Positions 1-64,000 of a stretch of DNA of 64,000 nt are shown here, in pieces. The stretch lies in contig JAFRIV010000031.1 of the NCBI GenBank assembly GCA_017432615.1, positions 1 to 64,000 on the forward strand. Reading direction: 5' to 3'. Both the position numbers and the translations under genes were made by a program. The notes under the pieces were generated by a model. That model was given only the letters and a program-made list of their open reading frames with translations, had not been told where the DNA came from and searched no databases. Position 1 is the stretch's first letter. Each line of letters begins with the position of its first letter. Origin of the DNA: Oscillospiraceae bacterium (GTDB lineage: Bacteria; Bacillota; Clostridia; Oscillospirales; Oscillospiraceae).

Positions 1-15
1 CATAGTAAAACCAGA

Positions 16-58
16 AGCCTTGTGCTATGACGAAACGTCATGGCATGAGGCTTTTTCT
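16..58 (+). terminator. Rho-independent terminator
   Basis: A long near-perfect stem (GCCTTGTGCTATGACG pairing with CGTCATGGCATGAGGC across an AAA loop) is followed by TTTTTC. It should end a transcript entering the window from the left. Confidence 0.75.
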
Positions 59-238
59 TTACCTTTTTGTCTTGTAATACACCCAAGCAACAGATTGATC
101 TCTGGAGAAGTCTCAAGGCAGCCATATTCACAGGATGCGGTGTCTTTCTTTTCCGGTGCTTTTCCGCTTGTGTTTTTAGCATTTTGCCGTATAATAGCCG
201 TATAATAATAGTAGTAAAAGAATTGCGAGGACATACCG

Positions 239-1285
239 ATGGCTGATCATATTTTGCCACTTAATCAGGATATCAAGCTCGTTGTTCATGAAATCGGTGA
301 TTTGTTGGCCGCTGCCCGGAGCAATGTCGCCCGCCAGGTGAACAATGAGCTTCTGAGCACCTACTGGAATATTGGCCGCATCATTGCCGAGTATGAGCAG
401 ACCGTACCGGAGCGGGCTGACTATGGAAAGCAGACGCTCAAGGAGCTGTCAAAAGCACTGACCAACGAGTTCGGCAAGGGCTTTTCTGTCTCCAACATTC
501 AGTTCATGCGGCGGTTTTATCAGACCTACCAAATTCAACAGACAGCGTCTGTTAAATTGAGCTGGTCGCATTATTGTGAGCTTCTTTCTATCTCAGACTC
601 TGACAAGCGCGGTTTTTATGAGAAGGAAGCGGTCAATTCCAACTGGTCTGTGCGCGAGCTTAAACGCCAGATCGATAGTTCCCTGTTTGAGCGTCTGCTG
701 CTTTCCCGCGGGGATGCAAACAAGGAGCAGGTGCTGGCTCTGGCAGAGAAAGGAATTGAGATCGCTGAACCGTCTGATCTCATACGCGACCCGTATGTGT
801 TTGAATTCCTCGGCATCCCGGAGGATAAGCCCATGCTGGAGAGCGACCTGGAACGCGCACTGGTGCAGCAGATTGAAAAATTTCTGCTGGAGTTGGGGCG
901 GGGCTTCATGTTTGTCGGCACACAGCAGCGGGTGACGATCAACAATACCCACTACTATGTGGACATGGTGTTCTATAACAAGATTCTCCGCGCCTATGTG
1001 CTGATCGAGCTGAAGACCACAAAACTGACTCCGGAAGCTGCCGGGCAGATCAATATGTATCTGAATTACTATGCCTCTGAGGTCAACGATCCGGATGACA
1101 ATCCTCCGATCGGGATCATCCTGTGCACCGAGAAGAACAGCATCACGGCAGAGTACGCCTTGGGCGGTCTGTCAAACAACATCTTTGCCTCGCGTTATGT
1201 GCTGTATATGCCCAACAAGGAGCAACTGATCGCCCAGGTAGAAGCGGTTTTGAAGAAGCGGAAAGAAAACGAAAACGAATCCTGA
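239..1285 (+). CDS. YhcG/DUF1016-type PDDEXK nuclease
   Basis: 348 aa. The N-terminal helical part (about 15-110) has the DUF1016 pattern, with the run YWNIGRIIAEYEQ near residue 40. The C-terminal half is a PD-(D/E)xK nuclease fold: VDMVFYN near residue 240 supplies the metal-binding Asp and IELK near 257 the Glu and Lys. Such proteins are DNA-repair or defence-linked nucleases found singly in accessory regions. Tandem -10-like TATAAT boxes lie at about 190 and 203, just upstream. No partner gene is adjacent. Family assignment is firm; the biological substrate is unknown. Confidence 0.9.
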   Translation: MADHILPLNQDIKLVVHEIGDLLAAARSNVARQVNNELLSTYWNIGRIIAEYEQTVPERADYGKQTLKELSKALTNEFGKGFSVSNIQFMRRFYQTYQIQQTASVKLSWSHYCELLSISDSDKRGFYEKEAVNSNWSVRELKRQIDSSLFERLLLSRGDANKEQVLALAEKGIEIAEPSDLIRDPYVFEFLGIPEDKPMLESDLERALVQQIEKFLLELGRGFMFVGTQQRVTINNTHYYVDMVFYNKILRAYVLIELKTTKLTPEAAGQINMYLNYYASEVNDPDDNPPIGIILCTEKNSITAEYALGGLSNNIFASRYVLYMPNKEQLIAQVEAVLKKRKENENES

Positions 1286-1299
1286 TTGCGAATGAATAT

Positions 1300-1393
1300 G
1301 GGTGGCGGAAAGAAATACCCGCCACCCGATATAGCGAAACGAAAGAAATTTAGTCTTGCAGCTGCAGAAAACCTGTAGTTACAAGGCTTTTTT
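1300..1393 (+). terminator. Hairpins after the nuclease gene
   Basis: A 9-bp stem GGGTGGCGG/CCGCCACCC (about 1300-1328) has no U-tract. A second stem, AGTCTTG/CAAGGCT, ends in TTTTTT at about 1352-1393 and is the likelier terminator. Confidence 0.55.
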
Positions 1394-1496
1394 CATGCCC
1401 TGACGCCTTGACGAACCCAAGCACGACGCCTGACGTCACATCACTTTTCGGACCGTCAGGAGGTTCAGCGAGAATGTCATTTTGTGCCGATTTTCC

Positions 1497-1961
1497 TTAG
1501 GCGTTTCTGATGTCTCTGGCTATTTCCCAAACATTATCGCAATAATTGCTTACATACACAGAAATCATGTTTTTGTTCGGATTGTATTCCGACATAAAAC
1601 TCACACCCGGATCGCACCCCTGAAAATATGGAATATCCTGCTTCTTTCCGCCGTCAATAATCCACACTCCGTATCCGTAGTATCCTTCTTCCGGATCATC
1701 GCCTTCCCCACTATGCTTTTTAAGCATGTTCTCGACCATATCCTTTGACAGCAGTTTCCCGTCAAGCAATCCTTTCCAAAAATTCGCAGCATCTTTTACG
1801 GTAATAAACGCTCCTCCGGCACCTGTCCCTTTTGCATCCACGCAAAAAATGTTCGTTCTCAAATCATCCGCACTGTTGCACCATAAATAGTTGACGGCGC
1901 ACTTCGCAGGTAATTTATCCAACTCATAATAGGATCTACGTAAAAACCTACTACTGATCAT
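1497..1961 (-). pseudogene. Serine hydrolase (beta-lactamase family), N-terminally truncated remnant
   Basis: 154 codons resembling the C-terminal third of class C-type serine hydrolases (GTGAGGAFITVKDAANFW, then a YGYGVWI segment and a GCDPG turn). The catalytic SxxK and YxN parts that should precede it are absent, and sequence upstream of 1961 gives no open continuation. I read this as a decayed gene fragment rather than a working short protein. Confidence 0.7.
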
Positions 1962-2095
1962 GTACCAATAATACTGATGACAAATAAAACTGAAATGACC
2001 TGTACTCGTTTTTTCGTTTTTGAAGAGAAAAGTTCGGAAGAGCCGGCGCCGGTATATACAGCGATAGTTTTAATAAAGCCAAAAGCGATCCAACA

Positions 2096-2188
2096 TAGTC
2101 ATTTGCCCTTTTTTGACTTTATTAACCTTGACTTTTTGACGGATTTCATGATAAGATGCAATTGTGTCATATTACAGGCAAATGACTA
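2096..2188. promoter_or_regulatory. Fic promoter enclosed by a 12-bp inverted repeat
   Basis: TAGTCATTTGCC (2096-2107) and its exact complement GGCAAATGACTA (2177-2188) bracket a plausible promoter (TTGACT 2128-2133, TAAGAT 2152-2157, 18-bp spacer). The arms are 69 bp apart, which suits looping by a bound regulator or a long-range hairpin. Confidence 0.55.
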
Positions 2189-2215
2189 TATTACACTCTG
2201 AAAAGAGGATAATGA

Positions 2216-3274
2216 ATGAGAACACTGAATTACAAAAGCGAATACCGGAAACTGCTGTCTCCCGAGATCGTATCGTACCTGGCACAGATCCACGAAATGA
2301 AAGGACAGCAGAATCTGTTTATCGAAGCACAGAAGGCTGCGCTGGCCGAACTGCTGGAGATCGCGAAGATCCAGAGCACGGAAGCGTCCAACCGCATTGA
2401 AGGCATCATTACCACCGATGACCGGCTGAAAAAGATTGTGATGAACAAAACGACACCCCAGGGGCGGAGCGAACGTGAGATCGCCGGATATCGTGACGTG
2501 CTGAATACCGTGCAAGAAAACTATGACTACATTCCCGTCAGGCCGGGCATGATCCTGCAGCTGCACCGGGATCTTTATAAATTCAGCAATTCTGCCATCG
2601 GCGGCAGCTTCAAAAACTCCGATAACATCATTGCGGAGGAGGTGCCCGACAGAACAAAGCGCGTCCGTTTCCAACCGGTTCCGGCGTGGGAAACCGCAGA
2701 GGCTATGGATACCCTTTGCAACGCTTTTCAGGAGGCTTCGGCTGATCACGAGCTGGATTCCCTTCTGCTGATGCCGATGTTCATCCTGGACTTTCTCTGC
2801 ATCCATCCCTTCAACGACGGCAACGGCCGTATGAGCCGCCTGCTGACGCTGCTGCTGCTGTATCGCTCCGAATATTTCGTTGGAAAGTATATCAGTATCG
2901 AACGGCTGATCGCAGGCAGCAAGGAGACCTATTACGAGGTCCTGCAGGAAAGCTCGACCGGATGGCATGAAGGCGTGAATGATTATCTTCCCTTCGTACG
3001 CTACATGCTGGGTGTTGTGATCGCGGCCTATCGGGAGTTTGCGTCCCGGGTGGATATTCTGATTTCAAGAAGGCTTTCCAAGCCTGACAGGGTCCGGGAA
3101 ATCATCCGCAGCACCACCGGAAAAATTACAAAAACGCAGATTATGCGGCAATGCCCGGATATCAGCCAGAAGACCGTGGAACGGTCACTGGCAGAGATGC
3201 TGAAAAACGGCGAAATCATCAAGATCGGCGGAGGACGCTATACCTCCTACACATGGAACTGGGAGAAGGAGTAA
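2216..3274 (+). CDS. Fic-family protein adenylyltransferase with N-terminal inhibitory motif
   Basis: 352 aa. The Fic core motif HPFNDGNGRMSR (near residue 196) matches HxFx(D/E)GNGRxxR with the catalytic His intact. An N-terminal SNRIEG (near 57) fits the class II inhibitory motif [S/T]xxxE[G/N], whose Glu blocks productive ATP binding. Residues about 285-345 form a winged-helix domain, typical of the larger Fic proteins. Start chosen at 2216, seven bases after AGAGG; an out-of-frame ATG lies at 2212. Predicted to transfer AMP to protein hydroxyls; target unknown. Confidence 0.93.
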   Translation: MRTLNYKSEYRKLLSPEIVSYLAQIHEMKGQQNLFIEAQKAALAELLEIAKIQSTEASNRIEGIITTDDRLKKIVMNKTTPQGRSEREIAGYRDVLNTVQENYDYIPVRPGMILQLHRDLYKFSNSAIGGSFKNSDNIIAEEVPDRTKRVRFQPVPAWETAEAMDTLCNAFQEASADHELDSLLLMPMFILDFLCIHPFNDGNGRMSRLLTLLLLYRSEYFVGKYISIERLIAGSKETYYEVLQESSTGWHEGVNDYLPFVRYMLGVVIAAYREFASRVDILISRRLSKPDRVREIIRSTTGKITKTQIMRQCPDISQKTVERSLAEMLKNGEIIKIGGGRYTSYTWNWEKE

Positions 3275-3464
3275 AGACACGGTAACAGGTAAACTGAAAA
3301 GCAAAATCGACAGCCTGAGGCAGCTATTCGGTTGGATCTTGGAGAAGATGCGGAGTAGCAGAAATGAGAATCGAATGAATAGGTCTTTCAGAAGATAACA
3401 TGCAGCAATGTTTTAACCTGAAGGCTGTATTAAGAAAGACAAATCAGGATCCGTGGAGGTTATT

Positions 3465-3863
3465 ATGAAAAGAGAATTGGGAATAGCTCGCTGTGGGTTG
3501 GCATGCTGCTTGTGTTCTGAGAATGTAACCTGCAAGGGATGTAAACGGGATGGTTTCATGGAACTGTCTTGGTGTAAGGATGCAGAATGGTGCGAGGTTC
3601 GCAGATGTGGGATCGATAAGAATCTGAGCGGCTGTTACGAGTGTGAACCTGCAGAATGCCGAAAGGGTCTGTATGCAGAAAAGATCAAGGCACGTGCATT
3701 TGCTGAATTTGCTCGGAGGTATGGCGTTGAAGAGCTTTTGGATTGCCTTGAACGAAATGAACAGGCGGGTATCGTTTATCATCGTGAAGGAATCATGGGA
3801 GACTATGATGAATTCGATGATTTGGAGGAACTAATCACTTATATCAGGAAGGGAAAAAGATAA
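3465..3863 (+). CDS. Cysteine-rich DUF3795-type protein
   Basis: 132 aa from ATG 3465, which sits 5 bases after a clear GGAGG; a GTG at 3453 would place the ribosome site inside the gene. The N-terminal half holds about twelve Cys in CxxC-like groupings (CGLACCLCSE, CKGC, CYECEPAEC), suggesting metal or Fe-S binding. The C-terminal half is helical and acidic. It resembles the DUF3795 family; no function is established. It is 24 bp upstream of the acetyltransferase gene and may be co-transcribed with it. Confidence 0.75.
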   Translation: MKRELGIARCGLACCLCSENVTCKGCKRDGFMELSWCKDAEWCEVRRCGIDKNLSGCYECEPAECRKGLYAEKIKARAFAEFARRYGVEELLDCLERNEQAGIVYHREGIMGDYDEFDDLEELITYIRKGKR

Positions 3864-3887
3864 ATACGGTTTGTAGAGGTATACTTC

Positions 3888-4523
3888 ATGAAAAACGGGA
3901 AAAACCCTGACCCAAATGTGATCCATCCAATAGAGGGTTATGATAACGAAATATATGTGAAACCAGCTGTTAAGAATCCGAACATCCTGGTGGGAGACTT
4001 TACCTATATTGCAGATTCGGATTTTGAAAGCCATGTAACACACTTCTATCCGTGGAGCAGGGACAAACTCATCATCGGAAAGTTCTGTCAGATCGCAGCA
4101 GGCGTTGAATTTGTGATGAACGATGCAAATCACCAGATGAATGCCGTATCTACCTACCCGTTCTATACGCTTGAGGGCTGGGAGATGGAACCGCCCGCCT
4201 TATCGGATATGCCGTTTAAGGGCGATACTGTGATCGGCAACGATGTATGGATCGGTCAGAACGCTGTGATTCTGCCCGGCGTTCACATAGACGACGGTGC
4301 AATTATAGGCGCAAACAGTGTTGTAGGCAGTGATGTTGCGCCTTATACGATCGTCATCGGCAATCCGGCGAAAGAGCTGCGAAAACGCTTTGATGGTGAG
4401 TTGATCGATTTGATGCTCCGCTTAAGGTGGTGGGATAAAAGCATTGAAGAAATAAACCGTCTGATTCCGATCCTGACCTGCAGTGATTTGGAAAAGGTCA
4501 GGGAAGAAATTGAGGCAATGTGA
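3888..4523 (+). CDS. Vat/CatB-type xenobiotic O-acetyltransferase
   Basis: 211 aa, the usual length for this family. Hexapeptide repeats form the left-handed beta helix (IIGKFCQI, VIGNDVWIG, AIIGANSVV). The loop NDANHQM near residue 80 carries the His that acts as base in streptogramin acetyltransferases, and the C-terminal WWDKSIEEI helix is also conserved. It should use acetyl-CoA to acetylate a hydroxyl on a drug-like molecule. Whether it confers streptogramin or chloramphenicol resistance cannot be read from the sequence. Its 3' end runs directly into an aminoglycoside acetyltransferase remnant. Confidence 0.88.
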   Translation: MKNGKNPDPNVIHPIEGYDNEIYVKPAVKNPNILVGDFTYIADSDFESHVTHFYPWSRDKLIIGKFCQIAAGVEFVMNDANHQMNAVSTYPFYTLEGWEMEPPALSDMPFKGDTVIGNDVWIGQNAVILPGVHIDDGAIIGANSVVGSDVAPYTIVIGNPAKELRKRFDGELIDLMLRLRWWDKSIEEINRLIPILTCSDLEKVREEIEAM

Positions 4524-4650
4524 GCAATGGGCAAGAGAAAAAGGTTGCACTGAATTCGCCAGTGACTGCGAGCTGACGAATACCGCATCGCTGAACTTTC
4601 ATTTAGCTATTGGTTTTCAGGAAGAAAACAGGATCATTTGCCTGGTATAG
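4508..4650 (+). pseudogene. 3' remnant of an aminoglycoside 6'-N-acetyltransferase
   Basis: Reading from inside the 3' end of the preceding gene in another frame gives the tail of an AAC(6')-type GNAT: CEQWAREKGCTEFASDCEL, then LNFHLAIGF and EENRIICLV before a TAG at 4648-4650. The N-terminal acetyl-CoA-binding part is missing. The fused junction suggests an old deletion or recombination between two resistance-type genes. It is too short to be active. Confidence 0.75.
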
Positions 4651-5110
4651 AAATCTTGAAGATGTAACAAGAGAAATTGCCGAAATAAAAACCGCACTGG
4701 ACGCAGGTGCAGCTTCCTATACTCTGCAATACAGCGTGAAGTGTAAACAGAACCTGTTCAGGACCATAGAAGACTGATCAAATAAGAAATGCATCCTTTT
4801 GAAACCGCGCTCTGTCAGAAAATTGTCTGCATCACACCCCTGAAGAAGCCTCCGCCGGGAAGACGAAAAACGGGAAGCAGACCGGGAACGGCACTTGGAG
4901 AAAAACCCTGAAAATGCTTGCAAAAGCACCTTCTTTATGGTATAAATATTTAGAGATGGAAGTGTATTGTTTTTACATTTTTTATCAGAACTGTTTTTTA
5001 TTTCCGCATAAAAGTCTGATGGATTCTTTCCGCTCTGTACGGTTTGTGTCTGTCGGGTGTTTATGATAGATTTCGGCATCTTTATTATCAAATCTGAAAG
5101 AGAGGAATGT
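4651..5110. other. Intergenic stretch with promoter
   Basis: 460 bp without a convincing gene. A 40-codon open run after 4651 looks like more decayed coding sequence. A good promoter lies near the right side: TTGCAA 4918-4923, 17-bp spacer, TATAAA 4941-4946. It would drive the Fe-S scaffold gene with a leader of about 160 nt. Confidence 0.6.
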
Positions 5111-5818
5111 ATGCATATGCAATACACAAAGGAAGTCGAAGAAATGGTTTGTGTTGCAAAAGGCCCGAACCACGGACCTGCGCCAATCCCTGAGGAGGGC
5201 AAATGGATCCAGGCCAAGGAGATTAAAGACATCTCCGGATACACACACGGCATTGGTTGGTGCGCACCTCAGCAGGGCGCCTGCAAGCTGAGCCTGAATG
5301 TTAAGGACGGTATTATCCAGGAAGCTCTGGTAGAGACGATCGGCTGCTCCGGCATGACGCACTCCGCCGCTATGGCCAGCGAAATCCTTCCCGGCAAAAC
5401 CCTTCTGGAAGCGCTGAACACAGACCTTGTCTGCGACGCCATTAATACCGCTATGCGCGAACTGTTCCTGCAGATCGTCTATGGCCGTACCCAGTCCGCT
5501 TTCTCTGATGACGGCCTGCGCATCGGCGCCGGGCTTGAAGATCTGGGCAAAGGTCTCCGCTCCATGGTCGGTACCATGTACGGCACTGCCGAAAAGGGCA
5601 CCCGGTATCTGGAAATGACCGAAGGTTACGTAGTCAAAATGGCTCTTGATAAAGATGATCAGGTCTGTGGCTACCAGTTCCTGAGCCTCGGCAAAATGAT
5701 GGATGCCATCAAGAAGGGCATGTCTCCCAACGAAGCATACGAAAAGAATCTCGGTACCTACGGCCGCTTTAAGGCTGAGGACGGTGCGGTCAAGTGGATC
5801 GACCCGCGCAAAGAATAA
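5111..5818 (+). CDS. Iron-sulfur cluster assembly scaffold (NifU/IscU-like) partner of GGGtGRT protein
   Basis: 235 aa. Start at 5111 follows AGAGG by about six bases; upstream in-frame codons lack a ribosome site. An NifU/IscU-like core is recognisable, with conserved Cys in WCAPQQGACK (near residue 55) and GCSGMTHSAAMASEIL (near 80). The protein is longer than classical IscU, with a C-terminal extension. It is followed 15 bp later by the GGGtGRT gene, an arrangement common in Clostridia, so the two are likely one functional unit. The client of the pair is not known. Confidence 0.82.
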   Translation: MHMQYTKEVEEMVCVAKGPNHGPAPIPEEGKWIQAKEIKDISGYTHGIGWCAPQQGACKLSLNVKDGIIQEALVETIGCSGMTHSAAMASEILPGKTLLEALNTDLVCDAINTAMRELFLQIVYGRTQSAFSDDGLRIGAGLEDLGKGLRSMVGTMYGTAEKGTRYLEMTEGYVVKMALDKDDQVCGYQFLSLGKMMDAIKKGMSPNEAYEKNLGTYGRFKAEDGAVKWIDPRKE

Positions 5819-5833
5819 TAGGAGGTACAGTAC

Positions 5834-6853
5834 ATGGCTTTGTTTGAAAACTATGAGGGGCGTATGCCTCAGCTCCAGCCCGTTCTGGACAAATACGGTT
5901 TCAAGAGCTTTGAAGACGTCAAAGCTTATACCAACGGCAAAGGTGTCGACGCCTACTCTATCGTAGAGAGCACGCAGCCCATCTGCTTTGAGAATGTCAA
6001 GTGGGCTTATGAGCTCGGTGCCGCCATCGCCATGAAAGAGAATGTCAAGACTGCTGCAGAAGCTGCAAAGTGGATCGGCGTTGGCCTTCAGGCTTTCTGT
6101 ATCCCCGGTTCTGTTGCCGATCAGCGTCAGGTCGGTATCGGCCACGGCAACCTTGGTGCAATGCTGCTGGATGAGGAAACCGAATGCTTTGCATTCCTGG
6201 CCGGTCATGAATCTTTCGCCGCTGCCGAAGGCGCCATCAAAATCGCACTGAACGCAAATAAGGTTCGTCAGAAGCCCCTGCGCGTTATTCTCAACGGTCT
6301 TGGCAAAGATGCTGCCATGATTATCAGCCGCATTAACGGATTCACCTACGTTCAGACCAAGTATGACTACCTCTCCGCTGACGTAAAAGAGGACCATGCT
6401 CTGACGATTGTAAAGAAGATCGCCTACTCTGACGGCGAACGTGCCAAGGTCAACTGCTACGGCGCAGATGATGTCCGTGAAGGTGTTGCCATCATGTGGC
6501 ATGAAGGCGCAGACGTCTCCATCACCGGCAACTCCACCAACCCAACACGTTTCCAGCATCCCGTTGCCGGAACATACAAGAAAGAACGCTGGGAAGCCGG
6601 CAAGAAGTACTTCTCCGTTGCTTCCGGTGGCGGCACCGGCCGTACGCTGCATCCGGACAACATGGCTGCAGGCCCTGCTTCTTACGGCATGACGGATACC
6701 ATGGGCCGTATGCATTCAGACGCTCAGTTTGCAGGTTCCTCCTCTGTTCCCGCTCATGTGGAAATGATGGGCTTCCTCGGTGCAGGCAACAACCCCATGG
6801 TCGGTATGACTGTGGCTGTGGCTGTGGCTGTGCAGCAGGCAATGAACAAGTAA
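5834..6853 (+). CDS. GGGtGRT family protein
   Basis: 339 aa, preceded by TAGGAGG. The family-naming motif GGGTGRT is present (ASGGGTGRTLHPDN, near residue 262). The rest is rich in Gly-containing loops, for example GIGHGNLGAMLLDEE. The name describes a motif only; no reaction is established. Strong codon bias, short spacing to the scaffold gene and a shared terminator imply a highly expressed two-gene operon. Confidence 0.88.
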   Translation: MALFENYEGRMPQLQPVLDKYGFKSFEDVKAYTNGKGVDAYSIVESTQPICFENVKWAYELGAAIAMKENVKTAAEAAKWIGVGLQAFCIPGSVADQRQVGIGHGNLGAMLLDEETECFAFLAGHESFAAAEGAIKIALNANKVRQKPLRVILNGLGKDAAMIISRINGFTYVQTKYDYLSADVKEDHALTIVKKIAYSDGERAKVNCYGADDVREGVAIMWHEGADVSITGNSTNPTRFQHPVAGTYKKERWEAGKKYFSVASGGGTGRTLHPDNMAAGPASYGMTDTMGRMHSDAQFAGSSSVPAHVEMMGFLGAGNNPMVGMTVAVAVAVQQAMNK

Positions 6854-6875
6854 TCCAGATTACTCATTATTATAA

Positions 6876-6912
6876 ATGGCTTCCGGGATATTCCCGGAAG
6901 CCGTTTTTTACG
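6876..6912 (+). terminator. Rho-independent terminator
   Basis: ATGGCTTCCGGGA pairs with TCCCGGAAGCCGT around a short loop and is followed by TTTTTT. It ends the scaffold/GGGtGRT operon. Confidence 0.85.
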
Positions 6913-6950
6913 CTGTAAGTGAATAAAAAGCAGATCTGCGGTTATAGTGC

Positions 6951-7235
6951 TCAGTCGTCACAGTCAAAAATAGCTTTCTTCGCAATCAGCTCGCCATACC
7001 GGCTCTTCCAGCACAGATGCGGTTCGGAAGTATCATAGGCAGGCAAGGCCTCTTTATCCATATCCAGAATAATCATAAGGTCAAAACGGTTTGCTCTGTC
7101 AGAGTTGGAGGTCTTCAGTTCCAGCTCATGAATGCCGGGAATGGACAGCGTCCGTGTAAAGATCTCCCTAACTGGCTCAACCAGTGCTTTGACATCAGTC
7201 CCTTCTGTAAACTTTACGATGATGTAGTGCTTCAT
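6951..7235 (-). CDS. Dabb (dimeric alpha/beta barrel) domain protein
   Basis: 94 aa, the standard length of the stress-responsive Dabb family. It starts KHYIIVKFTEG, has a central FDLMIILDMD strand and ends with a KSRYGELIAKKAIFDCDD segment typical of the fold. Members dimerise through a ferredoxin-like barrel; most have no assigned reaction. It is a lone gene convergent with the operon to its left. Confidence 0.8.
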   Translation of the reverse strand: MKHYIIVKFTEGTDVKALVEPVREIFTRTLSIPGIHELELKTSNSDRANRFDLMIILDMDKEALPAYDTSEPHLCWKSRYGELIAKKAIFDCDD

Positions 7236-7376
7236 AAGACAGCTTTCCTTCCTGATCTCCGATTCTTATCCGCCCGGATAAGTTTTTTTAATTTTAACAC
7301 GGAACTCTCTGCAATTCAAGCCTGTACTCTTTGTGATCGCTGCAGCCGATGTATGTTTTCTGTCACTATTTTTCTG

Positions 7377-7405
7377 TTGCCTGATCACACCGTTTCGGTT
7401 ATAAT
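7377..7405 (+). promoter_or_regulatory. SigA-type promoter
   Basis: TTGCCT (7377-7382), 17-bp spacer, TATAAT (7400-7405), placed about 50 bp before the phosphoribosyltransferase start. Confidence 0.65.
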
Positions 7406-7458
7406 TCTCTTATAACCCTTTATTGATCAAAAATACAAACGGAAAGGACGATTCAGAC

Positions 7459-8097
7459 ATGAGCATTTCCATCACACATCTGAGAAGCAACGCCCACAGC
7501 CTTCCGCTGCGCATAGCGAGAGGGCATTTTGCCACCAGCAACTGCCATGTTAACTGCTACATTGACATGACCTATACCAAGCACCGTCTGGAAGAAGCCG
7601 AGGAGGCCGCAAAGGAACTCGCCGAAAATCTGGACAAAACTTCTCCCATTGACAGCATCCTCTGTCTGGAGGGGACCGAAGTAATTGCAACCTTCCTGGC
7701 GCAGGAACTGATCCGGCGCGGGATCGGCATTACGAATGAACACAAGACGATCTACGTTGTCACTCCGGAACTGAATTCCAGCCATCAGATGATCTTTCAC
7801 AGCAACATAGCTCATCTGATCCGTAACCGGCATGTGCTGATCCTGGCCGCAACAATTGCCAGCGGGGCCATGGTGCTCGACGCCATCAACGCCGTTAAAT
7901 ATTACGGCGGCATCCCGGAAAGGATCTGTGCGATCTTTTCCGCCGGCAAGAAGTGTGCCGACATTCCGATCACTTCCATCTTCAACACGGATTTCCTCCC
8001 CGACTATATGTGCTCTACCCCTTCCGACTGTCCGTTGTGCCGGCAGGGTGAAAAGCTGGATGCGCTGGTAAACGCTAACGGTATCTCAAGTTTCTGA
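7459..8097 (+). CDS. Phosphoribosyltransferase-like protein (orotate PRTase-related)
   Basis: 212 aa from ATG 7459, which follows GGAAAGGA; the more upstream in-frame ATG has no ribosome site. The fold is type I phosphoribosyltransferase: a flexible-loop region, then a segment at the PRPP-loop position reading VLILAATIASGAMVLDAI. Active enzymes usually have two acidic residues and TG here; this copy has AAT and SGA instead, so it may bind a nucleotide without catalysis or use an unusual substrate. A CPLCR motif lies near the C-terminus. Confidence 0.7.
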   Translation: MSISITHLRSNAHSLPLRIARGHFATSNCHVNCYIDMTYTKHRLEEAEEAAKELAENLDKTSPIDSILCLEGTEVIATFLAQELIRRGIGITNEHKTIYVVTPELNSSHQMIFHSNIAHLIRNRHVLILAATIASGAMVLDAINAVKYYGGIPERICAIFSAGKKCADIPITSIFNTDFLPDYMCSTPSDCPLCRQGEKLDALVNANGISSF

Positions 8098-8112
8098 TTT
8101 TTCCCCGTTTAC

Positions 8113-9483
8113 ATGTCAAAGTACAGACCTGCCGAATATCAATCTTATTTTTATAAAAAATTAATACAGCTTGCCGCGCCGATTGCCTTCCAGAGCCTGA
8201 TGCTTGCTTCCGTTGCGGCAGGGGATGCCCTGATGCTGGGGCGCATTGCGCAGGAAGAGATGACGGCTGTATCTCTCGCCACACAGGTCCAGTTTGTTCA
8301 GAATATTTTCCTGATGGCGATCACCGGTGCGGGAGCTATCCTCGGTGCGCAATACTGGGGAAAGGGCGATACTGCAACCATGCAGAAGCTCTTTCATCTG
8401 ATGCTGCGCTCTTCCATCCTTCTCTCTCTGGTGTTCTTCGCTGTCTGCGAAGCAGCGCCCGGCGTGCTGATGCATGCCTTTACCCATGACGCTCTGCTGA
8501 TTGAAATAGGCAGTGCCTATTTGAGGATCGCAGGATGGTCTTATCTTCTGTCCGGTATCTCCCAGTGTTATCTCGCCACGCTGAAGGTGACGGAGCATGT
8601 CAGCGCAAGTGCCTGGATCAGCTCCGCTGCTGTCGTGCTGAATATTCTCCTGAACGCAGTGCTGATCTTCGGTCTGCTCGGTCTGCCGCGGCTGCAGGCA
8701 AGAGGCGCCGCTCTTGCCACCTCGATCTCCCGTGTCGCGGAGTTGGCGCTCTGTCTCCGCATTTCCTCTGGCCGGGATCATATCCGGCCGGCCTGGAATC
8801 GGCTGCTGCAAAGCGAGAAGCAGCTTTCAAAAGACTTTTTCCGCCAGTGCCTGCCGCTTATGGGCGGGTCCCTGTTCTGGGGGGTAGGCTTCACCTCGTA
8901 CACTGCCATCATGGGGCATATGGGCGTCGATGCGGCGGCAGCGAACTCCGTTGCTGCCGTAGTGCGCGATCTGATCTGCTGTGCCTGCAACGGCATCGGA
9001 AGCGCAGCGGGAATCATGGTCGGCAACGAGCTGGGCGCCGGGCAGCTGGAACGGGGAAAAGCTTATGGTATCCGGCTGAAGAATCTGTCCTTTGTGCTGG
9101 GTTTCGCTTCGACAGCCCTGGTGCTTGCCGTTACGCCGCCGGTGGTAAAAATGGTGATCCTGACGGATACCGCCCGCAGTTATCTGACCGGCATGATGGT
9201 GATCATGGCCGTTTATATGATCGGGCGATGTGTTAACACCGTAACCATAAACGGCGTCCTGGATGGCGGGGGCGATACTTTGTTTGATATGTACAGCCTT
9301 GCTGTATGCATGTGGGGCATTGCGATCCCGCTCGCTCTTCTGGGGGCATTTGTCTTTCATTGGCCGGTGCTGCTGGTCTATGCCTGTACCTGCCTGGACG
9401 AAGTGGGAAAGATCCCCTGGGTAATGATCCGCTTTCGTAAGTATAAATGGGTACGGGACCTGACGCGGGAAGCAGCAGACTGA
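8113..9483 (+). CDS. MATE family efflux transporter
   Basis: 456 aa with about twelve hydrophobic segments in two similar halves, the usual MATE length and layout. The N-terminal half begins with a LAAPIAFQSLMLASVAAG helix, typical of the NorM/DinF group. These pumps export cationic drugs or metabolites using a Na+ or H+ gradient. The 16-bp gap to the previous gene holds no clear ribosome site, so translation may be coupled. Substrate cannot be inferred. Confidence 0.9.
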   Translation: MSKYRPAEYQSYFYKKLIQLAAPIAFQSLMLASVAAGDALMLGRIAQEEMTAVSLATQVQFVQNIFLMAITGAGAILGAQYWGKGDTATMQKLFHLMLRSSILLSLVFFAVCEAAPGVLMHAFTHDALLIEIGSAYLRIAGWSYLLSGISQCYLATLKVTEHVSASAWISSAAVVLNILLNAVLIFGLLGLPRLQARGAALATSISRVAELALCLRISSGRDHIRPAWNRLLQSEKQLSKDFFRQCLPLMGGSLFWGVGFTSYTAIMGHMGVDAAAANSVAAVVRDLICCACNGIGSAAGIMVGNELGAGQLERGKAYGIRLKNLSFVLGFASTALVLAVTPPVVKMVILTDTARSYLTGMMVIMAVYMIGRCVNTVTINGVLDGGGDTLFDMYSLAVCMWGIAIPLALLGAFVFHWPVLLVYACTCLDEVGKIPWVMIRFRKYKWVRDLTREAAD

Positions 9484-9580
9484 CAGAACTTTTTCCCGGA
9501 TCTGAAGGCAAGTGCAGGGCAGGTTATGGGGTTCCTGATGTCGGCTTTGGCATTCCGCATCTGTATTTTTAAGGTCTTAA

Positions 9581-10165
9581 ATGAAAATAAGCAGAAAGGG
9601 CAGAGAATTGAAGAGCAGGCGTATAGAAAGGTTTATCCGGGAGCATGCTGCCTGGATCCGGGCCTTGTCGAAAAAGTACGGCATCCCTTCCGCTGCTGTC
9701 TGTGCCGTCATGCATAAGGAAATGCAGGAGACCGATCTGTTTGACACGCTGGCAGACGCAGCGGTGCAGACGCGCCTTCTTCCGAAGAAAGACAGTTCTA
9801 CCGGCCCGATGCAGATCTTCGGCAAAGTTGCCCTGCGTGCCGTTAACTTCGGTGTAAGCCGGCACCTGACGACGCTTCGCGAACTTGGGATCACCGCCGC
9901 TTATCCGCTGGATGAGAACAGTGACAAAGATGTATATACCGTATGGGAAAAGCTGAATCGTGATGTTCATTTCAACATGGAAGCCGGAGTATTGAACCTG
10001 TTATGCTGTGCCGAAGAAATGACGGGGCGGATCGATTTTGCTTCTTATGGTGCAGAGGAGTGGATGCTTGTGTTTACCCGCTACAATCAGAACACGCATC
10101 ACATCACCCCCTATGGAGAAGATGTCTATCTTCTGTATCTGAAATACAGCAGGGAGTCGATCTGA
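9581..10165 (+). CDS. Lysozyme-like/SLT-type protein without signal peptide
   Basis: 194 aa. The core looks like a lytic-transglycosylase fold. A helix carries a candidate catalytic Glu (HKEMQETD, near residue 47), followed by STGPMQIFGKVA (near 79), which matches the SxGxMQ turn of SLT enzymes, and by TRYNQNTH (near 168), matching the ARYNxG position. No secretion signal or membrane segment is present, only a basic N-terminus. It could be a phage-derived enzyme needing a holin, or a non-catalytic relative. Activity is unproven. Confidence 0.55.
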   Translation: MKISRKGRELKSRRIERFIREHAAWIRALSKKYGIPSAAVCAVMHKEMQETDLFDTLADAAVQTRLLPKKDSSTGPMQIFGKVALRAVNFGVSRHLTTLRELGITAAYPLDENSDKDVYTVWEKLNRDVHFNMEAGVLNLLCCAEEMTGRIDFASYGAEEWMLVFTRYNQNTHHITPYGEDVYLLYLKYSRESI

Positions 10166-10259
10166 CGCCTGACCGGTATGGACTTCTGTCAAAAGATGAC
10201 TACGAGTGCAGCACATATTCTCGAAAAATAATAGAAGAAATTAGAAGAAATAGAACAAG

Positions 10260-10835
10260 ATGGATCAGATGAGCATTAGAAATGTCCGAACGAGTGATGC
10301 CGGACGCTTGGCTGAAATATATTCGCATTATGTTCTTGACACAGCGGTATCATTTGAATATGAAGCTCCGTCTGCCGATGAATTCATCAAAAGGATAGAA
10401 CATACTGCGGCGAAGTACCCATACCTGGTTTGTGAGAAAGCGAATATCGTTGCGGGATATGCATATGCAGAAGCCTATAGCAAAAGGGAAGCATATTCGT
10501 GGACGGTCAGTACTTCGATTTATATAGATAAAGATCATCGAAGAGAAGGGATCGGCACACGCTTATATGCATCCTTAGAACAGGAACTGCAAAAACAGGG
10601 GATCATAAATCTTCTTGCCGGGGTTGCGTTTTCTGAGGAAGAGGATGAGTATCTGACTCATGACAGTTATCTCTTTCACCTGAAAGAAGGATATGAAAAG
10701 GTGGCACATATGAAGACTGTCGGTAAGAAATTCGGCAGATGGTATGATCTTTTATGGATGCAAAAGAAGATCTGCAGAGATGACAGCCGGTATTTCTCAT
10801 ACGATAACAGGGGGAAAGCAGCTCATGAATCTTGA
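10260..10835 (+). CDS. GNAT N-acetyltransferase, phosphinothricin-acetyltransferase type
   Basis: 191 aa (an ATG at 10269 is an equally good start). The order of elements fits the Pat/MnaT-like group: SIRNVRTSDAGRLAEIY at the start, FEYEAPSADEF, then an acetyl-CoA site HRREGIGTRLYASLE near residue 100. Typical members acetylate small amines such as phosphinothricin or methionine sulfoximine. The last bases overlap the start of the next gene, so the two are probably translationally coupled. Confidence 0.82.
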   Translation: MDQMSIRNVRTSDAGRLAEIYSHYVLDTAVSFEYEAPSADEFIKRIEHTAAKYPYLVCEKANIVAGYAYAEAYSKREAYSWTVSTSIYIDKDHRREGIGTRLYASLEQELQKQGIINLLAGVAFSEEEDEYLTHDSYLFHLKEGYEKVAHMKTVGKKFGRWYDLLWMQKKICRDDSRYFSYDNRGKAAHES

Positions 10836-11739
10836 AACAGAGCGGCTCATTCTGCGCCGGTGGGAAGAAAGCGACGCCGAGGCTTTATATGAAGTTGCCA
10901 AAGACCCCGACGTCGGCCCGATTGCCGGCTGGCCGCCGCATCAGAGTGTTGCAGAGAGCAAACAGGTGATCCGGGATGTTTTCAGCGGCAAAGAGGCCTA
11001 TGCCGTCTGCCGGAAAACAGACGGAAGGGCGATCGGCGCCGTCGAGCTGAAGCTGAACGGCCATACCGACATGACCGCGCGCTCCGATGAATGCGAGCTC
11101 GGATACTGGCTTGGAAAGCCGTTCTGGGGGCAGGGCATCATTCCCGAGGCTGCACGCGAGATGCTCCGTCATGCCTTTGAAGAGCTCGGCATGACGAAAG
11201 TCTGGTGCGGTTACTATGAGGGCAACACAAAATCCAAACGGGTGCAGGAAAAGCTCGGGTTCCGTTATCAGTGGAGATCCGAAGGGGTTGACGTTCCGCT
11301 GCTGGCAGAGAAGCGGACGGGGCATGTCAGTTCTCTAACAAAAGCGCAGTGGCAGTGGGACAGGTTGTATGAGGCTGCCTGTGCCGTGCGGGATGCGCGT
11401 AAAATTTCCGATTACGTTACCTGCGGCGAGGTTTCCGCCGCGATCCTTTCCGGGTCCGGGCGGATCTATACGGGGGTATGTGTCGACACCTGCTCCACGC
11501 TGGGCATCTGTGCGGAACGTAATGCCATCTTCAACATGATCACCAACGGAGAGCAGGAGATTGAAAAAGTAATCGCGATCCTGCCTGACGGGAAAAGCGG
11601 TGCGCCGTGCGGCGCATGCCGGGAACTGATGGTGCAGCTGATGCCCGGGAAGTATAAACACATCGAGATCATGATGGATCGTGAGCGGGAGAAAGTCATT
11701 TCTCTCGGGGAACTGACGCCGGAATGGTGGATCGGATAA
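10825..11739 (+). CDS. GNAT acetyltransferase-cytidine deaminase fusion
   Basis: 304 aa from ATG 10825 (GGGGG at about 10810). Residues 1-165 form a RimJ-type GNAT (ETERLILRRWEESDAEAL; GYWLGKPFWGQGI; HVSSLTKAQW at the usual GNAT end). The frame then continues without interruption into a complete cytidine deaminase-like domain, with CAERNA near 229 and PCGACRE near 261, the zinc-binding Cys/Glu/Cys set. The deaminase part resembles stand-alone small deaminases that begin at the WDRLYEAA seen here at the junction. A bifunctional nucleoside-modifying or antibiotic-modifying enzyme is possible. Confidence 0.85.
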   Translation: MNLETERLILRRWEESDAEALYEVAKDPDVGPIAGWPPHQSVAESKQVIRDVFSGKEAYAVCRKTDGRAIGAVELKLNGHTDMTARSDECELGYWLGKPFWGQGIIPEAAREMLRHAFEELGMTKVWCGYYEGNTKSKRVQEKLGFRYQWRSEGVDVPLLAEKRTGHVSSLTKAQWQWDRLYEAACAVRDARKISDYVTCGEVSAAILSGSGRIYTGVCVDTCSTLGICAERNAIFNMITNGEQEIEKVIAILPDGKSGAPCGACRELMVQLMPGKYKHIEIMMDREREKVISLGELTPEWWIG

Positions 11740-11786
11740 GCGGCGCAGATTTCCCGGGTCCTGTGTAACATTTAAAGGGAAAGGCA

Positions 11787-11817
11787 AAAACGGCGTAAAA
11801 ATATGCCGTCTTTCCTT
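11787..11817 (+). terminator. Rho-independent terminator
   Basis: A short stem (ACGGC/GCCGT) followed by a T-rich CTTTCC tail after the GNAT-deaminase gene; weak but well placed. Confidence 0.45.
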
Positions 11818-11921
11818 GACCGGGACCGCTCCCCTGTCTGTTGGAATTGTTCTTTACGGCGTCATCCCTCTGGTGATATCCTGATATTGCCTGATACTTA
11901 TCGCCAGTTTTGGAGGCTGTT

Positions 11922-12521
11922 ATGAAACTGCTGCTGGAACCGGATCTCTCCTCTTATACGGACGAGGCATACGAAGCCGATCTTCTGCGTCTTCCCGCGC
12001 ACCGTTACAGCAAAGCGATGACCTACCGTTTCATAGCAGACCGGAAGAGGTGCGTCAAAGCTTATATGCTGCTCTGGGAGGGGCTTCGTCAGGAATACGG
12101 GGTGTCGGATGCTCCTTCCTTTACGTACGGTCCGAACGGGAAGCCTTTTCTCCTTGACAGCCCGGAGATTTTTTTCAGCCTGAGCCATACCGGCAATGCC
12201 GTGCTTTGCGCCCTGGACGGCCGGGAGATCGGGGCCGACATTGAGATGATCCCCCGGCAGAACTGGGAAAGCCTCCTTCGCGTATTCAGTGAGGAGGAGG
12301 CATCTGAGATCGTGCATTCCCCCGCACCGGAAATATCCTTCGCCCGGGCCTGGACGAGAAAGGAAAGCTTTCTCAAACTGACCGGCCGCGGCCTGACGGA
12401 CTTCGAAACACTGCGTGCCATCCCCACCAGGGATACCCCCGAGGTCTGTTTTGAGACCGTGACCCGGGAAGCAGACGGGTTTGTATATTCCACTTGCCGT
12501 TTTACAGGAAATCCTTTATAA
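11922..12521 (+). CDS. 4'-phosphopantetheinyl transferase (Sfp superfamily)
   Basis: 199 aa from ATG 11922, six bases after GGAGG. It carries the Sfp-type signatures: SLSHTGNAV, GADIEM near residue 104 (the GxDxE metal site) and WTRKESFLKLTGRGL near 143 (WxxKE...K). It transfers the phosphopantetheine arm of CoA to a Ser of a carrier protein. No polyketide or peptide synthetase is visible nearby, so the client may be the fatty-acid acyl carrier protein or a distant cluster. Confidence 0.9.
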   Translation: MKLLLEPDLSSYTDEAYEADLLRLPAHRYSKAMTYRFIADRKRCVKAYMLLWEGLRQEYGVSDAPSFTYGPNGKPFLLDSPEIFFSLSHTGNAVLCALDGREIGADIEMIPRQNWESLLRVFSEEEASEIVHSPAPEISFARAWTRKESFLKLTGRGLTDFETLRAIPTRDTPEVCFETVTREADGFVYSTCRFTGNPL

Positions 12522-12579
12522 TACAGTCAGGCTGGTTAGCAGACGTCACTATATATTGATATTGAAAGGATGAAATACC

Positions 12580-13560
12580 ATGCGCAAGGCCGTTTCTCTT
12601 CTGGCGATCCTTTTGCTGCTGGCATCTCTCGGCGCCTTGTCAGCTGCGGCAGACGGCTCCTCCGCCATGCAGATCATTTCCTGCCCGGAGCAGGGCTTTT
12701 CCACCATGTGCGACAGCGGTTATATCTGGAATTACACCGAGAAAGACGGGATCACTATCTATACGGAAAAGGAAAACAGCATTCCGTATGTGATTGTTTA
12801 CTGCATGGAAGACCTGATCGTCGATTCGGAAAACCTGATCCGCGAACAGTACACTCCCCATATGCAGAAGCAGTACGGCAGCGACCTTGTTGCCGCTCAG
12901 GAATTTGACGCCTTTCCCATTGGCGGCAGAGAGCTTTCTGTAGGCTTATACACCTATAAGCTGCAGGGATATCTGATCGATATGCTGCGCGCTTATGAAA
13001 ACATCGGCGGCCACACCGTTATTTTCACAGCCAAATACATTGACGGAAAAGGGGAAGCCACCCGCAAAGTGCTGGATGATGTGGTGCAAAACTACCGTCC
13101 CGAGGCAGATTATTATGCTGCCGGCAATCCGAACAGCCGCTGGCTGTACAGTATCACGAAGACCGACGCAGGCGATACCATCTATGTTTTTGACGAATTC
13201 TTTGTAACGGTGCCTGCCGCCTGGGAAGGTAAATATGAAATTCAAATGAATGAGCGCAGCATCTCCTTCTATCAGACGCTCAGCCGCAGGCTCTGGAATT
13301 CCCGCAAAGGTTTTGAGGGCGGTCTGCTCTTCTCTATCGGTTTTTCCGAGACGACGGACTATCGTGACTATCTGCCTTCCTATGATGAGATCGGCCCCGG
13401 ATCTGACGGGTACTATTACCTGATCTACCCGACGGATTACCAGGCTTATGCCGATCTGGAGACTGCGAAAGAGGAATACAACGCCATGTGGGCTGAGATC
13501 CGTTTTATTGCAAAAAACTCGATGAGTTTTCAGCTGATCCCGAAGATTCCCTCCTTATAA
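12580..13560 (+). CDS. Secreted protein of unknown function
   Basis: 326 aa. A signal peptide is clear (MRKAVSLLAILLLLASLGAL then SAAADG, signal peptidase I type), so the mature protein is exported and not lipid-anchored. The body has beta-rich segments resembling two consecutive halves (about 30-165 and 185-320), each ending near an FTAKYIDG- or AEIRFIAK-like strand, reminiscent of PsbP/Mog1-like folds. I do not recognise a family. It stands alone, with a terminator downstream. Confidence 0.7.
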   Translation: MRKAVSLLAILLLLASLGALSAAADGSSAMQIISCPEQGFSTMCDSGYIWNYTEKDGITIYTEKENSIPYVIVYCMEDLIVDSENLIREQYTPHMQKQYGSDLVAAQEFDAFPIGGRELSVGLYTYKLQGYLIDMLRAYENIGGHTVIFTAKYIDGKGEATRKVLDDVVQNYRPEADYYAAGNPNSRWLYSITKTDAGDTIYVFDEFFVTVPAAWEGKYEIQMNERSISFYQTLSRRLWNSRKGFEGGLLFSIGFSETTDYRDYLPSYDEIGPGSDGYYYLIYPTDYQAYADLETAKEEYNAMWAEIRFIAKNSMSFQLIPKIPSL

Positions 13561-13583
13561 AACAGCTGCTTTTCAGCTGCGGA

Positions 13584-13622
13584 CACCGCCGGAAAATAAA
13601 GCCCGGCGGTTCTTTTTTCTCT
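13584..13622 (+). terminator. Rho-independent terminator
   Basis: ACCGCCGG/CCGGCGGT stem, then TTCTTTTTT, just after the secreted protein gene. Confidence 0.8.
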
Positions 13623-13697
13623 GTACATTGTGTTAAAAAATCCGGATTTTTCATCTCCTCTCCGGCTGATTTTTTTGTCAGTCTGCTCATTTCCCCC

Positions 13698-13726
13698 TTG
13701 CAATTTCTATACATATCGTTTATAAT
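13698..13726 (+). promoter_or_regulatory. Promoter of the pectin-utilisation operon
   Basis: TTGCAA (13698-13703), 17-bp spacer, TATAAT (13721-13726). It leads the first gene of the locus with a leader of about 50 nt, which contains a small dyad GAGATAGGTCTC close to the start codon. Confidence 0.75.
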
Positions 13727-13783
13727 TTTTTCACAAATTATTCATGTTAAATTTTACACTACTATGGAGATAGGTCTCTTCTG

Positions 13784-14368
13784 ATGAATCGGCATCTGAC
13801 ATTTCAGCAGTACCGCCGTCTGGATCTCTTCCTGTTTGCGGCGATGCTTGTCCTCAGTGAATTGCTGATCCTCACGGCAGGTCGAAAATGGTTTCCCGCC
13901 CAGCTGTATACCGTATCGGTCACCGCGGCTGTCACTGCGATCGTGCTGATGCGCTGGGGGTTGTTTGCCGGTATCCACGCTTTGCTCGGTGCACTGGTCT
14001 TCTGCCTGGTCGGTCATGCCACTCCCCGTCAGTTCCTGATCTACTGCCTGGGGAATCTGTTTTCTCTGGCGGCTCTTCTGCTGATCCGCTTCCTTGGGCC
14101 TGAGAAGATCCGTACGGAAAAACTTCTGACGCTTCTTTATGCTGTCTGTGTGATTGTCCTGATGTGGCTTGGCCGCGCCTTGGTAGCGCTGGTCACGGGC
14201 GCTTCTCTTCATACCTGTTTTGGTTTCTTTACAACCGATACCCTTTCCGGGGTTTTTACCATGGTGATCGTATGGATTGCCGGCCGGCTCGACGGCGTTT
14301 TCGAGCCACAAAAAAGCTATCTGCTCCGTCTGCACAGAGAAATGGAGCAGGAAAAGGGAGGATTCTGA
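13784..14368 (+). CDS. Six-pass membrane protein, first gene of pectin locus
   Basis: 194 aa with about six hydrophobic helices (near residues 14-33, 40-58, 60-77, 81-102, 112-135, 145-165) and a charged C-terminus (LLRLHREMEQEKGGF). The shape recalls small substrate-binding membrane components, but I see no diagnostic motif. Its stop overlaps the start of the importer permease by one base (TGATG), so it is surely co-translated with the transporter and may be an accessory subunit. Confidence 0.75.
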   Translation: MNRHLTFQQYRRLDLFLFAAMLVLSELLILTAGRKWFPAQLYTVSVTAAVTAIVLMRWGLFAGIHALLGALVFCLVGHATPRQFLIYCLGNLFSLAALLLIRFLGPEKIRTEKLLTLLYAVCVIVLMWLGRALVALVTGASLHTCFGFFTTDTLSGVFTMVIVWIAGRLDGVFEPQKSYLLRLHREMEQEKGGF

Positions 14369-15420
14369 TGAAAGACAAAGCTGCCGACTTCCTCATTTAT
14401 GATGAGGCAACCGGAACCTATCGGGAAAACCCCGAACAGGTCGTGCGCGATGATGTGGAAAAGCATCAGTGGCTTCACGTCTGGCGCACCATTGTGAAAG
14501 ACTGGCGTCTGTATCTGATGCTGCTGCCGATGCTGCTGGTCTTCCTGTTCTGGCGATATTTCCCGATGTATGAACTCCTGGGATGCTTTAAGGTTGCAGA
14601 CAACGTGCTGCCGGTGTCCAAGCAGCTCTTCTCCGGGTTCTACAACTTTAAGCTCCTGCTCTCCGGAAAGGACACGCTTTCCATTGAATTCTGGCGGGCA
14701 CTGCGCAATACCTTCGTGCTCAGTTTCTACGGCCTGTGCTTCGGTTTCCCGATGCCGATCATTCTGGCGCTCTTCTTCAATGAAGTCCGCTCAAATATCG
14801 CACGCAGCGTTTATCAGGTCCTTACCTACCTGCCGAAATTCATGTCCACCGTCGTTATGACGTCTCTGGTCATGATGCTTGTCAAGCAGGGTGCTCAGAC
14901 GTCCAATATGGGTATTATTTCCCAGCTGCTTGCCGCCATGGGTGTTGTTTCCCGGGATGTGGCGAATGCCGGTCTTCTGAATCAGCCCGGGTTCTTCCGC
15001 CCCATCTATATTATCAGCGGCATCTGGGAGGGTGCAGGGTATGACAGCATTGTGTTCTTCGCTGCCATTATCGCCATCTCCCCCACCAGTTACGAAGCCG
15101 CTCAGATCGACGGCGCCGGCAAATGGGCACAGATGCGCTATGTGGTGCTGCCGAGTATTCTCTCTACCATCGTGATCATGCTGATTACCCGTATCGGTTC
15201 GCTGCTGAACATCGGTTATGAAAAGGTCTTGCTTCTGTACAACTCCAACACCTTCGTAACCGCCGATGTCGTCTCCACCTTCGCCAACCGCTACGGTCTG
15301 GAAGGAGCGGCTAAAGGGATCGCCTCTGCCGCAGAAATGATGAACAACGTCATCGGTATGCTGCTGGTGATCGGTGCCAATACCATTGCCCGCAAAGCTT
15401 CTGACACGTCGCTGTACTGA
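14368..15420 (+). CDS. Carbohydrate ABC transporter permease, LplB type
   Basis: 350 aa from ATG 14368, preceded by AGGGAGG inside the previous gene. An N-terminal cytoplasmic extension (about 45 aa) is followed by six membrane helices. The coupling-helix EAA-type loop reads EAAQIDGAGKWAQMRYVVLP near residue 245. Closest in style to LplB/YtcP-type CUT1 permeases that import pectin or other uronate oligosaccharides. It pairs with the next gene. Confidence 0.9.
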   Translation: MKDKAADFLIYDEATGTYRENPEQVVRDDVEKHQWLHVWRTIVKDWRLYLMLLPMLLVFLFWRYFPMYELLGCFKVADNVLPVSKQLFSGFYNFKLLLSGKDTLSIEFWRALRNTFVLSFYGLCFGFPMPIILALFFNEVRSNIARSVYQVLTYLPKFMSTVVMTSLVMMLVKQGAQTSNMGIISQLLAAMGVVSRDVANAGLLNQPGFFRPIYIISGIWEGAGYDSIVFFAAIIAISPTSYEAAQIDGAGKWAQMRYVVLPSILSTIVIMLITRIGSLLNIGYEKVLLLYNSNTFVTADVVSTFANRYGLEGAAKGIASAAEMMNNVIGMLLVIGANTIARKASDTSLY

Positions 15421-15435
15421 GAATAGGAGGACGAT

Positions 15436-16326
15436 ATGAAAAGAAAGCTTGAAGCCTCTGAGCTGATTTTTAAGATCATCAGCTATACGCTGCTCACAGT
15501 TTTCGCATTGGCATGCCTGTATCCTTTTGTTTATGCGGTATCTGCCTCGATCAGCGGTGCGCATGAAGTGGACTATAACGAAATTATCCTTTTGCCGAAG
15601 AACATCCAGTTTGATGCTTTCAAAAAGATGTTCAATGACAATATGTTCTGGAATGCCTACTCCAACACCCTGTTCCTCACCCTTTACGGCACGATCTGGG
15701 CACTGGGTTATTCCATTCTGGGTGCGTACGCGCTTTCCAAAAAAAGGCTCCTGTTCCGCAAGGCTTTCAACTTCTTCCTGGTCTTCACCATGTGGTTTTC
15801 CGCCGGTATCGTTCCGCAGTATCTGAATTATCTGCAGACGAAGACGGTGTTCAACGGTGTTGGTATTATGGATGACAAATGGCTTGTCGTCATTGCCATG
15901 GGTATGGCGGCTATGAACATCATCCTTCTGCGAAACGCTTTTGAAGGGGTTCCTTCTGAAATTGAAGAGGCTGCCATCGTGGATGGAGCCACGGAATTCC
16001 AGGTGTTGAGTACCGTTTACATCCCGATGAGCAAATCCACGATTGCTACCGTTGCCCTGTTCTTTGCCATCTCCCGCTGGAATGGATACTTCTGGGCACG
16101 TCAGATGATTTCCAACAGCTTTGAAAAGCCCCTGCAGGTATTTATCCGTGAACTTCTCGAGCAGTACCGCGATCCTGAGTTTATTGCCGGCTGGAATGAG
16201 ATCTATGCTTCCGATTCCATTATCTATGCGCTGATTGTCTGCTCTATTGTTCCGATTCTGATTATTTATCCGTTTATACAGAAGTATTTTGCCAAAGGCA
16301 CCAATGTCGGCGGCGTAAAAGAATAA
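15436..16326 (+). CDS. Carbohydrate ABC transporter permease, LplC/YtcP type
   Basis: 296 aa, six membrane helices, ribosome site AGGAGG. The EAA loop EIEEAAIVDGATEFQVLSTV lies near residue 180, and the C-terminus ends in YFAKGTNVGGVKE, a characteristic CUT1 ending. Second half of the permease heterodimer. Confidence 0.9.
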   Translation: MKRKLEASELIFKIISYTLLTVFALACLYPFVYAVSASISGAHEVDYNEIILLPKNIQFDAFKKMFNDNMFWNAYSNTLFLTLYGTIWALGYSILGAYALSKKRLLFRKAFNFFLVFTMWFSAGIVPQYLNYLQTKTVFNGVGIMDDKWLVVIAMGMAAMNIILLRNAFEGVPSEIEEAAIVDGATEFQVLSTVYIPMSKSTIATVALFFAISRWNGYFWARQMISNSFEKPLQVFIRELLEQYRDPEFIAGWNEIYASDSIIYALIVCSIVPILIIYPFIQKYFAKGTNVGGVKE

Positions 16327-16396
16327 CTGCAGTTGTTACGGGTCCTTTCCCGTTCAACATATTGATCCCGGAAATTATTATTTTTAGGAGGAAACC

Positions 16397-18514
16397 ATGA
16401 AAAAAGCAAAAACCATGTTGTCCGTGCTGCTTGTTCTGTGCATGGCAGTTTCCCTGATGGCCGGATTCGGCACGACCGCTTCGGCGGATTACGGCGATCT
16501 TGCCTATGCAGACGGGACTGTTCTTCGCATGGCCACAGGTTACAACAGTGCAAAGACCGGCCTTTTCTTTGATGCGGAAACTGCCGGGGCAGGTATCACC
16601 CTTGCCGACGGCAAAAATTACAACTCCGGCGACCTGAAGCCCACCTGGGTAGCGATTCAGGACATCCTCGGTGTTGTATTCGAAAACAAGTATCAGGGCA
16701 ACGGCGCTTCTGCAGAGTTTGACTACTGGAAAGAGCAGCTCAAGGAAGTGGATATGCTCAGCGGCACAGCCACGAAGCTCAGTGAGTACGGCGAAAGCGG
16801 TTCCATTGTAAACATTGCCGAGTATCTCGACAAGATGCCCAACTTCAGCGCATATCTCGAGGCCAATCCCATCGTCCGCCTCTCCATCACCGGGAATGTC
16901 GACACCGGCGCGATCTACTTCTCTCCGTACTTTGACGGTGTGAATGATATCGAGCGTATGCCTCTCATGCGTGTTGACTGGGTTGCAAAACTTCTTGACG
17001 GGGAAGGCGCATTTGAAGCGGATGCCTGCAAGGCACTCTCTCCTGCCGTTTATGAGCCTTACATGCCCACTTCCGGCAGCATCGATATCGATGTTGTAAC
17101 GCTGGACGGCTCCGCTGTGGAGACCATCAGCAAAAATTATGATGCAGCCGGCAACATTGTTGCTGTGATGAATGATGCCCTTGCCGCCGGAGAAGTGAAC
17201 GGTGTTCAGGCCGTCAACATGCTGCGTGACTACATCGATGCCGCTTATGACGGCTATTACGGCACAGAGCGTTCCAACCTCTTCATCGGCCAGAATGCCG
17301 CCTGGGATGTGGACGAACTGGTTGCCCTCCTCCGCTGTGTGGTTGCCAACCCGCAGACGCTCAACGGCACCGAAACCGTACAGGGTCTGTTCACTCGTGA
17401 AGACAACAACAATCAGCGCCGTGTTGATATGTTCCGCTTTGCCGGCCATCTGTTCGGTATTCGCGGTCTGGAATCCCGTCAGGACTATCTCTATGTCGGT
17501 ACTGACGGCATGCTCCACGACGCCCGCTCTGAAGTGGAGACCTATGTTGCTCTTGACAAGATGCATGACATGGTCGAGGAAGGTCTGATCTCCGCCGCTT
17601 TCGTCAACAAGGAAGAAGAGAGCACCAAGACCTATCTGGAAAATGACCTCGGCTTTATGCACTACGACTACAACCAGACGCAGACCATCTACAATGAAAC
17701 GGTTCTGGATAAGGCCGCCGGTGAGAAGTACATGGCTGTGATGGTTCCTGTGGCCCGTTGGGAGGATGGCACGGAAGGCGGCAACTACATGCGCTTTACC
17801 GAATCCTGGCGTTCTGTGAAGACGGACGGCTGGGGCATCTCTGTTGCCGGTGTCGAAGGCAACCCTGACAAGCTCAATGCCGCCCTTGCTCTGATTGACT
17901 TCGCTTACAGCCCGGAAGGAATGATCCTGATGTCTTATGGTCCTGACGCCTTTATCAAGACCAATGCGGACGGCAGCTATGTCACCTTCAACTTCAACGG
18001 GAATGAAATGCCTGAGATTGCTGATGTCACCCGTGAAGAGCTGTGGGCCAAAGCCAACGGCAACTACACCAACTATGCCCGCTTCTTCCTCGGCTCCACG
18101 CTGAGCTTTGTCAAGAACCAGGCCTTTGAGTTCCAGTGCACCACTGATGCCGGTCGTGAAGGTGCAGGCCATATCTCCACCGCCATCGGTCTCGGTACCA
18201 TCAAGCACCCTGAACTCGCCCTCACGGAGAATCCGTGGTATACTTCTGTTCCTACTGTTCTGCCCACCACCAAGGCCGACAATGACCTGCTGAATACCTA
18301 CACCGATCTGACCAACCAGTTCAGCCAGCAGAAGGGTGATGACAAGGTCAACGTTCTCGTTGATGTAATTGCCTCCGGTCTGACGTTCGAAGGCTTCTCC
18401 TCTGCAGAGGAAGCAGCAGATACCGTTGCCAACACCTGGAGTGATTCCGCCTATCTCGATGTGAAAGAGTGGGCTTGGGAAGATCTGCAGGACTACTATG
18501 CATCTCTCAGCTGA
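16397..18514 (+). CDS. Extracellular solute-binding protein of the pectin importer
   Basis: 705 aa, long like LplA-type binding proteins for oligosaccharides. A signal peptide runs to about residue 30 (TMLSVLLVLCMAVSLMAGFG then TTASA). The spot where a lipobox Cys would be expected reads LMAGFG, so anchoring by lipidation looks lost and cleavage by signal peptidase I at ASA is more likely. The body has the usual two-lobed features, including an AWEDLQDYYASLS end. An AGGAGG site precedes the start. Predicted to bind galacturonate- or rhamnogalacturonate-derived oligosaccharides at the cell surface. Confidence 0.88.
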   Translation: MKKAKTMLSVLLVLCMAVSLMAGFGTTASADYGDLAYADGTVLRMATGYNSAKTGLFFDAETAGAGITLADGKNYNSGDLKPTWVAIQDILGVVFENKYQGNGASAEFDYWKEQLKEVDMLSGTATKLSEYGESGSIVNIAEYLDKMPNFSAYLEANPIVRLSITGNVDTGAIYFSPYFDGVNDIERMPLMRVDWVAKLLDGEGAFEADACKALSPAVYEPYMPTSGSIDIDVVTLDGSAVETISKNYDAAGNIVAVMNDALAAGEVNGVQAVNMLRDYIDAAYDGYYGTERSNLFIGQNAAWDVDELVALLRCVVANPQTLNGTETVQGLFTREDNNNQRRVDMFRFAGHLFGIRGLESRQDYLYVGTDGMLHDARSEVETYVALDKMHDMVEEGLISAAFVNKEEESTKTYLENDLGFMHYDYNQTQTIYNETVLDKAAGEKYMAVMVPVARWEDGTEGGNYMRFTESWRSVKTDGWGISVAGVEGNPDKLNAALALIDFAYSPEGMILMSYGPDAFIKTNADGSYVTFNFNGNEMPEIADVTREELWAKANGNYTNYARFFLGSTLSFVKNQAFEFQCTTDAGREGAGHISTAIGLGTIKHPELALTENPWYTSVPTVLPTTKADNDLLNTYTDLTNQFSQQKGDDKVNVLVDVIASGLTFEGFSSAEEAADTVANTWSDSAYLDVKEWAWEDLQDYYASLS

Positions 18515-18556
18515 CGCTGATTCGCTCCTTTTTAAATCTGACCCATTGCAGCGCCT

Positions 18557-18603
18557 GGGGAAGGGTTTCCTTCCCCGGGTGCTACCCCGGGTGACCAGCA
18601 CCC
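18557..18603 (+). other. Tandem intercistronic hairpins after the binding-protein gene
   Basis: GGGGAAGG-gttt-CCTTCCCC (18557-18576) is followed at once by GGGTGCT/AGCACCC (18577-18603). There is no U-tract. Such elements after binding-protein genes often stabilise the upstream mRNA or partly attenuate transcription, giving excess binding protein. Confidence 0.6.
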
Positions 18604-18624
18604 GAAAATGAGGAGGCCCTCAAC

Positions 18625-19218
18625 ATGTATAAAAAACAAATAAAATTGCAGAAGGCAGCCTGTCTTTTTGCTCTGGCTGCAAGCGTGCTCCTCTTTCTCT
18701 ATTCCCTGGGGATTATGACGGATCTGTATGAGTCGCTGTATTTTACGATCCGCAATCCCGATAATCCGGCCCGTAACCCGGTCGCCGGTGCCCTGATCTA
18801 TTATGATATGCAGGGGTTTAACCGGCAGTTCCTCCATGTGGGGCTGGCGATGATTCTGGTTTCGTGCCTGCTGTTTATTACCGGCACACATTCCCGCCGC
18901 AGATATTATTTCGGTAATGTGTTTGCCGTGGGTCTTCATGCTGCTGTCGGCATTGCTGCGGTTCTTTGGGCGCGTGCACAGATCCTTGTTTACAAAGCCC
19001 AATATCTGGCCGAGGTTGACTTTGAAGCCCTGAAGGACTTTTCGGAAAAGCGCAACACTTACTTTACGGATTCGACCTTCTGGTTTGATATTCACACTCT
19101 TGTCTTTGCTATTGTGATCATTGCCAACGTGCTTTTGATCGCAAACCTGATTTGGAAGTTCTCTATGATGAAGCAGGAAAAACAGCTGATTGAAGCCGGG
19201 AAAGGAGCCACAGCATGA
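18625..19218 (+). CDS. Four-pass membrane protein in pectin locus
   Basis: 197 aa, with helices near residues 10-32, 70-88, 98-118 and 152-178 and a 35-aa charged loop before the last helix. The C-terminus is basic and cytoplasmic. No known domain is recognised. The last four bases (ATGA at 19215-19218) overlap the next gene start, and the next gene product has a similar layout, so the two may form a heteromeric membrane unit. Confidence 0.7.
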   Translation: MYKKQIKLQKAACLFALAASVLLFLYSLGIMTDLYESLYFTIRNPDNPARNPVAGALIYYDMQGFNRQFLHVGLAMILVSCLLFITGTHSRRRYYFGNVFAVGLHAAVGIAAVLWARAQILVYKAQYLAEVDFEALKDFSEKRNTYFTDSTFWFDIHTLVFAIVIIANVLLIANLIWKFSMMKQEKQLIEAGKGATA

Positions 19219-19715
19219 ACGAAGAACAATTCATTCGCCGTGACAGAATGCGTTTCACCAAAAACACGCTTTCTTCTACGCTGGCTATTCTGGCAATAGT
19301 TTTCGATGTTTTCTATTTCATCAATATCTATAAATCGGATGTGGGCCATAACGTCGGTAATTTCTATTATCAGATCCGCATCGGTGCCTCCATCATCTAC
19401 AATCTGGTCTTTATGCTCGCCGCTTTCCTCTCCTCGGAGGGAGTCAAAAACTATAAGAAGGAATACTGCTATATCCTTCTTGTGATCGGCGTGATTCAGA
19501 TCGTTCGTATTTTCATTCTCCCCGCTCAGGCTGCCGCAGCGGAGATCACCATCGGCGGCACGGTATACAAGGTGATGGAGAGGGCACAGCATATCCGTGT
19601 TGTGCTGTATCTGCTTGTTTCCGCCGCCTGCTGTCTCGCAGGCGGGGTAATCGGCATCAAGCGCTGCAATGAGCTTTCCGCGCATCTGGCTTCATTGCAG
19701 GAAAGCAAAGCTTAA
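19215..19715 (+). CDS. Four-pass membrane protein in pectin locus
   Basis: 166 aa, helices near residues 18-38, 54-72, 79-97 and 125-145. Starts within the stop of the previous gene and ends 12 bp before the ATPase gene. No family recognised; size and topology match its upstream neighbour, hinting at an old duplication. Confidence 0.7.
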   Translation: MNEEQFIRRDRMRFTKNTLSSTLAILAIVFDVFYFINIYKSDVGHNVGNFYYQIRIGASIIYNLVFMLAAFLSSEGVKNYKKEYCYILLVIGVIQIVRIFILPAQAAAAEITIGGTVYKVMERAQHIRVVLYLLVSAACCLAGGVIGIKRCNELSAHLASLQESKA

Positions 19716-19727
19716 GGAGGCGGCAAA

Positions 19728-20816
19728 ATGGCGCAACTGAGCTTACAGCATATTGATAAGATCTACGACAACAACGTACAGGCTGTGTTTGATTTCAACC
19801 TGGACGTAAAAGACGGGGAATTCATCGTTCTCGTCGGCCCGTCAGGCTGCGGGAAATCTACAACGCTCCGTATGATTGCCGGTCTGGAGGATATCTCCAA
19901 CGGCAAACTGATCCTGGACGGAAAGGATATCACCTCCACGCCTGCAAAAGACAGAGACATGGCGATGGTGTTTCAGAACTATGCACTTTACGGGCATATG
20001 ACTATCTATGAGAACATGGCCTTCTCTCTGACGCTGCGTAAGGAGAATCCGAATGTCATTCACAAAAAAGTGCTTGCCGCGGCAGAGATCCTCGGTCTGA
20101 CGGAGCAGTTGAACAAAAAGCCGTCACAGCTCTCCGGCGGGCAGCGCCAGCGTGTAGCCATGGGCCGTTCTATCGTTCGCAACCCGAAGCTGTTTCTTTT
20201 TGACGAACCGCTGAGCAACTTGGATGCGAAACTGCGCGGCGCCACAAGGCGTGAGATCCTTCTTCTTCACAAACGCCTCGGGGCGACCATGCTGTACGTA
20301 ACCCACGACCAGACGGAAGCTTTGACGCTGGCCGACAGGATCGTATGTATGTCCATGGGCCATGTACAGCAGGTGGGTACTCCGCTTGAACTGTATGATT
20401 CCCCGGCAAATCTCTTTGTCGCCAGCTTTATCGGTCTGCCTCCGATGAATTTCTTCGATGTAAAAGTGGAGAAAGGGTTTCTGGTCAATTCTCAGCTGCA
20501 TACAGCGCTTTCTCCGGAGGAGAAGGATCTTCTCAAGGCCTATGAAGGCAAACAGATCACACTGGGTGTCCGTCCGGAGAACATCGTGGAGGGCGGAGAT
20601 GTTTCCATCAAAGTTTTCTCCAACGAGAACCTCGGCATGAATACTCTGGTCCATGGTCATCTGGGCGATTCCAAATCCGCCTCTGATAAGATTACTGCCA
20701 AGCTGCGCGGTTGGTGTAACTATAAGGAAGGAGATATTGCTTCGGTTTCCTTCAACCGGAAGCACTTCTTTGACAAAGACACCACCAATGCAATTCGGAA
20801 GGAGGGTCAGCCGTGA
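19728..20816 (+). CDS. Sugar ABC importer ATPase (MsmX/UgpC type), copy 1
   Basis: 362 aa. Walker A GPSGCGKST, signature LSGGQRQRVAMGRS, Walker B LFLFDEPLSNLDAK and a C-terminal OB-fold regulatory domain (GVRPENIV) define the CUT1 ATPase group. The Q-loop region reads YALYGHMT where YPHM is usual. Two such ATPases occur in this locus, which is unusual because one MsmX normally serves many importers. The stop overlaps the GTG start of the next gene. Confidence 0.92.
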   Translation: MAQLSLQHIDKIYDNNVQAVFDFNLDVKDGEFIVLVGPSGCGKSTTLRMIAGLEDISNGKLILDGKDITSTPAKDRDMAMVFQNYALYGHMTIYENMAFSLTLRKENPNVIHKKVLAAAEILGLTEQLNKKPSQLSGGQRQRVAMGRSIVRNPKLFLFDEPLSNLDAKLRGATRREILLLHKRLGATMLYVTHDQTEALTLADRIVCMSMGHVQQVGTPLELYDSPANLFVASFIGLPPMNFFDVKVEKGFLVNSQLHTALSPEEKDLLKAYEGKQITLGVRPENIVEGGDVSIKVFSNENLGMNTLVHGHLGDSKSASDKITAKLRGWCNYKEGDIASVSFNRKHFFDKDTTNAIRKEGQP

Positions 20817-21367
20817 AACAGAACAATGCCTCTCATATACCGGAGTTTTTACGCAAGATCGTCGTTTCCCTGAAGCGGAAACCGCAAACGATCCCTCTGG
20901 TTGTTTTCGTCATCGCATTTCTTGTTTATTCTCTGAATCTGACCCATGTTTCCCACACGACAGCGCGTATTCAGGGTCCCGGCATGGGGCTGTATGGGTT
21001 TATTACCATGTTGTTCTCTATGCTTGCTTTCGTATGTTTCAGCAATTCCTTCCCCCACCGCAAAAAGGTCAATATCCCGATGCTGGTGCTGATGTTCCTG
21101 ATGATTGCTGTGATCATCTTCTGTGATGTGCAGTACCGCGGTCTGATTTACACCGCTTTGAACCGTGCCGAAAATCCGATTGCGCCGGAAGGCTATATCA
21201 ACAGCGCTTACAGTATGCTGATGACCCATATCATTGTGCTCTGCATCGGTGTTGCCCTCGTTGCGCTGCTGCCGGTCTACACAAAAATTTTGCGCAGTAT
21301 TAAAACCTCTGTGGAGGTGGAAGACAACGGCAGGATGGATGACATTGACATCTCCGGCGAAGACTGA
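20813..21367 (+). CDS. Four-pass membrane protein in pectin locus
   Basis: 184 aa from GTG 20813, overlapping the ATPase stop and preceded by GGAGGG. Helices lie near residues 23-41, 56-76, 84-103 and 138-160, with an acidic C-terminal tail (DDIDISGED). No domain recognised. Direct coupling to the ATPase gene suggests a role with the transporter. Confidence 0.7.
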   Translation: MKQNNASHIPEFLRKIVVSLKRKPQTIPLVVFVIAFLVYSLNLTHVSHTTARIQGPGMGLYGFITMLFSMLAFVCFSNSFPHRKKVNIPMLVLMFLMIAVIIFCDVQYRGLIYTALNRAENPIAPEGYINSAYSMLMTHIIVLCIGVALVALLPVYTKILRSIKTSVEVEDNGRMDDIDISGED

Positions 21368-21457
21368 TTGTCTGCTCGCCGAAGGGATCATTCACAATAG
21401 GACCCGGGAGGCTACCGCATCAGCCTCCCTTTCTTAAAAAGAAGAGGTGGGGCCAGG

Positions 21458-22108
21458 ATGCCCAAAAAAAACAACCCCTCCACAGAGGAAAACCGCAGCG
21501 CGAAAGATTACTATCATCTTCATTCGGAAGCGATTGATGACCTTGTCCATGCAGATGCCTCCAACTCCCCCGAGGTTTCCCCGCAGGAACTTGCCAAATA
21601 CCGGTCAAAGCATGGGATCCGCCTTTCTGACTGGGTCAAGGTCCTTCTGATCAAGTTCTGGTTCAACGGGTCAGTCTGTTTCTTCTTTTTCTGGGGGTTA
21701 GGCACCTACCTTACTGCTCTTGTGGATCAGCTTGCCGTTCTCGGTATTGCCATGGGGATCATCACAGACCTGTTGGTCAATAACATTCTCCGCTTCTATG
21801 CAAAAACCGAAGGAGAAAATGACCGCTGGATGATGTTTCCCAAAAAAGGATACGTCAGTTTCCCTCTGAATATTCTCTATTCCTTTCTCGTGCTGTTCTT
21901 TGTGTTTATGTTCTATCAGGTCCTGAATACCGTGATCATCCGCATGACCGGCGTCTCAGACACGATTCCTGTTGGCGTTGGTCCGATTGGTTTTGGGTTG
22001 ATCTATCTCGGCTTTGATCTGATGTTCCTCTCTTTAAAGTTCTTATTCCTGCGCATTGTACAAAATGCAAAAACCGGTACCACAAACGGAAGGAATGATT
22101 TTTCATGA
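21458..22108 (+). CDS. Four-pass membrane protein in pectin locus
   Basis: 216 aa. A 60-aa soluble N-terminus rich in charged and Ser/Pro residues is followed by four helices (about 68-90, 92-110, 133-158, 178-200). AAGAGG precedes the start. The stop overlaps the GH28 start by four bases. No family recognised. Confidence 0.7.
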   Translation: MPKKNNPSTEENRSAKDYYHLHSEAIDDLVHADASNSPEVSPQELAKYRSKHGIRLSDWVKVLLIKFWFNGSVCFFFFWGLGTYLTALVDQLAVLGIAMGIITDLLVNNILRFYAKTEGENDRWMMFPKKGYVSFPLNILYSFLVLFFVFMFYQVLNTVIIRMTGVSDTIPVGVGPIGFGLIYLGFDLMFLSLKFLFLRIVQNAKTGTTNGRNDFS

Positions 22109-23685
22109 TTCAGCTGTTGTACGCTTCCTCTGTTTCCGCCTGTTTTGAGCTGGATTCTTCCGCTCCTTTTTATGCCCCCCTCTCCTTCCGGATCTTTCTC
22201 AACGGTGAAGAGGTCCGCAGGGAAGGACGCAATGTTTTTTCCCTGTTCTCTCTGCAGCCGTCTTCTTCATACACATTGGATCTTCTCTTCGACGACGGAA
22301 AGAAGGAGACGCTCTCCTTCAGGACGCAGGCAGAACACTGTGCTGTCAATGTTCGTGATTTTGGTGCCGTCGGAGACGGGGAGACGAATGATACCGTTGC
22401 TATTCAGACAGCGATTGCCTGTCTGCCCGCCGGAGGGCGGCTGATTTTCCCTCCCGGATGTTATCTCACCTCTCCGCTTTCCCTCAAAAGTGATCTCACA
22501 TTGGATTTTCAGGAGGGCGCCCATCTGCTGGGTTCCCCCAACAGGGCGGACTATCCGGTCATTCCCGGTTCCGTTCCGGATCAGGTTACCGGAGAAGAGT
22601 TGTATTTCGGCGGTTTTGAAGGCAATTGCGTGCCGATGTATCAGTCCCTGGTGACTGCTTCCTATGCGGAGAATATTACGATTATCGGCCCGGGATGCAT
22701 TGACGGGAATGCCCAGAACAGCGACTGGTGGCAGGTCTTCCGTACGCTCCCCGTTGCGCGGCCGCGTCTTCTGTTCTTCAACCGCTGCAGCAACGTCACG
22801 CTTCACGGAATCGCTGCCTGCAATTCTCCTTCCTGGCAGCTGCATCCATACTATTCCGCTGCAGTATCTTTCTTTGATGTTTCTGTCACCGCACCGAAAG
22901 ACAGTCCCAATACCGACGCTCTCGATCCGGAAGGCTGTGATGATGTCAAGATCATCGGCTGCCGGTTCAGCGTTGGAGACGATTGTATAGCCGTAAAATC
23001 CGGCAAGATGGAACTTGGCCGCAAGCTGAAACAGCCTGCCAGCCGTCATATCATACGGAACTGCCTGATGGAATTCGGGCACGGCGCTCTTACGCTCGGC
23101 AGTGAGATCGGTGCCGGCGTACAGGATCTTTCTGTAAGCAAATGCTTTTTCCGCGGCACCGACCGTGGGCTTCGCATCAAAGCGCGCCGCGGACGCGGAG
23201 AAGACTGCCGCATCAACAATGTTGTTTTCGATGGCATCCGTATGGAGGGTGTCCTCACGCCGGTGGTCATCAACTTGTGGTATAATTGCTGTGATCCGGA
23301 TCGCTACAGCGAATATGTCTGGTCGCGCGATTCCCTTCCGGTTGACGAGCGCACCCCGCATTTCGGTTCCTTCCGCTTCACCAACATGGTATGTACCGAT
23401 GCGGAAGTTGCCGCCTGCTATATCGACGGTTTGCCGGAGAGCCCGATTGACAGCGTGTGCTTCGAAAACGTGTCCGTTTCTTTTTCGGAAACTGCGAAAC
23501 CCGGCGTTCCCGCCATGCAGAATTTTGCCGAGGAGCGTTGCCGTCTTGGGCTGTATTTTGACAACGTTCGTCAGGTCATGCTGAAAAATGTTTCTCTGAA
23601 AGGAGTTGTCGGCAAAGCAGTGATTGCAGATCATTATGAAGCCCTTTCTCAGGAGAACGTTACGGAAAGCGAGGGAAACGAATGA
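22105..23685 (+). CDS. Glycoside hydrolase family 28 (polygalacturonase-type)
   Basis: 526 aa. All GH28 catalytic landmarks are present in order: NTDALDPEG, GDDCIAVKSG (the Asp pair), GHGALTLGSE (His) and RGLRIKARRG. It starts with RDFGAVGDGETNDT, the standard beta-helix opening. No signal peptide, so it should act in the cytoplasm on imported galacturonide oligomers. Operon position next to GH105 and GH4 supports intracellular trimming of pectic fragments. Confidence 0.93.
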   Translation: MIQLLYASSVSACFELDSSAPFYAPLSFRIFLNGEEVRREGRNVFSLFSLQPSSSYTLDLLFDDGKKETLSFRTQAEHCAVNVRDFGAVGDGETNDTVAIQTAIACLPAGGRLIFPPGCYLTSPLSLKSDLTLDFQEGAHLLGSPNRADYPVIPGSVPDQVTGEELYFGGFEGNCVPMYQSLVTASYAENITIIGPGCIDGNAQNSDWWQVFRTLPVARPRLLFFNRCSNVTLHGIAACNSPSWQLHPYYSAAVSFFDVSVTAPKDSPNTDALDPEGCDDVKIIGCRFSVGDDCIAVKSGKMELGRKLKQPASRHIIRNCLMEFGHGALTLGSEIGAGVQDLSVSKCFFRGTDRGLRIKARRGRGEDCRINNVVFDGIRMEGVLTPVVINLWYNCCDPDRYSEYVWSRDSLPVDERTPHFGSFRFTNMVCTDAEVAACYIDGLPESPIDSVCFENVSVSFSETAKPGVPAMQNFAEERCRLGLYFDNVRQVMLKNVSLKGVVGKAVIADHYEALSQENVTESEGNE

Positions 23686-24812
23686 CGCTTTCTGAACAGA
23701 TCGATGCCTATATTCTTCATCTGATTCAGACCTCCACTCCGGAGCGTACCCAGTGGAATATCGAACGGATCCGTCAGGGAAAGCCGACCAACTGGAATTA
23801 TATCGACGGATGCATGCTCACAGCTCTTCTGGCCATGGCGGAAATCACCGGCGACTACCGCTATTTTGATTTCGTCGAAGGCTTTGCGGATGCTTTTGTA
23901 TCAGAAGACGGTTCGATCCGCACCTATGACGCTTCCGCCTGTAATCTTGATGATATCAATGAGGGCAGGATCCTCTTCCCTCTTTACCGGAAGACCGGCC
24001 GGGAAAAATACCGCCTTGCTGCAGATGTCCTGTATCAGCAGCTTTTACATCAGCCGCGTACGGAGGAAGGGAATTTCTGGCATAAAGCCATCTATCCCGA
24101 CCAGGTCTGGCTGGATGGGATCTATATGGCGCAGCCGTTTTATGCCTTATATGAAAAATCATTCGGCTCCGGGGATTTTTCCGACATCGTTCAGCAGATC
24201 GAAACGGTTTCCCGTCGTATGCGGGATCCGTTGACCGGGCTTTATTATCACGGCTATGATGCCGGCCGCAGCATTTTCTGGGCAGATCCCGTAACCGGAT
24301 GCTCCGCCAACTTCTGGCTTCGCTCCATCGGCTGGTTCTCTGTCGCACTGGCAGACCTGCTCGAGATCCTGCCTGCCGGAGCGCAGCGCGAAAAGCTCAG
24401 CGGGATCTTCTCTTCCCTGATGGAAAGCATCCATCGTTTTGCGGAGGAAGATACCGGTATGTACTGGCAGGTTCCGGATCAGCCGGGCCGTGAGGGGAAT
24501 TATCTGGAGACCAGCGGCAGTTCCATGATCGCCTATGCTATGTTAAAGGGCGCCCGTCTCGGCGTGCTGAAAGCAGATTATGCCGCATACGGTCAAAAGA
24601 CTTTCTTCGGTATTGCAGAGAAGTACCTTTCTTTTTCCGGCGATGTGCTGAATCTCGGGGGCATCTGTCTGGTTGCCGGTCTTGGCCCCGCCAATAATCT
24701 GCGCAGAGACGGCAGTTATGAGTATTATATCTCCGAGCCTGTAGTAGAGAATGATGCCAAAGGGGTCGCCCCCTTCCTTCTCGCCTATACCGAGATCAAA
24801 CGTCTCTCCTGA
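23682..24812 (+). CDS. Unsaturated rhamnogalacturonyl hydrolase (GH105/GH88, YteR type)
   Basis: 376 aa, usual length. The alpha/alpha barrel motif DQVWLDGIYMAQPF contains the Asp equivalent to the YteR catalytic residue. The NFWLRSIGWFSVAL and YLETSGSSMIAYAM segments are also typical. Removes the unsaturated uronate left at the end of lyase-cut pectic oligosaccharides. No signal peptide. The start overlaps the GH28 stop by four bases. Confidence 0.92.
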   Translation: MTLSEQIDAYILHLIQTSTPERTQWNIERIRQGKPTNWNYIDGCMLTALLAMAEITGDYRYFDFVEGFADAFVSEDGSIRTYDASACNLDDINEGRILFPLYRKTGREKYRLAADVLYQQLLHQPRTEEGNFWHKAIYPDQVWLDGIYMAQPFYALYEKSFGSGDFSDIVQQIETVSRRMRDPLTGLYYHGYDAGRSIFWADPVTGCSANFWLRSIGWFSVALADLLEILPAGAQREKLSGIFSSLMESIHRFAEEDTGMYWQVPDQPGREGNYLETSGSSMIAYAMLKGARLGVLKADYAAYGQKTFFGIAEKYLSFSGDVLNLGGICLVAGLGPANNLRRDGSYEYYISEPVVENDAKGVAPFLLAYTEIKRLS

Positions 24813-24825
24813 ATCCTTACCTGCC

Positions 24826-26223
24826 ATGAAACACATCAAACTTGCTTATATCGGGGGCGGCTCCAAAGCCTGGGCACGTGTCTTTATGAATGACCTTGCC
24901 CTGACGGAAGGCCTTACCGGTGAGATTGCCCTCTACGATATCGATCAGGAAGCCGCACGCCGAAACCAGGCGATTGGCAGAAGGATCAACGAACATCCCG
25001 ATACCCTCTCCCGATGGGATTATACGGTGTCCTCGTCCCTTGACGAAGCGCTCACAGGCGCTGATTTTGTGGCATGTTCCATCCTTCCCGGGACGTTTGA
25101 TGAAATGCACTCCGATGTCCATGCCCCGGAAGCGTTCGGCATCTGGCAGTCGGTAGGTGATACCGTAGGGCCGGGCGGTGTCCTTCGTGCCATGCGGACG
25201 GTGCCCATCTATGAGGAGTTTGCCAGGGCAATTGCCCGCTGCTGTCCGAATGCCTGGGTCATCAATCTCACCAACCCGATGACGATCTGCTGCAAAACTC
25301 TTTTCGATGTTTTTCCCGGGATCAGGGCTTTCGGCTGCTGCCATGAAGTATTCAACGCAGAAGATTTCCTCTGCTGTGTTTTGCAGGAAGAGCTTGGCAT
25401 TCCCCGTCCGGATCGTCATGAACTTGTGATCGACGCCTCCGGGATCAACCACTTCACCTGGATCACGGAAGCACGCTATCGGGATACCGACGTTCTTGCC
25501 CTGCTGCCGCACTTCATGGAGCGCTTCTTTGAAAGCGGATACTGTGAAAAGCGGGGCGTTTCCCCGGATGACTGGCGGCATGATCCGTTCTGTTATGGGA
25601 ACCGCGTAAAAATGGATCTGTTCCGGCGTTTCGGGGTACTGGCTGCTGCCGGCGACCGCCATCTTGTGGAATTTCTTTCTCCCGGGGAGTATCTCTCTTC
25701 TCCTGAGGCAGCGGAGGCCTGGCAGTTTCATCTCACCACGGTGGCTTACCGCAAAGCCGACCAGCGTCGCAAAGTGGAAGACTCCGTTGCTGTGGCGGAA
25801 GGGCGCAAAAGCGTTGTTCTGCAGCGCAGTCCGGAGGAACTGATTGCCCTGATGAAAGCGATTCTTGGCTTCGGTGCTGTTATTTCCAATGCCAATACTG
25901 TCAACCGTGGGCAAATGCCGCAGTTGCCTCTGGGCAGTGTGGTGGAAGTCAACCATGTTTTTGACAACGATTCTGTCCGTCCGATCCTGACAAATCCTCT
26001 GCCGGATGCCGTAGCTGCTCTGGTATTGCGCAATGCCCTCAACATTGAAAACACCTATGCCGGCATCAAAGCGCGTGATCTCAACCTGATCTTTGAAGCA
26101 TTCCTGGCCCAGCCGCTCTGCAGCCGTCTGACATCTGCACAGGCGGAAGAACTCTTTGCAACTATGATTCTCAATACCCGCGAATATCTGGAACCCTGGT
26201 ATGACCTCGGTGCCCTTCAATAA
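24826..26223 (+). CDS. Glycoside hydrolase family 4 (LplD-like alpha-galacturonidase)
   Basis: 465 aa from ATG 24826. The N-terminus KLAYIGGGSKAWARVF is the NAD-binding loop, NLTNPMTICC and GCCHEVFN supply the Asn/Cys/His metal site, and GINHFTW completes it. GH4 enzymes use NAD+ and Mn2+ in a redox-assisted cleavage. The best functional analogue is LplD, an alpha-galacturonidase encoded with the Lpl transporter in Bacillus. It would release galacturonate from the oligomers handled by the two preceding enzymes. Confidence 0.9.
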   Translation: MKHIKLAYIGGGSKAWARVFMNDLALTEGLTGEIALYDIDQEAARRNQAIGRRINEHPDTLSRWDYTVSSSLDEALTGADFVACSILPGTFDEMHSDVHAPEAFGIWQSVGDTVGPGGVLRAMRTVPIYEEFARAIARCCPNAWVINLTNPMTICCKTLFDVFPGIRAFGCCHEVFNAEDFLCCVLQEELGIPRPDRHELVIDASGINHFTWITEARYRDTDVLALLPHFMERFFESGYCEKRGVSPDDWRHDPFCYGNRVKMDLFRRFGVLAAAGDRHLVEFLSPGEYLSSPEAAEAWQFHLTTVAYRKADQRRKVEDSVAVAEGRKSVVLQRSPEELIALMKAILGFGAVISNANTVNRGQMPQLPLGSVVEVNHVFDNDSVRPILTNPLPDAVAALVLRNALNIENTYAGIKARDLNLIFEAFLAQPLCSRLTSAQAEELFATMILNTREYLEPWYDLGALQ

Positions 26224-26262
26224 AGCGAACCATCAACTTTACTCTTCTGGGAGGCAATCATC

Positions 26263-27342
26263 ATGGCGTACATCACTTTAAAAGACATCAACAAGATCTA
26301 TCCGAATGGCTTTCATGCTGTACACAATTTCAACCTGGAAATTGAAAAAGGCGAGTTCATTGTCTTCGTTGGGAGCTCAGGTTGCGGCAAATCGACAACG
26401 CTCCGCATGATTGCCGGCCTGGAAGACATCAGCAAGGGTGACTTTCTGATCAACGGTCAGCGTGCCAATGAATGGGGGCCGCGTGAGCGTGAAGTCGCCA
26501 TGGTCTTCCAAAGCTATGCTCTTTATCCGCAGATGTCTGTCTATGACAACCTGGCGTACGGTCTGACGCTGCAGGGGGTGGATGAAGATGTAATAGAAGA
26601 GAAGGTATTAAAAACCGCAAAGATCCTCGGCCTGACGGACTATCTTGACCGTCTTCCGAGAGCCCTTTCGGGCGGCCAGCGGCAGCGTGTGGCCGTCGGC
26701 CGCGCCATTATCCGCAAAGTCGGTATCTTCCTCATGGATGAACCTCTCAGCAACCTGGATGCCAAGCAGCGTGTGACCATGCGCTCGGAAATCACCCAGA
26801 TCCATCGGGAGACCGGAGCAACCACCATTTACGTCACCCATGACCAGACGGAAGCCATGACGATGGCCGACCGCATTGTCGTTATGAAAGACGGATATAT
26901 CCAGCAGGTCGGTACCCCTTACGAGCTCTATTTCCATCCGGCAAACCTTTTCGTCGCCGGCTTCATCGGGGAGCCTCCTATGAACTTCATCCGCGGTAAA
27001 GTCACCGGCGGTGCGCTGCATTTCGGGGAAACGAAGCTTGATCTTTCAAAGAAGCTCGGCGCAAAGCTTTCCGAGTACGAGGGCAAAGAGCTTGTGTTCG
27101 GTTTCCGTCCGGAATCCATTGTTCTGGGGCAGCAGAAAGATGCCTATGTCGTTTCCTGCATGGTGGAGCTCACCGAAATGCTGGGCGACAATACCAATGT
27201 CTATATTACAGCCGGGGAAGATAAAGCGATCCTGAAAGTCGATCCTCACGACACCCCGGAAATTGACGCTCCGCTCACCTTCTCCATCCCCTATGAAAAC
27301 GTCTATCTCTTTGACGGGCATACGGAGAATGTCCTGGGCTGA
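26263..27342 (+). CDS. Sugar ABC importer ATPase (MsmX/UgpC type), copy 2
   Basis: 359 aa with Walker A GSSGCGKST, signature LSGGQRQRVAVGRA, Walker B IFLMDEPLSNLDAK and the C-terminal regulatory domain (GFRPESIV). Preceded by GGGAGG. Clearly paralogous to the ATPase at 19.7 kb but with a normal YPQM Q-loop. It may be the general-purpose ATPase, with copy 1 dedicated to this importer, or the two may form a heterodimer. Confidence 0.92.
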   Translation: MAYITLKDINKIYPNGFHAVHNFNLEIEKGEFIVFVGSSGCGKSTTLRMIAGLEDISKGDFLINGQRANEWGPREREVAMVFQSYALYPQMSVYDNLAYGLTLQGVDEDVIEEKVLKTAKILGLTDYLDRLPRALSGGQRQRVAVGRAIIRKVGIFLMDEPLSNLDAKQRVTMRSEITQIHRETGATTIYVTHDQTEAMTMADRIVVMKDGYIQQVGTPYELYFHPANLFVAGFIGEPPMNFIRGKVTGGALHFGETKLDLSKKLGAKLSEYEGKELVFGFRPESIVLGQQKDAYVVSCMVELTEMLGDNTNVYITAGEDKAILKVDPHDTPEIDAPLTFSIPYENVYLFDGHTENVLG

Positions 27343-27359
27343 TCCTTCTCCCCTGTTTT

Positions 27360-27397
27360 TCCGGCGCAGCATGGTTTTCATGCTGTGCCTTTTTTCT
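27360..27397 (+). terminator. Terminator of the pectin locus
   Basis: GGCGCAGCATG pairs with CATGCTGTGCC, followed by TTTTTT; it closes the 13.6-kb co-directional run. Confidence 0.85.
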
Positions 27398-27465
27398 GTC
27401 GTTTTTTCATCTGGAAAGCGATTTCACAATTTTTGCAATGTTTGTACATAGTTTGTTCATAAATT

Positions 27466-27507
27466 TTAGCACTCTCCTATTGACAGTGCTAAATTTTGTG
27501 CTATAAT
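27466..27507 (+). promoter_or_regulatory. CIRCE operator overlapping a SigA promoter (HrcA control of hsp20)
   Basis: TTAGCACTC-N9-CAGTGCTAA (27466-27492) matches the CIRCE consensus at all but one base. The -35 TTGACA (27480-27485) lies within it, and TATAAT follows at 27502-27507 after a 16-bp spacer. HrcA bound here would occlude RNA polymerase, making the Hsp20 gene heat-inducible. Confidence 0.9.
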
Positions 27508-27604
27508 AGTTCTCGAACAAAGGAAATAGAGATCGAATAAATGACCTCCTTCCCCTTGCTCAGGTAACGGTCAAAATTGGTAAAAATAAAAGGAGGCATG
27601 ACTT

Positions 27605-28051
27605 ATGTTACCGAGTATTTTTGGAGAGAGTTTGTTTGATGATTGGATGGATTTTCCGTTCAGGACCTTTTCCGGTGATGTGGATCACAAGCTGTACGGC
27701 AAGCATGCTGCACGCGTGATGAAAACCGACCTGAGGGAACATGACGAAGGCTATGAGCTTTCCATTGATCTCCCCGGTTTCAAGAAAGACCAGATCGATC
27801 TGCAGCTGCAAAACGGCTACCTGACGATCACCGCTTCCAAGGGCGTGGAAGAAGAGGAGAAAAACAAAAAAGGCAAGATCGTCCATCAGGAGCGTTATAC
27901 AGGTTCGATGAGCAGAAGCTTTTACATCGGTGAAAGCCTTACGGAAGAAGATGTGAAAGCCAAATTTGAAGACGGTGTTTTGACGCTCGACTTCCCGAAG
28001 GAAAAAGCGATCAAACTCCCCGAGCGCAAGACCATCCAGATAGAGGGATGA
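27605..28051 (+). CDS. Hsp20/alpha-crystallin small heat-shock protein
   Basis: 148 aa, start eight bases after AAAGGAGG. The alpha-crystallin core (about 38-135) shows LSIDLPGFKKDQIDLQ, YTGSMSRSFYIGE and the GVLTLDFPKE strand. Bacterial Hsp20 proteins are ATP-independent holdases that bind unfolding proteins. Regulation by HrcA is indicated by the CIRCE element upstream. Confidence 0.95.
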   Translation: MLPSIFGESLFDDWMDFPFRTFSGDVDHKLYGKHAARVMKTDLREHDEGYELSIDLPGFKKDQIDLQLQNGYLTITASKGVEEEEKNKKGKIVHQERYTGSMSRSFYIGESLTEEDVKAKFEDGVLTLDFPKEKAIKLPERKTIQIEG

Positions 28052-28094
28052 TCCTTCTTCCGACAGGATCCTGTCCTGATCCATAATAAACGTC

Positions 28095-28132
28095 AACAGC
28101 GGTTCCCTGCAAAAGGGAGCCGCTGTTTTTCC
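28095..28132 (+). terminator. Terminator after hsp20
   Basis: AACAGCGG-T-TCCCT pairs with AGGGA-G-CCGCTGTT, followed by TTTTCC. Confidence 0.85.
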
Positions 28133-28235
28133 GTTCAGGCATGCGCTGTGAGCGCATCCGTATCTCTCTGTTCCTTATCTTTTTTCTTTCCGCAGCGCCT
28201 TGTTTCTGTTTTGTAACCGAAATTCCGAAAACGGA

Positions 28236-28271
28236 GGGATAGTTGGGAAAGCTGGGATAGTAGGGAAAGTT
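28236..28271. repeat. 18-bp tandem repeat, two copies
   Basis: GGGATAGTTGGGAAAGCT then GGGATAGTAGGGAAAGTT, directly adjacent, in the gap between the convergent hsp20 and dipeptidase genes. Confidence 0.6.
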
Positions 28272-28340
28272 GATTATTCGTCCATTCAGGTCTGCAGACG
28301 CCTTTCTCCGGGAATGCGGGATCTGATCCGGCACTGCTGC

Positions 28341-29000
28341 TTATCGCTTCAAATATTCTGAAGCGACGGGAAACGCAAAGTAGGTATCCGGGTATGGCTC
28401 ATTTTCCAGGGAGAAATGCCACCATTCGCAGCCTAAGGGCTGAAAGCCGTTGCGGATCATCACCTGCTGCAGATGCATCCGGTTTTCATATTGCTCCTCC
28501 GATATGCCCCGGTAATCCGGATGGGATACCTCGCTGAACAGATCAAAGGGGCTCCCCATGTCCACTTCCTTCCCGGTCTTCATATCCAGCAGCGTCAGAT
28601 CCACCGCACTTCCCCGGCTGTGGCTGGACTGCCTGGCAATATATCCTTTGGCAAACAGTTCCTGCTTCTCCAGATCCGGATAAAAGTAAGGTTTCATCCG
28701 GATATCCTGATCTTCGATCCCCCACAAGACAAAGTGCTTTACCGCGCACATCGGCCGGTAGGCATCAAATATCTTCAGCCGGTATCCTTGTACGATCAGC
28801 TCTTTGCTGGCGGATTTCAGTGCCCGCGCAGCTTCCTTCGTCAGCAGTGCACAGGGTTCTTCGTACCCATCGATCCGCTCTCCGATAAAGTTGTAGGTAG
28901 AATAGTACCGGATCTCCTGTACAATATCCGGCACATAATCCGCCAGCAGCACAAAGCCTGACGGATCCATCTGTACATCGTTTCTGTCTGCCGTTTTCAT
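28341..29000 (-). CDS. D-alanyl-D-alanine dipeptidase (VanX/DdpX, M15 family)
   Basis: 219 aa. The zinc site is complete: SSHSRGSAVDL near residue 125 (SxHxxGxAxD) and EWWHF near 190. The IFDAYRPM motif and the YADTY-like ending also fit. Cleaves D-Ala-D-Ala dipeptide, either for cell-wall turnover and nutrition or, in van clusters, vancomycin resistance. No vanH or vanA homologue is nearby, so a recycling role is likelier. Confidence 0.9.
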   Translation of the reverse strand: MKTADRNDVQMDPSGFVLLADYVPDIVQEIRYYSTYNFIGERIDGYEEPCALLTKEAARALKSASKELIVQGYRLKIFDAYRPMCAVKHFVLWGIEDQDIRMKPYFYPDLEKQELFAKGYIARQSSHSRGSAVDLTLLDMKTGKEVDMGSPFDLFSEVSHPDYRGISEEQYENRMHLQQVMIRNGFQPLGCEWWHFSLENEPYPDTYFAFPVASEYLKR

Positions 29001-29155
29001 GCTGCTCTCCCCCTCCTTTATGATTATCTCCGAAGGCCTTCCGCCGTCCGCCCTTTTCTTGCCGTATGAAATATCATATCACTTCCCGCCGGATATTTCA
29101 AACATACGCTGCCTAACAGGGCGGGAAAAATATTTGCCGACCGGGAAAAAAGTGC

Positions 29156-29184
29156 TTGACAGAATAAAGTTCTTGTGTTATTGT
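29156..29184 (+). promoter_or_regulatory. Promoter of the GntR/ABC operon
   Basis: TTGACA (29156-29161), 17-bp spacer, TATTGT (29179-29184). Just downstream, the repeats CTAATC, TTAATAC and TTAATAC give likely binding sites for the encoded GntR protein. Confidence 0.7.
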
Positions 29185-29222
29185 ACTAATCGCTTAATAC
29201 ATTAATACAAAGGAGGGGCTGG

Positions 29223-29591
29223 ATGGATTTTAATCTGAAAGACGCCCGGCCGATCTGGCAGCAGCTGGCAGAAGAGATGACGACGAGCATCGTCACCGGG
29301 GAATTTCCCCCGGGTTCCCGTTTTCCTTCCGTTCGGGATCTTGCCGTGCAGGCCGGGGTAAATCCCAACACGATGCAGCGGTCTCTTGCCCGTCTGGAAG
29401 AAACCGGGCTTCTGATTACCGAGCGCACTGCCGGCCGCAGTGTGACTACCGATGAAGCTGCCATTCAGGCGATGCGGCAGCAGCTTGCCGAATCAAAATT
29501 GAAGGAATATCTTGAAGAGATGAAGAAGCTCGGTTTCAGCGCCGAGGAAGCGGCGCTTCTTACTGCGAGCTACGGAAAGGAAACAACATGA
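29223..29591 (+). CDS. GntR-family regulator, YtrA type
   Basis: 122 aa: a winged-helix domain (about 10-75, FPSVRDLAVQAGVNPNTMQR) and only a short C-terminal helix, the YtrA subfamily pattern. Such proteins repress their own ABC operon and respond to cell-wall antibiotics or effectors. Preceded by AAAGGAGG; its stop overlaps the ABC ATPase start. Confidence 0.9.
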   Translation: MDFNLKDARPIWQQLAEEMTTSIVTGEFPPGSRFPSVRDLAVQAGVNPNTMQRSLARLEETGLLITERTAGRSVTTDEAAIQAMRQQLAESKLKEYLEEMKKLGFSAEEAALLTASYGKETT

Positions 29592-30310
29592 CAAACGAAC
29601 TGGTATCCTGCAGTGCGCTGTGCCGCACTTTTGGCTCCCTGAAAGCCCTGGACGATCTGGACCTGACGCTGAAGCGCGGCCGTATTGTCGGTCTGGCGGC
29701 ACCGAATGGTGCGGGTAAGACCACCCTGATCAAGATTCTGGCGGGGATCCTGCAGCCCACTTCCGGGTCTGCCCTGATTGACGGTCGCTCTCCCGGCGTC
29801 TATACCAAATCCATCACCTCCTATATGCCGGATCGTCCGAGCTTTGCCGAATGGATGAAGGTACAGGATGCTCTGGATCTTTTCTCCGACTTTTATGCCG
29901 ACTTCGATCTTACGAAAGCCGGGGAGATCTGCAGGATCCTGCAGCTGGACCCTGCCGCCCGCATCCGGACGCTCTCCAAAGGCACGAAGGAAAAGCTCCA
30001 GCTGATGCTGGTAATGAGTCGAAATGCCCAGCTTTATCTGCTGGATGAACCGATTGCGGGAGTCGATCCCGCCGCCCGGGATTTTATCCTGCATACGATT
30101 GTCGCAGGTTATAACGAAAACGGCACCGTGCTGATCTCCACCCATCTGATCACCGATGTGGAGAAGCTCCTGGATGAGGTGGTCTTCCTGCAGGAGGGCA
30201 GGCTGCTGCTCCATCGCTCTGCCGATGAGATCCGTGAAGCAGAGGGCAAATCGATTGATGAATATTTCCGCGAACTGTTCCGCTTTGAAGCATGGAAAGG
30301 AGAAAACTGA
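29588..30310 (+). CDS. ABC transporter ATPase (YtrB-like)
   Basis: 240 aa. Walker A is APNGAGKTT (Ala in place of the first Gly), the signature is LSKGTKEKLQLML rather than LSGGQ, and Walker B is LYLLDEPIAGVD. These deviations are normal in the YtrB/BcrA group. Pairs with the permease that follows 3 bp later. Confidence 0.9.
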   Translation: MTNELVSCSALCRTFGSLKALDDLDLTLKRGRIVGLAAPNGAGKTTLIKILAGILQPTSGSALIDGRSPGVYTKSITSYMPDRPSFAEWMKVQDALDLFSDFYADFDLTKAGEICRILQLDPAARIRTLSKGTKEKLQLMLVMSRNAQLYLLDEPIAGVDPAARDFILHTIVAGYNENGTVLISTHLITDVEKLLDEVVFLQEGRLLLHRSADEIREAEGKSIDEYFRELFRFEAWKGEN

Positions 30311-30313
30311 ATC

Positions 30314-31126
30314 ATGTTTGCGAAACTGATGAAATACGAATGGAAGGACAGTATGCGTGTCTTTCTGCCCCTCTGGGGCGCCACAGTCGCTCTCGGAGCT
30401 GTCAATGGTTTTACCATGGGTTCCGAGGTGAGTCTCCGCAATCCGATGCTCAATTTTATCGTTCAGATCCTCCCGGCGCTTCTCCTGTTCGGTCTCAGCT
30501 TCGGGATGTTTGTCGTGGCTTTTGTGCTGATTATCCGCCGCTTTTATAACGGCCTGCTGGGAGACGGCGGCATTCTGTCCTTCACCCTTCCCGTCACGGC
30601 AGCCCAGCATCTCGCCGCAAAACTCCTGATGGCACTGATCATGCTTGTCGGGTGCGTTCTGGCCGGTTTACTGGCTTCCGTTGTTCTCATCGCCATTCGC
30701 GGCGATCTCGGCCGCGTGAAAGAACTCTTTCTCATGCTCCGCAGCCAGCTGGACGGTTATCGCTTCACCGTGCCTGTCATCATAGAGATGCTCCTGTTTT
30801 GTCTTCTCGCCGCCGCCTTTTCTGTACTTCGCCTGTATTCCGGCATGGCGATCGGGCATCTTTTCCGCACGCACAGGGCGCTGTGGTCCGTTGCGGCAGT
30901 GCTTGTCATGGGCTGGATCTTCAACTACCTGACGATACAGTCCGGAAAGATCCTCTACAATATCGCTGAGCGTACGCCGCAGTACTGGAACATTGATTCG
31001 TTCTCTGCCCTGCTGGATCGTCTTCCGCTCTTTCTCGGCATCGGTATTGGCGGCTTTCTGCTCGGCAGTGTGCTGCTCTGGCTGCTCACCCATTATATTC
31101 TCGGTCGAAAACTGAATATTCTTTAA
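30314..31126 (+). CDS. ABC transporter permease, six-pass
   Basis: 270 aa with about six hydrophobic helices (near 15-40, 50-75, 95-125, 155-180, 190-212, 235-262). No conserved motif beyond topology. It is the membrane partner of the ATPase and is predicted to export or sense an antimicrobial compound. Confidence 0.8.
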   Translation: MFAKLMKYEWKDSMRVFLPLWGATVALGAVNGFTMGSEVSLRNPMLNFIVQILPALLLFGLSFGMFVVAFVLIIRRFYNGLLGDGGILSFTLPVTAAQHLAAKLLMALIMLVGCVLAGLLASVVLIAIRGDLGRVKELFLMLRSQLDGYRFTVPVIIEMLLFCLLAAAFSVLRLYSGMAIGHLFRTHRALWSVAAVLVMGWIFNYLTIQSGKILYNIAERTPQYWNIDSFSALLDRLPLFLGIGIGGFLLGSVLLWLLTHYILGRKLNIL

Positions 31127-31200
31127 AAAACTTTTGTCCGTTTCCTCTGTCATCCGTACTTTAAGAGTGTAAGGACCTTACACGAAAGAAGGAAACCCAA

Positions 31201-31761
31201 TTGGAAGATACTGAAATCATCGACCTGTATTTTGCCCGCTCCGAAGACGCCATCCGCGAAACGGCTGACAAGTACGGTGCCTATCTGCATACCATTGCCT
31301 ATCATATCCTTCACCGGGAAGAAGATACGGAAGAGGTTCTCAGCGATACCTATCTCGGCACATGGAATGCAATTCCGCCGGAAAAGCCGCGTGTTCTTCG
31401 CCATTTTCTCAGCCGCATTACCAGAAATCTCTCCTTCAAGCGGTTGGAATATCTCGGTGCAGCATGCCGTTCGGCAGAAACCGTTGAACTGCTGTCCGAG
31501 CTGGAGGCCTGCCTGCCCGACCCTCGTGCCGATATAGAGCGGCATCTGGACGCGCAGACGGTCTCTCAAGTCCTGAACCGCTTTCTCGGCAGTGTCAATG
31601 CGCTGGAAGCCGCCGTCTTCGTCTCCCGTTATTATTATGCCATGACAGTGAAAGATGTTGCTGAAAAATATGCCTTGCCGGAAAGGCGCGTCAAATATAT
31701 CCTGAAGTGTCTGCGGGAAGAATTGCGAAAGCGCCTTATGAAGGAGGGGATCGGCGTATGA
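31201..31761 (+). CDS. RNA polymerase sigma factor, ECF type
   Basis: 186 aa, TTG start after AGAAGGAAA. Region 2 reads HTIAYHILHREEDTEEVLSD, and region 4 (about 120-180) has YYYAMTVKDVAEKYALPER and VKYILKCLREELRKRL. Its stop overlaps the start of the next gene, a membrane protein that fits an anti-sigma role. A regulon cannot be inferred. Confidence 0.88.
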   Translation: MEDTEIIDLYFARSEDAIRETADKYGAYLHTIAYHILHREEDTEEVLSDTYLGTWNAIPPEKPRVLRHFLSRITRNLSFKRLEYLGAACRSAETVELLSELEACLPDPRADIERHLDAQTVSQVLNRFLGSVNALEAAVFVSRYYYAMTVKDVAEKYALPERRVKYILKCLREELRKRLMKEGIGV

Positions 31762-32594
31762 AGGATCTCATAAATGAAGCGGTCGGTCTGATCGATGATC
31801 AGTATCTTTCTCTCACGGAAAAACCTGCAGAGGAGATACTTGAAATGTCAAAACATCAGAAAAGCATTGTTTCTGTTCGTAAATTTGCGCGTACCGTGCT
31901 GCTCGCCGCTGTTCTTGTCAGCCTTTTGACCGTTACCGCGTTTGCTTCCGGCATATTTTCCCTCGACAAACGCCCTGCCGCCTCGGATGAGACGTATACC
32001 ATCCATTGGGGAGACTCGGAATGGGGTTCCGGCGGTTCCATCACCTGGAAGGATCTGAAATATGTTTTCAAATTTGACGGTCCGGACGCCTGCAAAGAAG
32101 TCCGCTTCAAACCGGGCTGGCTTCCCTTTGAGCCGAATCCCCTGATGAACAGCTGGAGTCAGGATGAGGACGGGTGGTATTCCCGCCTGGTCTCGGAAGG
32201 GGCGGATGAGGTAGACAGCATGTCTTCCAATTATCAGCCCTACAGGGTGGAAACCTATTATGCCTCCCGGTTTTACAACGACGGCGCTATGCTCCTTATG
32301 TACCAAACGCCGGAGGAGATCACTGAGGAACAGTGGGGAGATTTGAAAGTGCTCCGTTTCCATGCTTATCAGGATCTCCCGGCAAACGATTATACGGAAG
32401 CGCGTCATCTGGATTATTATTTTGTGATCCTGTTCAGTGAAGCCGACGGGTGGATCACGGTTGTCTCGGGCACTTCGGATATGGACACCGTTGCACATGT
32501 TGCCAAAGAGCTTTCATTTAAAGAAACCGGGAACATCCTGAAAAGCTCCGATTTTGAAAATAACGCCGTTTTTATTGACGTCGGCCAGGGGTGA
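31758..32594 (+). CDS. Membrane-anchored anti-sigma-like protein (DUF4367-type)
   Basis: 278 aa from ATG 31758. A short cytoplasmic part (1-45) precedes one transmembrane helix (about 48-70, VLLAAVLVSLLTVTAFASGI), then an extracellular domain of about 200 aa. The last part resembles the DUF4367 sensor fold. Overlap with the sigma gene (ATGA) supports an anti-sigma/sensor function. Confidence 0.75.
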   Translation: MKDLINEAVGLIDDQYLSLTEKPAEEILEMSKHQKSIVSVRKFARTVLLAAVLVSLLTVTAFASGIFSLDKRPAASDETYTIHWGDSEWGSGGSITWKDLKYVFKFDGPDACKEVRFKPGWLPFEPNPLMNSWSQDEDGWYSRLVSEGADEVDSMSSNYQPYRVETYYASRFYNDGAMLLMYQTPEEITEEQWGDLKVLRFHAYQDLPANDYTEARHLDYYFVILFSEADGWITVVSGTSDMDTVAHVAKELSFKETGNILKSSDFENNAVFIDVGQG

Positions 32595-32611
32595 TTCCCT
32601 TCCCTGTTCTT

Positions 32612-32646
32612 CTCCGCTTTCTGAAAAGGAAGCGGAGTTTTTTGTC
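32612..32646 (+). terminator. Terminator after the sigma/anti-sigma pair
   Basis: CTCCGCTT pairs with AAGCGGAG, followed by TTTTTTG. Confidence 0.85.
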
Positions 32647-32707
32647 TCCTTGTATTTCTTCCGGAAATAGTGTAAAATGGAAAAAAACAGCTAAAGGAGG
32701 CTCCGTT

Positions 32708-33553
32708 GTGAAACAGATCAGCCTTGAAGCATTGATAAAAGAGGAAGAAGAAAAACTTCTTAACCAGCTCCGTGCAGATGACATGGTGGATAAAAACCGT
32801 CTCCAGAGTGTTTCCCGTCTGCAGGATGCCCTCAGCCGCGCTCTGCTCCGCTATAATGCGGCCTGCTCCGGTGACGGAATGCGTCAGGCTGTGGCAGACA
32901 GTGTAACGGCGCCGGCACTGGATATGGCCGGTCTTTTGCTCTCCGGTACTGCGGAAAAAGAAATTTCAAAACGCCCTGTCCGTTCCTGGGCTGTTGCCGC
33001 GCTTCTCTCGGCGGTGGTGTGCGTTCTGGCCGGGGCACTGATTTTTCCCCGCTCTTATGAGGGGGGCTGTATCCTCATGGCCCTTGCCGCCGTCGCTGCT
33101 TTTCTGTCGGGTCGGCTGTGGTACGGGGAGCGTGAAGTGCAGATCCGTGCCGGCATTGACGCGGATGTTGTATGGAAAAATATTGATCGTGCAGCAGGCA
33201 CAATGGATCGTAAAATTGAAGCGCTCTGTCTTCTGGTGGAACAGTCCATCACAGACGCGCAAAACGCCCCGGCTTCTTCTGTCAGCGCACAGTTCGATGC
33301 CGACCGTTTAAAACTGATCAGCGACCTTCTGGAGGCGCTTTATGCAGACAACGGTTCTCTTGCCCTGCAGCAGCTGAAAAAGCTTCGTCCGTATTTACGG
33401 TCCCGCGGTATCGATGTTGTGGACTATGCCCCGGAATATGAAGACATGTTTGAGTTGTTGCCGACGAAGATGTCCCCCGCAACGCTCCGTCCTGCACTCT
33501 GCAGCGGAGAAAAGCTTCTCCTTGCAGGCCGCGCAACGCGGCCGTCCGCTTAA
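32708..33553 (+). CDS. Unknown two-helix membrane protein, partner of the Hsp70-like ATPase
   Basis: 281 aa from GTG 32708, preceded by AAAGGAGG; codons upstream belong to the terminator. A charged, coiled-coil-like N-terminus (about 8-50) leads to two membrane helices (about 95-113 and 118-135). A cytoplasmic C-terminal part has helical repeats ending in LQQLKKLRPYLRSRGIDV. It ends 22 bp before the Hsp70-like gene and is likely its partner. No family recognised. Confidence 0.75.
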   Translation: MKQISLEALIKEEEEKLLNQLRADDMVDKNRLQSVSRLQDALSRALLRYNAACSGDGMRQAVADSVTAPALDMAGLLLSGTAEKEISKRPVRSWAVAALLSAVVCVLAGALIFPRSYEGGCILMALAAVAAFLSGRLWYGEREVQIRAGIDADVVWKNIDRAAGTMDRKIEALCLLVEQSITDAQNAPASSVSAQFDADRLKLISDLLEALYADNGSLALQQLKKLRPYLRSRGIDVVDYAPEYEDMFELLPTKMSPATLRPALCSGEKLLLAGRATRPSA

Positions 33554-33575
33554 TGCCAGGCTGGAGGATCAAAAA

Positions 33576-35603
33576 ATGATGGTTTATTGGGGTTTTGATC
33601 TGGGTGACGGGGAAAGCACTGTTGCCCGTGTTACCGAAGCGCTCAGCACGCCGGAGATTGTTGAAATCGACGGCAGAAAGGTTACCATTACCGTCTGGGC
33701 TGTTATGAAAAACGGAGAGATCCGCATCGGGGAAAATGCGGCCCGTTCCGCTTCTTCCGCCGTACGTTCTGCCGCACGCTTTAAAAGCCGGTTTCTGGAT
33801 GAGCAGTCTGACAGTGCCGGCCTGATCCGCGACTTCTCTTCCCGGATGTTTGAGCTGCTGCGCGCAAGCGGCGATCTCACCGGCGGGGAGAGCAGCAACA
33901 GTGTTTACATCGGCTGTCCGGCCGGATGGGATGCCGAGGCAAGAGGCCGTTATCAGCGTATTTTTGAAACGCTTGGCTTCCCTTCCCCGCGTGTCGTCTC
34001 GGAGTCCCGTGCCGTGATGGTGGGCGCTATCCAGTCCAATTCCGTTCAGGATTATATCGATCTGCGCACACGCTCTGTTCTGGTGGTGGATATCGGTTCC
34101 TCCACAACAGACTTTGCATATATCAACAAAGGCAAAGAAGCGGAGATCCGTACCGGCGGGGAAGTACGTCTGGGCGGAGGGGTAATGGATGAAGTCCTCC
34201 TCAACGCCTGTATCGATGCCTCCCCTGACGCCGCTGCTCTGCGCAAAGTCATGGAAGAAAGTGAGAGCTGGCGTGTTGATTGTGAACTGCACGCACGCCG
34301 TCTTAAAGAGCAGTATTATTCCCTTCCTGCGGAAGAACGTACGGAAGATGCCTGTATCGACCCTCTTCTTGTCGCCTATGACCGTCCCGTTATCCTGAAT
34401 CTGGTCATGAATGAAGCCATGTCCCGCCGCCTGACGGAAAAGCCCTGTCCGCAGCTGGGCGGCAAGAGTTTTCGTGATGTTTTTTGCGCCGGGCTGCAGG
34501 ATGTCCGGGAGAGCATCGGCGAAAATCAGCCTGAGCTTTTGTTCCTGACAGGCGGTGTCTCCCGCATGGAAGAGATTCGCACCTGGTGCCAGTCTGTTTT
34601 CCCGGAAGCCGTCATTTATTCCGATCGGGAACCGGAATTCAGTGTCGCACGGGGGCTTTCCTGGTGCGGCCGGATCGATGCCGAACTGATTCATTTTCGT
34701 GAAGACGTGGACGAGCTGATTACCTCCAGCGCGGTGGAAGCCATAGTTTCCGGTCATCTCCGTGATCTCTATCTCTCTGCGCTCAATGCGCTTCTGGACC
34801 CGCTTATGGAAAAAGCGGTAAAACCGGTACTGCTGGACTGGCAGAACGGGAAGATTGCCACTTTGCACGACATGCAGCTTGCCCTTCATGATCAGATTCG
34901 CATCTATCTCTATTCCGAAGAGGCAAAAGCCGTTTTGTATGAGCCTGTCAGCAACTGGCTCTTCACCGTTTCGGAAGAGTTGGAACAGCGGACCTCCGCC
35001 ATCTGCAGGCGCTATCATATTCCGGAGCGGTCTCTCGGCATCTCATCTGCCCTCTCCGCCAGTGATTTTCACCTTCTGGAAAAGCTCAATGCAAAAGATG
35101 TGCTCTCCGGAGACAGCCTGACCTGGACGGCTGTTTTTGTGGAGTCCATCATCTCGGTTATCATAGCCATGGCCTGCGGAGGCAGCGGTGTCGTGCTGAT
35201 CAGTGAAGGGCCCGTCGGCATGCTGATAGGTTTTCTGCTTTCCTTCCTGGTACTTGCTCTTAGCCATGCCATGGGGAAAAAAGCCCTCGATGAAAAACTG
35301 ATGAATGCCGATCTTCCTCTTCCCCTGCGGCGAATGGTGCTTTCTTCTCCGCTGCCCAAACTCTCTCTTCCGAAGCTCTCTCTGTCGAAGCTCAATCCGT
35401 TCCGGGAAAAGAAAGAAGAAGACCTTTCCGCCCGGCGGATGCGCTCCATCCGGAACAAGATCTTCTCCAACTATGAAAAACTGTTTTCCGAGTCCGAGGA
35501 TCCGGAACTGCTTGCGTTGAATGTCCGTATGAGCCGTGATATCTCTGCCCAGATCGAACAGCGCTTAAAAGAACTCGCCGAGCAGGTGGAAATTCCCCTA
35601 TAA
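33576..35603 (+). CDS. Membrane-anchored Hsp70/actin-fold ATPase
   Basis: 675 aa from ATG 33576. The actin-fold signatures are in order: GFDLGDGESTVARV (phosphate 1), VLVVDIGSSTTDFAYI (phosphate 2) and LLFLTGGVSRMEEI (adenosine). In place of the canonical substrate-binding domain it has a helical region, then two membrane helices (about 520-545 and 550-572), then a short repeat PKLSLPKLSLSKL and a charged coiled-coil tail. This is not DnaK. An assembly or surveillance role at the membrane is possible. Confidence 0.8.
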   Translation: MMVYWGFDLGDGESTVARVTEALSTPEIVEIDGRKVTITVWAVMKNGEIRIGENAARSASSAVRSAARFKSRFLDEQSDSAGLIRDFSSRMFELLRASGDLTGGESSNSVYIGCPAGWDAEARGRYQRIFETLGFPSPRVVSESRAVMVGAIQSNSVQDYIDLRTRSVLVVDIGSSTTDFAYINKGKEAEIRTGGEVRLGGGVMDEVLLNACIDASPDAAALRKVMEESESWRVDCELHARRLKEQYYSLPAEERTEDACIDPLLVAYDRPVILNLVMNEAMSRRLTEKPCPQLGGKSFRDVFCAGLQDVRESIGENQPELLFLTGGVSRMEEIRTWCQSVFPEAVIYSDREPEFSVARGLSWCGRIDAELIHFREDVDELITSSAVEAIVSGHLRDLYLSALNALLDPLMEKAVKPVLLDWQNGKIATLHDMQLALHDQIRIYLYSEEAKAVLYEPVSNWLFTVSEELEQRTSAICRRYHIPERSLGISSALSASDFHLLEKLNAKDVLSGDSLTWTAVFVESIISVIIAMACGGSGVVLISEGPVGMLIGFLLSFLVLALSHAMGKKALDEKLMNADLPLPLRRMVLSSPLPKLSLPKLSLSKLNPFREKKEEDLSARRMRSIRNKIFSNYEKLFSESEDPELLALNVRMSRDISAQIEQRLKELAEQVEIPL

Positions 35604-35679
35604 CCGTCCGAAAAGCGAAATCCTGTCATATCCGCAAGACCATATAGATCGACGCTAAGTACCGGGCTGAAATTAGGAT

Positions 35680-35767
35680 TGGTGGGAGAAGTTGGATTTG
35701 AACCAACGCAGCCTTTCGGCAGCGGATTTACAGTCCGCCCCATTTGACCAGACTCTGGCATTCTCCC
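35680..35767 (-). tRNA. tRNA-Tyr (GTA)
   Basis: Full cloverleaf with a long variable arm, anticodon loop CTGTAAA, acceptor GGGAGAA/TTCTCCC and encoded CCA. Last member of the compact array, only 3 nt from the next. Confidence 0.9.
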
Positions 35768-35770
35768 ATA

Positions 35771-35846
35771 TGGTGGGCTCTCCGGGAATCGAACCTGGGA
35801 CGCGCAGATCTTCAGTCTGCCGCTCTACCAACTGAGCTAAGAACCC
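35771..35846 (-). tRNA. tRNA-Phe (GAA)
   Basis: 76 nt, anticodon loop CTGAAGA, acceptor GGGTTCT/AGAGCCC with one U-G pair, encoded CCA. One A-C mismatch is seen in the T stem. Confidence 0.9.
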
Positions 35847-35849
35847 GTG

Positions 35850-35929
35850 TGGGGTGGGTGACCGGCTTCGAACCGACGACCTCCGGGGCCACCCCCCCCG
35901 GCGCTCTGACCAACTGAGCTACACTCACC
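35850..35929 (-). tRNA. tRNA-His (GTG), aberrant anticodon arm
   Basis: Identity comes from the 8-bp acceptor with G-1 opposite C73 and from GTG at the anticodon position. The anticodon arm contains an uninterrupted run of eight G (35892-35899 as C on the plus strand). This removes U33 and lengthens the arm by about two bases, and an A-C mismatch sits at acceptor pair 4-69. It is either a non-canonical or dead tRNA, or a homopolymer sequencing error. Confidence 0.6.
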
Positions 35930-35932
35930 AGA

Positions 35933-36006
35933 TGGTTGCAGGGGCGGGAGTTGGACCCGCTTTGGGCAGCTTATGAAGCTGTTGCATTACCGTTCTGCCA
36001 CCCTGC
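35933..36006 (-). tRNA. tRNA-Met (CAT)
   Basis: 74 nt, anticodon loop TTCATAA, encoded CCA. The T loop reads TCCAACT instead of the usual TTC start, and acceptor pair 7-66 is mismatched. A CAT anticodon could also be Ile2 after lysidine modification. Confidence 0.75.
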
Positions 36007-36010
36007 AGTA

Positions 36011-36098
36011 TGGTGCACGAAGTGAGACTCGAACTCACAAGCCCTTAGCGGGCACCGGGTCCTTAGCCCGGCGCGTATTCCAGTTCCGCCATTCGTAC
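36011..36098 (-). tRNA. tRNA-Leu (AAG)
   Basis: 88 nt with a long variable arm, anticodon loop CTAAGGA, acceptor GTACGAA/TTCGTGC, encoded CCA. An A34 anticodon for Leu is uncommon in bacteria, which normally use GAG. Confidence 0.82.
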
Positions 36099-36101
36099 AT
36101 G

Positions 36102-36182
36102 TGGCGCGCTCTACAGGGCTCGAACCTGTGACATGCGGATTAACAGTCCGCCGCTCTACCGACTGGACTGAGCTAAGAACGC
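36102..36182 (-). tRNA. tRNA-Asn (GTT) with expanded D loop
   Basis: Anticodon loop CTGTTAA, acceptor GCGTTCT/AGAGCGC, G73 and CCA all fit. The D loop carries an exact 5-base tandem duplication (CAGTCCAGTC), making it 13 nt instead of about 8. Confidence 0.75.
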
Positions 36183-36185
36183 ATG

Positions 36186-36259
36186 TGGCATGGGCCTGTG
36201 GATTTGAACCACAATGACCGGTTTTGGAGACCGGCATACTACCGTTGTATGAGACCCAT
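36186..36259 (-). tRNA. tRNA-Trp (CCA)
   Basis: 74 nt, anticodon loop CTCCAAA, acceptor ATGGGTC/GGCCCAT, G73, encoded CCA. Confidence 0.88.
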
Positions 36260-36262
36260 ATA

Positions 36263-36336
36263 TGGCACCGGATCATGGATTTGAACCATGACCTCCTGAG
36301 TCAGAGTCAGGCGTGCTGCCATTACACCAATCCGGA
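36263..36336 (-). tRNA. tRNA-Gln (CTG)
   Basis: 74 nt, anticodon loop CTCTGAC, acceptor TCCGGAT/ATCCGGT with the first pair open, G73, encoded CCA. Confidence 0.85.
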
Positions 36337-36341
36337 ATATA

Positions 36342-36418
36342 TGGTGATCCCTGCGGGATTTGAACCCGGCATTACCGCCTTGAAAGGGCGGTGACCTATC
36401 CTGTTAGTCGAAGGGACC
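36342..36418 (-). tRNA. tRNA-Glu (TTC)
   Basis: 77 nt, anticodon loop CTTTCAA, acceptor GGTCCCT/AGGGATC, A73, encoded CCA. First tRNA of the minus-strand array. Confidence 0.88.
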
Positions 36419-36421
36419 GTG

Positions 36422-36450
36422 CCAGCCCGATCATTTGGGCTGGTTTTTAT
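36422..36450 (+). terminator. Hairpin with U-tract between tRNA array and XRE gene
   Basis: CCAGCCC/GGGCTGG stem followed by TTTTTATT, readable as a terminator only on the plus strand. It may stop antisense transcription into the XRE gene. On the minus strand the same stem would sit between the XRE gene and the tRNAs without a U-tract. Confidence 0.5.
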
Positions 36451-36461
36451 TATGTGGGGAT

Positions 36462-36704
36462 TCAGATCGTTCCATCGACTTGAAATATCAGGATATCCTC
36501 GATCCTCACCCTGAACACTACTGCAAGGACGACAAGGTTGTCCACGGTCGGCAAAGCCGTGCCGCGCTGCCACTTGTAAATGGCCTGAGGGGTGCTGAAG
36601 CCGAAGATTAACTGGAGATCCTTCACGGTCAGGCCTGCGTTGACTCGCAAGTGTGCGATGTTGATTCCTGTTGCGGTCAAGTCAATGACCGGTATTCGAT
36701 TCAT
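36462..36704 (-). CDS. Small XRE-type helix-turn-helix protein
   Basis: 80 aa from ATG 36704, which follows AGGAG. An HTH occupies about residues 18-70 (AGLTVKDLQLIFGFSTPQAI). No other domain. Its stop lies 44 bp before the tRNA array on the same strand, so the array may be transcribed from its promoter. Candidate regulator of the island. Confidence 0.8.
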   Translation of the reverse strand: MNRIPVIDLTATGINIAHLRVNAGLTVKDLQLIFGFSTPQAIYKWQRGTALPTVDNLVVLAVVFRVRIEDILIFQVDGTI

Positions 36705-37054
36705 TTCATTTACGCTCCTGTTCCGGCCTTGTGGCCTGTGACACATATTGTTTGTAATACATAAAGGCCGCTTGCCTCATACAAGACAAGCGGCCCGTGA
36801 AGTACCTGATTAGCCTATTCTGGCTGTCGTTTCACAGTTCTGTTCTCTGTCTTATATGGGCATGCCAAAGGACCATGCATCTTGTAATTAAAGCTGCACT
36901 GCGAACGACCCTGATATTCGGATTTGAACAAAACGGAGATCTGTCTGAGGATCATTTCTTTTTTCCTTTCCGGGCATAGTCCTGATTTCTGCTTTTACTA
37001 TACCACCCTGTTTCCGAGAAGTAAAGAAACCCGTAGTATAAAATGCACCTGTCG
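36705..37054. other. Intergenic region with hairpin
   Basis: 350 bp without a gene. GGCCGCTTG/CAAGCGGCC (about 36763-36794) with a weak TTTAT tail on the minus strand may terminate the nucleotidyltransferase transcript. The rest is unremarkable. Confidence 0.5.
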
Positions 37055-37807
37055 TTATTGAAGCTGGGACAGAAATAGCCGATCCAGTTCCTCCCACCCA
37101 CGGTTTGCGTCTTCCGACAGCTGAACAATACGGGAGCGTACTTCTTCGATGCTGCTGTCCAGGTAACGGTTGATGCTCTCGATTTTTGGAATGGTTTTGA
37201 TCTCTGGAGCATTCATCTTCAAATTGAGCAGCCGGTCGATATCCGGAAGCAGAGCGGGATCAAGTTCCGTTTCTACCAATTCGGAAAAGAGCATGGGCGG
37301 AGGGGTATCTTTGTCCAGGATCCATCTGCAGGCCAGGACAGGGCGAAGCACATAAAAGTATTTTTTGGCCTTGACCATGTCACCCTTCAGGTATTCGCGG
37401 TAGTTGCTGCTGGCCATGCTGAGGTAGTGGCTCAGCCCACGCTTGGATGAGAAATACCTCTGCATTACAGCACGGAACTCATCTGCAAATGCGTTCTCGC
37501 GATACACGATCGGCGAAGAGAACCACTCAAACAGTGTCGGGTTCGATGCACGCAAAAGGCGCAGCGTTTTGTCCAGATCCCAGCCGTTGATATCCAACTC
37601 TTCCTCGATGGGCAGTTCAATCACGTCTCTGTTCTTTTCCAAACGCAGATAATCCTCTTTAGGACGGACATAGATAAAACGCACGTCGTAGTCACTGTCC
37701 GGAGAGGCAAAGCCCCAGGCACGGCTGCCGGACTCAACTGCCAACAGAATCCTTACGTTTTCCTTCTTTTCAATTTCACTCAGTTTGTATAGAATCGTTT
37801 CCCTCAC
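37055..37807 (-). CDS. YcgL/COG3541-type nucleotidyltransferase
   Basis: 250 aa from GTG 37807 after GGAGG. The polymerase-beta-like site GSRAWGFASPDSDYDVRF (near residue 27) has the GS and the two Asp residues needed for metal-dependent nucleotide transfer. The C-terminal helical domain fits the predicted nucleotidyltransferase family COG3541. Located just downstream of rtcB on the same strand, it could process RNA ends in this RNA-repair island. That role is inferred from context. Confidence 0.85.
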   Translation of the reverse strand: MRETILYKLSEIEKKENVRILLAVESGSRAWGFASPDSDYDVRFIYVRPKEDYLRLEKNRDVIELPIEEELDINGWDLDKTLRLLRASNPTLFEWFSSPIVYRENAFADEFRAVMQRYFSSKRGLSHYLSMASSNYREYLKGDMVKAKKYFYVLRPVLACRWILDKDTPPPMLFSELVETELDPALLPDIDRLLNLKMNAPEIKTIPKIESINRYLDSSIEEVRSRIVQLSEDANRGWEELDRLFLSQLQ

Positions 37808-37952
37808 AGGGCATTTCCTCCTTCCTTAAGTATTCGATGATCATTTCTTTTGCTTTTCCCGTTGCCCGCTTGTCCCGGATAGTGGGAGCGTCAGGTTGAT
37901 TCCCTACAGGCAACCTATCTGCTGGGCATACGCGCTTTTGACCATTGCCACC

Positions 37953-39155
37953 TTACTCCGCTGCCTTGAAGTTATAAACCGGGCGGATTCTCTCGATGAT
38001 GTAGGCAGTGGGGCCAATCTCGGAGACGATCTCATCAATGGGCTTGTATGCCATAGGCGATTCGTCAAGCGTATCGCTCACGACACAGGAAGACCAGATA
38101 CCCTCCATCTCGGCGGTATATTCATCCATCGAGAGCTGGGCGAACGCCTGCTTGCGGCTCATGATGCGTCCGGCGCCATGTGGAGCAGAGCAATTCCATT
38201 CCTCGTTGCCCTTGCCGCTGCAGATGAGGCTGCCGTCACGCATATTGATGGGGATCAGCAGCTTTTCTCCGGCTTCTGCAGAGACAGAACCCTTGCGGAG
38301 GATCATCTTCTCGGTATCAATGTAATTGTGAATCGTAGTAAACTCCTCGACCTTCGTCAGCCCCATGCCGCGCAGGATCACATCGGTCATGGCTTTGCGG
38401 TTGAGCATGGCAAAGTGCTGGGTAATACGCATGTCGTGGATGTAATCTTCAAAAAGCTTTCCCTCTACATAAGCAAGATCCTTGGGGATGCTGATAGGAT
38501 GTTCCCTGCGCAGTTCGTTGATGGCGCTCTGGATATCTTTCCAGCGGCCTGCGGTACGGTATTCGGCAATCAGCTCGTCGATTTGATGACGGGCGCCGCC
38601 CCACATAGCAAAGCGGCCCTGATCCTGGTAGTACTTGCATACCTGAGTGCCGAGATGACGGCTGCCGGAGTGGACGACGAGATACAGTTCGCCGTTCTCT
38701 CCGCGGTCGACTTCGATAAAATGGTTGCCTCCGCCGAGGGTTCCGATGCTGCGCTTTGCCCGCTCAATGGAAACATAGGGCGCACAGCAAAGCTGGTAAA
38801 GATTGATTTCTTCGTTGTACGGATGCTCATCCTTGCGGATATTCTGCCCGCAGGGTATTTCCTTACGGATCAGGGCATCCAAGGCGGCAAAATCTATTTC
38901 CTTCTCCGCAAGACGGACCGTCTCCATTCCGCACCCAATGTCCACGCCAACCATACCGGGAACGATTTTATCCTGAATCGTCATGGTCGTTCCGATGGTG
39001 CAGCCCTTTCCGGCATGCACGTCAGGCATGATGCGGATCTTACAGCCGGCAAAAGCCTCCTGGTCGCAGACGGTCTTGATCTGAAGTTCAGCAGCCGGCT
39101 CGAGTGCAGGTGTATAACAAAGGGCAGTGTTGTGCAGTCCTCGTATTTCTATCAT
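37953..39155 (-). CDS. rtcB: RNA-splicing ligase RtcB
   Basis: 400 aa. All active-site elements are seen: DIGCGMETV (metal Cys, near residue 75), GGGNHFIEV, VHSGSRHLG, and SAPHGAGR (near 324), whose His carries the GMP intermediate. RtcB joins 2',3'-cyclic phosphate or 3'-phosphate ends to 5'-OH ends using GTP, as in tRNA repair. It follows the Ro-like gene after an intercistronic hairpin, a pairing known from other bacterial RNA-repair operons. Confidence 0.95.
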   Translation of the reverse strand: MIEIRGLHNTALCYTPALEPAAELQIKTVCDQEAFAGCKIRIMPDVHAGKGCTIGTTMTIQDKIVPGMVGVDIGCGMETVRLAEKEIDFAALDALIRKEIPCGQNIRKDEHPYNEEINLYQLCCAPYVSIERAKRSIGTLGGGNHFIEVDRGENGELYLVVHSGSRHLGTQVCKYYQDQGRFAMWGGARHQIDELIAEYRTAGRWKDIQSAINELRREHPISIPKDLAYVEGKLFEDYIHDMRITQHFAMLNRKAMTDVILRGMGLTKVEEFTTIHNYIDTEKMILRKGSVSAEAGEKLLIPINMRDGSLICSGKGNEEWNCSAPHGAGRIMSRKQAFAQLSMDEYTAEMEGIWSSCVVSDTLDESPMAYKPIDEIVSEIGPTAYIIERIRPVYNFKAAE

Positions 39156-39177
39156 TTCACTTCTTTCCTTTCAAAAA

Positions 39178-39226
39178 GCGGACGCACGGCGATTCCGTAA
39201 TCAAATCGGATACCGTGCGCCCGCTC
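39178..39226 (-). terminator. Terminator-like hairpin between Ro-like gene and rtcB
   Basis: On the minus strand a long stem (GCG..CGCACGG pairing with CCGTGCG..CGC, with inner CCGAT/ATCGG-type pairs) ends in CTTTTTG. Placed between two operon genes, it probably acts as a partial terminator or RNA-stability element setting the ligase level. Confidence 0.65.
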
Positions 39227-39250
39227 GTCTTTCTCTGGGAGCTGGCAAGC

Positions 39251-40702
39251 TTATGCGGCGATGGGAGCGTACCGCTCCGTATCGATCACGCTCAGCATGA
39301 AGTCGTACGGATTCAGTTCGCCTTCCATGACCATAGAGAAGATCCGGGGACTGTTGCCGGAAACCAGCGCAACACCGCGGCCATTCTCTTTTACAGGCTG
39401 CTGCTCATGACGGCTGTCAACGTTCCAGAACACGAGGTCCGGGAGTTTGTAGCCGGCAGCCGCATAGCTTGCCCTTGCGTTTTCGAAGTTCGTCATGGAC
39501 GAGTTCATCACGCAGTCATCAAACTCCATGTCGGAGATGATATACAGCTTTGCGGGCATCTCAGCCTGAGGGACATGGTTTTCTACCGCCGCCTGCAGAA
39601 TCAGATCGAATACCGCCTCCAGGTTGGTGTTGGCGCATTCGTTGAAGGTTCTGCAGTAGCGCACCTTCTCCACGAAATCTTTTCCCTTGATCTCAACAAG
39701 CCGGGGGCTCATGGAGAAGGCGAGGAAATGATTGTGGAATTTGCCTTTATTATGTTCCGCGAAATAAATCGCGAGAGATTGCGCGACCGCTGCGGGCATC
39801 GGCTTGCTGCCCCAGTACATGGAGCCGGAGCCGTCCGCCACGACAAGTGCGTTCTCATCAGTCGTGAAGTCCTCCAGCGTTCGCCAGGTGACGTCCAGAG
39901 ACCGGCGTTCTTCCTCGGAGCAATCATACGCGTGCTCGACGAGCTCATAGGGCATCAGCGTGCCGGTGTGCAGCTTCTCCTCGCCGCGATCTACCTTATC
40001 CATGAAAGCGCCGTAACGCTCACCGTCATTGCGAAGGAACGCCTTACGGTACTTGAACATGGCCTTGGACGGCTGCTTGGAGTAATCGAACGTGTAGTCC
40101 TTCTCACGGAGATTGTTCTCGATGATCCGGATACACGCGCGAAGCTTGGTCAGCGCCTTGCGGTAGTCACGGTCGGACAGGCCGAAGGACTTAGCAACCA
40201 GCTTGGCCATGACAACCGTTTCCTGATTGGACGCGTTGACGGAAGGCAGCCACTTCCCAAGCAGGGAAATGTCACCGCTGTTCTCCAGTGCGGCAAGATC
40301 CTCCCGGAACTGCTTTTTCAGCAGCGCCATGGCTTCCTTGCAGCAGGGAGTCTTCAGCAATACAAGAACATCATCCCAGCGGCCGTACTCAGCGATATAG
40401 GGCAGGTTCCTCACAACGGAGCCCTTTTCGTTGGATGCAAGCCAGGAAAGGATGCTCCGGAACACGCGGCGCTCGCCAAGGCCGCCACGCACGTCACGGG
40501 CATAGAACAGGATCTTCATAGCCAGATCAGGATTCTCCGCATACGCCTTCAGGAAGCGGTTGCAGATATCCTGCTCGTCTGCACCGCGCAGGGCACCAAT
40601 GGTGGCGAAAAGATCAAGGCAGTCTTTCCCACTGGTGCGATACGTGACTGCACCGTTTTCGGTATAGGTTTTGTTAGCAGTTTTCTTCAGGACTTCCAGC
40701 AC
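39251..40702 (-). CDS. Ro60-like VWA protein (TROVE/DUF2828 type)
   Basis: 483 aa from GTG 40702, eight bases after AAGGAGG. The N-terminal two-thirds is helical repeat, with ARDVRGGLGERRVFR near residue 65, the hallmark of Ro/TROVE-type RNA-binding rings, and YTFDYSKQPSKAMFKYRKAF near 205. The C-terminal third is a VWA domain with a metal-ion site DGSGSM near 290. Ro proteins bind misfolded RNA and Y RNAs. Between the structured-RNA leader and rtcB, a Y-RNA-type partnership is plausible. Family boundary between TROVE and DUF2828 not resolved by eye. Confidence 0.82.
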   Translation of the reverse strand: MLEVLKKTANKTYTENGAVTYRTSGKDCLDLFATIGALRGADEQDICNRFLKAYAENPDLAMKILFYARDVRGGLGERRVFRSILSWLASNEKGSVVRNLPYIAEYGRWDDVLVLLKTPCCKEAMALLKKQFREDLAALENSGDISLLGKWLPSVNASNQETVVMAKLVAKSFGLSDRDYRKALTKLRACIRIIENNLREKDYTFDYSKQPSKAMFKYRKAFLRNDGERYGAFMDKVDRGEEKLHTGTLMPYELVEHAYDCSEEERRSLDVTWRTLEDFTTDENALVVADGSGSMYWGSKPMPAAVAQSLAIYFAEHNKGKFHNHFLAFSMSPRLVEIKGKDFVEKVRYCRTFNECANTNLEAVFDLILQAAVENHVPQAEMPAKLYIISDMEFDDCVMNSSMTNFENARASYAAAGYKLPDLVFWNVDSRHEQQPVKENGRGVALVSGNSPRIFSMVMEGELNPYDFMLSVIDTERYAPIAA

Positions 40703-40840
40703 GGGAAAGACCTCCTTTACAAATGATATAAAACAAGGCACAGTTTGCTGTTTACAGCTTTTTTTGACCGATACATCTTTCTTTTTTCTAATGGGTTGAA
40801 AAGTAAAAAGTGTTGCTGTCTATGCCTTTATTAACTAATC

Positions 40841-40936
40841 AAGGTGTGCCCCTTGGCGGGCTGTGTCCTGCGCACGGCAGGAAGGGTTTGCCAAGCCCTG
40901 ACCTGGACAGATGATTTTGCTGTACACACCTTTTTT
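40841..40936 (+). ncRNA. Candidate Y-like structured RNA
   Basis: Eight-base ends AAGGTGTG (40841-40848) and CACACCTT (40925-40932) pair perfectly and enclose nested stems CTTGGC/GCCAAG (40852-40857 with 40890-40895) and TCCTGC/GCAGGA (40866-40871 with 40877-40882). On the plus strand the RNA ends in TTTTTT, like a terminator. End-to-end pairing and a location beside a Ro-like gene recall Y RNAs. Transcribed strand is uncertain because the stems also form on the minus strand. Confidence 0.5.
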
Positions 40937-41209
40937 ACCAAGTAGTTTTCCCATCTGGTAATTGGCCGGTCCAAAGCACGCTCTTAAGATAATCAGTCTT
41001 GAATAAAAGAAGGTGATTAACATTGCTGTCAGTGCTTTTCATCGGAATATGAAAGGATCTTTATCCCTCAATCTGCGCCGGACTACCAGCCTCATGCGCT
41101 GAGGGGATTTTGCGGTGGCTTCAAGATTCTTTTGCCTCACAAACCGATGCGACCGTTTATAGGGCAAGCCGGGCTTCAGTTGCCCGGGGCCTTTCAAAAA
41201 AGCAAGGCA

Positions 41210-41280
41210 CCATCGAAGCGGGATTCGAACCCGCAGTCGCCGGTTATGAGCCGGCTGCTAAACCATTCAGCTATTCATAA
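41210..41280 (-). ncRNA. tRNA-like RNA with CAT anticodon loop, no CCA
   Basis: Anticodon stem GCCGG/CCGGC with loop CTCATAA, T arm GCGGG-TTCGAAT-CCCGC and a D arm are intact. The acceptor pairs at only about four positions (TTATGAA against TTCGATG), no CCA is encoded, and TTTTTT follows. More likely a tRNA mimic or decayed tRNA than a translating tRNA. Confidence 0.6.
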
Positions 41281-41311
41281 TTGCTGTTAGTGCCTTTCAA
41301 GACACATTTTT

Positions 41312-41384
41312 GAATTCATGCGGGATTCGAACCCGCGCCCCCCTGGTCCGAAACCAGGTGCTCTCCAGTAGAGCTAATGGATTC
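41312..41384 (-). ncRNA. tRNA-like RNA with TCG (Arg) anticodon, no CCA
   Basis: All four arms form: D arm GCTC/GAGC, anticodon stem CCTGG/CCAGG with loop TTTCGGA, T arm GCGGG-TTCGAAT-CCCGC, and an 8-bp acceptor GAATCCAT/ATGAATTC with one mismatch and a G-1:C73 pair reminiscent of tRNA-His. No CCA is encoded, unlike the nine-tRNA array. Confidence 0.65.
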
Positions 41385-41413
41385 TACAGTTTTGCTGTCT
41401 GTGTCTATCATTT

Positions 41414-41488
41414 CAAGATGCCGGTATGGCTCAGCCATCGGTATCGACCGGTTTTACAGTCGACCCTGCTATTCCTCCTTTCCATCTT
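41414..41488 (-). ncRNA. Stem-closed 75-nt RNA module
   Basis: CAAGATG and CATCTTG close a 75-nt unit, tRNA-sized with a 7-bp acceptor-like stem. Inside, CCGGT/ACCGG surrounds the hairpin ATGGC-tga-GCCAT. It does not fold as a cloverleaf by eye. First unit of the array. Confidence 0.4.
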
Positions 41489-41578
41489 GCAAGTTTAAAA
41501 TAGCATCTCGGAAAGGCTTTTTCATGGAAAAAAAGTTGCGAACTCTTCTTTTTCAAAAAAAGTTCGCAATTTTTCTGT

Positions 41579-42493
41579 TTATTTCTGTTCCAATATGGCT
41601 GCTTGGCGTTCAAGCCGGTCTCGAATCTGAGAAACCATGGTCTCGGGTTCGAGCACTTTCAGCACTGGGCCGAATGAAAGGATTCGGATCAGGATCTCCG
41701 TTTCGTCCCCCTGTTTGTAGTTGAGCGTGATGCGGTAGTGTTTGTCTTCGATCCGTTCCGTTTCCTTCTCCAGATCCGTGAAGTGGAGCATTACACGCTC
41801 AAGGGCATTGCGGGTATCAAACAGATCCATGACCAGAGTCTTTTCTCGTTCATTTGGCCGCTGATACTCGCTTTCATCCCAGGGATCGAGCCGATGCACC
41901 GAATCCATACGGGAGAGATTTACGATCAGCGGTTTGCCCCTGAATCCCGTAATCAGCCGAAACTTATCATCCTTCGAAGAGTACTCCAGCTTATAGGGAA
42001 TGCAGATATAGCTTTGCCGGGTGCCGCGATGACCGTGGAAGCGCACGCGCAGCTTTCGCTTCTCATGCATTGCCTGGATAATCGTATGGAAATGCTCAAT
42101 GTAGCGCGAATCAGAAAAATCATCTCCGTTTGAATAACGGTCATAATAGACGATCTGGTCTTGGGTAAAGAGCGGCTCCACATCTTCCAGGCCTTCTTCG
42201 GATGGGGCGAACAGCTGGATCCGCGGGTCAAGCAGGAGCGCCTTAAGCCACTGCTTTTCCAGGGTGGTGAGCGGCAGATGCGGGGAACGGGTCAGAGGAG
42301 TGCCGAAGTTCCGAGTTAGCAGCGGCCAGCTGCCGTCTGTCAGCTTGGCAGGGATAGTGACCAGACTTTCGCCGAAAGCGTTCTCCAATACAGTTCTGGT
42401 TAGTTCCCGCTCAGTCAGGTTGCCTTCGACTGCCTTGGTGAGGATAGCGGATACCGCCTTAAAATACGAACCGTAGATTTCAGAGAAGATCAT
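41579..42493 (-). CDS. WYL-domain regulator, shorter copy
   Basis: 304 aa. The WYL core lies around residues 130-215 (RFHGHRGTRQSYICIPYKLE; DDKFRLITGFRGKPLIVNL), followed by a C-terminal WCX-type extension. No clear N-terminal HTH is visible, so it may act with the adjacent WYL protein, whose stop overlaps its start by four bases. WYL domains sense nucleic-acid or nucleotide ligands. Direct position before the RNA array and the repair genes makes it a candidate damage sensor. Confidence 0.85.
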   Translation of the reverse strand: MIFSEIYGSYFKAVSAILTKAVEGNLTERELTRTVLENAFGESLVTIPAKLTDGSWPLLTRNFGTPLTRSPHLPLTTLEKQWLKALLLDPRIQLFAPSEEGLEDVEPLFTQDQIVYYDRYSNGDDFSDSRYIEHFHTIIQAMHEKRKLRVRFHGHRGTRQSYICIPYKLEYSSKDDKFRLITGFRGKPLIVNLSRMDSVHRLDPWDESEYQRPNEREKTLVMDLFDTRNALERVMLHFTDLEKETERIEDKHYRITLNYKQGDETEILIRILSFGPVLKVLEPETMVSQIRDRLERQAAILEQK

Positions 42494-43725
42494 GTTTTCT
42501 CCCCTCCCCGATACATCTCGGCCATGCGCCGCACATCCCCGTAGAACCGGTCGACAGCGAACTTGTTGTCGCTCTCAAAGCAGATCACCCGACCGATGAA
42601 ACTGCGTGCCCAGGTCAGCAGCTCTCCGGCATCATAAACGTCAGCAACGAACTTGTACGTATGCTCGTCGAGCATTTCGATCTGCCCGTGCCGCTTCTCA
42701 CGCTCCAGCCGGTCAATGATATAGCCTTCTTCATCGCCCACATGCAGCGTGAGTTCCACGTGGTCAACACTGTAGTCGCCTCCGGTGGAAACACCCCAGA
42801 GGTTTTCATCGAACTTGTCTGCAAAGCCCTCGTATTTTTCATGTCGCGATTCGACCGGGCCAGGCGTAATAGCGCGGATATTATCAAGTCGAAAAAACAT
42901 CGGCTTACGGAACTTGTAGTGGAAGGCAAGCAGATATTCCCGTCCGGTCTGTGTGCTGATATAAAAACGCAGCGGATAGACCCTGTGCTCATGTTCTTCG
43001 TCTTTGCGGACGCTGAAATTGACGATATCGATGCAGCGTTTTTCCTTCATGGCGCAGAGTGCATCATACAGGATCTGCGTATCCAGTGTATGGAGCAGAT
43101 AGTGGTGCTTATAGCTGAAATGCTCAGGAGCCTCAGCCTGCCGGTCAAGCAGATAGGATCCGACCACGCCGAACGGCGCCTCTTCGGAGAAGAAAGCAGT
43201 CGCATCTTCCCAGGAGGGAAGATCGACCTTATCCTCAGCAAGGCGGAAGTACAGAAAACGGCCATGCTTCTCGTCCTGAAGGATCCCCAAATCCGTGTAT
43301 TCTTTCAGCTTTTTGCGAACAGTGGACTCATCGATCTCAAAGGGAGTCTCGGTATGGGAAAGATAGTCTGTCACACCATCGGTGATTTCACCCACGCTGC
43401 GGGCAGCGCCGTCAGCAAGGATATCCAGGATACAGAAATGCAGTACGATATCCTTGTCAGTGAAGCTCTTTGCTTTCCAGGCGTTGTGCAGCGGATTGAA
43501 TGTAACGCTGCGGTTGTCCACGGAGATGAAGACGTTTTTCCCCTCGGCAGTGTGCCGGAAGGCCATATAGCCGCCCAGCCAGCTTTCGATACGGCGGCGC
43601 TCATCATCATAGGAGCGGGCGCTCTTCTTTTTGTAATCCTCACGGCTCTTAAAGCCGTACACATAGAAATCCCGCATGTAGTCGCGGATCTTTTCAAAGC
43701 TCTTGATCAGTTCGCTGTAGGCCAT
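42490..43725 (-). CDS. WYL-domain transcriptional regulator, longer copy
   Basis: 411 aa. An N-terminal winged helix (about 85-160, VGEITDGVTDYLSHT then TVRKKLKEYTDLGIL) is followed by a WYL domain (about 220-300, YPLRFYISTQTGREYLLAFH) and a WCX tail. Good GGAGG ribosome site. With its partner it forms a two-gene unit controlling the downstream RNA-repair genes by inference. Confidence 0.87.
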   Translation of the reverse strand: MAYSELIKSFEKIRDYMRDFYVYGFKSREDYKKKSARSYDDERRRIESWLGGYMAFRHTAEGKNVFISVDNRSVTFNPLHNAWKAKSFTDKDIVLHFCILDILADGAARSVGEITDGVTDYLSHTETPFEIDESTVRKKLKEYTDLGILQDEKHGRFLYFRLAEDKVDLPSWEDATAFFSEEAPFGVVGSYLLDRQAEAPEHFSYKHHYLLHTLDTQILYDALCAMKEKRCIDIVNFSVRKDEEHEHRVYPLRFYISTQTGREYLLAFHYKFRKPMFFRLDNIRAITPGPVESRHEKYEGFADKFDENLWGVSTGGDYSVDHVELTLHVGDEEGYIIDRLEREKRHGQIEMLDEHTYKFVADVYDAGELLTWARSFIGRVICFESDNKFAVDRFYGDVRRMAEMYRGGEKT

Positions 43726-43759
43726 GTCTTCACCTCCTTCCGGGAAAACTGTTTCTTTG

Positions 43760-44506
43760 TTATTTCTCTTCTAAAAGGATACGCAGCATCCTGTCCGGGT
43801 TCACCAGGAAGTCTTTTGTTACTTGAAAGTGTTCGGTGTCCTGATACTTCACGTGTTCAAGGCCTTTATCGGAAAACTGAATGATATCCGAATCCGGCAA
43901 TGTGATCAAAATCGGGGAATGGGTGGATATTATGAACTGGGCGCCTTGGGTGGCCAAGTCATGTATCTCGGCCATAAGGCGCAGCATACGCATAGGAGAA
44001 ATGGCAGCCTCAGGTTCATCCAGAATAAATAAGCCGTCTGGAGAGAAACGGTTTTCAACAAGGGCCAGAAAACTCTCCCCATGTGAAAGCTTGTGCAGTG
44101 ACTGCCCTCCGTAGGATCCCAACACTTTGCTGTCCATCGTGTCCAGATACGAAGCGGCGTTGTAGAAGCTTTCAGCCCGAAGAAAAAAACCATCATAGTG
44201 GCGGCCGACGCCTCGCACCAGGTGTATATGTTCATGCAGTGTCGAATGGGAATCAGCAGTCGAGAAGCTGTAGTTTCTTGTTCCGCCTTCCGGATTGAAT
44301 CCTGCAGCAATCGCGACGGCCTCAATCAGTGTCGACTTTCCGATTCCATTCTCCCCGACGAAAAAAGTTATGGGCTTTGAGAGCAGGATGCCTTGTTCCT
44401 GGATGATCTGCTTTATGGCGGGAAGACTCGCAAAGTATTCCGTTTTCGGAATATCTTCATCAATACGGATCTCCCGGATATCCAGTGTATTAAAACTGTC
44501 TGCCAT
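43760..44506 (-). CDS. AAA/ABC-type ATPase
   Basis: 248 aa from ATG 44506. Walker A GENGIGKST, an LSHGESFLALV signature and Walker B LFILDEPEAAISP place it with the small RecF/SMC-like ATPases often found in defence and damage-response loci; FIISTHSPILITLPDSDII is the conserved H-loop region. No long coiled coil, so it is a compact head domain. It lies between a zinc-ribbon gene and the WYL genes on the same strand. Confidence 0.88.
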   Translation of the reverse strand: MADSFNTLDIREIRIDEDIPKTEYFASLPAIKQIIQEQGILLSKPITFFVGENGIGKSTLIEAVAIAAGFNPEGGTRNYSFSTADSHSTLHEHIHLVRGVGRHYDGFFLRAESFYNAASYLDTMDSKVLGSYGGQSLHKLSHGESFLALVENRFSPDGLFILDEPEAAISPMRMLRLMAEIHDLATQGAQFIISTHSPILITLPDSDIIQFSDKGLEHVKYQDTEHFQVTKDFLVNPDRMLRILLEEK

Positions 44507-44511
44507 AATCG

Positions 44512-44745
44512 TCACCAATCTTCATCCAGCAGAGCAGACAGCCCTTCAGCCTCATCTGCCCATGACGGATCATACTTGGATCTGCCCATCACCGACTGGC
44601 AGTCGGGGCAGACCTTATACGGCTTGCTGTATGCGGCACCGCACCGGGAACAGATATATTCATCTGCCTTGAACAAATGCGTCTTCTGAATCCATTGTAC
44701 GGCAACCGGTTCTTTTCCTTTCTTGAAAAGGCCGAATAATCCCAT
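44512..44745 (-). CDS. Small zinc-ribbon protein
   Basis: 77 aa with two CxxC knuckles (CSRCGAAYSKPYKVCPDC), a basic N-terminus and an acidic C-terminus. Size suggests an adaptor or RNA/DNA-binding accessory of the ATPase, whose start lies 5 bp after its stop. First gene after the first copy of the duplicated regulatory region. Confidence 0.75.
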   Translation of the reverse strand: MGLFGLFKKGKEPVAVQWIQKTHLFKADEYICSRCGAAYSKPYKVCPDCQSVMGRSKYDPSWADEAEGLSALLDEDW

Positions 44746-44847
44746 TATTATTCCTTTCCGGCGTGATGGTTCCCTTTACTATCTAGGACCCGGCAGCATT
44801 CTGCCGAAGCATTTCTTCTTCGGCCTGGCAGAATTCATACGAAAGCA

Positions 44848-44936
44848 ATGCAGATGGACGGTCCACGCGGGATATGGATGAACGATGTCTGTCAATGGCT
44901 TATGGTTTCCTCTCTCCGGTATAATAATACCATAGG
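44848..44936 (-). repeat. Duplicated regulatory region, copy 1
   Basis: 89 bp, about 85-90% identical to 46491-46578. Shared parts include TGTCTGTCAATGGCTT (TTGACA on the minus strand), GGTATAATAATACCATAGG and ATGCAGATGG. Lies immediately upstream of the zinc-ribbon/ATPase genes. Confidence 0.8.
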
Positions 44937-44945
44937 GACCGGGTG

Positions 44946-45935
44946 CTACTCCATCAGCTTTTTGAGCATATCATCGCTTATGTTGTAGAAAACTTCATAA
45001 AACTGAGGTCCGTAACGAAAGACCCCGTTTTCCTCCGGCAGCAGCATTTCATACAGCCAATTATATAACGGGTCGGATGCGGCCAGCTGTGGGTATACAC
45101 TTTTGGAGGGCGGGAGCATATATTGGAGTCTCCCTTCCTGCATGCAGAGAGCATATGAAAATTGCGGGTCGGCCATGATTTCCAATAAATCCAGACAGTC
45201 AAGCAGCTTTTCTTCCTGCACATGATTCCCCAGGGAGGCGTAATCGACCATAAAAAGAGGCATCTGATCTTCTTCGTTGTCCGAGAAATTGGCAAAACGC
45301 ACGATGTAATCACCCGGCTCCAGTAAGCGAAGGCTCTCTGTGAAACCAAGCAGATATTTGCATTCGCCCCGGTTAAAGCGCCCGATCCCGTCATATTCCG
45401 CCAGTGTGGATTTGTCAGGGAGCAATTCCTCTCCCATCAGATTCTTCAAATGCGTCAGCACGGCAGACACTTTTTCAGACTCGCCCTGATAGTTGCACAA
45501 TGCCTGCAGGTAGTAGTACATGAGCATCGAACGGAGGGGGATGGCAACGCTGTCATGAAGCTGCATGATGTTCCTTATATTGCGGTCATCCTCTTTGCGG
45601 CAGAAAAGCGTGTTGGCACAGACCATCAGCGGAATGCCGTATGTCTTTTTCTGAACCTTGCTCTTGTCAATGGTCCAGCTGAACATGTCGCCCGTGTCAA
45701 TGATTTCCGGAAGCTGGTGGAGAAAACCTTTGCTCACGAGAGCGCTCATCGCGATGGCATCGTATATAAAGAGATCTCCGTCTCTTCCCGGCAAGCCCTG
45801 GTAGCAGTTCCAGTTAATGAATTTGACAGGGCGCGTATGCCCTGACTCGCGGAATCGCCTTTCCAGTTCCCGACAAAAGTAGTCCGTATCGGTGAAATCA
45901 TAATAGTAATAAATCACGATAGGAGACGACATCAT
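44946..45935 (-). CDS. Thiaminase I-like enzyme, cytoplasmic
   Basis: 329 aa. The periplasmic-binding-protein fold of thiaminase I is recognisable along its length. YGIPLMVCANTLFCRKED contains Cys106 at the catalytic Cys position, LLGFTESLRL has Glu200 at the base position, and the end QYMLPPSKSVYP ... YNWLYEMLLP with GVFRYGPQF also fits. Thiaminase I swaps the thiazole of thiamine for another nucleophile. Known enzymes are secreted; this one has no signal peptide. Self-directed thiamine cleavage, salvage of analogues, or a changed substrate are all possible. Confidence 0.75.
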   Translation of the reverse strand: MMSSPIVIYYYYDFTDTDYFCRELERRFRESGHTRPVKFINWNCYQGLPGRDGDLFIYDAIAMSALVSKGFLHQLPEIIDTGDMFSWTIDKSKVQKKTYGIPLMVCANTLFCRKEDDRNIRNIMQLHDSVAIPLRSMLMYYYLQALCNYQGESEKVSAVLTHLKNLMGEELLPDKSTLAEYDGIGRFNRGECKYLLGFTESLRLLEPGDYIVRFANFSDNEEDQMPLFMVDYASLGNHVQEEKLLDCLDLLEIMADPQFSYALCMQEGRLQYMLPPSKSVYPQLAASDPLYNWLYEMLLPEENGVFRYGPQFYEVFYNISDDMLKKLME

Positions 45936-45945
45936 GTTTCAGCCT

Positions 45946-46071
45946 TTATTGTTTTTTGCAGAATTTGTGGCAGCATCTGCCCTTCGGGGGCTTGGGAAGC
46001 GGTTCACCCTTGATTGCGGCATTGGTTTTCCTCCCTTTCCTGTTTTGTTTATTCGGCTTTCCAGAGTCCAT
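45946..46071 (-). CDS. Possible small basic Cys-rich protein
   Basis: 41 codons between the superoxide reductase and thiaminase genes, overlapping the reductase stop region: a Lys/Asn-rich start and a KGRCCHKFCKKQ end that could bind metal. A competing 27-codon frame (46022 to 45939) has a better ribosome site (GGGAGG) and ends next to the thiaminase start. Only one, or neither, is real. Confidence 0.3.
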   Translation of the reverse strand: MDSGKPNKQNRKGRKTNAAIKGEPLPKPPKGRCCHKFCKKQ

Positions 46072-46408
46072 GCAGATTGCAATATTCATAGGCGGCAACG
46101 ACAGTTTCATCCTCTGCAAGGGCAAAGTGAGCAACAGGTTTTTCACCGGGGCGGAGATTCTTCTTCTGATAACCCTGGGTTGTTTCCAAAACGATCCACA
46201 TGATGTAGTGAGCTTCCAGCATCGGATGCTCTGCGGATCCGACTCTCACGGTAACTCTCCTGTCTTCCGTCTCGATGACCGGTACATGTTTTTCCCCGGA
46301 TGCATCCGTCGTGTTGGGCTTCAGTTCAACCCATCCGTCTTCACAGCACCCCAGAGACTTTTCCTGGATCATGACGGTATCGCAGTCACTGCACTTATAG
46401 AATTTCAT
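46049..46408 (-). CDS. Superoxide reductase (desulfoferrodoxin/neelaredoxin)
   Basis: 119 aa. The catalytic iron site His4Cys is formed by EKHVP, HPMLEAHYI and CNLHGLW. The short N-terminal CSDC motif with a later CC suggests a partial or altered desulforedoxin-like centre. Reduces superoxide to peroxide in anaerobes. Being first in the transcription unit under the second copy of the duplicated regulatory region, it links oxidative stress to the RNA-repair island. Confidence 0.88.
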   Translation of the reverse strand: MKFYKCSDCDTVMIQEKSLGCCEDGWVELKPNTTDASGEKHVPVIETEDRRVTVRVGSAEHPMLEAHYIMWIVLETTQGYQKKNLRPGEKPVAHFALAEDETVVAAYEYCNLHGLWKAE

Positions 46409-46490
46409 TTTGCTTGTCCTCCTTTTATTTCTGGTTGTTTGTGGTTACTCTTCGTCTTAGCTGACCGCCAACGACCCGTGTGATAAAGAA

Positions 46491-46578
46491 ATGCAGATGG
46501 GCGGTCCGATTGGGATATGGATAAACGATGTCTGTCAATGGCTTTTGGTTTCCCCTTCCGGTATAATAATACCATAGG
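46491..46578 (-). repeat. Duplicated regulatory region, copy 2
   Basis: 88 bp matching 44848-44936 and lying upstream of the superoxide reductase gene. A possible promoter on the minus strand is TTGAAT about 18 bp before TATTAT, at the palindrome-like GGTATTATTATACC. Confidence 0.8.
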
Positions 46579-46925
46579 AACCAAGTGTCATTCAATGCTT
46601 TTTCGTGTTCTCTTTTGAATAGGAGATTGTCCGCAAAGTTTTCTTTCAGGAGCTTTGTTTATTATAACAATAGCATACTGCACGAAGTACCACAGGGTGC
46701 TGACAATCATCATTTTTGAGTACAGAGGGGCGCCTCCTAATCCCTGATACCCACGATAACGATATCACATGTACCGGGGTGACATTGTGTGACAGTTTTT
46801 AATAGTGCCAAGCATATTTCGAAATCGTTGCAAAACCTATGTTTTCAGGTAAAAAGCACGCGGATTCTATTGAAATCTGATCTATATGAAGGCCGTCGAG
46901 AATACAGCAATTTCTCTGCCTCCTA

Positions 46926-46954
46926 TTGACATTAGGGGATATATCCCATATAAT
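46926..46954 (+). promoter_or_regulatory. Promoter with palindromic operator
   Basis: TTGACA (46926-46931), 17-bp spacer, TATAAT (46949-46954). The spacer contains the perfect palindrome GGGATATATCCC (46936-46947), the expected place for autorepression by the XRE protein it drives. Confidence 0.8.
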
Positions 46955-47035
46955 AGTAATGAATCAACGGAGAAGTATAAGAAGCTGCCTCCCCTTGACT
47001 GATAGTATTTATGCAACTGCAAGGAGGTGTCTGTC

Positions 47036-47506
47036 ATGCTTCATAAAGCCATCGAATTGAGGCTGTTGGAAGGGACCGCAATGGAAATAACCTTTCAGGA
47101 CGGCGTCGTCAAGCGCTACGATATGAGTGCTTTGTTTCCGAAGTACCCACAGTTAAAGCAGTTAGGAAATAGAGACTTGTTTCTATCCGGAAAGTTGATG
47201 GGCGCTTACGGTATCGTTTGGAATGACGAGCTTGATATTGAAACCGAAACGATCTACGAAGACGGAAAGACTGTTCGTAAAGAGGAAATTGTGATTCACA
47301 AGGCTTCTTCACAAGCGGTAGCTGCTGCACGTGCCGCCGCAGGAATCTCGCAAAAACAGCTTGCGGCTCTCACCGGGATTGATCAATCCGATATTTCCAA
47401 GATCGAGCGAGGCATAGCAAATCCATCCGTTGAAACGTTGGATAGGATTGCAAATGCGTTGGGAGGACAATTGACAATCTCAATCAAAATGCCAACTGCA
47501 ACCTGA
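47036..47506 (+). CDS. DUF2442-XRE fusion regulator (antitoxin-like)
   Basis: 156 aa from ATG 47036, eight bases after AAGGAGG. Residues 1-85 are a DUF2442 fold (MEITFQDGVVKRYDMSALF; AYGIVWNDELDIETETIY). Residues 95-150 are an XRE helix-turn-helix (GISQKQLAALTGIDQSDISK; RGIANPSVETLDRIANALGG). The family is common in toxin-antitoxin-like loci, but no toxin gene lies beside it. The operator in its promoter suggests autoregulation. Confidence 0.85.
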   Translation: MLHKAIELRLLEGTAMEITFQDGVVKRYDMSALFPKYPQLKQLGNRDLFLSGKLMGAYGIVWNDELDIETETIYEDGKTVRKEEIVIHKASSQAVAAARAAAGISQKQLAALTGIDQSDISKIERGIANPSVETLDRIANALGGQLTISIKMPTAT

Positions 47507-47543
47507 TTAGAACAGAATAATAAAGTGCTTGGAAAAACATAGG

Positions 47544-47580
47544 AGGAGCTGTAGCAAAATAAAAATTTTGCGCAGCTCCA
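47544..47580. other. Hairpin after the DUF2442-XRE gene
   Basis: GGAGCTG..CAAAA pairs with TTTTG..CAGCTCC; no U-tract follows, so termination is uncertain. Confidence 0.4.
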
Positions 47581-47667
47581 TGATATTATGACCCTTAATT
47601 ACAATCACTCACTGTGAGTCGGCCATGACAACCGACAGCGCAATGCTCGGAATATTGTAATATATTA

Positions 47668-48642
47668 CTATAGAGAATCACGGATAGAATCTTCCACGGG
47701 ACGCGGGTGGTAATCAAATTCGCGGTTGGCTTTCTCGTGGGAGAAGCGTCCGTTCGTGTGCAGGGTATAAACAGAATAGGGAGTAAGCAGCGGAACTTCC
47801 TTGCTGAACACGCGGGAAACCCACTCGGCAGCCGGGGCTATCAATTTCGCTGCGGCATGAGGAGCTTCGAGCCTTGTTGTTTTCTTTCCCTGAAGTCTGC
47901 GAACGGTGTTGACCAGTTCCAGCACGCCGATATAGTGGCCGTTCAGAATATAGCATTCTCCCGGACGGCCTTTCTCCTCGCAGCCAATAATACCGGCCGC
48001 AACATCTCTTGAATCGACAAAATCGTATCCTCCCTGCAGTCCGACAGATATTTTTCCCTCTGCCATCGCTCGAATGGTGCGGATCATATGATTCCGAGAC
48101 TGAGTATCCCCTGGTCCAATGATCCCGGAAGGATGGACAATGCTCACATTCAGTCCTGCTTTCGCGTAATCCATCACGATTTGAGCCGCAGCGGCTTTGG
48201 ATTTTGCATACTGCCCATGGACCAGATCAGGTGAAAAACTGCTGACTTCAGTAATCGTTTCGTTGGCCGGTCTCTCAGGAATGGCATGAACGGAACTGAC
48301 GTAAACAATGCGGTCGACTCCGGTATCCCGGGCCAGACTCATCACGTTGTTTGTGCCATGAACATTAATGTTCCAGACCTCCGGATTGTGCTTTGACGCA
48401 ATGGTGATCAGCGCTGCACAGTGGACCAAAGAAATATAATTGTAGTCGCCCCGGTCAAAAAAAGGTATGAGCGATTCTCTGTTCCGAATATCTCCTTCAC
48501 AGATCTCGACATCTGAATGTATATCGACGTTGCTGCCCGGACGTACAAGAGCGCGGATATGCTCGCCCCGCTGCTGAAGAACAGATACGAGTATCGAACC
48601 GACATGCCCCGTAGCGCCGGTAACGAGCCACAGCTTTTTCAT
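47668..48642 (-). CDS. NAD(P)-dependent epimerase/dehydratase (extended SDR)
   Basis: 324 aa. The Rossmann loop is TGATGHVGS at the N-terminus and the catalytic pair is YAKSK near residue 185, with IVYVSSVHAIPE supplying the Ser. Resembles dihydroflavonol-reductase-like SDRs that act on sugar nucleotides or hydroxy ketones. Substrate not predictable. No operon partner. Confidence 0.88.
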   Translation of the reverse strand: MKKLWLVTGATGHVGSILVSVLQQRGEHIRALVRPGSNVDIHSDVEICEGDIRNRESLIPFFDRGDYNYISLVHCAALITIASKHNPEVWNINVHGTNNVMSLARDTGVDRIVYVSSVHAIPERPANETITEVSSFSPDLVHGQYAKSKAAAAQIVMDYAKAGLNVSIVHPSGIIGPGDTQSRNHMIRTIRAMAEGKISVGLQGGYDFVDSRDVAAGIIGCEEKGRPGECYILNGHYIGVLELVNTVRRLQGKKTTRLEAPHAAAKLIAPAAEWVSRVFSKEVPLLTPYSVYTLHTNGRFSHEKANREFDYHPRPVEDSIRDSL

Positions 48643-48949
48643 TTTTGCTCACCTCTACGGCCTAAATCTCAACAGTATCATAGCACAGCATCGGCTCAAA
48701 GGCCACTCGGAAATTATTGAAATTCTCCTGCCCAATGCAAACCTCATTCTCGAGGATCTCCAGATCCTCAATCTGCAGCTCCCTACTGTCATCTGGTTTT
48801 CCCTTATTGGATTTTTCCGGTTTGGAGAGATCCTTAAAAATGTCCTGTGACCGGTTCCTTTTCTGAAAATAAAAAGGCCGTACACCCTTGGCATTTGGGC
48901 GCCGGCATGGTATGCTGTGTATATTACTGTCCCGGGGAGGAATTGAATC
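48643..48949. other. Gap between divergent SDR and nitroreductase
   Basis: 307 bp. A minus-strand frame ending ENFNNFRVAFEPMLCYD reads like protein but has no start signals; it may be a decayed coding remnant. The right edge carries the GGGGAGG ribosome site of the nitroreductase. Confidence 0.4.
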
Positions 48950-49678
48950 ATGAATCCCGTAATTCAATCACTGTTTGACCGCAAGTCTGTCCGTGCATAC
49001 ACCGACCGGGAGATTTCAGAGCAGGATGCTGAACTGATACTCACCGCCGCGACCCGGGCACCGACGCCGGGTAACCAGCAGCTTTACACCATCCTGCGGA
49101 TCACCGACCCGGAACTGAAGCACCGGCTGAGCATCTCATGCGACAACCAGCCCTTTATTGAAAAGGCTAAGCTTGTCCTGGTGTTCTGCGCGGACTGCCT
49201 GAAATGGGTTAACGCATACAAGGCAGGCGGATGCGCTCCCAGGAAGCCGGATGTCGGGGACTTGATGCTGGCTGTATGCGATGCGAACATCGCAGCTCAG
49301 AACGCGGTTACCGCTGCCGAGTCGCTTGGGATCGGTTCCTGTTATATTGGAGACATCATGGAAAACATTGAGACCCAGCAGGATATCCTGGGTCTGCCAA
49401 AGTATGTCTTCCCGGCAGCAATGCTGGTGTTTGGATACCCGACAGAACAGCAGAAGGCACGGGAAAAGCCGGCGCGCTTCGATCTGAAATACATCGTTCG
49501 GGAAAACACGTATCACGAACTGGACGATTCGGAACTGAAGGAGATGTTCACGGAGAGAATCGGCGACCGTTCTTTTGAGGACTGGATGAAAGCATTCTGT
49601 GAGCGCAAGTACAATTCGGGCTTCTCCAGGGAGATGTCCCGTTCCGTACGAAAAGTCATTGACAGTTTTTGTGACTGA
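48950..49678 (+). CDS. Nitroreductase family flavoprotein
   Basis: 242 aa. The N-terminal DRKSVRAYTDREISEQD is the FMN-binding Arg-rich start. GIGSCYIGDIMEN (near residue 125) and the GYPTEQQKAREKPARF stretch fit the NfsA/FRP-like group using NADPH. A typical role is reduction of nitro compounds or quinones. Preceded by GGGGAGG. Confidence 0.9.
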   Translation: MNPVIQSLFDRKSVRAYTDREISEQDAELILTAATRAPTPGNQQLYTILRITDPELKHRLSISCDNQPFIEKAKLVLVFCADCLKWVNAYKAGGCAPRKPDVGDLMLAVCDANIAAQNAVTAAESLGIGSCYIGDIMENIETQQDILGLPKYVFPAAMLVFGYPTEQQKAREKPARFDLKYIVRENTYHELDDSELKEMFTERIGDRSFEDWMKAFCERKYNSGFSREMSRSVRKVIDSFCD

Positions 49679-50086
49679 AGCTAAAGGAAAAGCAGCCCCG
49701 GCTATTATATAGAGACTCGCTGGTGTCGTTTCCACGGCGGATTGCCCGATCAAGGGCCATTACTGTGGCGATGGCACCATCGTTTTTTCTGTGGACCTTG
49801 CTTTGTCTGGCTTGATATTCCAGGAAAGATCGGTCCGGATACAGATCCGGAAAACGGGAAAAAACCTGCCGAAAAACCGGGCGGCCGTGATGCGGCAGGA
49901 ATTGCGGCTGATTTTATAAGAATTTAAAATTCAGCCGAACACAGCAGAGAAGGTGTTCGTGCTCTTTATCAAACGGAAAGATATAAAAACGCCGAATCAT
50001 CATTCTTGCGCAAGCATTTGAATATGACACGTGTTCCGAGTATCTTAGAAACAATACTTGCAGTAAAGCAGATATCTCCGCACAGA
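49679..50086. other. Gap with weak terminator
   Basis: 408 bp. CGATG-GCAC-CATCG followed by TTTTTT (49767-49789) may end the nitroreductase transcript. A 60-codon open frame near 49742-49927 has no ribosome site. Nothing else recognised. Confidence 0.45.
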
Positions 50087-50605
50087 TCAATCATCCTGCG
50101 TTGTTTTCCCGAGCAATCTAAGTTTGAATTTCCTTATTTTTGCCGCATACTTGCTTGTAAAAACCACGCCGAGAATAACCATACCAAATGCAATGCCAAG
50201 GCCGAAACTACCGATGCCTTCGTAAGGCGATGTCTTATCAAGACCAAGATATGTAATCACAAGGAATGTGGCAAATCCGATTAATCCTGCAATAAACAAC
50301 CAGTGCATCCTGCGCAACAGTCTCGTTTTTTCCTCATTGCTGTAATCCGCGACCTGTAATACAGTCTCTTTCAATTCTTCGTTCATGCGCTCACTTTTCC
50401 TTTCACCGCTTAAAATATCTCGGAGATCGACTTCGTAAAGATCTGACAATTCCATTAAAATATCAAGATCTGGCATATTGGTTCCCGTCTCCCAACGCGA
50501 TACCGTTCTGCGTGAGACGTTCAACTTCTCTGCGAGTTCTTCCTGAGTGAATCCATTTTCTTTTCGAAGCAGTTGCAGAAATTTACCGGTTTTGACAAGA
50601 TCCAT
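50087..50605 (-). CDS. XRE-family regulator with C-terminal membrane helices
   Basis: 172 aa. The HTH occupies residues 8-62 (GFTQEELAEKLNVSRRTVSR, then WETGTNMPDLDILMELSDLY). After a short linker, two hydrophobic helices follow (about 105-124 and 132-155). This layout is frequent in Clostridia and suggests a membrane-tethered regulator. Target genes unknown. Confidence 0.87.
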   Translation of the reverse strand: MDLVKTGKFLQLLRKENGFTQEELAEKLNVSRRTVSRWETGTNMPDLDILMELSDLYEVDLRDILSGERKSERMNEELKETVLQVADYSNEEKTRLLRRMHWLFIAGLIGFATFLVITYLGLDKTSPYEGIGSFGLGIAFGMVILGVVFTSKYAAKIRKFKLRLLGKTTQDD

Positions 50606-50793
50606 ATTCTGTCGGCCTCCTTTCTGGCTTAAGCCTAACTCAATTTAATCATTAAAAACAGGACACAAAGTGAGCAAATGCCCCGTTTCACAAGATGAGA
50701 CAATCTATGTCTCACAAAAAACACTGGTTTTCCGATACTAGGGAAACACCGACGGCGGCAAAGTCGATTGTTTCTGTAGTCATAATACTTACT

Positions 50794-52005
50794 CTAGTCT
50801 CTCAGCTTTGTAATATCTTGATCATTTTGAGCTACAATGTTTTCGTATCCTTCCGGATCAGTATCTCCTTCTGTACTGATCAGGAGAATGATCGATTCTT
50901 CGTTGATTCCCATTTCTCTTTTCATGGAATCGTCTTTGATGATCTCCCTGAGCACGCCAAATGTCACTGCACCGCTTTCACCGGCCACCACGCGCTCTTC
51001 TTCCTTTGGGAACCGAGCAAGCTCACGCATTGCATTCTCTGACACTTCATCGGTGCAGGCACAGTAGAAGCCGGCTCTGTCGCGGATGATTGGCCATGTG
51101 ATGGTGCAGGGAGTTCCGCAGTTCAGCCCGGCCATGATCGTTACAGGATCTCCTGAGACGGAGCGGATGTTCCCGTCTCCGGCTTTTGCGGATTCATAGA
51201 GACATGCGACCATTGACGGCTCAACGATCGTGAAGACAGGCTCTTTCGCAGCAAAAACATTGGACAGATAACCCAGGATCCCGCCTGCCATTGCTCCAAC
51301 ACCGGCCTGCAGAAACACATGCGTCGGAACGTCTCCGTCAAGCTGCTCGCAGATCTCTGCGCCCATTGTGAGATACCCTTCTACGATCCACTGCGGAATC
51401 TTCTCATAGCCTTCCCACGATGTATCCTGGATCAGTGTCCATCCGTTTTCTTCGGCTTGTCTCCTGGCGAACTGGACGACTTTGTCATAGTTGAGATCAC
51501 AGATGACGGCTTTCTCTGCACCCGCATCTTCGATCGCTTTTCTGCGTGCTTCCGCGGAACCTGCCGGCATGAAGACATATGCCTTGCATCCAAACAGGCT
51601 CGAAGCCCAGGCGACACCTCTCCCGTGATTTCCGTCCGTTGCAGTGACAAACACCACGTCACTGCATTTTTCCCGGATTTCCTCTGTCGTGAAGTCGCTG
51701 AAGACCGCGTCCCTGTGATCCAGGCCCAGTTTTTCACATAAGACCCTGAATACAGCGTAGCTTCCGCCAAGCCCCTTGAATGCCTTCAATCCGAATCTCG
51801 TTGATTCATCCTTGAGATGGATTGCTTTCACACCGAGTTCCTCTGCAGCAGTCCGAAGAGAAACAAGCTTTGTCTTTTCGTACATCGGGAGACTCCTGTG
51901 AAAGCGCAGCGCATTTTCTGCAGCCTCCTGATCAAAAGGAGAACCTGGAGTTCCTTTCATGTCTGTTGATAATACTATGGTGTTTGTTATTTTTGTCTCT
52001 TTCAT
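50794..52005 (-). CDS. dpaL: Diaminopropionate ammonia-lyase
   Basis: 403 aa from ATG 52005. PLP-lysine motif RFGLKAFKGLGGSYA (Lys near residue 75), phosphate-binding and base elements TDGNHGRGVAWAS, and the conserved GLNCGTPCTITWP match DpaL/YgeX. Converts 2,3-diaminopropionate to pyruvate and two ammonia. It stands alone here, without the purine-degradation neighbours seen in E. coli, so it is probably catabolic or detoxifying. Confidence 0.92.
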   Translation of the reverse strand: MKETKITNTIVLSTDMKGTPGSPFDQEAAENALRFHRSLPMYEKTKLVSLRTAAEELGVKAIHLKDESTRFGLKAFKGLGGSYAVFRVLCEKLGLDHRDAVFSDFTTEEIREKCSDVVFVTATDGNHGRGVAWASSLFGCKAYVFMPAGSAEARRKAIEDAGAEKAVICDLNYDKVVQFARRQAEENGWTLIQDTSWEGYEKIPQWIVEGYLTMGAEICEQLDGDVPTHVFLQAGVGAMAGGILGYLSNVFAAKEPVFTIVEPSMVACLYESAKAGDGNIRSVSGDPVTIMAGLNCGTPCTITWPIIRDRAGFYCACTDEVSENAMRELARFPKEEERVVAGESGAVTFGVLREIIKDDSMKREMGINEESIILLISTEGDTDPEGYENIVAQNDQDITKLRD

Positions 52006-52105
52006 CTTGAAAACCACTTTTTCTGTCAGTTAACTGTTTAGTATCTCCAAATCCCGAGTAGTTGAGATGGAGTATATCATAAATCCCGGGCTTTCGGAAG
52101 AGGCT

Positions 52106-52405
52106 TTATAGTCTCCCCTGCCTGTAAGTGAAGGTCGTGCCTCCTTCTCCCATGACAGATACAGAGTTCTCCCCATGCCGCAGCTCCTGTTCTGGGATCT
52201 CCCATGTGCCTGCGCTGATGGTTTTCTGGAAGGACTCTCCGTCAATCGCCCAACGGAGGGTGGCTTCCGCTGTAGTCGTGATGACTGGTACGGCAGGTAT
52301 GAAGTCATTATGGAGAGTGACTGTGCCGCTGTCGTTGATGGTCATGACCGTCTCATCCGTATGGTAGAAAAACGCATCCCCGTCCGTGCAGGATAACTCA
52401 AGCAT
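52106..52405 (-). pseudogene. Phage distal-tail (Dit)-like C-terminal remnant
   Basis: 99 codons of a beta-rich segment resembling the C-terminal domain of siphophage distal tail proteins (NDFIPAVPVITTTAEATLRW; GENSVSVMGEGGTTFTYRQG). No N-terminal tail part and no other phage genes are present. Together with the tRNA-like scrap at 52613 it marks an excised or decayed prophage. Confidence 0.6.
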
Positions 52406-52571
52406 TCCCTTGCCCGTAACACATCATTGACAAACCTACAGATTTTTCAAAGATTGCACCCACCTGTCTCGCTTTGCACCTGTATCAAGGGTTTTCCCGG
52501 GTAGATACGCAAAAAATACACTGGCTATTGTATCATGTACCAACGTGGCTAAAGACTGCTGTTTTAACAAA

Positions 52572-52612
52572 AAAGTAGGATTGCTATCTTGTTAAAATAG
52601 CAATCCTATTCT
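52572..52612 (+). terminator. Strong hairpin
   Basis: TAGGATTGCTAT pairs with ATAGCAATCCTA around CTTGTTAAA, followed by TTCTGG. Possibly a prophage-derived terminator. Confidence 0.5.
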
Positions 52613-52660
52613 GGTTGTGCGGAAAGGGTTTGAACCGGCGGTCTCCGGATCATGAGTCTG
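52613..52660 (-). other. tRNA-like fragment, possible attachment-site scar
   Basis: The minus strand reads CTCATGATCCGGAGACCGCC then GGTTCAAACCC, which resembles an anticodon loop with CAT and the T arm of a Met/Ile-type tRNA. Stems are broken, so it is not a working tRNA. A location between a phage remnant and core genes fits an old att site. Confidence 0.35.
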
Positions 52661-52698
52661 ATTGGAATAAGTGAACTTTCCAGTTCTGTCAGGTCATT

Positions 52699-53208
52699 TT
52701 ATGCTTTGCTTTCCCCCGTATCCTGCTTCCGGACGCTGCGGATATGCCTGCCGCAGCACTGCAGGACCAGGCTTGTCCCGGCAGGAGGGAATCCTTTTGC
52801 TTTTTCTGTGTTCAGATACAGAACGTGGTCCTCCTGATCTTCATCAAACTGAATATGCACGGGGAAAACCATGGCCCCATCCCGGAGCTCTGCTTCTTCT
52901 GAAACCGAGAGGATCGTACCGCGGATCTCCTGCTCCAGTCTTGTATCCAGATCCTTCAGGAACCTTCGGTATTGAAGGTCCGGCAGGATCGCAAAGGTGA
53001 TCCCAAAACAGCCTGCCGCAAAGCAGGCTGCGCCGCTGAGCATGGCCCCCCATTTGATGCGGCTGATGAAGCACGCAATATATACTGCCAGAAGCAGCAG
53101 AAGGATCATCCCCAGCAGTATGCTCTTTTTTCTGATCCTTCGGTCGATAAGAATATGATCCTGATTGGAATACATAGCTATCCTCTTTGTATTTTTATGG
53201 TGCGGCAT
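52699..53208 (-). CDS. Two-helix membrane protein of unknown function
   Basis: 169 aa: a polar N-terminus, two hydrophobic helices (about 30-48 and 55-75), then a cytoplasmic beta-rich part. It overlaps the preceding gene by 14 bp on the same strand, so the two are coupled. No family recognised. Confidence 0.65.
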   Translation of the reverse strand: MPHHKNTKRIAMYSNQDHILIDRRIRKKSILLGMILLLLLAVYIACFISRIKWGAMLSGAACFAAGCFGITFAILPDLQYRRFLKDLDTRLEQEIRGTILSVSEEAELRDGAMVFPVHIQFDEDQEDHVLYLNTEKAKGFPPAGTSLVLQCCGRHIRSVRKQDTGESKA

Positions 53209-53866
53209 TCAGGCTCTGAAGGGAATGTACCAGGATCTCCAGGCAATACAGTGTGGTGTCCCGATTGGTCCCGTTTGCGGCAACGGCAAGAGTGGATCCT
53301 TCATTATAAAACGCTCCCATTTCCGATAAGGCCTCCAGCGTATCAATCTTTAGGCCTGCAAGAAATGTGAATTTCTCCCCTGTCTCCTCATCCGTATAAT
53401 CGGCATAATAAGGTTCCAGGGGGCAGTCGTTCATCCAGCCCTCTTCCACCGGTCCGTCCAGGGGCAGAAGCGCCCCTCCCGCTACCAGCTGATCCATCAC
53501 CGTCTTGCTGGCAAGGAAGGCATCCCCCTCTCCTACAGACAGTTTTGCCATCAGCACCATAGGGCCTGAATAGTCCATATCCGGTTCATAATACGGGATA
53601 CTCTGAAACTCCACCGTTTTCAGCTTTGGATCGAACTTTTTCCCCTGGGTCAACATTTCCTCTGCGATGCCTTCCAGCGCTTCCGGGTTTGAATAGCTGC
53701 CCGCAAGGTAAATGATGACCGCCTGCTCTGCAGGGACAGCAGGGGTTGTGACGGTCCACAGCAATTCCGTTCCGAACAGGCACGCTGCGATTCCGATCAG
53801 GTAAACTGCTCCGTACTTCCTCAGATGTTCTAAAAAAGCACGGATGGTCAATTTGGTGTCAGGCAT
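53195..53866 (-). CDS. Membrane-anchored extracytoplasmic protein of unknown function
   Basis: 223 aa. One N-terminal helix (about 19-40, YLIGIAACLFGTELLWTVTT) anchors an outside domain with alternating strands that looks like part of a substrate-binding fold (YLAGSYSNPEALEGIAEEML; VGEGDAFLASKTVMDQL). Driven by a good promoter. Family not recognised; works with the downstream gene by overlap. Confidence 0.65.
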   Translation of the reverse strand: MPDTKLTIRAFLEHLRKYGAVYLIGIAACLFGTELLWTVTTPAVPAEQAVIIYLAGSYSNPEALEGIAEEMLTQGKKFDPKLKTVEFQSIPYYEPDMDYSGPMVLMAKLSVGEGDAFLASKTVMDQLVAGGALLPLDGPVEEGWMNDCPLEPYYADYTDEETGEKFTFLAGLKIDTLEALSEMGAFYNEGSTLAVAANGTNRDTTLYCLEILVHSLQSLNAAP

Positions 53867-53985
53867 ATGTCGTTCCTTCTCAGCAGGTATACTTGGATAT
53901 ACTCGGGTGCAGGCTGAAAATGCCGGGAAAGTCTGTTTTTCAGCGTCTGCGATCCCATAATGCCGGTGTTTCCTCGTTGTTTTCC

Positions 53986-54014
53986 TTTATAACACATTCA
54001 ATTTCTGTTGTCAA
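53986..54014 (-). promoter_or_regulatory. SigA-type promoter
   Basis: Minus strand TTGACA (54014-54009), 17-bp spacer, TATAAA (53991-53986), upstream of the membrane protein pair. Confidence 0.75.
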
Positions 54015-54199
54015 ACGGCACGGTGAAGATATGCATCACAAAATTATTTATATCTTCGTGCGAAATAATCACACTTTTATTCTAACATGCTTCAAGCAGA
54101 AGCGCTGATTGCTTACCGCAGCCCTCCTTTACCTTGCGTTTTTGCAAGATTGCGGGAGAGCCTTTTTGATTTCTTGCGTAACTGCGGGGTTTTCACGGT

Positions 54200-54520
54200 C
54201 TAAGACTTTTTCTCCGTATATTCAGATGGCAAAGAAAAATCTCCTGGGCCTTTTCGTAATTGTGAGAGTTCGACCAGCACTTTCCAATGGCCGTTTTGCT
54301 TTCCGTTGGCACGGCGGATAAAGCCTTTTTCCTGCAGCGCGACCGTGTGTATTTTGATCGTTCGCTCCGATTTACCAATTGCTGCAGCAAGATCTTTTTG
54401 CGTGATCGCCGGATTTAATGATTTGACGCTTACGATCTAAAAGTCGTTGCAGTAACATAGCCGGCCTGGCTGTAAAATATTCCCGATAAAGCAAAAATGA
54501 ACTCAGGAAAGGTCCTGTAT
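54200..54520 (-). pseudogene. Frameshifted C-terminal winged-helix of a RecG-like/AlbA-type protein
   Basis: One frame reads LLQRLLDRKRQIIKS; another continues with NPAITQKDLAAAIGKSERTI and LQEKGFIRRANGKQNGHWKV to a stop at 54200. Together they match the C-terminal helix-turn-helix of divergent-AAA proteins. The frame break and lack of a start mark a dead remnant. Confidence 0.55.
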
Positions 54521-54594
54521 GTGCAGGGCATCTCATGAGTTCATCCTGTTTCCGGTCAGTATTCTCGATATCGGGATGGTGGTGCAGAGGATCC

Positions 54595-54837
54595 TTACGG
54601 AATCTCCCTGTACATACCGGAAGCATCCGCCTTGGAAACATTGTCTTCCGTAGACAGCACTTCCACCTTCAGCGTCCTCTTCCCCAGATTCAGCTGGATC
54701 ACATCTCCGGGTTTCACCTGGTATCCGGCTTTCTGCTCCCTTCCGTTTACCAGAATGCATGCTTCATCACAGGCCTCATTGGCGACCGTACGCCGTTTGA
54801 TCAGCCGTGAGACTTTCAGGTATTTGTCCAGACGCAT
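54595..54837 (-). CDS. rqcP: S4-domain RNA-binding protein RqcP
   Basis: 80 aa. The S4 fold MRLDKYLKVSRLIKRRTVAN is at the N-terminus and GDVIQLNLGKRTLKVEVL at the end. RqcP (formerly YabO) acts with RqcH in ribosome-associated quality control, adding Ala tails on stalled peptides. Next to a SpoVB/YabM-like flippase, as in Bacillus yabM-yabN-yabO, which supports the identity. Confidence 0.9.
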   Translation of the reverse strand: MRLDKYLKVSRLIKRRTVANEACDEACILVNGREQKAGYQVKPGDVIQLNLGKRTLKVEVLSTEDNVSKADASGMYREIP

Positions 54838-54848
54838 AGGCTCTCCTT

Positions 54849-56474
54849 TCAGCGCATATGCAGCACCGCTGCGATTTTTTCTCCCTTCGGAAGCATCTTC
54901 ATATCTTCCCTGGTAACCCCTCTTGTCCGAATAACCGCCGCAAAGTAAATGATCACACCCGCGGCGACCCCGGCCGCCATGCTTACCGTCATTCCGAACC
55001 GGTCACCCGGCCGGAAGAAGCGCTCCGCAAAACGGTAAATGCAGAAAACACTGCCGCCCATAACCGCACTGCAGATCAGCGGCTTTCCCAGCACGCGCCA
55101 CAGGTTGGGCGCTGCTTTCATTTTTGTTCGGATAAAATAATAGTTCATCGCTGCCATGCAGCAGTAACCGGTCAGCGTTCCGATGGGGGCTCCGTAGATG
55201 TTCACGCTTGGAATGGCAATAATGATCCAGTTGATAACGATTTTCAGCAGCGATCCGCTGATAAGCGCGACCATCGGCAGCCTTTCTTTCCCGGCAGCCT
55301 GCAGGATCGCGTTCTGCATCAGTACCGTGCTTACGAAAAATGAGGCAAATCCCATAATGCACAGGATGCCGGGCCCTGCCGGGTCGCTGTTCGGATACAG
55401 AACATTTACCAGAGGAAATGCAAGCACTGCCAGCCCTACTCCCATCGGCAGGGATATCACTGCAGCCAGGCGCATGGCATCCTCGGCGGTTTTTTCCGCT
55501 TCCGGTCTGTTTCCCTGTGCCATGGCCCGGGCTACGGCAGGCACAATGGCAATCGTCAGCGGGGTCATAAATGCCGCAGGCAGGTTGAACAGCGTCTGCA
55601 CTTTCCCGTAAACTCCGTACAGCACTCCCGCCTGGTGCTCGGAAAATCCCGCCGCCAGCAGTCTCGTATGGCAGATCCCGGGATCGAAAGACGTCAGGAT
55701 AGACATGATGCTTGCACCCAGCGAGATCGGGATCCCGATGCGCAGCAGGTCTCTCGCGATCTTCCAGGAACTCTCACTGCACTGCTCGACAGTCTGCCCT
55801 CTGGGATGGTTCCTCCATTTATAAAAGAGCATATACCCCAGCGAAATGACCGATCCGATCGACGTGCCGAGGATCGCCCCTGCCGATGCTTCCGGCAGGC
55901 TGTGATGGGTCTTCACCAGATAGTTTGCGATCAGCAGTCCGGAAATAGCTTTAAACAGGACCTCCAGCACTTCATCGATGGTTGTCGGGATCATATTCCC
56001 GTTCCCCTGATAATAACCCCGATAGGCCGACACGAAACACACCAGCAGGATGCACGGGGCCATTGCCCGCACGCTCATCGCGGCATCCGGCTTCCTCAGA
56101 TAGGAAAAGGCAAGCCAGTGATTCCCGAAAAACATAATGCCGGAAAAAACGATTCCGATAAAGCCAAACGTCCAGATCGCCGTGCGGAATGTTTTCTCCT
56201 TGCGCGCAGTCAGCCCGTTGGCATCCGCCTCGGCAATCAGTCGTGACAGAGCTACCGGGAGTCCCGCCGTCGAAACGGTAAAAAAGATGTTATAGACATT
56301 GTATGTGGCGACAAAGATCCCGTACCCGTAATCCCCGAGGATATTGCCGAGCGGCACTTTGTACACCAGCCCCAGCAGCTTCATGATCAGGACGCCGACG
56401 GTCAGGATCGCCGCGCCATGCATGAAGTTCTGTTTTTTTTCAGAAGGAGCTTGCATCCGATTCCCCCGCATCAA
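54849..56474 (-). CDS. SpoVB/YabM-like lipid II flippase-family transporter
   Basis: 541 aa, about fourteen membrane helices in MOP/MurJ-like order, with GLVYKVPLGNILGDYGYGIF near the start, typical of Firmicute SpoVB proteins. Moves undecaprenyl-linked cell-wall or exopolysaccharide precursors across the membrane. Ends 12 bp upstream of rqcP on the same strand. Divergent from the gene cassette at 56.7 kb. Confidence 0.9.
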   Translation of the reverse strand: MMRGNRMQAPSEKKQNFMHGAAILTVGVLIMKLLGLVYKVPLGNILGDYGYGIFVATYNVYNIFFTVSTAGLPVALSRLIAEADANGLTARKEKTFRTAIWTFGFIGIVFSGIMFFGNHWLAFSYLRKPDAAMSVRAMAPCILLVCFVSAYRGYYQGNGNMIPTTIDEVLEVLFKAISGLLIANYLVKTHHSLPEASAGAILGTSIGSVISLGYMLFYKWRNHPRGQTVEQCSESSWKIARDLLRIGIPISLGASIMSILTSFDPGICHTRLLAAGFSEHQAGVLYGVYGKVQTLFNLPAAFMTPLTIAIVPAVARAMAQGNRPEAEKTAEDAMRLAAVISLPMGVGLAVLAFPLVNVLYPNSDPAGPGILCIMGFASFFVSTVLMQNAILQAAGKERLPMVALISGSLLKIVINWIIIAIPSVNIYGAPIGTLTGYCCMAAMNYYFIRTKMKAAPNLWRVLGKPLICSAVMGGSVFCIYRFAERFFRPGDRFGMTVSMAAGVAAGVIIYFAAVIRTRGVTREDMKMLPKGEKIAAVLHMR

Positions 56475-56620
56475 ATAATTATCCTGCTCTTAAACATACA
56501 GACTTTTTTATTATAGCTTTTCTCCGGTACTTTGGCAAGGAAAATCCGCCGATTATCCCCTGTTGTCCTTCCGGAACGCCGCAAAACAGAGGGGCTCCCG
56601 ATGATTTTATGAGATACAGC

Positions 56621-56661
56621 TTGCTTTTCTTTCAGGATTAGTTTATAATAACCAATGGTTA
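56621..56661 (+). promoter_or_regulatory. Promoter with 13-bp palindromic operator
   Basis: TTGCTT (56621-56626), 17-bp spacer, TATAAT (56644-56649), overlapping by one base the perfect palindrome TAACCAATGGTTA (56649-56661), a TetR/MarR-like operator position. No regulator gene is adjacent. Confidence 0.7.
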
Positions 56662-56725
56662 GATTGATTTAACTTTCTGTCCCCGGTTGGCAGAAAACTG
56701 CACTGCGTGAAAGGAGTCAGAACTT

Positions 56726-57358
56726 ATGAAATACAGGGGGATGCCCTGGGGGATGTGGAACCTGTTTGCGGGATCCTTCAGGGAGAACCTGACGAAGGTT
56801 TACGGGTTTAAGCCCGAAATTGCAAGAGCAATTACGGAAAAAGCAAAGTCAGAATATAAAAAGATCATCCGAAAACTGCCGGAGTTTGAAAAGACCGACC
56901 GTTTCAAAATGAATATTGTAAGCTGTGCCATGCTTTCCGCCTTTCTTCTGAATTTACCGGAAAAGCCGGGCGTCGAAGAGACAGCGGCGTATTATCGCGC
57001 TTCCATGATGACAGCTTCCATGAAATGGTTCTGCCGCATGAGCGGAAAGAAGAAATTTTCAAGATCCGATATCGCCGGAATGAAGAAAACGGCCGCTTTA
57101 CAGGCAGCGGACCGGAATCCCTATTCCTGGAACATGGAATTTCTGCCTTATCCGGACGGCAGCGGTTATGAGGCGCGGTTCACAAAATGCGGCATCTGCA
57201 CGCTGATGAGGGAACTGGGGCTTTATGATCTGGTTCCTGCCATGTGCCGTCTGGACTACACCATGAGCGAGGCGGGCGGCACGACAGAATTTGTGCGGGA
57301 ATACACACTTGCTTCCGGAGGTCCTTACTGTGACTGCGGATACAGAAGAAAGGGCTGA
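56726..57358 (+). CDS. L-2-amino-thiazoline-4-carboxylic acid (ATC) hydrolase-like
   Basis: 210 aa, preceded by AAAGGAGT. The C-terminus shows TKCGICTLMRELGLYDL, CRLDYTMSEA, EYTLASGGPYCDCGYRR, matching the ATC hydrolase family, which opens ATC toward cysteine. First gene of a four-gene run with methyltransferases, so a role in a small-molecule pathway rather than simple cysteine supply is possible. Confidence 0.8.
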   Translation: MKYRGMPWGMWNLFAGSFRENLTKVYGFKPEIARAITEKAKSEYKKIIRKLPEFEKTDRFKMNIVSCAMLSAFLLNLPEKPGVEETAAYYRASMMTASMKWFCRMSGKKKFSRSDIAGMKKTAALQAADRNPYSWNMEFLPYPDGSGYEARFTKCGICTLMRELGLYDLVPAMCRLDYTMSEAGGTTEFVREYTLASGGPYCDCGYRRKG

Positions 57359-57362
57359 TCTC

Positions 57363-58205
57363 ATGAAATACCATATAGAAAAGAACACGGTTCAGGAGAC
57401 ACTGGTCATTCCTCTTTTCGGGCGGCTCGTTTGCTCCGAACATTATCCGGAACTGTTTTCCGATCCCGAAGCAAAAAGGATCTGCGACAGCCTGGACTAC
57501 GATTTCGCGGAAAAGCGAAAGAAGATGGAATCTGCCGCAGGTCTTTTCGGTGCACTGGAGGTTGCCCAGCGCCAGTATGATCTCCGCTGCGAGGTGGAAG
57601 ACTATCTGAAGCATTGTCCGAAAGCTGCAGTAGTCAACCTGGGCTGCGGTCTGGATGATACCTTCTCCAAAGTCGATAACGGCGAGTGCAAAGGATATAA
57701 CATTGATCTGCCGGATGTGATCCGGGTTCGGAACGACCTCCTCCCGCCGGGCAAACGGGAAAGGAATCTTTCCTGCGATCTGAATGACCCTGCCTGGATG
57801 AACGAGATCGACGCGTCCGGCGGCGCAGTCTTCTTCGCCGCGGGCGTTTTCTGCTATTTCAGAACGGCGGACGTGAAAAAGCTGTTTCGCACAATGGCAG
57901 AACGTTTCCCCGGAGCCGTGCTTGTCTTCGATTCCTGCAATGAGCGCGGTGCGAAGCTGATGCGGAAAACATGGCTGAAGGAGGCCGGGATCACCGATGT
58001 GAGTGCCTTTTTCTCCCTGGAAGACGAGTCGGAGCTTTCGGGATGGAGCGACTGTTTCCTCTCCGTCACAGCCAGAAGCTATATGCGGGGATATCGGGAT
58101 ATCTATAAAAATGTCGGCACTTTCCATAAGCTGATGATTCGTTTCTGTGACGGACTAGTAAAAATGAAGATCATCAGGATCGTTTTCAGAGGGGTAAGCA
58201 AATGA
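57363..58205 (+). CDS. SAM-dependent methyltransferase, TcmP/LCM type
   Basis: 280 aa from ATG 57363. The SAM loop VVNLGCGLDDTFSKVDNGEC and a later YNIDLPDVIRVR match leucine carboxyl/TcmP O-methyltransferases, which methylate carboxyl or phenolic groups. Its last four bases overlap the next gene start. Substrate unknown. Confidence 0.85.
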   Translation: MKYHIEKNTVQETLVIPLFGRLVCSEHYPELFSDPEAKRICDSLDYDFAEKRKKMESAAGLFGALEVAQRQYDLRCEVEDYLKHCPKAAVVNLGCGLDDTFSKVDNGECKGYNIDLPDVIRVRNDLLPPGKRERNLSCDLNDPAWMNEIDASGGAVFFAAGVFCYFRTADVKKLFRTMAERFPGAVLVFDSCNERGAKLMRKTWLKEAGITDVSAFFSLEDESELSGWSDCFLSVTARSYMRGYRDIYKNVGTFHKLMIRFCDGLVKMKIIRIVFRGVSK

Positions 58206-58882
58206 CAAGAAAAGAACAGATCAGAAGCGCCTATAAGCTGACGGGCGGTCATGCCGGCTTCTACGACGGGATGATGACCTATGCTACTCTGCCTGGAAAA
58301 GCGGTCTGCCGGATCGTCTGGAATATGGACAGGGAAAAGAACCTCCGGTATCTGGAAAAGGCGCTCTCCGGTATTCCGGAGAATTTCTCCGGGAAGCTGC
58401 TGGAGGTCCCGGTTGGAACAGGCGTACTGACCATGCCGGTTTATCGGGAACTTCCGGATGCGGACATCACCTGTCTGGACTATTCGGAGAATATGATGAG
58501 ATCGGCACGGGAAAAAGCCGAAGCTGTCGGGATTAAAAACATAACGTTCCTGCAGGGGGATGTTGGCGCATTGCCCTTTGAAGACGAGTGCTTCGACGTT
58601 GTCCTGTCACTCAACGGCTTTCACGCTTTTCCGGACAAGGAAGCCGCTTATCGGGAAACTTACAGAGTCCTGAAAGCCGGAGGCACCTTCTGCGGCTGCT
58701 TCTACGTACAGGGAGGGCATAAGCGAACCGACTGGTTCATCCGTCACCTGTATCAGCCGAAGGGTTTTTTCACCCCTCCCTATGAAACAGCTGAAAGCCT
58801 TCGCGTCCGGCTTTCAGGGCTTTACAGAGAGGCGGAAGTCACGATGGTGGAGGGGATCGGGTGTTTTCTCTGCAAAAAATAG
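58202..58882 (+). CDS. SAM-dependent methyltransferase, UbiE type
   Basis: 226 aa. Motif I LLEVPVGTGVLTMPVYREL, motif II region CLDYSENMMRSAREKAE, and motif III VLKAGGTFCG are present. UbiE-like enzymes methylate C or N atoms of small molecules. Coupled to the upstream gene by ATGA overlap. Confidence 0.88.
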   Translation: MTRKEQIRSAYKLTGGHAGFYDGMMTYATLPGKAVCRIVWNMDREKNLRYLEKALSGIPENFSGKLLEVPVGTGVLTMPVYRELPDADITCLDYSENMMRSAREKAEAVGIKNITFLQGDVGALPFEDECFDVVLSLNGFHAFPDKEAAYRETYRVLKAGGTFCGCFYVQGGHKRTDWFIRHLYQPKGFFTPPYETAESLRVRLSGLYREAEVTMVEGIGCFLCKK

Positions 58883-58952
58883 AGGGGTTTTCCGTTCTTT
58901 GCAGCTGTGACCGTTCGTCTGTGCAGCATATACGAAAAAGGAGAACTTAACG

Positions 58953-59720
58953 ATGAAATTTGATGAAATGGGTCCGGAAAACGGGAAAGTCCTGTTTCTC
59001 CTGCCCGGAACAGCCTGCGATTATCAAACAAACTTCGGTTCCGTGCTGGATCGGCTTTCCCGGAAGTATCATCTGGTCTGTGTCAATTATGACGGGTTTG
59101 ACGGCAGCGATCTGATCTTCCCCGACATGCTGACGGTGACGGAAAAGATTGAGCAATATATCCGGAACCGTTTTAACGGCAGGATCGATGGCGCGATCGG
59201 CTCCTCTTTGGGCAGCAGCTTTGTGGGGCAGCTGATCCAGAGGGAAAACATCCATATCGACCATGGTATTTTCGGCAGTCCGGATCTTGACCAGAGCGGA
59301 AAATTCAGCGCGTGGCTGCAGTCGAAACTGGTGGTGCCCATTCTGACGGGCTTTACGCGCGGGGAAAAGAAGAAAGCGAAATCCCGGGAAAAAATCAAAA
59401 ACTTCTTTGAGATGAGTGATGAGACTGCAGATAAGTTTATGGCCTGTTTTGAGAAGTTTTCTCCGGAATCCATCAAAAATGAATACTACACGGATCTGCT
59501 CACATGGCTCAGGGATGACATCCATGTAGAGCATACAAAGGTACACTTCATTTATGCGAACAAAATGGGAGAAAAGTATCTGAAACGGTACAGAAAATAT
59601 TTTCGCGATCCGGAGATCCGTGAATTTAACATGCAGCACGAGCAATGGCTGTTCGGTGAGGAAAAGTATGCACTTCCTGTCCTGAAAGCGATTGATGAGT
59701 TCATGGAAACGCCGGTATAA
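58953..59720 (+). CDS. Alpha/beta hydrolase
   Basis: 255 aa. Oxyanion region LPGTACDYQ at the N-terminus and nucleophile elbow AIGSSLGSSFVGQ (GxSxG, Ser near residue 89). Catalytic His likely in HEQWLFGEEKY near the end. Last gene of the cassette with the ATC hydrolase and two methyltransferases; probably releases or trims the product. Confidence 0.82.
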   Translation: MKFDEMGPENGKVLFLLPGTACDYQTNFGSVLDRLSRKYHLVCVNYDGFDGSDLIFPDMLTVTEKIEQYIRNRFNGRIDGAIGSSLGSSFVGQLIQRENIHIDHGIFGSPDLDQSGKFSAWLQSKLVVPILTGFTRGEKKKAKSREKIKNFFEMSDETADKFMACFEKFSPESIKNEYYTDLLTWLRDDIHVEHTKVHFIYANKMGEKYLKRYRKYFRDPEIREFNMQHEQWLFGEEKYALPVLKAIDEFMETPV

Positions 59721-59796
59721 CACATCCTGCAAGAGGAAAATGGGGATGTCCGTACGGATAAAGTGGATCTCCCCATAGATTTCCACGGCAAAAAAC

Positions 59797-59842
59797 ATCG
59801 GGTTACTGCGTTGCGTTCAGTAACCCGATCCTTTTTATGCCG
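59797..59842. terminator. Bidirectional-looking terminator
   Basis: ATCGGGTTACTG pairs with CAGTAACCCGAT, then CCTTTTT. Sits between convergent units. Confidence 0.8.
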
Positions 59843-59927
59843 TGAAGGCTTCCCCATCGGTCTCCCTGTGCCGGCTGTTTTTTGCAGTTCACAGGAAGCC
59901 GGAGTATATTACGCACCTCGTTGCCCG

Positions 59928-62576
59928 TCAGAAGATATAGCAGCCGCAGCGCCCCGCTTCCTTGACGTGGTACAGCGCGGTATCTGCATCCTTGAAAATA
60001 TCGCCTTCCGGATTCTCACGGTCTGCAAATGCCACTCCCACACTGAGAGAGGTTGGCGGCAGATCATCCTTCGGTTTCTGCAGCATCACGTTGGCCTGGT
60101 CGATCTTCCGTTTGACCTGTTCCCGCATGGAACTGTCCACATTGGTCATGATCACAACGAATTCATCCCCGCCGAGACGGAAAACCAGATCTGTGGAACG
60201 GAAGCTGTATGTCAGCACTTCCGCCACATGCTTCAAAACCAGATCGCCTACATCATGTCCGTACGTATCATTGATACCCTTGAACCTGTCCACATCCACC
60301 AGGAGGAGAGCGTTTCTGGACATATCCAGATCGTTGCGCATGAAGTTGTATGCACTGCGGTTATACAGTCCTGTCAGGGCGTCGTGCATATTGCCGTAGG
60401 TCAGCCGTTCCTGGGTCCTCCTGTTCTCTTCAAAAATTGCGTTATAGGTTTCTGAAACAAAGCGCAGTTCCTCTGCGCCTGCAGGAGGCACTGTCTCTTT
60501 GGCCTTCATCTGTTCAACCATACGGGAGAGCGGTTTCCGGATCCATCCGCTGATAAAAGCCACAATGGCAAGGACTACCGCCAGCAGGACCACGGTTAAT
60601 ACGGTCTGGATGCTGAGCAGGACGTTCATGCGTGTATTCAGGCGAATTCTTTCCCGGTTGGACTCTTCGATCAAATTCTGCGTACACAGGCTTGTATTGT
60701 CGCGGATCTTCGTTTTACAGTCTTCATATTCATCGCCGTATACCAGTTCCAGCGCCAGCTTTCGTTTCTCTCCTGCCGGACGTGCTTCATCCTCGGGGCT
60801 CAGTTCCCTTTCCCTGAGTACAGCCGGGATCTGTTCCTCGTCGTAGGTCCCTGTGGACAGGATCAGTTTCATTGCCTGATACTCATCGTCCATCAGCTCG
60901 TTGGACAGTCTCAGTGCCGTGGAAAGATGCTCGTAGGCGGCGCTGTCCCGCGTTATCATTGTTTCCAGATTGGCGACTGCCTTGTCTCTGCGCCGGGTCT
61001 CATTTGCCTCGGTAAAGTAGTTTTGCAGATATTCAAACTCTTCCGTTACCACAAAGCTTCGGACCGACTCTGTCAACATGTCCGAACCGATTTCCAGATT
61101 CGTGGCAGACTGCTGCGCGAGGATGTAGCGCTCGCTGGCCTGCTCCATACGCAGATATCCGTGCGTCACCATGGAATCGGCGGCATATAGTGCGGTAGCC
61201 ACAAGGAAAGCCACGCACACAAACAGGATACTCGCCTTCTTCATGGGAATGCTCAGTTTTTCGCTCCAGCGCTTGAGGGGAGACAGTCTCTCCATTCCGA
61301 AGTTTTCTCTCCCGGTTCTGCGCTGTTTTATCTGTGCTGTCTCTCCTGCAGTCTGTTTCTGCTGCGCCTCCTGCAGAAAAGCTGAAAACTTTTCCCCGGG
61401 GACGGGAGGTGAAAAATAATAGCCCTGCACCATGTCACAGCCGATCTCTTTCAGGGCTGTTATCTGCTCCTCTGTTTCCACACCCTCCGCCACGACCGGT
61501 GCGCCGATATGCCGGGCAATCTCAAGAATGATCTCCAGCATATGGATATCCTTATCCCCGGCAAAAGCAGTGCTGGTAAACTTCATATCCAGCTTCAGCA
61601 CATCGATAGGGAGCGTAGAGAGCATATTCAGTGACGAATAGTCCGTCCCGAAATCATCCATCTCCACCGGAAAACCCATCGACCGCAGCCGTTTTACCGT
61701 TTCAATGATCTGCTCCGCGTCCTCGGCGTAAGCAGATTCTGTAACCTCTAAATGCATCTCACCGGGCTCCAGCCTGCTCTCTTCCAGGATATCCAGCAGT
61801 GTATAAACGATGTTTGCATCGTACATATCCACGCGGGATACGTTCATAGACACAGGTACGGTGTAACCGAGTTCATCCTTCCAGATGCGGATCTGTCGGG
61901 CGGTTTCCCGCCACACATAATGATCCAGGGCCTGAATGAGGCCGTTTTCCTCAAACAGCGGTATGAATACGCCGGGGCTGATCAGACCCAGTTCCGGATG
62001 CTGCCAGCGTATCAGGGCTTCTGCCCCGGCGAGAAAAGGCTCTTCGGCAGTGATATTGTACTTCGGTTGGAAATAGACCCGAAACTGTTTCTCCTCGATT
62101 GCCTTATGATAGTCATCGATCAGCCGTTCTGCATACAGTTCAGCCTTGTGCAGGGTATCGTCATAGATGCCGATATTCGGCGTAAAGCTGTTTCGCACAG
62201 AATCGGAAGCACTTTTGGCGCGATCGAAGCGCCGCACCAGCTCCAGCGATTTATCCGCATTGGAGTAGACCCCCATGCGCAGACGCACACGGCTGTTGGA
62301 GTTTTTCTCATCGGTCAGTCCTGTGGAGGCATTATCCAGAATGGCTTTGTAATCTTCTCTGTGAGGACAGTAAACGAGGAAGATATCCGCCTCCCGGCGG
62401 CAGACGATCCCCCCCCGATGCCCGAACCATCTCCTGCGCCTTCTCCCCCACACGGCGGAGCACTTCATCGGCATACGCGCGGCCGTATCGTTCATTGATG
62501 ATACTGAAGTGGTTGATATCCAGGACGATGGCATCCATCGGGATATCCTTATGGTGCTGGTCGTACTGCTCCGCAT
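59928..62576 (-). CDS. EAL-TM-sensor-TM-GGDEF protein, 3' part of a frameshifted gene
   Basis: The open frame is 882 codons; real homology begins near residue 55 (GGIVCRREAD), where the upstream frame breaks off. Order: end of a degenerate GGDEF (READIF in place of GGDEF), a full EAL domain (AEALIRW; MDDFG; VVAEGVETEEQ), a TM helix (about 442-462), a roughly 180-aa sensor, a second TM (about 648-672) and an intact GGDEF (RLGGDEFVVIM). Predicted to make and break cyclic di-GMP. It belongs with the part at 62332-63057; the reading frames join at the C8 tract 62409-62416. Confidence 0.85.
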   Translation of the reverse strand: MRSSTTSTIRISRWMPSSWISTTSVSSMNDTAARMPMKCSAVWGRRRRRWFGHRGGIVCRREADIFLVYCPHREDYKAILDNASTGLTDEKNSNSRVRLRMGVYSNADKSLELVRRFDRAKSASDSVRNSFTPNIGIYDDTLHKAELYAERLIDDYHKAIEEKQFRVYFQPKYNITAEEPFLAGAEALIRWQHPELGLISPGVFIPLFEENGLIQALDHYVWRETARQIRIWKDELGYTVPVSMNVSRVDMYDANIVYTLLDILEESRLEPGEMHLEVTESAYAEDAEQIIETVKRLRSMGFPVEMDDFGTDYSSLNMLSTLPIDVLKLDMKFTSTAFAGDKDIHMLEIILEIARHIGAPVVAEGVETEEQITALKEIGCDMVQGYYFSPPVPGEKFSAFLQEAQQKQTAGETAQIKQRRTGRENFGMERLSPLKRWSEKLSIPMKKASILFVCVAFLVATALYAADSMVTHGYLRMEQASERYILAQQSATNLEIGSDMLTESVRSFVVTEEFEYLQNYFTEANETRRRDKAVANLETMITRDSAAYEHLSTALRLSNELMDDEYQAMKLILSTGTYDEEQIPAVLRERELSPEDEARPAGEKRKLALELVYGDEYEDCKTKIRDNTSLCTQNLIEESNRERIRLNTRMNVLLSIQTVLTVVLLAVVLAIVAFISGWIRKPLSRMVEQMKAKETVPPAGAEELRFVSETYNAIFEENRRTQERLTYGNMHDALTGLYNRSAYNFMRNDLDMSRNALLLVDVDRFKGINDTYGHDVGDLVLKHVAEVLTYSFRSTDLVFRLGGDEFVVIMTNVDSSMREQVKRKIDQANVMLQKPKDDLPPTSLSVGVAFADRENPEGDIFKDADTALYHVKEAGRCGCYIF

Positions 62577-63057
62577 AGCTGAAGAAGAATTCGCGATTGT
62601 ACAGTCCTGTCAGCGGATCGCGCTCGGTGGACTGGATGATCTGCCGTCCCTCAAACAGTTCGATGGCACGGCGGACCCGCGCTAAAATGACGCCGGGCTC
62701 CGGATACGGTTTCTGGATAAAATCGCTGGCGCCCATATTCAGGCATTCGATTTCCTGGGACTGATCGCCGGAGGCCACGATAACAGGGATATCCTGATAA
62801 GCCGGTTCTTCCTTGATCCGGCACAGCACCTCCCTGCCCGGCATAACAGGCATGATAAGGTCCAGAATAACAAGGGAAAGGAGTTTCTTGTTCTCCTCCA
62901 CAATATGAAGGGCTTTTTCGCCGTTCTCCGCGAAAATGACCTCATAGTAATTCTCTAAAACCGTCCCCAGTAAAGCGCGATTGATTTCTTCATCATCCAC
63001 AACCAGGATGAGTCGTTTGCCGTCAACGGAATGAAAATTCGCCTGATTGTCCTGCAT
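62332..63057 (-). CDS. Response-regulator/GGDEF 5' part of the same frameshifted gene
   Basis: 241 codons. A receiver domain (about 15-135: VVDDEEINRALL, SLVILDLIMPVMPGREVL with the phospho-Asp, PVIVASGD, KPYPEP) and the start of a GGDEF domain (DPLTGLYNREFFFSY). A run of eight G on the coding strand, where seven would restore AS-GG-IVC, shifts the frame, so the frame after about residue 200 is spurious. If the tract slips, the full protein is about 1040 aa. Ribosome site GAAAGGAG precedes. Confidence 0.85.
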   Translation of the reverse strand: MQDNQANFHSVDGKRLILVVDDEEINRALLGTVLENYYEVIFAENGEKALHIVEENKKLLSLVILDLIMPVMPGREVLCRIKEEPAYQDIPVIVASGDQSQEIECLNMGASDFIQKPYPEPGVILARVRRAIELFEGRQIIQSTERDPLTGLYNREFFFSYAEQYDQHHKDIPMDAIVLDINHFSIINERYGRAYADEVLRRVGEKAQEMVRASGGDRLPPGGGYLPRLLSSQRRLQSHSG

Positions 63058-63242
63058 GCGTGCTCTCCTTTCCGGAAGGGGATGTCAGTCCTCTTCGTAT
63101 ACCCGGATCCCTTCAGCGACGGTCTGGAAGCAGGTGCCCGGTTCCTGTCCGTCTTCAAACCATCGATGGTCATATTCCGGGAGATCTTTTGCTGATTTTC
63201 TGTGCGGCCGCCGCATTTGTTTGCCTTTTATCACGGTGCTGT

Positions 63243-64000
63243 TTATCTTCCGGGTTCTGTTGCTGCAGCGATCCAGTATTTCAATGTATCATACAGTTTC
63301 CCGGCATCTGTCGGTTTGGCAAGGTGGGCGTTCATTCCCGCAGCCAGTGACGCCTGAACATCGCTCTCAAAGGCATTGGCTGTCAGCGCGATGATCGGTA
63401 TCGTCCGGGCATCTTTGCGCTCCAGGCTCCGGATCTGTCTTGTCGCTTCCAGCCCGTCCATGATCGGCATACGCAGATCCATCAGAATGGCATCATAATA
63501 ATACTCGTCGGATTGCTGTACCATGTTTACGGCAGCAAGTCCGTTTTCCGCAAGTTCGCTTTCCGCGCCCTCCAGTTCCAGCAGATTCGCCACAATTTCG
63601 GCATTGATGGGCATATCCTCTGCGACCAGGATGCGCCGTCCCTCCAGTTTCGTCTCTTCCCCGTCGGCATGGGAATCGCCGCAGGGATCCGTTTCTTTCT
63701 CAGATCGGGCTCCTGACTGCGGCATCAGCGGGACAGTGATCGTAAAAGTGGAACCTGCGCCCTTTGTGCTGTCCGCTTTGATCGTGCCGCCCATCTGGTC
63801 GATGATCCGCTTCGCCACCGCCAGGCCTATGCCGCTGCCTCCGAAACGATTGGTAAAGCTGGCATCCTCCTGTGTCAGGGAATCGAAGATTCGGGGCAGA
63901 AAAGCCTCGTCGATCCCCACGCCGGTGTCCTGCACAACAAAATGGATCTCTGTGCTGCCTTCATTCCCTTCGCCGCAGTTTACAGTAAAGGAGACGGTCC
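63243..64000 (-). CDS. Hybrid histidine kinase, C-terminal part (cut by window edge)
   Basis: The frame continues beyond 64000, so only the end is seen. It comprises the last part of the ATPase domain (DTGVGIDEAF; GGSGIGLAVAKRIIDQMGG) and a C-terminal receiver domain (ILVAEDMPINAEIV; DAILMDLRMPIMDG with the phospho-Asp; PIIALTANAF). The N-terminal sensor and phosphorylated His are outside the window. It ends 185 bp before the REC-GGDEF-EAL gene on the same strand, so it probably phosphorylates that receiver. Confidence 0.9.
   Translation of the reverse strand, partial: TVSFTVNCGEGNEGSTEIHFVVQDTGVGIDEAFLPRIFDSLTQEDASFTNRFGGSGIGLAVAKRIIDQMGGTIKADSTKGAGSTFTITVPLMPQSGARSEKETDPCGDSHADGEETKLEGRRILVAEDMPINAEIVANLLELEGAESELAENGLAAVNMVQQSDEYYYDAILMDLRMPIMDGLEATRQIRSLERKDARTIPIIALTANAFESDVQASLAAGMNAHLAKPTDAGKLYDTLKYWIAAATEPGR

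What the first reader, a model, noticed from the sequence alone, without database searches (positions are those of the whole stretch)
35680..46578. An 11-kb minus-strand RNA-damage/repair island with its own tRNA supply
Seen directly: nine tRNAs, XRE, nucleotidyltransferase, rtcB, Ro-like VWA protein, structured RNA array, two WYL regulators, AAA ATPase, zinc ribbon, thiaminase-like enzyme and superoxide reductase all lie on one strand without interruption. Known: RtcB, Ro proteins, Y RNAs and tRNA damage are linked in other bacteria (the rsr/yrl/rtc operons, usually under RtcR). Inferred: here WYL proteins replace RtcR, and tRNA and tRNA-like RNAs are both substrates and signals. I do not know of a described system with this exact content.
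Basis: partly seen in the sequence, partly recalled or inferred. Interest (0 to 1): 0.88.

Follow-up and report, generated by a model that had tools for sequence, protein, structure and literature searches.

The report
Ro-protein array of anticodon-displaying RNAs
Next to a Ro60-like ring protein and an RNA-repair ligase lies an array of small RNAs that share one clamp-like stem and in many cases display copies of different tRNA anticodon loops; the same kind of array occurs in many gut bacteria and in many phages and looks like a set of lures or sensors for enzymes that cut tRNAs.

Summary
In the window (41489-40734, minus) and in 78 of 85 bacterial loci examined, DNA beside a Ro60-fold protein (Pfam DUF2828/DUF7788) encodes modules of one design: 5' arm, two bases, ACAGCAA, variable core, matching 3' arm, G. 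Arms differ between modules but pair within them (229 of 276 sites; shuffled arms 92). An independent viral set repeats this (134 of 253; shuffled 17). Cores are enriched in anticodon stem-loops: natural anticodon loops on 5-bp stems in 45 of 228 bacterial and 34 of 128 viral cores, under 1 expected. Matching modules in related genomes keep the scaffold but swap the anticodon. WYL pairs accompany 33 of 49 well-flanked bacterial loci; a conserved element lies exactly 39 nt before the -10 of the array promoter in 38 of 52 cases; RtcB is in 27 of 49. The 80 viral loci lack homologues of these WYL genes. AAA, thiaminase-like and superoxide-reductase genes are not part of the unit; XRE and real tRNAs travel with RtcB in the genus. 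Best reading (0.5): anticodon-presenting Y-like RNAs act as decoys or sensors for anticodon nucleases, coupled to RtcB repair. No experiment tests this.

The parts
42490..43725 (-). WYL1, WYL-domain regulator
   Evidence: PF13280 E=8e-7; with WYL2 beside the Ro-like gene in 33 of 49 loci with 3.5 kb on both sides
41579..42493 (-). WYL2, WYL/WCX-domain partner
   Evidence: WCX and WYL matches just under Pfam cut-off; PADLOC WYL E=1.1e-13
41526..41542 (-). conserved upstream element TTCGCAACTTTTTTTCC, probable WYL activator site (binding inferred)
   Evidence: regex TCGCA[AG][ACT]TTTTTT in 40/45 colinear, 10/10 divergent, 11/30 other gaps, always array strand; 2 hits in about 0.96 Mb of other locus DNA, both strands; 0 in 80 viral loci; position checked
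41497..41502 (-). -10-like box of the array promoter (TATTTT)
   Evidence: TANNWT at exactly 39 nt from the element start in 38 of 52 elements; 0.33 expected; position checked
41414..41489 (-). array module M0 (degenerate: paired ends, no CAGCAA)
   Evidence: closing stem CAAGATG/CATCTTG; z=-2.98
41298..41408 (-). array module M1: ACAGCAA stem + tRNA-like core, anticodon loop TTTCGGA (Arg-UCG)
   Evidence: z=-2.52; 6 of 7 arm positions pair, so it fails the strict rule
41203..41297 (-). array module M2: ACAGCAA stem + tRNA-like core, anticodon loop CTCATAA (CAU)
   Evidence: z=-2.60
40972..41039 (-). array module M3: ACAGCAA stem, core without anticodon hairpin
   Evidence: arm AAAGCAC/GTGCTTT; overall fold not significant (z=-0.34)
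40840..40934 (-). array module M4: ACAGCAA stem, core without anticodon hairpin
   Evidence: arm AAGGTGT/ACACCTT; fold z=-0.71
40734..40829 (-). array module M5, ends just before the RBS of the Ro-like gene
   Evidence: ends AAGGCATAG/CTGTGCCTT pair (by eye and fold, z=-2.87); not counted by the strict rule
39251..40702 (-). Ro60-fold protein (helical repeats + VWA), DUF2828/DUF7788
   Evidence: Pfam; AlphaFold2 pLDDT 82.9; best PDB matches Ro60/TROVE/Rsr; start GTG moved to 40702
37953..39155 (-). RtcB RNA ligase
   Evidence: PF01139 213.5 bits; a homologue somewhere in 27 of 49 well-flanked loci
37055..37807 (-). RlaP nucleotidyltransferase
   Evidence: PF10127 314.6 bits; 10 of 49 well-flanked loci
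36462..36746 (-). XRE/HTH_3 regulator that travels with RtcB within the genus
   Evidence: PF01381; within 5 kb of RtcB in 10 of 12 genus loci
35680..36418 (-). nine ordinary tRNA genes (Glu, Gln, Trp, Asn, Leu, Met, Thr, Phe, Tyr)
   Evidence: ARAGORN; at least 3 real tRNAs beside 7 of 12 genus RtcB loci

Best explanation
SHOWN by sequence: the locus encodes a Ro60-fold protein and an array of small RNA modules. Each is closed by pairing of its own ends, carries ACAGCAA just inside the 5' strand (M0 of the window excepted), and presents a variable core; in a sizeable share of modules the core holds an anticodon stem-loop, alone or in a tRNA-like fold with the acceptor stem running into the clamp (no CCA in those read). 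The anticodon changes between otherwise similar modules. In most colinear or divergent WYL loci the array has its own promoter with a conserved upstream element. INFERRED: the Ro-like ring binds the shared ACAGCAA clamp (as Ro60/Rsr binds the basal stem of Y RNAs) and so holds a panel of anticodon loops. These serve as lures or sentinels for anticodon nucleases (toxins, phage-triggered defence or incoming effectors). Cut lures or tRNAs leave 2',3'-cyclic phosphate ends; RtcB, with RlaP in some loci, reseals them. The WYL pair senses a damage product and switches on the array promoter, in the way the WYL heterodimer PafBC answers single-stranded DNA. In phages the Ro protein and modules, often near phage tRNA genes, would blunt host anticodon-nuclease defence.
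For: Arm pairing: 229/276 sites vs 91.9 shuffled, max 105 of 50 shuffles; 3' arm chosen without looking at the 5' arm: 75/110 with all four free positions paired vs 15.8, max 27 of 2000; independent viral set 134/253 vs 17.3, max 25 of 50 shuffles; ten other 7-mers and the opposite strand pair in 0-12%, except the near-variant GCAGCAA, 20/117. Anticodon loops: natural loops on 5-bp stems, T-loops excluded, 45/228 and 34/128 vs 0.54 and 0.28, max 2 in 50 shuffles. Swaps: one module scaffold with Arg-UCG, Leu-CAG, Ser-GCU, CAU in related genomes; one inner stem ATGA/TCAT with GCU, UCU, GUA, CUU, UUU, CCU loops in 8 loci. Ro fold. Promoter element. RtcB/RlaP/tRNA clusters. 667 of 50,697 phage records with the Ro protein; modules in 9 of 10 phages read. 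Patchy: 8/398 phylum genomes, the window's included.
Against: No RNA-seq, binding or cleavage data. Most cores lack an anticodon hairpin by this test: 160 of 228 bacterial and 88 of 128 viral cores fail the non-T YTNNNRN pattern. In the window only 2 of 6 modules have one, and only M2, M3, M4 pass the strict pairing rule. 47 of 276 bacterial and 119 of 253 viral sites found no own arm. Some loops lack U33 (CAGCTAA). Nine of 49 well-flanked bacterial loci have neither WYL nor RtcB homologues, 22 of 49 no RtcB. YrlA binds PNPase and redirects RNA decay (PMC8394870, passages), so Ro-RNA complexes have another known job. No anticodon nuclease was tied to the loci.
Confidence: 0.5

Rival explanations
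1. A Ro/Y RNA degradation or quality-control particle of the known type (RYPER-like): the clamp tethers the RNA to the Ro ring, tRNA-like cores recruit PNPase or tRNA-modifying enzymes, and anticodon arms are leftovers of tRNA capture without function.
For: Ro60 fold; T-loop hairpins in 64 of 228 bacterial and 23 of 128 viral cores; some modules look (by eye) like permuted tRNAs, as YrlA is from recall; YrlA binds Rsr and PNPase (PMC8394870, passages).
Against: 36 bacterial and 31 viral cores have an anticodon-type hairpin without a T-loop of the listed types, 27 of the 31 viral and 9 of the 36 bacterial being 45 nt or shorter, too short for a tRNA fold; anticodons are swapped on a kept scaffold. 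Whether the short stems resemble real tRNA stems was not tested.
Confidence: 0.25
2. The module RNAs are guides or substrates of repair: the Ro ring and clamp position cleaved tRNAs against an intact anticodon arm so that RtcB/RlaP can restore and reseal them.
For: RtcB in 27/49 and RlaP in 10/49 well-flanked loci; RtcB or RNA ligase 2 annotated within about 5 kb of the phage Ro gene in Listeria LMTA-34 and Aeromonas LAh_8.
Against: 22 of 49 bacterial loci have no RtcB within reach; no homologue of the window's RtcB (E<=1e-5) in the 80 viral loci; a displayed loop on an unrelated stem would be a poor template (inference).
Confidence: 0.15
3. The array is a cis-acting leader (T-box or attenuator-like) controlling the Ro-RtcB operon, with tRNA-like parts sensing tRNA levels.
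For: It lies directly upstream of the Ro gene on the same strand.
Against: Up to eight self-closed modules per locus; own promoter before the modules; in several phages the modules lie downstream of the Ro gene.
Confidence: 0.06
4. Decaying tRNA genes and chance repeats.
For: tRNA-like modules without CCA in those read.
Against: Compensatory arms and motif enrichment in two independent sets.
Confidence: 0.02

Closest known systems
Rsr / YrlA (bacterial Ro60-Y RNA), rsr-yrlBA-rtcBA operon with RtcR
   Same: Ro60-fold protein, RNAs closed by their 5' and 3' ends with tRNA-like domains, RtcB in the same operon
   Different: DUF2828-type Ro not found by the TROVE model; arrays of up to 8 paired modules with an ACAGCAA clamp; anticodon arms displayed; WYL pair beside it; no Rfam Y RNA hit; at 6 TROVE-type loci read with 10-kb windows only 2 of 17 ACAGCAA sites found an arm, both chance-like
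PafBC (heterodimeric WYL activator, mycobacterial DNA-damage response)
   Same: pair of WYL proteins acting, by inference here, at a promoter with a conserved upstream element
   Different: target is an RNA array and often a repair ligase; signal unknown; binding to the element not shown
Phage RNA repair and tRNA clusters (T4 Pnkp/Rnl1, jumbo-phage RtcB/RlaP/TROVE sets)
   Same: phage genes that answer tRNA anticodon cleavage; a ROT/TROVE protein with a tRNA-like partner already noted for some jumbo phages (PMC7824862, passages)
   Different: here single RNAs are small anticodon displays, not full tRNAs or ligases; most phage records listed are under 200 kb
Mycobacteriophage 'Ro-like RNA binding protein' (LeBron gp53)
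   Same: same protein family; overexpression is toxic (PMC13148394, passages)
   Different: no RNA partner mentioned in the passages read; modules found here in LeBron

Membership tests
Ro60/TROVE protein | Ro60 fold: ring of helical repeats plus VWA domain with MIDAS | tested here: met
   AlphaFold2 model matches 9kop, 9l5y, 1yvr, 2nvo among the top PDB hits, E 6e-9 to 7e-7, TM 0.39-0.58, but rmsd 7.8-13.5 over the aligned length; D, S, S of DGSGSM invariant in 27 sequences
Ro60/TROVE protein | match to Pfam TROVE (PF05731) | tested here: not met
   no PF05731 match for the protein at E<=0.1 or in G000
Y RNA / YrlA | 5' and 3' ends pair into one basal stem | tested here: met
   (at DNA level; RNA ends not mapped)
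Y RNA / YrlA | encoded beside a Ro-family gene | tested here: met
Y RNA / YrlA | match to a curated Y RNA family of Rfam 15 | tested here: not met
   window and 9 array loci: only tRNA above gathering; also no Y RNA hit at 6 TROVE-type loci, so the test is weak
Y RNA / YrlA | tRNA-like domain with D, T and acceptor arms (no anticodon arm, from recall) | tested here: inconclusive
   some modules permuted like YrlA, others straight with anticodon arm, others anticodon arm only, others neither
Y RNA / YrlA | physical binding to the Ro protein | not testable with these tools
   -
RtcR-controlled RNA repair operon | RtcR sigma54 activator | not tested
   no RtcR model or query was run; the conserved regulators found beside the genes are the WYL pair
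ordinary tRNA genes | complete acceptor stem with 3' CCA end | tested here: not met
   for window M1/M2 and the modules aligned with them, by eye: acceptor fused to the closing stem, no CCA

The most novel reading that the evidence does not exclude
A new kind of immune or counter-immune device: a Ro60-type ring protein armed with a genomic library of anticodon-displaying RNAs, in which the anticodon is the diversified specificity element, shared between gut Clostridia (often with WYL control and RtcB repair) and tailed phages (hundreds of records carry the protein, and nine of the ten read carry the RNA modules), aimed at anticodon nucleases.
Probability: 0.45. Interest if true: 0.95.

Novelty: new variant of a known kind. 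Interest (0 to 1): 0.87.

Why it matters
What bacterial and phage Ro-type proteins and their RNAs are for is still largely open, and cutting of tRNA anticodon loops is a major weapon in phage-host conflict. A common RNA library that displays anticodon loops would link the two, give a widespread, often 'hypothetical' phage gene family (667 phage records) a proposed job, and supply RNAs whose predicted nuclease partner can be read from their loop. It is testable in E. coli K-12 and B. subtilis phages.

Tried and rejected
Rejected: (1) the whole 11-kb stretch as one unit; AAA, thiaminase and superoxide-reductase homologues were not found at the other loci. (2) The two array tRNAs as ordinary tRNA genes. 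(3) The element behind WYL2 as only a WYL2 terminator: it stays with the array when the WYL genes are divergent, 10 of 10. (4) TROVE-type loci as carriers of the same modules: L200-L205 (six of the seven genomes found, 10 kb each, both strands) have 17 ACAGCAA sites, 2 with an arm, both in L204 and chance-like; L183-L189 gave one chance-like GCAGCAA hit. The TROVE matches themselves are partial. (5) An AAA + RloB-like pair near G044's locus was noted, not pursued.

Weak or failed: M3, M4 and 41192-41044 do not fold better than shuffles. The Rfam low-threshold search gave tRNA plus matches far under their families' gathering scores. The mirror of the anticodon pattern is slightly over its shuffles in bacteria (9, mean 3.8, max 8) and at 0 in viruses. 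The upstream element also occurs once downstream of RtcB in G458. Literature: ten searches listed no paper that I recognised, from titles, abstract starts and the passages read, as describing such arrays; Burroughs & Aravind 2016, the 2020 Ro60/Y RNA review and the YrlA 2014 paper are not held, so overlap with them is judged from recall and from citing papers only.

80 viral loci were cut to 69 distinct ones. Phage sampling: 10 of 667 records read, picked by me to span hosts; Vibrio V07 gave no convincing module. L014 has the length and range of G030's contig C20, so L003/L009 repeat it and were not added to the 85. Shuffles: dinucleotide-preserving, single-base. Related sequences are counted apart, so counts are not independent events. 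One search used a wrong arm frame and none of its pairings was used.
Full report
What is in the window. The minus-strand order is WYL1 (43725-42490), WYL2 (42493-41579), a gap of about 840 nt, a DUF2828/DUF7788 protein (40741-39251, likely start GTG 40702), RtcB (39155-37953), RlaP (37807-37055), XRE (36746-36462) and nine tRNAs (36418-35680). Upstream of WYL1 lie an AAA ATPase, a small zinc-ribbon ORF, a thiaminase-like protein and a desulfoferrodoxin. RtcB shows the motifs DIGCGM, GGGNHFIE and SAPHGAGR (named as RtcB motifs from recall).

The Ro-like protein. No TROVE Pfam match exists, but an AlphaFold2 model built on 27 aligned sequences from the window and fetched loci (mean pLDDT 82.9, pTM 0.70) finds as its best PDB matches the Trove domain 9kop, Ro60 of Thermus phage phiLo 9l5y, Xenopus Ro 1yvr/2i91/1yvp and D. 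radiodurans Rsr 2nvo (E 6e-9 to 2e-6, TM by query length 0.39-0.58, 11-15% identity, rmsd 7.8-13.5). I read it as a Ro60-fold protein of a separate sequence family. It is sporadic: 6 of 60 relatives and 8 of 398 genomes of the phylum sample, the window's own included; WYL1 in 5 of 61 genomes of the genus sample.

Relatives. With the window and four G-handle loci, 85 bacterial loci were surveyed. Of the 49 with 3.5 kb on both sides, 33 have both WYL genes, 27 an RtcB, 21 WYL pair plus RtcB, 10 RlaP, 8 XRE (anywhere in the locus), and 9 have neither WYL nor RtcB homologues. The colinear order WYL1-WYL2-Ro-RtcB is complete in 20 of all 85. None of the 80 genome-contig loci showed AAA, thiaminase or superoxide-reductase homologues within the DNA held.

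The array. The gap upstream of the Ro gene carries one repeated design. In 45 colinear gaps CAGCAA occurs 184 times on the gene strand and 10 times on the other. Each site lies in the frame [7-nt arm] NN ACAGCAA [core] [matching 7-nt arm] G. In 85 loci (276 sites) 229 sites find their own fully paired arm (G-U allowed) plus G before the next site; shuffling arms over all sites gives 91.9 (max 105 in 50 shuffles), shuffling within loci 131 (max 153; many arms in a locus are alike). There are 28 arm combinations from 23 different 5' arms, such as AAGGCAC/GTGCCTT, AAAGCAC/GTGCTTT, AAGATGC/GCATCTT, AAGACAC/GTGTCTT. A test that picks the 3' arm without looking at the 5' arm (last YTTG-type element before the next module; found for 110 of 156 neighbouring pairs) gives 75 of 110 with all four free positions paired, against 15.8 (max 27 of 2000) and 38.6 within loci (max 56). 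Over the whole of L014-L093, ACAGCAA on the Ro strand pairs in 196 of 284 sites, on the opposite strand in 4 of 66; ten other 7-mers give 0 to 9%, except GCAGCAA, 20 of 117, probably a true variant. At least one paired module is seen in 78 of 85 loci; the missing seven are L011, L031, L036, L037, L044, L070, L085, of which at least L011, L031 and L044 are cut close to the Ro gene by the contig end. In the window three modules (M2, M3, M4) meet the strict rule; M1 has 6 of 7 positions, M5 is interrupted by a second CAGCAA, M0 lacks CAGCAA. Rfam finds only tRNA matches at its gathering scores in the window and in nine array loci.

Independent check in viruses. The viral loci kept share about 38-45% identity in the Ro protein. 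The rule, fixed on bacteria, gives 134 of 253 ACAGCAA sites with own arm plus G near the Ro gene of 69 distinct viral loci, against 17.3 (max 25 in 50 shuffles); over whole viral loci 165 of 422 on the Ro strand and 3 of 91 on the other. Among annotated phages 667 of 50,697 records (some of them duplicates of one phage) have the Ro protein. I read ten, picked to span hosts: modules with paired arms, G, and cores under 130 nt are in nine (Bacillus FADO and 136, Mycobacterium LeBron, E. coli K-12 nataliec, Listeria LMTA-34, Staphylococcus CoN_Ph12, Campylobacter F358, Enterococcus Bop, Aeromonas LAh_8); Vibrio V07 has no convincing one. Seven of the ten stretches have annotated tRNA genes. RtcB (LMTA-34) or RNA ligase 2 (LAh_8) is annotated within about 5 kb. 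tblastn with the window's WYL1, WYL2 and RtcB finds no homologue in the 80 viral loci at E<=1e-5, and RlaP in one (L169).

What the cores show. In both sets hairpins with a 7-nt loop stand out over other loop sizes. Cores with a 5-bp stem and 7-nt loop: 142 of 228 bacterial (42 in dinucleotide shuffles, max 56) and 76 of 128 viral (24.5, max 34). With T-loops set aside, loops of anticodon type YTNNNRN occur in 68 of 228 (2.5 shuffled, max 6) and 40 of 128 (2.4, max 6); loops identical to a natural anticodon loop (148 distinct loops from 422 tRNAs outside modules) occur in 45 of 228 (0.54, max 2) and 34 of 128 (0.28, max 2) (single-base shuffles). T-loop hairpins occur in 64 and 23 cores. Thirty-six bacterial and 31 viral cores have an anticodon-type hairpin but no T-loop of the listed types; 9 and 27 of these are 45 nt or shorter, i.e. 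little more than the hairpin, while some of the longer ones are tRNA-like with other T-loops. The commonest anticodons are CAU, Lys-UUU and Arg-UCG in bacteria, Lys-UUU, Pro-UGG, Asn-GUU and Ser-UGA in viruses. The majority of cores (160 of 228, 88 of 128) do not pass the pattern; a few look by eye like permuted tRNAs as in YrlA, others are unidentified.

Anticodon as the variable part. The module with arm AAGACAC has, on one alignable scaffold (mean column identity 73%), Arg-UCG in the window, Leu-CAG in L014 (= G030) and L008 (G012), both of the window's genus, Ser-GCU (loop CAGCTAA, without U33) in L021 and CAU in L016. The next module shows CAU in four loci and GAA in L017. An inner stem ATGA/TCAT carries GCU, UCU, GUA, CUU, UUU and CCU loops in eight loci. 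In module 1 of the genus, G458 has Lys-CUU where G476 and G012 have Arg-UCU (read by eye).

Control of the array. A conserved element TTCGCAACTTTTTTTCC precedes the array in 40 of 45 colinear, 10 of 10 divergent and 11 of 30 other gaps, always in array orientation, with 2 hits in about 0.96 Mb of other locus DNA (both strands) and none in the 80 viral loci. In 38 of 52 elements a TANNWT box starts exactly 39 nt downstream (0.33 expected); the first module's 5' arm was matched within 110 nt for 39 of 52, at 53-57 nt in 33 of these, so transcription probably begins at module 1. This fits an activator with a weak -35 box. The WYL pair is the obvious candidate, by analogy with PafBC, a WYL heterodimer activated by single-stranded DNA (PMC11804915, abstract and outline). 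Binding is inferred. In the window the first module after the promoter (M0) is degenerate.

tRNA supply. In the genus sample RtcB occurs in 10 of 61 genomes, 12 loci. XRE lies within 5 kb in 10 of 12, and at least three real tRNAs lie beside 7 of 12. G032 (no Ro gene) and G470 (no WYL1 in the genome, and no Ro gene near its RtcB) have 20 and 17 tRNAs there without any array.

Mechanism and standing. Shown: Ro60-fold protein (predicted model); covarying closing stems; shared ACAGCAA; anticodon loops far above chance; swapped anticodons; promoter element; association with WYL, RtcB, RlaP. Inferred: binding of the clamp by the Ro ring, luring or sensing of anticodon nucleases, resealing by RtcB, WYL sensing. 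YrlA has a basal stem bound by Rsr and a tRNA-like domain resembling D, T and acceptor arms that binds PNPase (PMC8394870, passages); Hughes et al. [quoted passage not shown] The present system would extend that idea with a whole panel of anticodons. TROVE-type loci from six genomes (10 kb each) have no such modules beyond two chance-like hits among 17 sites. I file it as a new variant of the Ro/Y RNA kind; membership as true Y RNAs needs binding data.

Limits. All evidence is comparative. Many loci are from metagenome assemblies. Related sequences inflate counts; the viral set, the swaps and the fixed promoter spacing are the least affected. Key older papers are not in the library, so a prior description cannot be excluded.

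Noticed in passing
window 36011-36098 (-); also L008, L235, L238: A tRNA-Leu with anticodon AAG (A34) recurs in the tRNA clusters beside RtcB; A34 is unusual in bacterial tRNAs other than Arg-ACG (recalled).
   Followed up: no
L012 1909-3760: An AAA ATPase followed by an RloB/TOPRIM-like protein lies downstream of the RtcB/Ro locus of G044; it may be an anticodon-nuclease-type defence pair (assigned by eye, not by a search).
   Followed up: no
window 41192-41044 (-): Stretch between modules M2 and M3 with hairpins but no ACAGCAA; fold not better than shuffles (z -0.8); identity unknown.
   Followed up: partly
L021 6395-6518; viral L104, L113: Some displayed loops have A in place of U33 (CAGCTAA, CATTTAA), possibly uncleavable or tight-binding variants.
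   Followed up: no
L182 (G145:C17): A second, 30% identical copy of the Ro-like protein in a genome that also has a typical one; no paired modules in the 3.5 kb held.
   Followed up: no
L235, L238 (G032, G470): XRE-RtcB loci without the Ro gene, beside or interleaved with 17-20 real tRNA genes and second XRE copies.
   Followed up: partly
L241 9466 (G458): A second copy of the conserved upstream element lies just downstream of RtcB, before a tRNA-Arg-like gene.
   Followed up: no
window 33414-35603 (+): Hsp70/actin-like ATPase ORF ends close to the tRNA cluster on the opposite strand; its neighbourhood was not compared.
   Followed up: no
phage record MT837221.1: A 7.4-kb 'Bacteriophage sp.' from human faeces has a Ro-like protein 57% identical to the window's, nearer to the bacterial than to the other phage copies listed.
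   Followed up: no
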